Origin: an uncultured Massilia sp. | Lineage (GTDB): Bacteria; Pseudomonadota; Gammaproteobacteria; Burkholderiales; Burkholderiaceae | NCBI GenBank assembly: GCA_946886065.1 | Contig: CAMPHU010000053.1 | Location: 1 to 23,972 of the forward strand | Length of the DNA: 23,972 nucleotides | Direction of reading: 5' to 3' | Shown here: positions 1 through 23,972 of the stretch, piece after piece | Layout: each line of letters starts with the position of its first letter | How positions within the stretch are numbered: position 1 is the stretch's first letter | Program-made: the position numbers and the translations under genes | The notes under the pieces: model-generated | Database searches by the model: none | What the model saw: only the letters and a program-made list of their open reading frames with translations | What the model was told of the DNA's origin: nothing

Positions 1-1392
1 CGAGGAAGGGCCGCGGGCCTTGGCAGCGTCGCGCGCCCTGCGGTTCACGCGGCCATCGAGCATGCGTGCCACGCCCAGCGTCGCGTTGACGACGCACCAG
101 TGCATCGGCAAGGGCAAGGTGGACGACACCTTGTGATCCAGCACCGCCAGCAAGGGCGGTTGGCTTCCGAGGATGCGCTCGGCAAGCGTGTGCCCCAGGA
201 GGGATTGGGTCGCCACGCCATGCCCGGAACAGCCGGCGGAATAGTAGATGTTCCGCTTGGCCCCGGTCGCACCGATCACCGGCAGGCCATCGTTGGCGAC
301 GCTGATATAACCGCTCCAGCAGGCCCGGATCGCGATGTCTTTCAGGTTTGGGAAACGGTCGTGCAGGGCGATCCGCAATTCACGGTACGAGTCGTAGGCC
401 GGCACGTTCGGTGTCTTCGAACCGTACGGGCATTGGATCCGCTTGGTGGTCACCAGCAGCGTGTTGTTCGGCGTCAGGCGGAAGCTTTCCATGATGAGGT
501 GCGCCGTCATGATGCCTTCGCGTCCGCGCCAGCCCAGGCTCTTGAGTTGCTCAGCAGAAAGCGGCTCGGTCTCGACCGCCGAGACCCGCAGGGGCACGAC
601 CTTGTCCGCCAGCAGGCCGTTCTGTGGCGTATAGGCGTTGGTGGCGAACAGGACGACCGGTGCGCTGGCGCTGCCGCGTGGCGTGGTCACTTTCACGGTC
701 GCACCTTCGGTGAAGGACAGCAGCGGCGTGTTCTCGTACAGCTTGACGCCCAGGCGCAGCGCCGCGCGGCGCAGGCCCATTACGTACTTGCCGGGATGGA
801 GCGTACCGCCACGAGAGGTGTATTCACCGAACAGAAAGGCTGGCGGCAGGCCCCGCTCGCGCATCTGGGACTGGTTCAGGAAGGTGGACTGGAAGCCGAG
901 TTCGGCGCCGATCCGCAGGCCCGCCCGCAAGCGCCTCTCCTGCGAGGGATGAACACCCGCACGGACGATCCCGGACTGGATGTAGTCGCAGTCGATCCCA
1001 TGTTCCTTCAGCTTGCCCTCGACGAAGCCGACGGCGTCCTCGTAGTAGCGGACCACCTGGGCCGCCTTCTCGATACCGATTTTTTTGCGGAACAGGTCGT
1101 ATTCCACCCCGATGGCGCCGGCCAGGTAGCCGGCGTTGCGCCCGCTTGCACCGTAGCCGGCGAACTCGCGCTCGAGGAGGACCACCTGCTTCCCCTGCTT
1201 GGCCAGCTCCAGCGCGGCGGACAGGCCGACGAAGCCGGCGCCGATGATGACCACATCCGCACTGACGTCGCCTTCGAGCGGCGCTTGCAGGTCCTCCGGT
1301 TTTTCCACCCATCCGCCAAAGGTCCGGTATTTCTCCAGGTCGGCGTTCATTCTTGCCTCATCCGTCGATCCGGCAGCGCTATTCGTATTCAT
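1..1392 (-). CDS. FAD-dependent oxidoreductase, DadA/PuuB-like (3' end outside window)
   Basis: The 464 residues visible form a DAO-type flavoprotein, a family that oxidises amines or amino acids, with gamma-glutamylputrescine oxidase PuuB and D-amino acid dehydrogenase as members. An N-terminal Rossmann dinucleotide fold carries GAGFVG at residues 51-56 and an acidic strand end (VLLERE, 71-76), followed by the family-typical GASGRNAG segment at about 81-88. A late segment (DGLPVIGATG, CSGHGVA) matches the C-terminal FAD-contacting region of the family. No signal peptide is seen, so a cytoplasmic location is likely. The ATG at 1392 is preceded by GGGGA at a 6-nt spacing; a second ATG at 1350 is an alternative. 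It begins 11 nt after the thiolase stop, so it is the next gene of the operon. The family is clear, but the substrate cannot be told. The reading frame is still open at base 1, so only the C-terminal tail is missing. Confidence 0.88.
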   Translation of the reverse strand, partial: MNTNSAAGSTDEARMNADLEKYRTFGGWVEKPEDLQAPLEGDVSADVVIIGAGFVGLSAALELAKQGKQVVLLEREFAGYGASGRNAGYLAGAIGVEYDLFRKKIGIEKAAQVVRYYEDAVGFVEGKLKEHGIDCDYIQSGIVRAGVHPSQERRLRAGLRIGAELGFQSTFLNQSQMRERGLPPAFLFGEYTSRGGTLHPGKYVMGLRRAALRLGVKLYENTPLLSFTEGATVKVTTPRGSASAPVVLFATNAYTPQNGLLADKVVPLRVSAVETEPLSAEQLKSLGWRGREGIMTAHLIMESFRLTPNNTLLVTTKRIQCPYGSKTPNVPAYDSYRELRIALHDRFPNLKDIAIRACWSGYISVANDGLPVIGATGAKRNIYYSAGCSGHGVATQSLLGHTLAERILGSQPPLLAVLDHKVSSTLPLPMHWCVVNATLGVARMLDGRVNRRARDAAKARGPSS

Positions 1393-1403
1393 GTTTGTCC
1401 CCG

Positions 1404-2645
1404 TTAATCCTTGCTCAGGATATGCACGGCGAGCGCCGCCTCTTCGATACCCTGCGATCCGCCGCCGTTTTCCTGGATGGCGTGGCGCGCGCCCTGCACT
1501 TGCCTGACACCCGCTTCGCCGCGCAGCTGCGTCACCAGCTCGTGGAGCTGTCCGATCCCGGTCGCCCCCAGCGGATGGCCCTTCGATTCCAGGCCGCCCG
1601 AGGTATTGATCGGGATGCGCCCGCCCAGGGTGAAGTCGCCGCGCTCGGCGGCGGGCCCGCCCTCTCCCAAGGGCGCGAGCATCAGGTTCTCCGCCTGGAT
1701 GATCTCGCCCATCGCGGATGCGTCGTGCACCTCGGCCACATGCATGTCTTCGGGGCCCAGGCCGGCCTGCTCGTAGGCCTGCAGCGCCGCGAGGCGGCCG
1801 ATGTTCTTTTCCGGCTCGTCGAGTCCCCGGTGGGTGAAGCTGCGCATGACGCTGGCCGCGATCCGGATGCAGCGCTTGCGGTCGGCGCCGATGCGGCGCA
1901 GGCCTTCCTCGGTGCACAGGATCGCCGCCGCCGCGCCATCGGAGATCGGCGCGCACATCGGCAAGGTGATCGGATAGGTGATGGGCGGGGCCGCCAGCAC
2001 TTCCTCGATGGTGAAAGGCTTGCGGAACTGCGACAGCGGGTTGTGCACCGAATGCTGGTGGTTCTTGGCCGACACGGCGGCGATCTGGCGCTGGGTCGTG
2101 CCGTAGGTCTTCATGTGATAGCGGCACATCGCCGCGTAGATCGTCATGAAGCGGCTGTAGGGCCGGTCGGATTCCGATCCGGGCGGCGCCTCCACGCCGT
2201 CGCCGAGCTTGGCCAGGGTGGCGAAATTCTCTTCGATGCGCGACACATCCCAGCCCCCTTCGAACACGGCGAAGGATTTGGCCTTGTCGGGGACGTTCAT
2301 CTTTTCCGCGCCGAGCGCCAGCGCGACGTCGCAGCTCCCTGCCCTGAGGCTTTGTACCGCCAGGTGCAGTGCCGTGCTGCCCGAAGCGCAGGCATTCTCG
2401 ACGTTGAACATCGGAATACCCTGGATCCCGATCTTGCTGAACACGACCTGGCCCGGGATCGCCATCTGTCCCTGCAGCGAGCCGTTGGTGATGCCGGAAT
2501 AGAAGGCGATGCCGATGTCTTCCGCGCTGCAACGGGCATCCTGCAGGGCGCCGCGCAGCGCCTCGCCGGCGAGGTCGTCGACGCTGCGCTCGAGATGCCG
2601 GCCGAATACGGTCATGGCGATGCCGGCGATATAGATATTGCTCAT
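1404..2645 (-). CDS. Thiolase of the SCP-x / lipid-transfer (acetyl-CoA acetyltransferase-like) type
   Basis: This is a 413-residue thiolase-fold protein expected to cleave a 3-oxoacyl-CoA or act on a related CoA ester in the cytoplasm. The nucleophilic Cys86 lies in NACASGS (84-90). The HDA motif (307-309) replaces the NEAF of ordinary thiolases, and GHPLGATG (356-363) supplies the active-site His357. At the position of the second catalytic Cys (CIGGG in the bktB fragment at the other end of this window) it has ENGGG (392-396). These changes place it with sterol-carrier-protein-x/lipid-transfer thiolases rather than with PhaA or BktB. Such proteins often act with a DUF35 or SCP2 partner, and none is visible here. 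The ATG at 2645 is preceded by AGGAACG. The upstream gap of 53 nt holds a perfect hairpin (2661-2684). The open frame runs far upstream of this ATG, but that extension is antisense-like sequence over the synthetase gene. Confidence 0.88.
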   Translation of the reverse strand: MSNIYIAGIAMTVFGRHLERSVDDLAGEALRGALQDARCSAEDIGIAFYSGITNGSLQGQMAIPGQVVFSKIGIQGIPMFNVENACASGSTALHLAVQSLRAGSCDVALALGAEKMNVPDKAKSFAVFEGGWDVSRIEENFATLAKLGDGVEAPPGSESDRPYSRFMTIYAAMCRYHMKTYGTTQRQIAAVSAKNHQHSVHNPLSQFRKPFTIEEVLAAPPITYPITLPMCAPISDGAAAAILCTEEGLRRIGADRKRCIRIAASVMRSFTHRGLDEPEKNIGRLAALQAYEQAGLGPEDMHVAEVHDASAMGEIIQAENLMLAPLGEGGPAAERGDFTLGGRIPINTSGGLESKGHPLGATGIGQLHELVTQLRGEAGVRQVQGARHAIQENGGGSQGIEEAALAVHILSKD

Positions 2646-2660
2646 GTTTTTCGTTCCTAA

Positions 2661-2684
2661 GCGGCCGGCCCGCAGGCCGGCCGC
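2661..2684 (-). other. Intercistronic GC hairpin between acyl-CoA synthetase and thiolase genes
   Basis: A perfect inverted repeat, GCGGCCGGCC (2661-2670) and GGCCGGCCGC (2675-2684), is separated by a 4-nt loop. It lies between the synthetase stop (2699) and the thiolase ATG (2645). In the minus-strand transcript the stem is followed by TTAGGAACG, not a U-run, so a plain intrinsic terminator is unlikely. An mRNA-stability or processing element, or a partial attenuator, fits better (inference). Confidence 0.6.
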
Positions 2685-2698
2685 ATGATGTGTAAGCT

Positions 2699-4252
2699 TC
2701 AGATCTTGCGCTGCACGCCTTCCCAATACTGCGCGCGCAAGTCCTTCTTCAGCACCTTGCCCACCGGGCTGCGCGGCAGCGCGGCGACGAAGTCCACGCT
2801 CTTCGGCGCCTTCACCGAACCGAGCTGGCGCTTGCACAGGGCGACGATCTCCTCGTCGCTCACGCTCTGGCCCGCATTCAGTTCCACCACCGCCTTCACC
2901 GCCTCGCCCCACTGGTCGTCCGGCACGCCGATGACCGCGCAGTCCTGCACCGCCGGGTGGGCCCAGATGACCTGCTCGACCTCGCTCGGATAGACGTTGA
3001 AGCCGCCGCTGATGATCATGTCCTTCTTGCGGTCGGTGATGTGCAGGTAGCCTTCCCCGTCGATGTGGCCGATGTCGCCGGTATGCAGCCAGCCGTCGAT
3101 GATGGTCTCGGCCGTCTTGTCCGGCGCCTTGTAGTAACCCTTCATGACCAGGTCGCCGCGTACGCAGATCTCGCCGGTCTCGCCCTTCGGAAGGACCTGG
3201 TTGCGCTCGTCCATGATCTCGACGCGGATGAGCGGATTGGGCCGCCCGACCGAGGAGAGCCGTTCGTCGGACGCCAGTTCGCCGTTGCGGAAGTGCGCGC
3301 TGGGTGGCAGCGTGGCGATCGAGGCCGCAGCTTCGGTCTGGCCGTAGCCTCCGGCCATGACCGGGCCGAACACCTCGATCGCGCGCTTGAGCTTCTCGAC
3401 CGACATCGGCGCCGCCCCATACATGAAGTACTTGAGCGAGGAGAAATCCAGCTTCTCGATGCCCGGGATATCCAGCAGGCGGTAGATCACCGTGGGCGGC
3501 AGGAAGAACTCGGTGACCCGGTGCCGGGCGATCGACCCGAGCAACAGCGCCGGGTCGGGCTTGGGGAGCACCACCACGGTGCCGCCCTGCGCCGTGCACG
3601 GCAGCGACAGGATGCCCGCGGTATGCGTCATCGGCGCCGCCGCCATGTTCACGGGGCGCTGGCCGTCGTACGGGAGCGCCGTCATGAAGTGCGCGAAGCA
3701 GGTCTGGAACACGCGGTGCGTATTCATCACGCCCTTGGGCGCGCCGGTCGTGCCGCCGGTTGGCGAGAGCACCACCACGTCGTCCATGCCGACGTCGACC
3801 AGCGGCGCCATCGACGGCTGGCCCGCGCTCCATTGCTCCAGCGAGGGCGTGCCGGTCAGCTCGGCGTCGATGCAGATCCACAGCTTGATCTTCGGCAAGC
3901 GCGGGCGCAGCGCCTCGACCACGGGCGCGAAAGCCTGCTGGAAGAACAGCACTTCGCAGTCGAAGAAATCGAGGATGAACTGGTTCTCGTCGGGCGCATT
4001 GCGGCCGTTGACCGGGATCCAGGCCATGCCGGCACGCCACAGGCCGAGCGTGCAGGTCCAGGCGGTGACGTCGTTGTCGGCCCAGACCGCGCCCTTCGCC
4101 TCCCGGCCGAAACCGGCGCCGAGCAAGGCGTTGGCGATGCGGCAGGACAGCTCGCCGGTCTCCCGGAACGAATAGCTGCGCTCACCCTGGATATAGGCGG
4201 TGGCCTCGGGATCGATGCGCCAGCCGCGGTCGAAGAAATCGATGATTGCCAT
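2699..4252 (-). CDS. AMP-forming acyl-CoA synthetase (ANL superfamily)
   Basis: This 517-residue, full-length ANL enzyme activates a carboxylic acid with ATP and CoA through an acyl-adenylate. The core motifs are all present: the P-loop SPTGGTTGAPKG (163-174), GYGQTEA (302-308), HTGD (390-393), the hinge region TDRKK followed by SGGFNVYPSEVE (406-426), and the C-terminal catalytic Lys499 in SPVGKV. No signal peptide or membrane segment is seen, so it is cytoplasmic. The acid substrate cannot be read from sequence; length and motifs fit medium/long-chain or cyclic-acid CoA ligases. The start at 4252 is preceded by AGAGG at about 10 nt and lies 13 nt after the stop of the saccharopine-dehydrogenase-like gene. 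In the proposed pathway it would load the oxidised side chain onto CoA before the downstream thiolase acts. Confidence 0.92.
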   Translation of the reverse strand: MAIIDFFDRGWRIDPEATAYIQGERSYSFRETGELSCRIANALLGAGFGREAKGAVWADNDVTAWTCTLGLWRAGMAWIPVNGRNAPDENQFILDFFDCEVLFFQQAFAPVVEALRPRLPKIKLWICIDAELTGTPSLEQWSAGQPSMAPLVDVGMDDVVVLSPTGGTTGAPKGVMNTHRVFQTCFAHFMTALPYDGQRPVNMAAAPMTHTAGILSLPCTAQGGTVVVLPKPDPALLLGSIARHRVTEFFLPPTVIYRLLDIPGIEKLDFSSLKYFMYGAAPMSVEKLKRAIEVFGPVMAGGYGQTEAAASIATLPPSAHFRNGELASDERLSSVGRPNPLIRVEIMDERNQVLPKGETGEICVRGDLVMKGYYKAPDKTAETIIDGWLHTGDIGHIDGEGYLHITDRKKDMIISGGFNVYPSEVEQVIWAHPAVQDCAVIGVPDDQWGEAVKAVVELNAGQSVSDEEIVALCKRQLGSVKAPKSVDFVAALPRSPVGKVLKKDLRAQYWEGVQRKI

Positions 4253-4265
4253 GTCAGGCGTCCTC

Positions 4266-5399
4266 TCAGAGCTGGGTCACCGTGGCGCGCGCCAGGCCGC
4301 GCTGCTCCAGGAAGCCGAGCAGGTAGCGGTGGCCGAAGGCTTTCGAGCCGGAGGCGAAGCCGACCTTGTTGGTCTCGCCGTCGAGCAGCTTGATGGCGGC
4401 GGCGGCCTGCAGGGCGCCGGTAGAGATGTAGGGCGTGGTGCCGTGCAGGGTCGCGCGCACCGAGGCGAGCTGGCCGCGTCCGATCGCGAAGTCGACGGTG
4501 CGGTGCATGGTGGTCCGCTCGCGCGCCGGCATGGCCGGGGTGGTCGAATCGGCGATCTGCTTCAGCACCGCGTCCTGGTGCTCGCGCGGGAGGTGCTTGT
4601 ACTCCGCTTCCCACTTCTGGCCGAGCGCATGCACCGAGCGCATGAAATCGGTGTCGTAGAAGCCGACACCCGAGATGCAGTTACGCACGCGCGCGTCGTT
4701 CTGGAAGTAGATCGGCAGCGAAGTGCCGCTCCACGGCAGGGTAAACACCGGCTGCATGAAGGCGGGGTCGATCACGTTGAACGAGGCATCCGGGGCATGC
4801 GGCGCCAGTTTCTTTTCCCACAGGTAGAAGGCTTCGTTGCGCAGGGTCTCGAAGATCGTCGCGGTCGACCCCACGCTCACACCGGCGCCGGGACCGCGCG
4901 GGCCGCGGCACAGGGTGGCGGTTTCCAGGGAGTCCACGCCAGGGGTTTCGAGCGCCAGCTCGGCGGCGATCTCGGCGAAGCTGTACATGTAGGAGATCGA
5001 CGGCGAGACCAGCAGGCCGGCCTGGCGGTACAGCTCGCCGAACTGGTCGCGCACCTTGCGCACATAGGATTGCTCGCCGGTGGTGTCGAGATGGTGGCAG
5101 CCCGCCTTCAGTGCGGCTTCCACGCCGACCAGGCCGAAATTGCCGAACGGGCCGACCGTGTTGCACACGATCCTGGCGCCGCGGAAGGCTTCGGTGAGTG
5201 CCTCGACATTGTGCTCGGCTTCGACGATTTCGTATTCGGCCGATTCGAGGCGCACCACGCGCTGCTCCATCATCTCCTTCACGCGCTTGGCGTTGCGCGC
5301 CACGGCCGTGAAGGGAATGTTCTGGTCGATCAGCCAGTCCATGATCAACATGCCGGTATAACCGCTTGCGCCGTAGACGACAACTGGATGCTTAGCCAT
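4266..5399 (-). CDS. Saccharopine dehydrogenase-like NAD(P)-binding protein
   Basis: This 377-residue protein has an N-terminal Rossmann fold with GASGYTG at residues 10-16, the signature of saccharopine-dehydrogenase-like and trans-acting enoyl-reductase-like proteins. The segment NTVGPFGNFG followed by CHHLDTTGE is also typical of this family. True saccharopine dehydrogenases make lysine or degrade it, but this branch is poorly characterised and often sits beside lipid or CoA-ester genes. Reduction or oxidation of a CoA-bound or amine intermediate is possible (inference). It is cytoplasmic, with no signal peptide. The start is well supported by CAGGAGATATCTC before the ATG. It is separated from the upstream membrane-protein gene by 75 nt, in which I see no gene and no clear terminator, and from the synthetase gene by 13 nt. 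Confidence 0.8.
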   Translation of the reverse strand: MAKHPVVVYGASGYTGMLIMDWLIDQNIPFTAVARNAKRVKEMMEQRVVRLESAEYEIVEAEHNVEALTEAFRGARIVCNTVGPFGNFGLVGVEAALKAGCHHLDTTGEQSYVRKVRDQFGELYRQAGLLVSPSISYMYSFAEIAAELALETPGVDSLETATLCRGPRGPGAGVSVGSTATIFETLRNEAFYLWEKKLAPHAPDASFNVIDPAFMQPVFTLPWSGTSLPIYFQNDARVRNCISGVGFYDTDFMRSVHALGQKWEAEYKHLPREHQDAVLKQIADSTTPAMPARERTTMHRTVDFAIGRGQLASVRATLHGTTPYISTGALQAAAAIKLLDGETNKVGFASGSKAFGHRYLLGFLEQRGLARATVTQL

Positions 5400-5474
5400 G
5401 AGATATCTCCTGAAAATAGATGAATGTTGTTGTTGAAAGGTGGAAGGTGGGGCTGGACCGATGCCGCCGCCTGG

Positions 5475-6203
5475 TCAGGCGGCCGGGGCCATCCCGGCGC
5501 CCACCAGGGCCGGGGCGCGTTGGCGCAGTAAGCTGGTACCGAAGAGGAACAACCACAGGGGGTGGACGAGAAGCGTGATCATCAGGGTCGTTTCGCCGAG
5601 CGCGCGCATGCCGGCCAGGTTGAACGCGAATTCCAGCGCGAACAGGCCGGCGTCGAAGGCCAGCAGGCGGCCGAAGCCCCATTTCTCGGCGCGCAGGAAG
5701 CCTGCCGCCGCCACTGCCCACAGCAGGAAGACCGGCGCTTCGGCGTTCCAGACGCCCTTTGCCGCGTGCTGCAGGGCGAGCCAGCCGGCTTCGGCCGCCG
5801 CCTTGGACATCGGGTCCCCGCCCGCATGCAGTTCGGCCAGCGGCGCGAAGCTGAGGGTCAGCGCGGCGGCGCCGACGATCCCCAGCACGGCGTAGGCGAC
5901 CAGGCCGCTCACGGCGATGTCGGCCATGACACCCACGCGCTGGCGCATGCGCGCCCACAGATAGCCGCCCACCGCCAGGAAGGGAAGGTACCAGCCGAGG
6001 ATGTCGGCCCACATCGACAGGCGGTAGAGGTTTTGCCCTTCCGCGGAGAAGGCCAGCATCGCGGACGGACGTGCGAGTGCTTCGGTATCGAAATCGGCCG
6101 CGGCCGCGGCCAGGACCGCCATGGCCCAGCCAAGCACCGCGCCGATCACCGCCAGCCAACCGACGAAGCGGCGTGGGTCGTTCACTGTCATTGCTTGTTT
6201 CAT
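5475..6203 (-). CDS. Six-helix integral membrane protein of unknown function
   Basis: The 242-residue protein shows six hydrophobic segments (about residues 13-36, 64-84, 92-118, 155-171, 180-198 and 206-226) and a short basic C-terminal turn. I recognise no family. A His in the last helix (VHPLWLF, His214) and Trp-rich helix ends are notable, but there is no clear heme-ligand pair or transporter signature. It directly follows the third cytochrome gene (37-nt gap) and precedes the saccharopine-dehydrogenase-like gene, so a role in electron transfer from the cytochromes or in moving the product across the inner membrane is possible (inference only). The ATG at 6203 (MKQAM) has AGAAAGAG upstream. 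The frame stays open further upstream, but that part has no membrane character and overlaps the cytochrome gene. Confidence 0.75.
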   Translation of the reverse strand: MKQAMTVNDPRRFVGWLAVIGAVLGWAMAVLAAAAADFDTEALARPSAMLAFSAEGQNLYRLSMWADILGWYLPFLAVGGYLWARMRQRVGVMADIAVSGLVAYAVLGIVGAAALTLSFAPLAELHAGGDPMSKAAAEAGWLALQHAAKGVWNAEAPVFLLWAVAAAGFLRAEKWGFGRLLAFDAGLFALEFAFNLAGMRALGETTLMITLLVHPLWLFLFGTSLLRQRAPALVGAGMAPAA

Positions 6204-6240
6204 GGTTTTGCTCTTTCTGTTGTGGTGTGAATGCGGTCGC

Positions 6241-6924
6241 TCAGCGGCTGGCCGCGTAGTGCGCCAGGTCCTCGATATCCTGTTGCGACAAGGTCCCGGC
6301 GATCGCCGGCATCGCGCCGGTGCTGTCGCGGCGTGCGCCGTTCTTGAAGTGCGCGAGCTGTTCGGCCAGGTAGTCGACACCCTGCCCGGCCAGGCGCGGG
6401 AACTCGCCCTTCCCTTCCAGCTGCTGCCCGTGGCAGGCCGCGCAGTTGCTGGCCTTGGCCAGCGCTTCGCCGCGCTGCACGCGTACCGGATCGGCATGGA
6501 AGGTCTTGTTCGGCTGCGGCTTCATCTTCGAGAAATGCGCCACGATGGCGTCGAACTCGCGCTCCGACAGGCTGAGCGCGAATGGCGTCATGGTCGGGTC
6601 CTCGCGCTCGCCGCTGGCGAAGTCCGCGAGCTGCTTCCTGAGGTAGCCCTCGGTCTGGCCGGCCAGGCGCGGATAGGTCTGGGTCCCGGCATTGCCTTCC
6701 AGGCCGTCGTGGCAGTACAGGCAGGCATCGGTGGAACGCGGCCACGGGCCGCCCACCAGCTCGGCCTCGCTGGAGATCTTGTCGATCTCATTGCTGACCC
6801 GCAGCAAGCCGACAATCTCCGGACCGTAGACTATGCCGGCGACCAGGACGACCGTCGCCAGCACCCAGCCCGACCGCACGAGGATCTTCCTGGCCGGGCT
6901 TCGCGTGGTTTTGATGGTGTTCAT
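6241..6924 (-). CDS. Membrane-anchored diheme cytochrome c, copy 1 (c4-like)
   Basis: This 227-residue protein has an N-terminal anchor helix (about 18-40) and two c-type heme sites: CLYCH at 68-72 and CAACH at 161-165. Likely distal Met ligands are Met112 (TMTP) and Met205 (GAMPAIAG). The two-domain layout is like cytochrome c4, which shuttles electrons in the periplasm. It pairs with the amine oxidase encoded just upstream: the oxidase stop and this ATG share a base in TGATG, and a strong GGAGG lies 8 nt before the ATG, so translation is probably coupled. A GTG at 6927 directly upstream is an alternative start. Copy 1 differs from copies 2 and 3 by one extra residue after the first heme and by a divergent C-terminal helix. 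The likely role is electron acceptor for the partner oxidase (inference from the NicA2-CycN precedent). Confidence 0.9.
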   Translation of the reverse strand: MNTIKTTRSPARKILVRSGWVLATVVLVAGIVYGPEIVGLLRVSNEIDKISSEAELVGGPWPRSTDACLYCHDGLEGNAGTQTYPRLAGQTEGYLRKQLADFASGEREDPTMTPFALSLSEREFDAIVAHFSKMKPQPNKTFHADPVRVQRGEALAKASNCAACHGQQLEGKGEFPRLAGQGVDYLAEQLAHFKNGARRDSTGAMPAIAGTLSQQDIEDLAHYAASR

Positions 6925-8405
6925 CACGCCTTCCTCCCGCCCAGGGCCTGGAGCGCCTGCAAGGCCGCCGCATGGCCGGAACGTACCGCGCCATCCATGT
7001 AGCCCGCCCAGATGTCAGCCGTTTCCGTGCCCGACCAGATCAGCCGGCCGGCCGGCGGATGCAGGGCCTCGCCATACCTGGTGAGGAACCCGGGCGGCAT
7101 CGGCGAGACGCAGGTCAAGGTCCATGGATCCGCCTTGCGCCAGTCATGCTCGTGGTACGAGAGCGGATGCAGGGCTTCCTCGCCGAAGGCCTCGGCGTAG
7201 ATGCGCGAGAGCTGGGCCTGGGCCTGCTTCGGATCGGACGGCAGCATGCTGATGTGCACGAAGGCGTTGATCACGCCGAAGGAGAGGTCCTCCGGCGAAT
7301 TGTCATAGGCCCACAGCACCGGGCCCTTGGGCTGGAAGATCCACCCGTTCAGGCCCTTGTCGCGCCAGAACGGCCGCTTGTACACGTGGGCCGTCTTGCG
7401 TCCGGGCGTGAACGCCGGCCAGCGGCGCTGCATTTCGCGGCGCTTTTCCGGCAGCGGCGGATCGAAGGCGATCTGGTTGACCAGCGGCGGCGAGAGCGCG
7501 ACGACCACGCTGCGCGCGCGGATCACGCCTTTCGCGGTATGGATGGTGACCGGCCCGTCCTGCCAGTTCTCGATGCGCAGCACGGGGCTCTGCATGCGGA
7601 CCTTGTCGCCCAGCGCCTCCGCCATCTTGATCGACAGGATCTGCGAACCGCCCGAGATGCGGGTCTCCTGGGCGCCGCCCTTGACCGACTCCAGGCGGTC
7701 GTAGTTGCACTCCGCCGAATTCACCATCGACAGCCAGTGCAGCAGCGAGAGCCTTGCCGGCGAGGTCCCGCCCGTGATCGACAGGCCGGTCGACCAGCCG
7801 ATCTGGTCGACCGGCGCGATGTTCTTCTTCAGCAGCCAGTCGCCGACCGACATCGCATCGAATTCGGCAGCGCGCGGCGACTTCCACGGCGCGCCGGACG
7901 GCACGACCCTGGCCATCTCCTCGAGCTCGCGGGCGATCTTCGGATCGGTGCCGAACCCGCCTTCGGTATCGACGACGGCGCGCGCGCCGCCGGCCAGCAT
8001 GGTCGACTTGCCCTGCCAGTAGGTGGGGAAGGTGCCGACGCCCAGCTCGCGGGCCAGGTCGGCCACCGCGGTCTGGCCGGGGCCGATCCACTGGCCGCCC
8101 GCTTCCGAGAAATAGCCTTTGCCGAGCTTGTGGTTGAGGGTGCGGCCGCCGACACGGTCGCGCGCTTCCAGCACCACGAAGGATTCGCAGCCGGCCCGCT
8201 GCAGGTCGCGGGCCGCGGTCAGGCCGGCCAGCCCGGCGCCGATGATGGCGACATCGAGTACGCCTCGGTCTTCGCTCGTGGCGATCGCGGCGCCCGCTGC
8301 CGCGGGCAGTACCGCCGCCGTGGCGGCCGCCGCCATGCCGAGAAAGCCGCGCCGCGTGAGCGCTGCGCCTTCTAGCCCCTCTCCCTGTTTGTTTACTTCG
8401 TCCAT
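6924..8405 (-). CDS. Tat-exported flavin monoamine oxidase family protein, copy 1
   Basis: This 493-residue flavoprotein oxidises an amine or similar C-N/C-C bond. A twin-arginine signal (TRRGFLG at 17-23, then a long Ala-rich stretch) sends it folded to the periplasm. The FAD fold starts with GAGLAG (56-61) and LEARDRVGGRT follows. The MAO-B Lys296 equivalent is present in RKTAHVYKRPFW. The C-terminal FAD motif is SGTETADIWAGYMDGAV, with Tyr469 at the position of the MAO-B cage Tyr435. Where MAO-B attaches FAD through Cys397 there is Thr (TLTCVSPMPPG), so flavin is probably non-covalent. ATG 8405 matches the MDE start of copy 2 and has AGGA at 6 nt; an ATG at 8408 directly precedes it. The gene starts 61 nt after cytochrome copy 2 and is the only module junction with a real gap. 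Substrate unknown. Confidence 0.9.
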   Translation of the reverse strand: MDEVNKQGEGLEGAALTRRGFLGMAAAATAAVLPAAAGAAIATSEDRGVLDVAIIGAGLAGLTAARDLQRAGCESFVVLEARDRVGGRTLNHKLGKGYFSEAGGQWIGPGQTAVADLARELGVGTFPTYWQGKSTMLAGGARAVVDTEGGFGTDPKIARELEEMARVVPSGAPWKSPRAAEFDAMSVGDWLLKKNIAPVDQIGWSTGLSITGGTSPARLSLLHWLSMVNSAECNYDRLESVKGGAQETRISGGSQILSIKMAEALGDKVRMQSPVLRIENWQDGPVTIHTAKGVIRARSVVVALSPPLVNQIAFDPPLPEKRREMQRRWPAFTPGRKTAHVYKRPFWRDKGLNGWIFQPKGPVLWAYDNSPEDLSFGVINAFVHISMLPSDPKQAQAQLSRIYAEAFGEEALHPLSYHEHDWRKADPWTLTCVSPMPPGFLTRYGEALHPPAGRLIWSGTETADIWAGYMDGAVRSGHAAALQALQALGGRKA

Positions 8406-8466
8406 CATGTTTCCTATCAAGTGCGTTGTGCGCCAAATCGTTTCTGTTTCCGGCAAGCCGCGGGCG

Positions 8467-9147
8467 CTATCGGCTTGCAATGAACTGCGCCAGGTCGTCG
8501 ATGTCCCGTGGCGACAGCGCGCCGGCGATGGCCGGCATGGCGCCGGTGGCGTCGTAGCGGGTACCGTTCTTGAAGCGGGTCAGCTGGTCGCGCAGGTAGT
8601 CGTGGCCCTGCCCGGCCAGGCGCGGATAGCCGCCCTTCCCTTCCAGCTGCGCTCCATGGCAGGCCGCGCAGTTGTTGGCCTTGGCCAGCGCCTCGCCGCG
8701 CGCCACCCGCGCGGCATCGGCGTGGAAGCGCGTGTTCGGCTGGGGCTGCATCTTCGAGAAGTAGGCCGCCAGGCCGTCGAGCTCAGGCGCCGACATGCTC
8801 AGCGCCAGCGGCGTCATGGTGGGATCGCTGCGCTCGCCGCTGGCGAATGCGGTGAGCTGCTGCTTGAGATACGCCTCCGGCTGGCCGGCAAGGCTCGGAT
8901 AGGTCTGGGTACGCGCGTTGCCTTCGACGCCATGGCAGCCGATGCAGGCGTCGCTGGTGCGCGGCCACGCGCCGGCGACGCGGGCGTCGTCCTGCGCCTC
9001 CTGCTCGATCTGCTGGCCCAGTTGCACCAGGCGAACCAGCTCCGGGCCGTAGACGATGCCGGCAAGCGCGACGACCGGCAACAGCAGCAAGCTGGACAGC
9101 ACCAGCACTTTCCTGGCGCGGCTGCGCGTCCTTGTTACGGTATTCAT
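8467..9147 (-). CDS. Membrane-anchored diheme cytochrome c, copy 2 (c4-like)
   Basis: This 226-residue paralogue of the neighbouring cytochromes has a hydrophobic N-terminal anchor (about 16-34), heme motifs CIGCH (68-72) and CAACH (160-164), and likely distal Met111 and Met204. It begins in a TGATG overlap with the stop of oxidase copy 2, with a GTG three bases earlier as alternative start. By eye it is closer to cytochrome copy 3 than to copy 1: both lack the extra residue after the first heme and share LGQQI, QPEAYLK, YLRDQLTRFK and an IASR end. Electron transfer from oxidase copy 2 toward the respiratory chain is the likely job (inference). Confidence 0.9.
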   Translation of the reverse strand: MNTVTRTRSRARKVLVLSSLLLLPVVALAGIVYGPELVRLVQLGQQIEQEAQDDARVAGAWPRTSDACIGCHGVEGNARTQTYPSLAGQPEAYLKQQLTAFASGERSDPTMTPLALSMSAPELDGLAAYFSKMQPQPNTRFHADAARVARGEALAKANNCAACHGAQLEGKGGYPRLAGQGHDYLRDQLTRFKNGTRYDATGAMPAIAGALSPRDIDDLAQFIASR

Positions 9148-10625
9148 CACGTCCTCCCTCCCGCCAGGGCCTGCAGCGCCTGCAGCGCCGCCTGGCGGCC
9201 GGATCGCACCGCGCCGTCCATGTAGCCGGCCCAGATATCCGCCGTCTCCGTCCCCGACCAGATCAGCCGGCCGACCGGGGGATGCAGGGCTTCGCCATAC
9301 CTGGTGGCGAAACCGGGCGGCATGGGCGACACGCAGCTCAGCGTCCAGCGGTCCGCCTTGCCCCAGTCGCGGTCGTGATAGGCGATCGGATGCAGCGCCT
9401 CCTCGCCGAAGGCCTTGGCATAGATCCGCGAGAGTTCGGCCTCGGCCGCCTTGGGGTCGGACGGCAGCATGCCGTTGTGCACGAACGCATTGATCACACC
9501 GAAGGAGACATCCTCCGGCGAGTTGTCATACGCCCAGAGCACCGGCCCCTTGGTCTGGAAAATCCAGCCGCTCAGGCCCTTGTCGCGCCAGAACGCCTTC
9601 TTGTAGACGTGCGCCGTCTTGCGCATCGGCGCGTTCGCCGGCCAGCGCCGCTGCATTTCGCGGCGCTTTTCCGGCAGCGGCGGATCGAAGGCGATCTGGT
9701 TGCATAGCGGAGGCGAGAGCGCGACGATCACACTGCGCGCACGGATCACGCCCGTCGGGGTATGGATGGCGACCGGTCCGTCCTGCCAGCCTTCGATGCG
9801 CAGCACGGGCGTCGACAGGCGGACCTTGTCGCCCAGCGCCTTCGCCAGCTTGAGCGGCAGGATCTGCGAGCCGCCCGAGATCCGGGTCTTCTGCGCACCT
9901 TCCTTGATGCCTTCGAGCCGCTCGTACCGGCAATCGGCCGAATTGATCATCGACAGGTAGTACAGGAGCGAGAGTTTCATCGGCGAGGTGCCGCTCGTCA
10001 GCTGGACGCTCGCTGACCAGTCGAGCTGGTGCTCCGGTGCGATGTTCTTCTTCGCCAGCCAGTCGCCAACCGATATCGCGTCCAGCTCGGCGGCGCGCGG
10101 CGCCTTCCAGGGTGCGCCGGACGGCACGGTCCTGGCCATCTCCTCGAGTTCGCGCTGAAGCTTCGGATCGGTGCCGGGCACGCCGCCGAGCTCGATCGCG
10201 GCGTGGGCGTCGCCGGCCATCATCGTCGACTTGCCCTCCCAGTAGGTGGGGAAGGTGCCGACACCCAGCTCGCGGGCCAGGTCGGCGACCGCGGTCTGGC
10301 CAGGGCCGATCCACTGGCCGCCCGCTTCGGAAAAATAGCCCTTGCCGATGTCGTGGTTGAGGATGCGCCCGCCCACGCGGTCGCGCGCTTCCAGCACCAC
10401 GAAGGATTCGCAGCCGGCCCGCCGCAGGTCGCGCGCCGCCGTCAGGCCCGCCAGGCCGGCGCCGATGATGGCCACATCGAGCACGCCGCGCCCGTCGCTG
10501 GCGGCCTTCGCGGCGCTCGCCGCGGGCAGGACCGCAGTCGTGGCGGCCGCCGCCATGCCGAGAAAGCCGCGGCGGCTGAGCGTCGCGCGCTCCGGCCCCT
10601 CTCCGTGTTTGTTCAGTTCGTCCAT
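9147..10625 (-). CDS. Tat-exported flavin monoamine oxidase family protein, copy 2
   Basis: This 492-residue paralogue has the same architecture as copy 1: twin-arginine signal SRRGFLG (17-23), GAGLAG (55-60), conserved active-site Lys in RKTAHVYKKAFW, Ser at the covalent-Cys position (TLSCVSPMPPG), and C-terminal AGYMDGAV with Tyr468. Its first third and last 50 residues resemble copy 1 (for example GTFPTYW, TADIWAGYMDG). Much of the central and later part resembles copy 3 (RLSTPVLRIE, APMRKT, DPKAAEAEL, DWGKADRW), so it looks mosaic. The start lies 2 nt after the TAG of cytochrome copy 3 and has only a weak ribosome-binding site, consistent with translational coupling. It ends in a TGATG overlap with cytochrome copy 2. 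Confidence 0.9.
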   Translation of the reverse strand: MDELNKHGEGPERATLSRRGFLGMAAAATTAVLPAASAAKAASDGRGVLDVAIIGAGLAGLTAARDLRRAGCESFVVLEARDRVGGRILNHDIGKGYFSEAGGQWIGPGQTAVADLARELGVGTFPTYWEGKSTMMAGDAHAAIELGGVPGTDPKLQRELEEMARTVPSGAPWKAPRAAELDAISVGDWLAKKNIAPEHQLDWSASVQLTSGTSPMKLSLLYYLSMINSADCRYERLEGIKEGAQKTRISGGSQILPLKLAKALGDKVRLSTPVLRIEGWQDGPVAIHTPTGVIRARSVIVALSPPLCNQIAFDPPLPEKRREMQRRWPANAPMRKTAHVYKKAFWRDKGLSGWIFQTKGPVLWAYDNSPEDVSFGVINAFVHNGMLPSDPKAAEAELSRIYAKAFGEEALHPIAYHDRDWGKADRWTLSCVSPMPPGFATRYGEALHPPVGRLIWSGTETADIWAGYMDGAVRSGRQAALQALQALAGGRT

Positions 10626-10627
10626 CG

Positions 10628-11302
10628 CTAGCGGCTCGCAATGAACTGGGACAGGTCGTCGATGTCCTGTGGCGACAGCGCACCGGCGATGGCCGGCATG
10701 GCGCCGGTGGCGTCGTGGCGGGTGCCGGCCTTGAAGCGGGTCAGCTGGTCGCGCAGGTAGTCGTAGCCCTGCCCGGCCAGGCGCGGGAACTCGCCCTTGC
10801 CTTCCAGCTGCTGCCCGTGGCAGGAGGCGCAGTTGTTGGCCTTGGCCAGCGCCTCGCCGCGCGTTACGCGCGCCGGGTCGGCCTGGAAGGTAGAGTTAGG
10901 CTGCGCCTTCATCTTCGAGAAATACGACGCCAGGCCGTCGATTTCGCGGTCCGACATGCTGACCGCCAGGGTCGTCATGGTCGAATCGCTGCGCGCGCCG
11001 CTGGCGAAGTCCTTGAGCTGCTTCTTGAGATAGGCCTCGGGCTGCCCCGCCAGGCGTGCGTAGCCCTGGGCGCGCGCGCTGCCTTCGAAGCCGTGGCAGG
11101 CGATACAGGCATCGCTGGCGCGCGGCCAAGGGCCGCCCAGGCGCGTGTTCTCTTCCGCGAGCTGGTCGATCTGCTGGCCGAGGCGGATCAGGCCGACCAG
11201 CTCCGGTCCGTAGATGATCCCGGCCGCGACGACCGCCGCCGACAGCATCCCTGCCATCATCAGCAGCCGCTTGCTGCGTGGTTTCGTGGTACTGCCCATC
11301 AT
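10628..11302 (-). CDS. Membrane-anchored diheme cytochrome c, copy 3 (c4-like)
   Basis: This 224-residue paralogue has an N-terminal anchor (about 13-31), heme sites CIACH (66-70) and CASCH (158-162), and likely distal Met109 and Met202. It overlaps the stop of oxidase copy 3 (ATGA, 4 nt); a second ATG follows at once (MMGS), with GGAGG upstream serving either. In promoter-proximal order it is the first of the three cytochromes. Compared with copy 1 it lacks one residue after the first heme motif. Expected to be a periplasm-facing electron carrier for oxidase copy 3 (inference). Confidence 0.9.
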   Translation of the reverse strand: MMGSTTKPRSKRLLMMAGMLSAAVVAAGIIYGPELVGLIRLGQQIDQLAEENTRLGGPWPRASDACIACHGFEGSARAQGYARLAGQPEAYLKKQLKDFASGARSDSTMTTLAVSMSDREIDGLASYFSKMKAQPNSTFQADPARVTRGEALAKANNCASCHGQQLEGKGEFPRLAGQGYDYLRDQLTRFKAGTRHDATGAMPAIAGALSPQDIDDLSQFIASR

Positions 11303-12771
11303 GCCTTCCTCCCTGCGACGGCTTGCAGCGCCTGCAGCGCCGCCTTGTGGCCGGAGCGGATCGCCCCGTCCATGGTGGTGATCCAGATTTCCGCGGTTTC
11401 CGTGCCGGCCCAGAGCAGGCGGCCGAGCGGCGGATGCAGCACGTCGCCGTACTTGGTCAGGAAGCCCGGGGGGATCGGCGAGGTGCAGCTCAGGGACCAG
11501 CGGTCGGCCTTGCCCCAGTCATGCTCGTGATAGGCGATCGGATGCAGGGCCTCGTCGCCGAGCGCCTGGGCGTAGATGCGCGAGAGTTCGGCCTCGGCCG
11601 CCTTGGGGTCGGACGGCAGCACGCCGTTGTTCACGAAGGCCGCGATCACGCCGAAGGAGACGTCTTCCGGCGAGTTGTCGAAGGCCCACTGGAGCGGGCC
11701 TTTGGCCTGCACGATCATGCCGTTGAAGCCCTTCTCGCGCCAGAATGCCTTCTTGTAGACGTGCACCGTCTTGCGCATCGGCGCGTAGGCCGGCCAGCGC
11801 CGCTGCATTTCGCGGCGCTTTTCCGGCAGGGGCGGATCGAAGGCGAGCTGGTGGCACAGCGATGGCGAGAGCGCCACGATCACGCTGCGCGCGCGCACCA
11901 CGCCGGTCGGGGTGTGGATGGAGACCGGCCCGTTCTGCCAGTTCTCGATGCGCAGCACGGGCGTCGACAGCCGAACCTTGTCACCGAGGGCTTCCGCCAT
12001 CTTGATCGACAGGATTTGCGAGCCGCCCGAGATGCGGGCTTCCTGGGCGCCGCCCTTGACCGCCTCGAGCTGCCTGTAATTGCAGTCGGCCGAATTGATC
12101 AGCGACAGGTAGTGGAGCATCGACAGCTTGGTCGGCGAGGTACCCGTGGTCAGCTGCGCGGCCAGCACCCAGCCGAGCTGGTCTTCCGGGGAGAGATTCT
12201 TGGTCGCCAGCCAGTCGGCCAGCGACATGGCGTCGAACTCGGCCGCGCGCGGCGAGGTCCAGGGTGCGGCGGTCGGGACGGTTTTCGCCATCTCTTCGAG
12301 CTCGCGGCGCAACACCGGATCGGTTTCGAAGCCGCCGTCGCTCTCGGCCGTGACGCAGACGCCGTCGCCCACCATCGCGATCTTGCCCTGCCAGTGGGTG
12401 AGGAAGGTGCCGACACCGAGTTCACGGGCCAGGTCGTACACGGCCGTCTGGCCCGGTCCGATCCACTGGCCGCCCGCCTCGGAGAAGTAGCCGTCGCCGA
12501 GGTCGTGGTTGAGGGTACGCCCACCGACGCGGTCGCGCGCCTCCAGCACCACGAAGGACTCGCAGCCGGCGCGCTTCAGGTCGCGTGCAGCAGTCAGGCC
12601 GGCCAGGCCGGCGCCGATAATGGCGATATCGAGCACGCCGCGCTCTTCGCCCGCGGCGCCCACCACATTCGGCAGCGTCACCGCGGCCGCGGCCGCGGCG
12701 ATGCCCAGAAAGCCGCGGCGGCTGACTTCGGGCCCGTCCTTGGCCGGTATTTCCTTTGTTCGCTTGTTCAT
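11299..12771 (-). CDS. Tat-exported flavin monoamine oxidase family protein, copy 3 (cage Tyr replaced)
   Basis: This 490-residue member is the promoter-proximal and most divergent oxidase. Twin-arginine signal SRRGFLG (17-23), GAGLAG (53-58), LEARDRVGGRT and the conserved Lys in RKTVHVYKKAFW are kept, and Ser lies at the covalent-Cys position (SLSCTSPIPPG). The C-terminal motif, AGYMDGAV in copies 1 and 2, is ITTMDGAI here. Thr466 therefore replaces the Tyr that in MAO-B (Tyr435) forms half of the aromatic cage. The frame is intact and full length, so this is a change of active site rather than decay. A good ribosome-binding site (AGAAAGAG) precedes the ATG, which lies 21 nt after the YCF48-like gene. 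It overlaps cytochrome copy 3 by 4 nt. A different substrate from copies 1 and 2 is likely (inference). Confidence 0.9.
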   Translation of the reverse strand: MNKRTKEIPAKDGPEVSRRGFLGIAAAAAAVTLPNVVGAAGEERGVLDIAIIGAGLAGLTAARDLKRAGCESFVVLEARDRVGGRTLNHDLGDGYFSEAGGQWIGPGQTAVYDLARELGVGTFLTHWQGKIAMVGDGVCVTAESDGGFETDPVLRRELEEMAKTVPTAAPWTSPRAAEFDAMSLADWLATKNLSPEDQLGWVLAAQLTTGTSPTKLSMLHYLSLINSADCNYRQLEAVKGGAQEARISGGSQILSIKMAEALGDKVRLSTPVLRIENWQNGPVSIHTPTGVVRARSVIVALSPSLCHQLAFDPPLPEKRREMQRRWPAYAPMRKTVHVYKKAFWREKGFNGMIVQAKGPLQWAFDNSPEDVSFGVIAAFVNNGVLPSDPKAAEAELSRIYAQALGDEALHPIAYHEHDWGKADRWSLSCTSPIPPGFLTKYGDVLHPPLGRLLWAGTETAEIWITTMDGAIRSGHKAALQALQAVAGRKA

Positions 12772-12792
12772 TGCGTCTCTTTCTATCTTTTA

Positions 12793-13770
12793 TTAATGTC
12801 TTGCCTGCGCCGCTACCGGCCCCGCCATCGAGACCAGCACGGGCGGCCGGGAGCCGTCGTCGAGGACTGCCGTGAGCGGCTCCTGCCCTTCGCGCTGTGC
12901 CAGCGTGAAGTCCTTGCCGTCGTTGCTACTGTTCAACACGGTTCCACCCATGCCGACCACCGTCACGCGGCCGTCCGCCAGTTGCGCGATCCCGGTCAGC
13001 GATTGGACGGTGTGCGACTGGACCGCCTGCCAGGTCTGGCCGTCATCGCTGCTGCGGTACAGGTGGCCGCGCATGCCGCACAGCAGCAGCGTGCCGTCGC
13101 GCAGCGCGCTCCCGTACCAGAGCGAACCTTTGTTCCCGGTGGAGAGCGCCTGCCAGGTCCGGCCCTTGTCGGCCGAGCGGAAGATGGCGCCGGCCTCCGC
13201 CGCGATGAACAGGGTGCCGCGCGGCGAGGCAAACACGTGCATGAGGTGGCGGTCGGCGTCCTCGCCGCTGCCGATCGGCAGCTCGGTCCAGGTGCGGCCC
13301 GCATCGCGCGTTTCGATCGCCCAGCCGTACAGGCCCACGGCGATCCCGTGCTCCCAGCTGTCGAAGTGGAGCGAGAGGATCGGCTGCTCGGCGCCCGGCG
13401 TGGAGCGCAGGAGCGCCCAGGTCTCGCCGCCGTCGTCCGTGCGCAGCACCACGCCGTCGTGGCCGGCAGCGAAGCCCTGGCGCTCATCCAGGAACTGCAC
13501 GGTGGTCAGCATCGACCGCACCGGCACCGCCTTCGCTTGCCGGAAGGCCTTGCCGTCGTCGGAAAGCAGCACCAGGCCATGGTCGCCCACCGCGACCACG
13601 CGCTTGCCGGCGCGCGCCACGGCCAGCAGCGGCGCGCCGGCCACGCTGGCGACGCGTTGCGCCGGCGCGATGCTGGGCCAGTGTCGTGCCGGCGAGGTGT
13701 CGGCCGCCGCTGCCGTCGAAGCGGCGGCGAGGACGATCAGCGCGAGAGAAAGAAATCGTAGGGAGCTCAT
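12793..13770 (-). CDS. YCF48/BNR-repeat exported protein
   Basis: This 325-residue protein has a cleavable Sec signal (about 1-23, ending in STAAAA) and six Asp-box/BNR-like turns, at about residues 70-76, 111-118, 155-161, 199-206, 240-247 and 281-288 (for example TDDGGETW, SSDDGQTW). This predicts a periplasmic beta-propeller like YCF48/HCF136, which in plants and cyanobacteria is a photosystem II assembly factor. In non-photosynthetic proteobacteria such proteins commonly lie next to MMPL/RND, DUF1302 and DUF1329 genes, as here, and are often mislabelled as photosystem proteins. It probably serves the envelope complex with those neighbours (inference). The ATG at 13770 is chosen because the signal peptide begins there; AAGGA is 11 nt upstream. 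It follows the RND gene by 20 nt. Confidence 0.87.
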   Translation of the reverse strand: MSSLRFLSLALIVLAAASTAAAADTSPARHWPSIAPAQRVASVAGAPLLAVARAGKRVVAVGDHGLVLLSDDGKAFRQAKAVPVRSMLTTVQFLDERQGFAAGHDGVVLRTDDGGETWALLRSTPGAEQPILSLHFDSWEHGIAVGLYGWAIETRDAGRTWTELPIGSGEDADRHLMHVFASPRGTLFIAAEAGAIFRSADKGRTWQALSTGNKGSLWYGSALRDGTLLLCGMRGHLYRSSDDGQTWQAVQSHTVQSLTGIAQLADGRVTVVGMGGTVLNSSNDGKDFTLAQREGQEPLTAVLDDGSRPPVLVSMAGPVAAQARH

Positions 13771-13790
13771 GGTAAACAGCGTCCTTATCT

Positions 13791-16169
13791 TCAATGTTGC
13801 AAAATCGCCGACATGCGCACCGGGCTGCGGCGCGGGACCATCCACTCGAGCACGGCGGCGAAGGCCGGCAGCAGCGTGATCGCCATGACCATGTTCACGA
13901 GAAACATGAAGGTCAGCAGCGCCCCCATGTCGGCCTGGAACTTCAGGCTCGAGAACATCCAGGTCGCCACGCCGATCGACAGCGTGATGGCGGTGAACAC
14001 GGTCGCCAGGCCGGTCTCCGCCATCGCCAGCTCCAGCGCCTTGGTGAAGGCCAGGCCCTTGGACAGCTGCACCTGCAGGCGGTTGTAGATGTAGAAGGCG
14101 TAGTCGACGCCGATGCCGACAGCCAGCACCATGACCGGCAAGGTGGCCACGGTCAGGCCGATCTCGAGCTCCTTCATGAACCAGTAGCCGATCCAGGTGC
14201 CCACGGTCAGCGGCAGGCAGCAGGCCACCATCGCCCGCCAGTCGCGGTAGACGAGGAACACGAGAATCAGGATGGCCGCGTACACGTAGAGCATCATCGG
14301 CATCTCGCTGTGCTCGAGGACTTCATTGGTGGCTGCCTGCACGCCGGCGTTGCCGCTGGCGAGACGGACGGCGACGCCGTCGAGCCGGTTCGAGGCGCGG
14401 AATTCCTCCACGGCGGCCACCACGCCCTTGATCGTGGTGGCGCGGTGATCCGGCAGGTAGAGGTTGACGCCCTGCACGCGGCAGTCGTTCGAGGCCAGGC
14501 CGGCGATGCGGTTGTTCACGCCCTGCACCTGCGAGCCCAGGCCGTGCGGATCGCGGGTCAGGGTGGCCATCTTGGGATTGCCCTCGTTCATGCCGGCGTT
14601 GTAGAGCTTGAGCTGCCCGGCCAGCGAGTCGGCCGATACCACGCCGGGCACGCTGCCCATGCGCCAGGCGAATTCGTCGATGAACAGCAGTGCGTCGGCG
14701 CGCGAACAGACCTCGCCCTGGCGCTCCGGCGCGGCCTCGAACACGACGGTCAGCCAGTCCAGGCCCACGTCGAAGCGGCTGACCACCGCCGCGGCGTCCT
14801 GGTTGTAGCGCGAGTCGGCGCGCAGCTCCGGCGCACCGGCCTGCAGGCTGCCGACGTGGCGCCCCTGGCTCTGCCAGAACGCAAGGCCGAACACCAGGGC
14901 GCCGACCAGGGTCACTGCCAAGGCGTTGCGCGGCCGGGCGATGCGGGCCAGCGCCCCCAGCCAGGCGCTATGGCGTTCGCGCCGCGCCAGCGCCTGGTGC
15001 GCGAACTCCGGCGTGAAGTGGAAGTAGGAGGCCGCCACCGGCAGCATCATCAGGTTGGTGAGGATCTTGTAGCCGACTCCGATCGCGGCGGTGATGGCCA
15101 GCTCGCGGATCATCGGGATCGGGATCAGGATCAGCGTGACGAAGCTCACCAACGCCGTGACCAGGGCGAGCGAGCCCGGAATCAGGAGGCCGGTGAAGCT
15201 GCGGCGCGCGGCGACGGCGGAATCGGTGCCGTGGGCGACTTCGCGGACGATGAAGTTGATCTGCTGGATGCCGTGCGAGACGCCGATCGCGAACACCAGG
15301 AAGGGGACCAGGATCGCGAGCGGATCGAGGCCGAAGCCGAGCAGGTGCAAGGTGCCGAACTGCCACACCAGCGAGGTGAGCGAGCAGGCCAGCGGCAGCA
15401 GGGTCAGGCGGATCGAGCGGCTATACCAGTACACGGCCAGGCCGGTGAGGAGGAAGGCCACCACGAAGAAGTGCATCACCTCGTCCGAGCGGTCGGCGAT
15501 GTCGCCGATCTGCTTGGCGAAGCCGATAATCTGGATCTCGACCTGGTCGTTCTCGAACTTGGCGCGGATCTCCTGCTCGAGCAGGCGGTTGAACTGGATG
15601 TAGTCGAGCTTCTTTCCCGTGCGCGGATCGACGTCGGTCAGCTCGGCGGTGATCAGGGCGCTGGTCTGGTCGCGCGCGACCAGCGTGCCGACGTGGCCGC
15701 CGGCCATCGCCCGCTGGCGCATCTTGGCGATGACCTCGGCGCTGAGTTTTTCCGGCACGATGTCCCCGCCGGCCACCGGTTCGGCCCTGAAGCCGTCCTC
15801 GGTGATCTCGGTGAAGAACACGTTCGGCGTCCACAGCGAGGTGACGCTGGAACGGTCCACGCCCGGCAGGTAGGTGACCGCGTCGGTCACCTTGAGCAGC
15901 TGGGTGAGCGCGGCCGCGTTCCAGATCTCGCCTTCGCGGGCGTGGACGGCGATGGTCAGCCGGTTGGCCCCGAACAGCTGGTCGCGGTACTGTTCGAAGG
16001 TCTGGATGTATTCATGGCCTTGCGGCAGCTGCTTCTCGAAGCCTGCTTCGAGCTGGAGCTTGCCCGCGAGGACGCCCATGAATACCGTGAAGCCTCCCAG
16101 TACCACGAGGAAGGCCAGGCGGTAGCGGAACAGGGCGCCTTCGAGGCGGGTGATGAAATGGGCAAGCAT
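13791..16169 (-). CDS. MMPL/RND superfamily transporter
   Basis: This 792-residue inner-membrane protein has the duplicated RND layout. It has one helix near the N-terminus (about 16-38), a large periplasmic loop, a five-helix bundle starting near 232 (HFFVVAFLLTGLAVYW), a helix near 415, a second periplasmic loop, and a second bundle to the C-terminus. That last bundle contains GIGVDYAFYIYNR at about 685-697, the typical MMPL motif in which the Asp relays protons. It resembles hopanoid/lipid exporters (HpnN-like, MmpL) more than AcrB-type drug pumps, being shorter, and no membrane-fusion or TolC partner is nearby. The ATG overlaps the DUF1302 stop (TGATG). Neighbours suggest movement of a hydrophobic compound through the envelope; the direction is not known. 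Confidence 0.92.
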   Translation of the reverse strand: MLAHFITRLEGALFRYRLAFLVVLGGFTVFMGVLAGKLQLEAGFEKQLPQGHEYIQTFEQYRDQLFGANRLTIAVHAREGEIWNAAALTQLLKVTDAVTYLPGVDRSSVTSLWTPNVFFTEITEDGFRAEPVAGGDIVPEKLSAEVIAKMRQRAMAGGHVGTLVARDQTSALITAELTDVDPRTGKKLDYIQFNRLLEQEIRAKFENDQVEIQIIGFAKQIGDIADRSDEVMHFFVVAFLLTGLAVYWYSRSIRLTLLPLACSLTSLVWQFGTLHLLGFGLDPLAILVPFLVFAIGVSHGIQQINFIVREVAHGTDSAVAARRSFTGLLIPGSLALVTALVSFVTLILIPIPMIRELAITAAIGVGYKILTNLMMLPVAASYFHFTPEFAHQALARRERHSAWLGALARIARPRNALAVTLVGALVFGLAFWQSQGRHVGSLQAGAPELRADSRYNQDAAAVVSRFDVGLDWLTVVFEAAPERQGEVCSRADALLFIDEFAWRMGSVPGVVSADSLAGQLKLYNAGMNEGNPKMATLTRDPHGLGSQVQGVNNRIAGLASNDCRVQGVNLYLPDHRATTIKGVVAAVEEFRASNRLDGVAVRLASGNAGVQAATNEVLEHSEMPMMLYVYAAILILVFLVYRDWRAMVACCLPLTVGTWIGYWFMKELEIGLTVATLPVMVLAVGIGVDYAFYIYNRLQVQLSKGLAFTKALELAMAETGLATVFTAITLSIGVATWMFSSLKFQADMGALLTFMFLVNMVMAITLLPAFAAVLEWMVPRRSPVRMSAILQH

Positions 16170-18109
16170 CAGAACGAAGTGGTCAGGCTGAAGGACATGA
16201 AATTACGGTCGCGCATCAGGTTGCTCGCACCACCGCCCCAGTTTTGTGTGAAATCGACGCGCAGCTTCGTTTCCGGCTTGACCTTGAAGTCGATGGTGGC
16301 GCCGATCACGGCCGCGCCCGCCCCCTTGATGAAGCCCGGCAGCGCCGTCGCCGAAGTGCCGGAAATCCCCTGGGAGATGGCGATGTCCGGCGACAGCGAG
16401 GCGCGCGTGTCGAAGATGTTGGGATAGGTGACCGAGCCGGCGAGGACCATGCCCCAGGAAGCCTTGGTCGGCAGCCGGTAGTCGGCCGTGACCGCGTACG
16501 GGATGCCGGCATTCAGCGCGAGCTTCGGGTAGTAGGCCACCGCGGTCTCCGCGGTGAGCGTGCCCTCGCTGGCGCCCAGCGCGCGCAGGATCCCGCCCAG
16601 CGAGCCCGAGGGAGAGAGAATGTGCAGGCCGGTCAGGTGCAACTGGACGTGCTTCGTATCGACCCAGCCGCGGCACTGGCTGCCGACCGGCTTGACGCTG
16701 AAATCGGCCAGCGCATTGCAATAATAGGGATTGGCCGGATCGATGACCGCGGTCGGGTCGATCGACACGCCATCCTTGGGACGGTAGGACAGCTCGGTGC
16801 CGATGACCCATTCGCCGGCCTGGAAGTTGTACGACACCCCGAAGAGCTTACGCTTCTTGCCATAGTCGAGCATGGACTCCCAGCCGAAGGGATTGTCGGT
16901 GGTGGCCGCCACCTGGTAGCTGAGGAAGGGCAGCTTGTCGCTATAGCGGAAGTAATACAGGCCTAGTTCGTTGCCCGACTCGGGCAGCTTGTAGCGCAAG
17001 GCCAGGCCGCCCTGGCCATCGTGCTTCGGCTCGCGGTCGGCGACGCGGCGGATCACGGTACCCGTGCCGATCAGGGGACCGGCCGGGTTGGTGGCGGGAT
17101 CGGCAAGTTCGTTGAAGCTCAGGCGGCGGTTGTAGGGCAAGCCGGTCGCCGGGTTGGCGCCGGTAATCAGGGTGCCGGTGTCGCCGATGGTGCCGTTGGG
17201 GAAGGAAGGCAGCCCGTAAGCCGCCGCCACGGCATTCAGCACCGAGGTCGGCAGGACAAGACCGCGGGCGCCCCTGCCTGCGAAATCGGTGGTGGAGAAG
17301 AAAGTGCCTGGGGCGTCGACAACGAAACCGTTCCATTTCCACTGGTAGAAGGCTTCCACGCCGAGACCGCGGCCGAGCGAGGTGCTGGCCGAGATCATCG
17401 GCGAGGGAATGAACAGGTTCTTCAGCGGCGTGCCGGGCTGGTGCGCGGCCGGCAGGTAGATCGGGTTGATCGAGTTGATGCCGCCGGTGATGTACATGTT
17501 CTCGCCCCAGCTCAGCACCTGCTTGCCCACGCGCACCCGCCCCTGCTGTTCGCCGATCTCGAATTCCTTGGTGACGTAGGCGTCGAGCCAGCGCGGATTG
17601 CTTTTGGCGAAGTCCTCCGCGTCCGGATCGAGCGGGATGCGACGGGTGCGGTCGGCCGCGAAGTCGTGGTTGGCCACGCCGCGCAGCAGACCGCTCCAGC
17701 CGTCGCTGCCCTTGACGAACAGGTCGGCCGTATATTGCAGGTTGGCCGAGGCCAGCCGCCCGCGCTTGAAGTTGAGATTGCCGTCGTCCTGGTTCAGCCG
17801 CAGCAGGTCGAGGTTGGCCGAGAATGCCGCCGGATTGCTGTTCTGCAGCGGCGTCACCGCGTCGCCGTTGCAGCCGCCGTTGTCATTGCCGATGAAACGG
17901 CAGTCCGGCTTCGAGGTCCGCACTGCCATGCCGAAGGCCACGGTCGAATCCAGACTGACCGTCCAGTCCTTCCCCAGCGGCCACTCCCCCGCCTGCGCCG
18001 CGCCGGCATGCATCGCCGCCAGCGCCCCCATCACCGCCGACCACGCCAGCGTCCGCGCCATCCCGGGCGTGCGCGCGCCCTGCACTTCCATGTCATCCCG
18101 CACTTTCAT
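16169..18109 (-). CDS. DUF1302 family outer-membrane protein
   Basis: This is a 646-residue protein with a Sec signal (about 17-40, ending AAQA, then GEWPLGKDWTVSLDS) and a C-terminal strand ending in Phe (FSLTTSF), as expected for a beta-barrel inserted by the BAM complex. Segments such as RVGKQVLSWGE and INSINPIYLP are what I recognise as the DUF1302 family. These proteins regularly co-occur with DUF1329, YCF48 and RND genes, often beside catabolic clusters for hydrophobic compounds; their biochemical role is not settled. The first ATG (18109) has AGGGG at a 6-nt spacing. Internal Met7 or Met17 would give a more normal signal peptide, so the true start may be slightly downstream. A 36-nt gap separates it from the DUF1329 gene. 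It probably forms the outer-membrane entry or exit for the operon substrate (inference). Confidence 0.88.
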   Translation of the reverse strand: MKVRDDMEVQGARTPGMARTLAWSAVMGALAAMHAGAAQAGEWPLGKDWTVSLDSTVAFGMAVRTSKPDCRFIGNDNGGCNGDAVTPLQNSNPAAFSANLDLLRLNQDDGNLNFKRGRLASANLQYTADLFVKGSDGWSGLLRGVANHDFAADRTRRIPLDPDAEDFAKSNPRWLDAYVTKEFEIGEQQGRVRVGKQVLSWGENMYITGGINSINPIYLPAAHQPGTPLKNLFIPSPMISASTSLGRGLGVEAFYQWKWNGFVVDAPGTFFSTTDFAGRGARGLVLPTSVLNAVAAAYGLPSFPNGTIGDTGTLITGANPATGLPYNRRLSFNELADPATNPAGPLIGTGTVIRRVADREPKHDGQGGLALRYKLPESGNELGLYYFRYSDKLPFLSYQVAATTDNPFGWESMLDYGKKRKLFGVSYNFQAGEWVIGTELSYRPKDGVSIDPTAVIDPANPYYCNALADFSVKPVGSQCRGWVDTKHVQLHLTGLHILSPSGSLGGILRALGASEGTLTAETAVAYYPKLALNAGIPYAVTADYRLPTKASWGMVLAGSVTYPNIFDTRASLSPDIAISQGISGTSATALPGFIKGAGAAVIGATIDFKVKPETKLRVDFTQNWGGGASNLMRDRNFMSFSLTTSF

Positions 18110-18145
18110 CTCCGTCCCCTTGTTAGGTGTTTTCCTGGTGCTGTC

Positions 18146-19510
18146 TTAGCGTGTGGTGGCGCGGCGCAAGCCGTCCGGCTCGAAGACCCGTTCCTTCAGC
18201 CGTCCCTCGCGCGTGGCCAGCCAGTCCGGCTCCTTGTGGCCGGCGACGATGCGGTCGGCCACCATGCGCTGGGTCACGTGGTCATAGCTGCTGTTGGCCG
18301 CCCAGACGCAGGCCGGCACTTCCCAGGCCATGTAGGGGCCCATCTCGGCCGTGCGCCAGACCTTGCCTTGGGCGTCGTACATGTCCGCCACCAGGATCTG
18401 CCAGCTGTCCTCGTCGATGTAGAAGGTGCGCTTCGGGAACATGTGGCGCATTCCCTGCTTGAGCGTGGCTTCCACCACCCACATGCGGTGGAGCTCGTAG
18501 CGCGTGAGGTCGCGGCTCAGGAATTTCGGCTTGACGACGTCCTCGGGCTTGTTCGCCGGCGAATTGAGGCGGTAGGTGTTGTAGGGGACGTAGATCTCCT
18601 TCTTGCCGGCCAGCTTCCAGTCGTAGCGGTCGAGGGCGCCGTTGAACTGCAGGTACTGGTCGACGATCAGCAGGTTCTCGGTATTCAGCTGCGGCGCGTC
18701 GTACTGGTAGGTCGGCGCCCGGCGCACGCGGCGCTGGCTGGCGAAGTACAGCCAGACATCGTTCGGCTTGGACAGGTTGTACTGGGCCAGCGTGGCGTCG
18801 CCGGCAACCGACGGCGGCGCGGTGAACACGTTCAGGAGCTGGTATTCGATGCCGCGGGCATCGGCGACACCCTTGGTCGAGGGCGAGAGCATCGGCGACA
18901 TCTCCCAGCCATCCTGGACCAGCGGCTCGCCCAGGCTGTCGCTGCCCTTGGGCGGGATGTAGGTCGCATAGCGCATGTAGAAGCCCTCGCCCTTCCAGTG
19001 CAGCTTGTGGTTCCACATCGCCTCGGTGCCGTTTTGCGGAATCGGGAAAGGCACGCCGGCGCCGAGCGCCTCGGCGAGGTCGCGGCCGTTCGCGCCCAGC
19101 TTCGCCATCGCGGCGTTCTTCCTGGTGCGGTCGTAGTAGGAGTCGGGGTAGCCGCAGGAGCGGTGCGTCGCGTAGACGTCCATCCGGTAGCCCGGGATCG
19201 ACTTGATCATCTCGACCTGGCCGGGGGCGAGCTTGTCCTTGTAGCGGGCCACATTCGAGGCGTCGATCGAGAACTGGCGCTTCTCGCTGCCGTAGGGGTC
19301 GGGACGCGGCGTGCCGGCCTTCCAGCCGGCGGGCGCCTTCATGTCGCCGCCGGTCCACGCCGGAATCGTGCCCTCCTTGTTGCCGGCCCGCTCCGCGCCG
19401 ACCGGCGTCAGGTCCTTGCCCAGCCTGGCCGCGTCCTGTTCAGAGGATGCAGCGCAGGCAATGCCGCCGAGCGCAAAGGCGGTGCCGAAAAAGATAGTCT
19501 TGAGTTTCAC
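18146..19510 (-). CDS. DUF1329 family exported protein (GTG start)
   Basis: This 454-residue protein is the first gene of the long operon. The N-terminus is an export signal (MKLKTIFFGTAFALGGIACA). A Cys at residue 19 is placed like a lipobox, but the -3 residue is Gly, so lipidation is uncertain. The opening segment (RLGKDLTPVGAERAGN, then GTIPAWTGG) and the later MWVVEATLK and RTFYIDEDSW are hallmarks of DUF1329. Some members are annotated as outer-membrane lipoprotein-sorting-like, with a LolA/LolB-like fold expected. It starts with GTG, justified by AAAGGAG (19518-19524) seven bases upstream. The leader carries a good promoter at 19586-19614. It likely binds or transfers a lipophilic ligand together with the DUF1302 barrel (inference). 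Confidence 0.88.
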   Translation of the reverse strand: MKLKTIFFGTAFALGGIACAASSEQDAARLGKDLTPVGAERAGNKEGTIPAWTGGDMKAPAGWKAGTPRPDPYGSEKRQFSIDASNVARYKDKLAPGQVEMIKSIPGYRMDVYATHRSCGYPDSYYDRTRKNAAMAKLGANGRDLAEALGAGVPFPIPQNGTEAMWNHKLHWKGEGFYMRYATYIPPKGSDSLGEPLVQDGWEMSPMLSPSTKGVADARGIEYQLLNVFTAPPSVAGDATLAQYNLSKPNDVWLYFASQRRVRRAPTYQYDAPQLNTENLLIVDQYLQFNGALDRYDWKLAGKKEIYVPYNTYRLNSPANKPEDVVKPKFLSRDLTRYELHRMWVVEATLKQGMRHMFPKRTFYIDEDSWQILVADMYDAQGKVWRTAEMGPYMAWEVPACVWAANSSYDHVTQRMVADRIVAGHKEPDWLATREGRLKERVFEPDGLRRATTR

Positions 19511-19536
19511 CTGGGTTCTCCTTTCGAATTGGTATC

Positions 19537-19553
19537 CGGGCGGCGGGCGCCCG
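19537..19553 (-). other. GC-rich hairpin in the leader of the long operon
   Basis: Inverted repeat CGGGCG (19537-19542) and CGCCCG (19548-19553) with a 5-nt loop. It lies between the predicted transcription start (about 19579) and the ribosome-binding site of the DUF1329 gene. No U-run follows. It could stabilise the 5' end of the mRNA or tune initiation (inference). Confidence 0.4.
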
Positions 19554-19585
19554 TCACATCGTTTTATTCTTCTTTAGTCTTGTAC

Positions 19586-19614
19586 ATTACACCTAAGTTA
19601 GGACAAATGGACAA
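19586..19614 (-). promoter_or_regulatory. Predicted sigma70-type promoter of the long operon
   Basis: On the minus strand, TTGTCC (19614-19609) as -35 and TGTAAT (19591-19586) as -10 are separated by exactly 17 nt. The start point would be near 19579, giving a leader of about 68 nt before the GTG of the DUF1329 gene. The -35 region contains a tandem 8-mer (GGACAAAT, GGACAAAC on the plus strand). This is the only AT-rich gap upstream of the first operon gene. Confidence 0.6.
19592..19602. promoter_or_regulatory. Candidate operator A inside the promoter spacer
   Basis: CCTAAGTTAGG is a perfect 11-bp palindrome around a central G, sitting within the 17-bp spacer between -35 and -10. A dimeric regulator bound here would block RNA polymerase, a common repressor layout. 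A near-identical site lies at 19810-19826. No regulator gene is in the window. Confidence 0.5.
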
Positions 19615-19626
19615 ACATACGGCGAA

Positions 19627-19806
19627 AAAAAATGAAATGCGCCAGCGATGCCGATCCCGGCCTGCATTCCTTCCACCTCGGGCCAAACAGCGGCCTGATT
19701 CCACTGCATCGTTCCATTACGCTTTCCAGTACGACCAGGCCTGGACGCCACCTTCAGGACCTGCTTCAAGGGCACCGAATCCAAAATATCCCACTTGAAT
19801 TAGTAC
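19627..19806. other. Intergenic stretch without a recognised gene
   Basis: This lies between the predicted operon promoter and operator B, downstream of the chemoreceptor stop. It contains no convincing protein gene, RNA gene or terminator; an A8 run (19625-19632) marks one end. A 63-codon minus-strand frame starting with TTG exists but has no family features. It may be upstream regulatory DNA or carry a small RNA; I cannot support either. Confidence 0.4.
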
Positions 19807-19809
19807 ATG

Positions 19810-19826
19810 CTACCAAACTTAGGTAG
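19810..19826. promoter_or_regulatory. Candidate operator B, near copy of operator A
   Basis: On the minus strand this reads CTACCTAAGTTTGGTAG, a 17-bp imperfect palindrome (7 of 8 pairs match). It shares ACCTAAGTT[A/T]GG with operator A, 11 of 12 positions. Centres are 221 bp apart, close to 21 helical turns. It also falls between a possible minus-strand -35 TTGCTT (19834-19829) and -10 TAGCAT (19812-19807), spaced 16 nt, so a second regulated promoter is possible. Confidence 0.4.
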
Positions 19827-19835
19827 AAAAGCAAA

Positions 19836-21452
19836 TTAAATACTGAAATGCGACACTTCGTCCTGCCCGTCCCGGTGCTGGCGCGGACCGGTACCAGGAC
19901 CATGCAGCCTGGCCGCGCCGTGCTGCGCCGCTGCCGGGGCGCCGGTCTCGAGCCGGAACACGCGCAGCGCCTCGGTGAGCTGCGCCGTCTGCTCGGACAG
20001 CGACTCGGCCGCGGCCGACGCCTCCTCGACCAGCGCGGAGTTCTGCTGCGTCATTCCGTCCATGCTGCCGATGGCCTGGCCGATCTGTTCGATGCCTGCC
20101 GCCTGCTGCTGTCCGGCGGCGCTGATCGCGCCCATGATGAGCTCGACCTTGCGCACCGACTCGAGAATCTGCCGCATCGTGGCCCCGGCCTCGTCCACCA
20201 GCGCGCTGCCGGCGGCGACCTTGGCCACCGAATCGCCGATCAGCGCCTTGATTTCCCTGGCCGCCGACGCGCTGCGTTGCGCCAGGTTGCGCACCTCGCT
20301 CGCGACGACCGCGAAACCCCGCCCCTGTTCGCCGGCGCGGGCCGCCTCCACCGCGGCGTTGAGCGCGAGGATATTGGTCTGGAAGGCGATGCCGTCGATG
20401 ACGGCGATGATGTCGACGATCTTCGCCGCCGAGGCGTTGATGTCGCCCATGGTGGCGACCACGCCGCCGACCACTTCGCCGCCGCGTGTCGCGATGCGGC
20501 TCGCCGTGCCGGCCAGCTGGCTGGCTTCGCCCACCCCCGCCGTATTCTGTTCGATCGTGCCGGTCAGCTCCCGCATCGAGCGGTTGGTAAGGTCCAGGTC
20601 GTCGGCCTGGGCCAGGGTGCGGCCGGCCAGGTCGGCGCTGCCGCGCGCGATTTCCGCGCTGGCGGCGGCGATCGTCTCGGCCGAGCCTTTGATGCCGGCC
20701 ACCAGCGTCGCCAGGCGCGTACGCATCTCGCCGAGCGCGCCCAGCAGGCTGTCGGGGCGGTCGGTCCGGATGGCCATCGACAGGTCGCCGCGCGCCACGG
20801 CCTGGGCGATCGCGCGGGCATATTCCGGCTCGCCCCCCAACTCGCTCCAGATCGCCCTGACCACGAACCAGGACACCGCGACCATCCCGCCCACGACCAC
20901 CAGCGCGGTCAGCACCATGGTCCACAAGACCTGGCGCACGCCGTCGCCGCTGTCCGCGACGCCGGACTGGAAGCGGCGTTGCGCGGTGGCTTCGTTCTGC
21001 GCAAGGTCCTGCTGGAGAATGCGCTGCGCCTCCTGCATGGCCTTCACCTCGGCCTCGACATCGCCCTGCTCCATCTCCAGCATGATGCGGGCGACCGCCA
21101 GGGCGGGCTCGTAGTAGGCGTCGAACTCCTTGCGCAGCCGCTCGCCGGCGGCGCGCTGCCCCTCCATCCGGGCCAGCATGCCGAGGCGTTCGCGCACCTT
21201 GCCGGCCTGCCCGGCGATCGTGGCGAGGCGGGCCTTCTCGCCTTCGCTGACCGCGTCGCGCAGGCCTTCCGTGACAGCGCCAATGTCCTGGTTCAGCGCC
21301 TTGGCCGTGTCCAGCAGCGGATAGTCGAGGCGTGCGGTCCTGTCGATGGAGCCCAGGGCCCCGGTCGCGATCACCGAGCTGATGCCGATTCCGAGACCGA
21401 AGACGAGGATGGAAATGACGGGCAGTGCCCAGATCTTGCGCTTGATGCTCAT
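19836..21452 (-). CDS. Methyl-accepting chemotaxis protein
   Basis: This 538-residue transducer has TM1 at about 8-31, a periplasmic ligand-binding region of about 145 residues that is mostly helical (four-helix-bundle-like), TM2 at about 175-199, a HAMP-like linker, then a long coiled coil. The signalling hairpin tip is highly conserved at about 352-391 ([20 protein letters not shown], then [15 protein letters not shown]), which binds CheA and CheW. The C-terminal tail is rich in Ala, Gly, His and Pro and lacks a CheR-tethering NWETF-like pentapeptide. It follows the periplasmic binding-protein-like gene by 78 nt with a strong hairpin between them, so it may sense a ligand handled by that protein or by the porin (inference). 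No clear terminator is seen after its TAA at 19836. Confidence 0.93.
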
Positions 21453-21482
21453 GGTTGGCGTATTCCCTTGGCGTGGCTCGGA

Positions 21483-21513
21483 CGTCCGCCGGCCGGGACC
21501 AGGCCGGCGGACG
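21483..21513 (-). other. Intercistronic 12-bp perfect hairpin before the chemoreceptor gene
   Basis: CGTCCGCCGGCC (21483-21494) pairs perfectly with GGCCGGCGGACG (21502-21513) around a 7-nt loop. It lies between the stop of the binding-protein-like gene (21531) and the chemoreceptor ATG (21452). In the minus-strand RNA no U-run follows, so it is not a standard intrinsic terminator. It could protect the upstream mRNA 3' end or lower expression of the receptor (inference). Its GCCGGCC core recurs in the hairpin at 2661-2684. Confidence 0.6.
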
Positions 21514-21530
21514 CATGGTTGCGGAGGATG

Positions 21531-21938
21531 TCAGGGCGCGGTGTAGACCACCTTCACGGTGGCGTCGACGGCGCTCTTCTCGATATAGCCGATGGCCTTG
21601 GGGTTCGCTGCGACGGCCCGCTTCACTTCGGCGCTGCCGGCCAGCTCTTTCGGCATGGTGGCCTTGCCCGTGAAGACCAGCTTGGACCAGAGCGCCTTGG
21701 CCTGGGACAGGTCCTTGTCGGCCACCTTCTTGTAGAACTCGGCGCGCACCGGGGCGCTTTCAGGCTGGTCGACCGGGGTCAGCGCGCTCGACTTCCCCAG
21801 GAAGTACTGGGCGACTTCCTCCTTGGTCATCGACGCCTGCGGCGCGCCGGGATGGACCACGACGACCACCTCGGCCAGCGCCGGCAGCGCGGCGCCAAGC
21901 GTGGCGGCGAGGATGAGGGAACGGATCATGTTGTGCAT
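21531..21938 (-). CDS. Short phosphate-binding-protein-like periplasmic protein
   Basis: This 135-residue protein has a Sec signal (about 1-22, ending PALA). The mature part starts with strands VVVVVHP, then MTKEEVAQYFLGKSSAL, and later AVAANPKAIGYIEKSAVD. These match the PstS/PBP-like domain of phosphate ABC-transporter binding proteins: the IGYI segment and the segment around the usual anion site. At 135 residues it is about half the length of true PstS, so it represents one lobe-like unit, and no permease or ATPase genes are near. A role as a sensor partner for the chemoreceptor downstream or a chaperone for the upstream porin is possible (inference). The ATG at 21938 has AGAGG five bases upstream and lies 9 nt after the porin-like gene. 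Confidence 0.82.
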   Translation of the reverse strand: MHNMIRSLILAATLGAALPALAEVVVVVHPGAPQASMTKEEVAQYFLGKSSALTPVDQPESAPVRAEFYKKVADKDLSQAKALWSKLVFTGKATMPKELAGSAEVKRAVAANPKAIGYIEKSAVDATVKVVYTAP

Positions 21939-21947
21939 CTCAGCCTC

Positions 21948-22988
21948 TCAGAAGACGAAATCGACGGCGACGGCGCCGACGGTGACCGGGCCCTTGAAGC
22001 CGGACCTGGGTTGGTTGAACAAGCCTGCGCCCTGCGGCTTGACGCGGTCGACCTGGAACTTGATGTCGGCCGAGCGGAAGGCATCCCAGCGCAGGCCGAC
22101 GCTGTCGGTGGTCTGCACGAAGTCGCCGCTCAGCTTGCCGTGGCTGACGAAAGGCAGGACCTTGCCGAACCGGTAGCCGCCCATCGCGTACCAGCCTTTG
22201 CTGGTGGCGCCGAATCCGCGCACCACGGTGTGTTCGGCCTGGACGAGGACATTGTTCCGGTCCATCGCGAAGCCCGCGGCCGTGAACGACACCTTGGACT
22301 TCGGCAGGCCGGCGGCGCCCTGGCCGAGATCCATCTTGACCTCGTCGCGTCCGAGGCGCACCGTGAACGGGCCGTTCTCGAGCACGAAGTTGACGATGCG
22401 GCCGTTGGTGAAGGTGAAGTTCTGCCCGGCCACCTTGGCGGTCGAGCGGCCGTAGGCGAGTTGGGTCGTCAGCATGGACGAACCGAGCTCCTGGCGCCAC
22501 TCGAGGTCGGCGCCGTCGAGGCTGTCATGGGGCACCTGGGCATAGACTTCCTGCACGGGGCGCAGCATGGTGTTGGCATAGCCGACGTTGCGGTACTCGG
22601 AGATCAGGAAGGCCGGCAGCGGCACCCGGCCGGCGCGCACGCTCACCGCGTCCGACAGCCTGGCCTTGACGAAGGCCAGGGTGGCCGTCGCTTCATACGT
22701 GTCCGTCGCCAGCTTGCGCACCAGCCCCTGGCCGGTCAGCGACAGCCAGTCGTTGATCGGGAAGTCGGCCTGGAGACCCAGGTTCGAGTCCACGCCGGTG
22801 CGCGGCGCCTTGCGCGCGCCGCCCGCCTGGTAGGGACGCGTGAACGAGGCGTCGTCGGTATCGGTCATCGTCAGCGCCGCGGTGCCGAAGCCGCTGACCT
22901 TGACCGCGCGGGTCTCGCCATCCTGTGCCCAGGCGCTTTGAACCACCAGCGGAAGGGCCAGCAGTGTTGCAAAAGTTTTATTTAACAT
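21948..22988 (-). CDS. Porin-like outer-membrane beta-barrel protein
   Basis: This 346-residue protein has a Sec signal (about 1-21, SAWA then QDGE), alternating strands rich in aromatic and small residues throughout, and a C-terminal Phe (VAVDFVF) typical of barrels handled by the BAM complex. I do not recognise the exact family. Segments such as GLQADFPINDWLSLTGQGLV and VRAGRVPLPAFLISEYR resemble uncharacterised porin-like proteins often found next to short PstS-like proteins in betaproteobacteria. The ATG at 22988 is chosen because the signal peptide begins there; the ribosome-binding site is weak. The 71-nt upstream gap contains a structured GC-rich inverted repeat. It is probably cotranscribed with the two genes after it. 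Confidence 0.8.
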   Translation of the reverse strand: MLNKTFATLLALPLVVQSAWAQDGETRAVKVSGFGTAALTMTDTDDASFTRPYQAGGARKAPRTGVDSNLGLQADFPINDWLSLTGQGLVRKLATDTYEATATLAFVKARLSDAVSVRAGRVPLPAFLISEYRNVGYANTMLRPVQEVYAQVPHDSLDGADLEWRQELGSSMLTTQLAYGRSTAKVAGQNFTFTNGRIVNFVLENGPFTVRLGRDEVKMDLGQGAAGLPKSKVSFTAAGFAMDRNNVLVQAEHTVVRGFGATSKGWYAMGGYRFGKVLPFVSHGKLSGDFVQTTDSVGLRWDAFRSADIKFQVDRVKPQGAGLFNQPRSGFKGPVTVGAVAVDFVF

Positions 22989-23020
22989 GATCTTGAGTGA
23001 GTTGTTGCATCGTTTTTCTG

Positions 23021-23059
23021 CCGGACCCTGGGCCCCGCGAATGGGGCGTACGCATCCGG
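23021..23059 (-). other. Two-tier inverted repeat between recombinase-like and porin-like genes
   Basis: Inner stem GCCCC (23032-23036) and GGGGC (23043-23047) with a 6-nt loop lies inside an outer CCGGA (23021-23025) and TCCGG (23055-23059). It directly follows the stop of the recombinase-like gene on the minus strand. No U-run follows on that strand, so a terminator call is not supported; a weak Rho-type or stability element remains possible. Confidence 0.35.
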
Positions 23060-23353
23060 TCAATGTGTTTCAAACTGCGTACGGAGAAGAAAATTGCGGA
23101 CGGTCGCCGCGTACCAGCGGCCGCCATGCTCGCCGCGCAGCCCGCGCTGGTTGAGCAGGTGTGCGATGGCGCCGAAGGAAGCGCCGGCGCTGCGGCGTTC
23201 CCGCATATCGCGAAGCAGCTCCTGGCGCTGGCGGCAGGCCTGTTCGTCGTCGCCGGCCAGCACCGCTTCCCGCGCACCCTGGCTGGCGGGCGGCCGCTGC
23301 ATGGCCTCGTTCAGCTCGAGCATCTGCTGCAACAGCGAGGCGTGCCGGCTCAT
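23060..23353 (-). CDS. Small recombinase-domain-like protein
   Basis: This 97-residue protein has a first half that is helical and Gln/Arg/Glu-rich. Its second half (FGAIAHLLNQRGLRGEHGGR, then WYAATVRNFLLR) looks like the DNA-binding 'recombinase' domain that follows the catalytic domain in large serine recombinases, with the usual 'LN..G......W....v..iL' spacing. No catalytic resolvase domain is present, so it is not an active recombinase. It could be a remnant or a small DNA-binding protein. I prefer the ATG at 23353, which has GGGAGG at a 5-nt spacing; the frame extends to a GTG at 23452 without a ribosome-binding site. It sits between bktB and the porin-like gene. No other mobile-element signs are seen. 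Confidence 0.65.
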   Translation of the reverse strand: MSRHASLLQQMLELNEAMQRPPASQGAREAVLAGDDEQACRQRQELLRDMRERRSAGASFGAIAHLLNQRGLRGEHGGRWYAATVRNFLLRTQFETH

Positions 23354-23462
23354 CACGGCCTCCCTGCCGGGCAGGCGGGGCGCCGCGGGAGGAGCCGGCC
23401 GTTCATGCTGGTTTCTGGTGGCGCATACATGGTCGACTCCCGGACCGGACACCGCCGCGCGG

Positions 23463-23972
23463 CTACATCCGCTCGAAAATGGCGGCGATGCCCTGGCCGC
23501 CGCCGATGCACATCGTCACCAGCGCATAGCGCCCCTGGATCCGCTCGAGCTCGTGCAGCGCCTTGACGGTGATGAGGGCGCCGGTGGCGCCGATCGGATG
23601 GCCCAGCGAGATGCCGGAGCCGTTCGGGTTGACCTTGGCCGGATCGAGCCCCAGGTCGCGCGTGACGGCGCAGGCCTGGGCGGCGAAGGCCTCGTTGGCC
23701 TCGATCACATCCAGGTCCTGGACACTCAGCCCCGACTTGCGCAGCGCCGCCAGCGAGGCCGGCACCGGGCCGATGCCCATGTATTTAGGATCCACCCCGG
23801 CGTGCGCATAGGCCACCAGGCGCGCCAGCGGCTTGAGGCCGCGCGCCTGCGCCGTGGCCGCATCCATCAGGACCACGGCGGCGGCCGCATCGTTGATGCC
23901 GGAGGCATTGCCGGCGGTGACGGTGCCGTTCTCCTTCTGGAACACCGGCTTCAGCCTGGCCATGTCCTCCAT
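23463..23972 (-). CDS. bktB: Beta-ketothiolase BktB (C-terminal part, 5' end outside window)
   Basis: The last 169 residues of a biosynthetic-type thiolase are visible, which condenses acyl-CoA with acetyl-CoA or cleaves 3-ketoacyl-CoA. NEAFAAQ, SLGHPIGATGA (catalytic His) and CIGGGQG (second catalytic Cys) are present, and the end GIAAIFERM is nearly that of Cupriavidus BktB (recognised from memory). BktB prefers longer 3-ketoacyl-CoAs than PhaA and supplies 3-hydroxyvalerate precursors for polyhydroxyalkanoate; here it may equally serve beta-oxidation. The frame is open at the right edge. The ATG at 23972 aligns with an internal Met of the family (roughly residue 225 of about 394), so it is not the start. 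The recombinase-like gene follows at once. Confidence 0.9.
   Translation of the reverse strand: MEDMARLKPVFQKENGTVTAGNASGINDAAAAVVLMDAATAQARGLKPLARLVAYAHAGVDPKYMGIGPVPASLAALRKSGLSVQDLDVIEANEAFAAQACAVTRDLGLDPAKVNPNGSGISLGHPIGATGALITVKALHELERIQGRYALVTMCIGGGQGIAAIFERM

Follow-up and report, generated by a model that had tools for sequence, protein, structure and literature searches.

Three alternating pairs of Tat-type flavin amine oxidoreductase and diheme c4-like cytochrome genes in an uncultured Massilia sp.

Why are three flavin amine oxidoreductase (FAO) genes, each followed by a diheme cytochrome c gene, kept side by side? This question is raised by a contig of an uncultured Massilia sp. 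(GCA_946886065.1, CAMPHU010000053.1), of which a stretch of 23,972 nucleotides (the window) was analyzed. The initial annotation had described six consecutive genes of one orientation that alternate oxidase and cytochrome three times, with SRRGFLG or TRRGFLG signals in the oxidases and two CxxCH sites in each cytochrome. Coordinates and Pfam matches confirmed this layout: six minus-strand genes run from 12771 to 6241, with Amino_oxidase (PF01593) in all three FAOs and cytochrome c models in all three partners. The alpha-type fao1 (11299..12771; PF01593 E 1.1e-52; alpha clade 99/98) is followed by cyt1 (10628..11302), which has an N-terminal hydrophobic helix in its sequence and a model with cytochrome c4 8smr_K and 6q2u as first matches. 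The beta-type fao2 (9147..10625; E 5.2e-54; beta clade 100/96) is followed by cyt2 (8467..9147), and the gamma-type fao3 (6924..8405, start taken as the ATG at 8405, with a second ATG at 8408; E 1.2e-54; gamma clade 100/97) by cyt3 (6241..6924; gamma cytochrome clade 100/98). Tat-like signals are present at the level of motifs (SRRGFL in fao1 and fao2, TRRGFL in fao3), and two CxxCH sites were found in 3/3 cytochromes. The copies are 71.6 to 80.1% identical among the FAOs and 61.6 to 71.3% among the cytochromes.

The stop codon of each FAO gene overlaps the start of its cytochrome gene, as the initial annotation had reported, by 4 bases in fao1/cyt1 (ATGA) and by 1 base each in fao2/cyt2 and fao3/cyt3 (TGATG). 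Across the related loci, an in-frame cytochrome start overlaps the FAO stop in all 31 FAO genes that have a cytochrome gene directly after them. Comparison with the independent array of G475 (the genus of Cupriavidus alkaliphilus) gave dN 0.09 to 0.10 and dS 0.52 to 0.66 for the FAOs and dN 0.18 to 0.20 and dS 0.53 to 0.74 for the cytochromes, and by this measure all six window genes look constrained. The arrangement is more than chance, as the overlap is shared by 31/31 adjacent pairs and all six genes look constrained.

By sequence and by model, the FAOs are nearest to the bacterial monoamine oxidase 8p84. The loose Tat pattern RRx[FL][LIM] occurred within the first 80 residues of 103 of the 120 homologues among the matches listed. 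An alignment of 35 of these 120 homologues with the three window FAOs revealed Lys334 and Cys429 as invariant in 38/38 rows. A lysine is present in all three FAOs (Lys334, Lys336, and Lys338) at the site that corresponds to MAO-B position 296. Both the role of Cys429 (a covalent link to FAD or none) and the first cage position are ambiguous: HMMER pairs the cysteine with MAO-B Cys397, and a gap-free reading falls one residue off. In view of the HMMER pairing, Cys429 is not taken as a settled replacement of MAO-B Tyr398, and either reading may hold. The tyrosine at MAO-B position 435, a mark of monoamine oxidases, is not a property of the array as a whole, since the alignment places Thr466 there in fao1 and a tyrosine in fao2 and fao3. 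It was found in 0/14 alpha, 5/5 beta, and 17/17 gamma/delta sequences (22/22 for beta, gamma, and delta together) and is also lost in some FAOs outside alpha. An alpha copy without the flavin-facing tyrosine next to beta and gamma copies with it suggests, from the alignment, a division of labor.

The cytochromes are nearest to c4 by sequence and model, including the c4 of the bc1-cbb3 supercomplex (8smr_K). Both heme motifs and two methionines (M109 and M202) are invariant in 23/23 cytochromes. The model contains a single N-terminal helix (residues 12 to 56, low confidence), and Y31-G32-P33 are invariant in 20/20 rows. This helix and the invariant residues argue against a cleaved signal, and the cytochromes are presumably membrane-bound. 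With two CxxCH sites in 3/3, they differ from the monoheme class I partners of about 11 kDa in systems of the NicA2/CycN type (clades 2 and 3).

Phylogenetic analysis rejected a recent in-place triplication of the FAOs (AU p 0.0003); as judged from their sequences, the three FAOs are old paralogues of alpha, beta, and gamma type. For the three cytochromes, the same test did not reject recent triplication (p 0.093). The gamma cytochromes form one clade (100/98), and a clade of beta cytochromes with the second window cytochrome was neither shown nor rejected (p 0.405). Omitted from the trees were L002, which nearly duplicates L001, the repeat stretch L090, and all rows below 300 aa for FAOs (which drops the cut gamma copy of L012) or below 180 aa for cytochromes; the same-position count was made without L012 (units apart) and L002 (second cytochrome cut).

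The initial annotation had not recognized a triplicated version, but the triple array is not unique: G475 carries an orthologous array in the same alpha-beta-gamma order, a single cytochrome accompanies three FAOs in G428, and parts of the array are retained in other Burkholderiales. The proposal of dedicated oxidase-cytochrome pairs held in part. It agrees with the separate clade of the gamma cytochromes, but two or three FAO genes precede a single cytochrome gene in 4 of 18 loci (the window, L001, L003-L015, L031, L032, and L089). In a comparison that took in 31 of the 120 listed homologues, the window FAO genes formed a clade apart, with about 60% identity to a relative from Burkholderia metallica; this protein (P0100, 60% identical to fao1) does not fall within the tandem clade. 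On plasmid regions of P. aeruginosa, Cupriavidus, Burkholderia, and Caballeronia, there is either a single FAO-cytochrome pair or a set of copies separated by several kilobases (six regions examined, four of them without any listed gene).

Analysis of the surrounding genes revealed that the array lies within a longer run of 14 co-directional minus-strand genes separated by no more than 75 bases, from a DUF1329 gene (beginning at 19510) to a thiolase gene (ending at 1404); this run may form one transcript. Upstream of fao1, by 21 bases, lies a gene for a YCF48/BNR protein (AmeC-like; 12793..13770, start taken as the ATG at 13770 within a listed ORF of 12793-13845; PF14870 E 7e-22). It is preceded by genes for an RND/MMPL transporter (AmeD-like, HAE3 type; 13791..16169; PF03176 E 3.3e-21; TIGR00921 HAE3 128.8 bits, below the cut-off of 351.9), a DUF1302 protein (AmeA-like; 16169..18109; PF06980 E 8e-121), and a DUF1329 LolA-like protein (AmeB-like; 18146..19510; PF07044 E 2e-130). 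An RND match was also found in 12 of 18 related loci (L001-L015, L031, L032, and L089). Directly 3' of cyt3, the gene at 5475..6203 encodes a protein without a Pfam match, a relative of which also comes after the array in L003, L005, L008, L009, L010, L011, and L014. It is followed by genes for a saccharopine-dehydrogenase-like protein with DUF5938 (4266..5399; PF19362 E 4e-51, PF03435 E 2.6e-6), an AMP-binding acyl-CoA ligase (2699..4252; PF00501 E 8e-73), and a thiolase of the lipid-transfer-protein type (1404..2645, start taken as the ATG at 2645; PF22691 and PF00108; NCBIfam lipid-transfer protein 307.7 bits, below the cut-off of 436). A FAD-dependent DAO-type oxidoreductase gene on the same strand (1..1392; PF01266 E 5e-64) is cut by the window end. 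Among the window proteins searched, none was an aldehyde dehydrogenase. Searches with Rfam and for phage homologues and a promoter/terminator scan of 4000-21600 gave nothing above threshold or chance.

A hydrophobic amine is favored as the substrate because of the neighbors of the array: Ame-like genes for hydrophobe efflux, a CoA ligase gene, and a thiolase gene. Taken together, the locus is best explained by three flavoprotein amine dehydrogenases that are exported by Tat, are each paired with a diheme c4 anchored in the membrane, and act on a hydrophobic amine with divided labor, and we consider this reading probable. Each FAO would be translationally coupled to its c4. In the periplasm, the amine would be oxidized by transfer of a hydride to the FAD; the resulting FADH2 would reduce both c4 hemes one electron at a time, and a terminal oxidase, most likely a cbb3 enzyme, would accept the electrons from c4. 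The CoA ligase, thiolase, and oxidoreductases encoded in the same direction may process the carbon product, and the Ame-like system may deal with the hydrophobic substrate or with toxic products derived from it. The alpha copy, without the flavin-facing tyrosine, probably takes a different or bulkier substrate. It is also conceivable, as a tentative variant, that the three units form a conserved periplasmic module of several enzymes, in which alpha and the Tyr-bearing beta and gamma work one after the other or as mixed dimers on a single hydrophobic substrate, with Ame-like delivery or clearing and electrons leaving via membrane-anchored c4. We know of no member of the tandem clade with a reported activity, substrate, acceptor, or reduction of a cytochrome, which counts against the proposed reading, and a literature search for the substrate gave no lead beyond Castellaniella.

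Other explanations were weighed against this reading. That the copies are interchangeable and kept only for dosage is unlikely. The 71.6 to 80.1% identity of the FAO copies would fit it, as would a dS that is lower between the window FAO copies (0.39 to 0.50) than between the window and G475 orthologues (0.52 to 0.66), as if the copies exchange sequence, an effect that shared codon use could also produce. However, dN between the FAO copies (0.12 to 0.19) exceeds that between orthologues (0.09 to 0.10), the alpha-specific change is present in 14/14 sequences, and the alpha-beta-gamma order is kept in G475. It is rather improbable that the enzymes are periplasmic flavin dehydrogenases of a non-amine, hydrophobic terpenoid- or steroid-like compound that is oxidized at carbon, with the Ame-like system in the same pathway. 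The tie of the Ame gene set to monoterpene use in Castellaniella (PMC6394551), the alpha copy without the 435 tyrosine, and the ligase, lipid-transfer-type thiolase, PhyH, and acyl-CoA dehydrogenase genes around the relatives point in this direction, but the best-matching solved enzymes are amine oxidases and the catalytic-site lysine is invariant in 38/38 rows. Altered cages are also found in NicA2, an amine enzyme, and this counts against a non-amine substrate. Membership with the limonene dehydrogenase CtmAB was rejected, since its covalent-flavin histidine motif GF-L/R-x-N/S-T/L-HA (PMC11061730) is missing in 3/3 FAOs.

A third alternative, in which the periplasmic FAOs act as O2 oxidases and the cytochromes have a different task or accept electrons only weakly, appears very unlikely. 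It draws on the conserved Lys334, as a lysine tied to O2 reactivity counts against slow use of O2, and on PMC12224317, where Tat FAOs without cytochromes are mostly fast with O2 and clade 1 FAO-c4 reactions are slow. Against it stand the translational coupling in 3/3 window units and 31/31 adjacent pairs of related loci, the separate clade of the gamma cytochromes, and the clade 1 enzymes, whose reaction with O2 was found in that paper to be slow, at about the rate of free flavin. The window FAOs would accordingly be expected to use O2 poorly if they resemble clade 1.

The proposed dehydrogenases can be compared with several known systems. The monoamine oxidases 8p84, MAO-A, and MAO-B share the fold, about 28 to 36% identity, and the lysine near flavin N5, and they differ in that the Tyr435 equivalent is lost in the alpha copy; they are established as enzymes that use O2 and are not known to partner cytochromes. 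Flavocytochrome c sulfide dehydrogenase (FCSD; 1fcd and 3vrd) works alike, with a periplasmic flavoprotein paired with a diheme cytochrome, which the models predict to be of similar fold; the flavoprotein family and the substrate differ. The initial annotation had pointed to NicA2/CycN as a known case. Pseudomonas putida S16 (NicA2/Pnao with CycN) is alike in kind, with a Tat-exported FAO, an adjacent cytochrome gene, and electron transfer from FADH2 to cytochrome c, but CycN is a monoheme protein of about 11 kDa, NicA2 structures score 96.7 bits versus 252 for 8p84, and clade 1 is nearer. In S16, a single cytochrome gene is flanked by two FAO genes (PMC12224317). The four genes of AmeABCD of Castellaniella defragrans (DUF1302, DUF1329, COG4447/YCF48, and HAE3-type RND) lie together, as they do in the window, where the HAE3 match stays under its curated cut-off; the order is A-B-C-D in PMC6394551 and B-A-D-C (DUF1329, DUF1302, RND, and YCF48) in the window, and the main text of that paper does not contain the term "amine oxidase."

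The nearest system is clade 1 of Akram et al. 2025 (PMC12224317), Tat-FAOs of Burkholderia and Pseudomonas that adjoin membrane-bound diheme c4 cytochromes of about 20 kDa. The flavin amine oxidoreductase domain, the N-terminal Tat motif, and the adjacent diheme c4-type cytochrome are all found in 3/3 window units, and membrane binding is probable. The periplasmic, cytochrome-using amine dehydrogenases proposed initially thus agree in kind with a published signature, although electron flow to c4 is presumptive in clade 1 as well, where reaction with c4 partners in solution (290 to 2700 M-1 s-1) is modest, about 2 to 5 times that with O2 (160 to 590). For the clade 2 dehydrogenase candidate of B. 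anthina, the authors describe the rates with O2 and cytochrome as comparable. Because the FAO-c4 pair is already described as clade 1, the array is less new than first thought. The main text of PMC12224317 does not contain the word "tandem," and no description of an array was found in that paper. The genes of the window make up a clade of their own, and novelty seems to lie in the old, ordered array and in its unusual first copy. Tuning of the FAO reaction with O2 is an open question named in that paper, whose cytochrome-specificity tests compared proteins of different organisms. The array offers three natural enzyme-cytochrome pairs in one cell together with an alpha active-site variant, which would allow cognate and non-cognate partners to be compared within one organism, and relatives with one cytochrome after two or three FAOs serve the same comparison. 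The Ame-like and CoA-ligase context is a first lead to the substrate of c4-linked enzymes and, if the tentative variant with enzymes acting in sequence or as mixed dimers is true, the array would represent a respiratory entry step, so far undescribed, in the breakdown of hydrophobic nitrogen compounds.

Analysis of the gene calls revealed six consecutive genes on the minus strand that fill positions 12771 to 6241 of the window, in which a gene for a flavin amine oxidase (FAO) is followed by a cytochrome gene three times (fao1/cyt1, fao2/cyt2, and fao3/cyt3). The initial annotation had placed a threefold oxidase-cytochrome alternation in one orientation at 6241..12771, and this was exact. It had also described overlapping stop and start codons (TGATG or ATGA) in all three units; the overlap is ATGA in fao1/cyt1 and TGATG in both fao2/cyt2 and fao3/cyt3. 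The units are separated by 2 bases (cyt1 to fao2) and 61 bases (cyt2 to fao3). Pfam assigned Amino_oxidase to all three FAOs and cytochrome c models to all three partners. The annotated Tat signals of the oxidases, present as Tat-like motifs, and the two CxxCH sites per cytochrome were found in every copy.

The gene run extends past the array and comprises, in order, DUF1329, DUF1302, RND, and YCF48 genes, the array, a gene at 5475 to 6203, a saccharopine-dehydrogenase-like gene, a CoA ligase gene, and a thiolase gene. The gaps within this run are at most 75 bases (20 before YCF48 and 53 before the thiolase gene). A DAO-type oxidoreductase gene beyond the thiolase gene is cut by the window end. 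The run from DUF1329 to thiolase is likely one predicted transcript because no promoter- or terminator-like signals beyond chance were found at positions 4000 to 21600. The protein encoded at 5475 to 6203, directly after the array, belongs to no Pfam family and has a relative in that place in seven related loci.

In a 41-row FAO tree, fao1 was placed in a group designated alpha (99/98), fao2 in beta (100/96), and fao3 in gamma (100/97). A recent triplication, in which the three window FAOs would form one group, was rejected (AU P = 0.000319). Second copies of Massilia type beside gamma, designated delta, were without good single-clade support in this tree and formed one clade (100/96) in another. 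Genome G475, from the genus of Cupriavidus alkaliphilus, carries three FAOs 2.2 kb apart with a cytochrome behind each; these FAOs share 83, 82, and 81% identity with fao1, fao2, and fao3, respectively, and fall in alpha, beta, and gamma. Genome G428, from the genus of Massilia pinisoli, carries three FAOs and one cytochrome, and its second and third FAOs are sisters (98/93); this is an independent triple. A scan of genome contigs with an FAO1 pattern yielded 15 loci, 10 of which, judged by gene content, hold two neighboring FAO-cytochrome units (one with the second cytochrome cut at the contig end). Two others hold two FAOs and one cytochrome, two hold one unit, and locus L012 holds two units about 10 kb apart. 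In L012 (positions 1 to 12005), these are a gamma and a beta unit, and a transposase-like open reading frame (2403 to 3686), read from the sequence, lies between them. This layout suggests that mobile elements have divided an array.

Comparison of the window copies with the G475 orthologues revealed lower divergence between copies at silent sites (FAO dS, 0.39 to 0.50 versus 0.52 to 0.66; cytochrome dS, 0.40 to 0.53 versus 0.53 to 0.74) and higher divergence between copies in protein sequence (FAO dN, 0.12 to 0.19 versus 0.09 to 0.10; cytochrome dN, 0.19 to 0.26 versus 0.18 to 0.20). This pattern possibly reflects partial gene conversion with selection keeping the copies different; alternatively, shared codon use could cause it.

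The frequency of the arrangement was determined by searching the 317 genomes of six genera with fao2. Matches at E 1e-120 were obtained in 3 of 62 genomes of the genus of G003, 11 of 60 (genus of G008), 2 of 40 (G004), 30 of 65 (G010), 5 of 16 (G001), and 4 of 74 (G006). The tandem clade, i.e., the FAO group holding the window copies (counted as at least 68% identity to fao2), occurred in 18 of the 317, which is no random frequency since the genera were picked for holding members. Three copies were found in two of these genomes (G428 and G475), two neighboring copies in 14, two copies about 10 kb apart in G011, and a single copy in G010. Another 37 genomes held only relatives of about 60% identity. 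Two copies were present in 36 of them, separated by about 3 to 18 kb in cases where one contig carried both; therefore, duplication is frequent in the wider FAO family. Across a spread sample of genomes from the order, with at most three candidates scored per listed genome, a match at 1e-150 was obtained in 1 of 399 genomes, the centre itself. The triplicated version in one operon, which the initial annotation did not recognize from elsewhere, is not unique, given the G475 array and the three FAOs of G428.

In sequence searches, FAO1 was closest to the bacterial monoamine oxidase 8p84 (252 bits); NicA2 structures scored 97 bits. A Foldseek search with the FAO1 model (mean pLDDT, 80.9; residues 1 to 43, 329 to 331, and 426 to 429 poor) gave 8p84 as the best match and NicA2 from rank 47. 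Lys334 and Cys429 (fao1 numbering) were invariant in an alignment of 38 sequences. In a HMMER alignment with fao3, the cysteine equivalent to Cys429 fell, with a one-residue shift possible, on Cys397 of MAO-B, the covalent flavin site of that enzyme. The position of MAO-B Tyr435 is occupied by Thr in fao1 and by Tyr in fao2 and fao3. None of the 14 alpha FAOs has Tyr there (Thr in nine, Ser in three, and Ala in two), and all 5 beta and all 17 gamma/delta FAOs do. Among 120 listed homologues, Tyr was found in 76, Ser in 19, Thr in 13, Ala in 10, and Gly in 1, with 1 unread; Tyr loss therefore occurs outside alpha too.

The window cytochromes were c4-like in a sequence search with cyt1. The cyt1 model, with a mean pLDDT of only 68.9, matched first c4 of the P. 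aeruginosa bc1-cbb3 supercomplex, followed by other c4 cytochromes and the diheme subunit of flavocytochrome c. Both heme motifs and two methionines were invariant in all 23 aligned cytochromes. The dedicated oxidase-cytochrome pairs proposed initially were borne out in part. A cytochrome gene directly follows 31 of 36 FAO genes in related loci, and its in-frame start codon overlaps the FAO stop in all 31 pairs. Gamma cytochromes formed one clade (12 rows; 100/98). In nine two-cytochrome loci, mean identity was 68% at the same position versus 60% across positions, and, at each position, 28 of 36 comparisons favored the same-position cytochrome. Together, these results support FAO-cytochrome units inherited whole. 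Strict pairing, however, is disfavored because 4 of 18 loci (L004, L015, L031, and L032) have two or three consecutive FAO genes and then only one cytochrome gene, both cytochromes of locus L007 group together (89/85), the placement of cyt1 and cyt2 was without resolution, and a single clade of the three window cytochromes was not rejected (P = 0.093). Unlike those four loci, the window array strictly alternates.

The genes around the array share the DUF1302, DUF1329, COG4447/YCF48, and HAE3 RND protein types with the Ame set of Castellaniella defragrans, whose loss lowered monoterpene tolerance (PMC6394551). An RND match was found in 12 of 18 related loci (L002, L004, L005, L007, L008, L011, L013, L014, L015, L031, L032, and L089), a count covering the sequence stretches around the loci, several of which contain little sequence or stop close to the array. 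Genes for a ligase, a lipid-transfer-type thiolase, DAO, acyl-CoA dehydrogenase, SDR, and PhyH recur around relatives. As the weakest step of the analysis, we infer that the substrate is hydrophobic with a C-N bond and that its carbon skeleton ends as CoA esters. The window also carries a trio at 19836 to 23063 that consists of a porin-like gene, a small phosphate-binding-like gene, and a chemotaxis receptor gene; the first two gave no Pfam match and are named after annotated relatives. Relatives of this trio occur close to FAO-cytochrome genes in L008 and also, judging from annotation, in a P. aeruginosa plasmid stretch (L017). A 130-amino-acid open reading frame at 23060 to 23452, between the porin-like gene and a thiolase gene cut by the window end, matches a recombinase domain weakly (PF07508; E 1.6e-6); it may represent either a gene fragment or a small gene of the resolvase type.

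PMC12224317 describes more than 100 Tat-FAOs whose genes neighbor a cytochrome gene and which fall into three clades. The tested clade 1 pairs, from B. metallica, P. aeruginosa, and B. stagnalis, have diheme c4 partners of about 20 kDa that are predicted to be membrane bound. These enzymes react with O2 at 160 to 590 M-1 s-1, roughly the rate of free flavin; the corresponding values for c4 are 290 to 2700 M-1 s-1 (PMC12224317). Among openly licensed papers, no other report of an FAO with c4, diheme, Tat, or amine dehydrogenase was found, and the main text of PMC12224317 lacks the word "tandem." The clade 1 description of a Tat-FAO with a diheme c4 partner fits the window pairs, and we therefore regard the window array as a variant of the already described FAO-c4 pairing and not as a separate kind.
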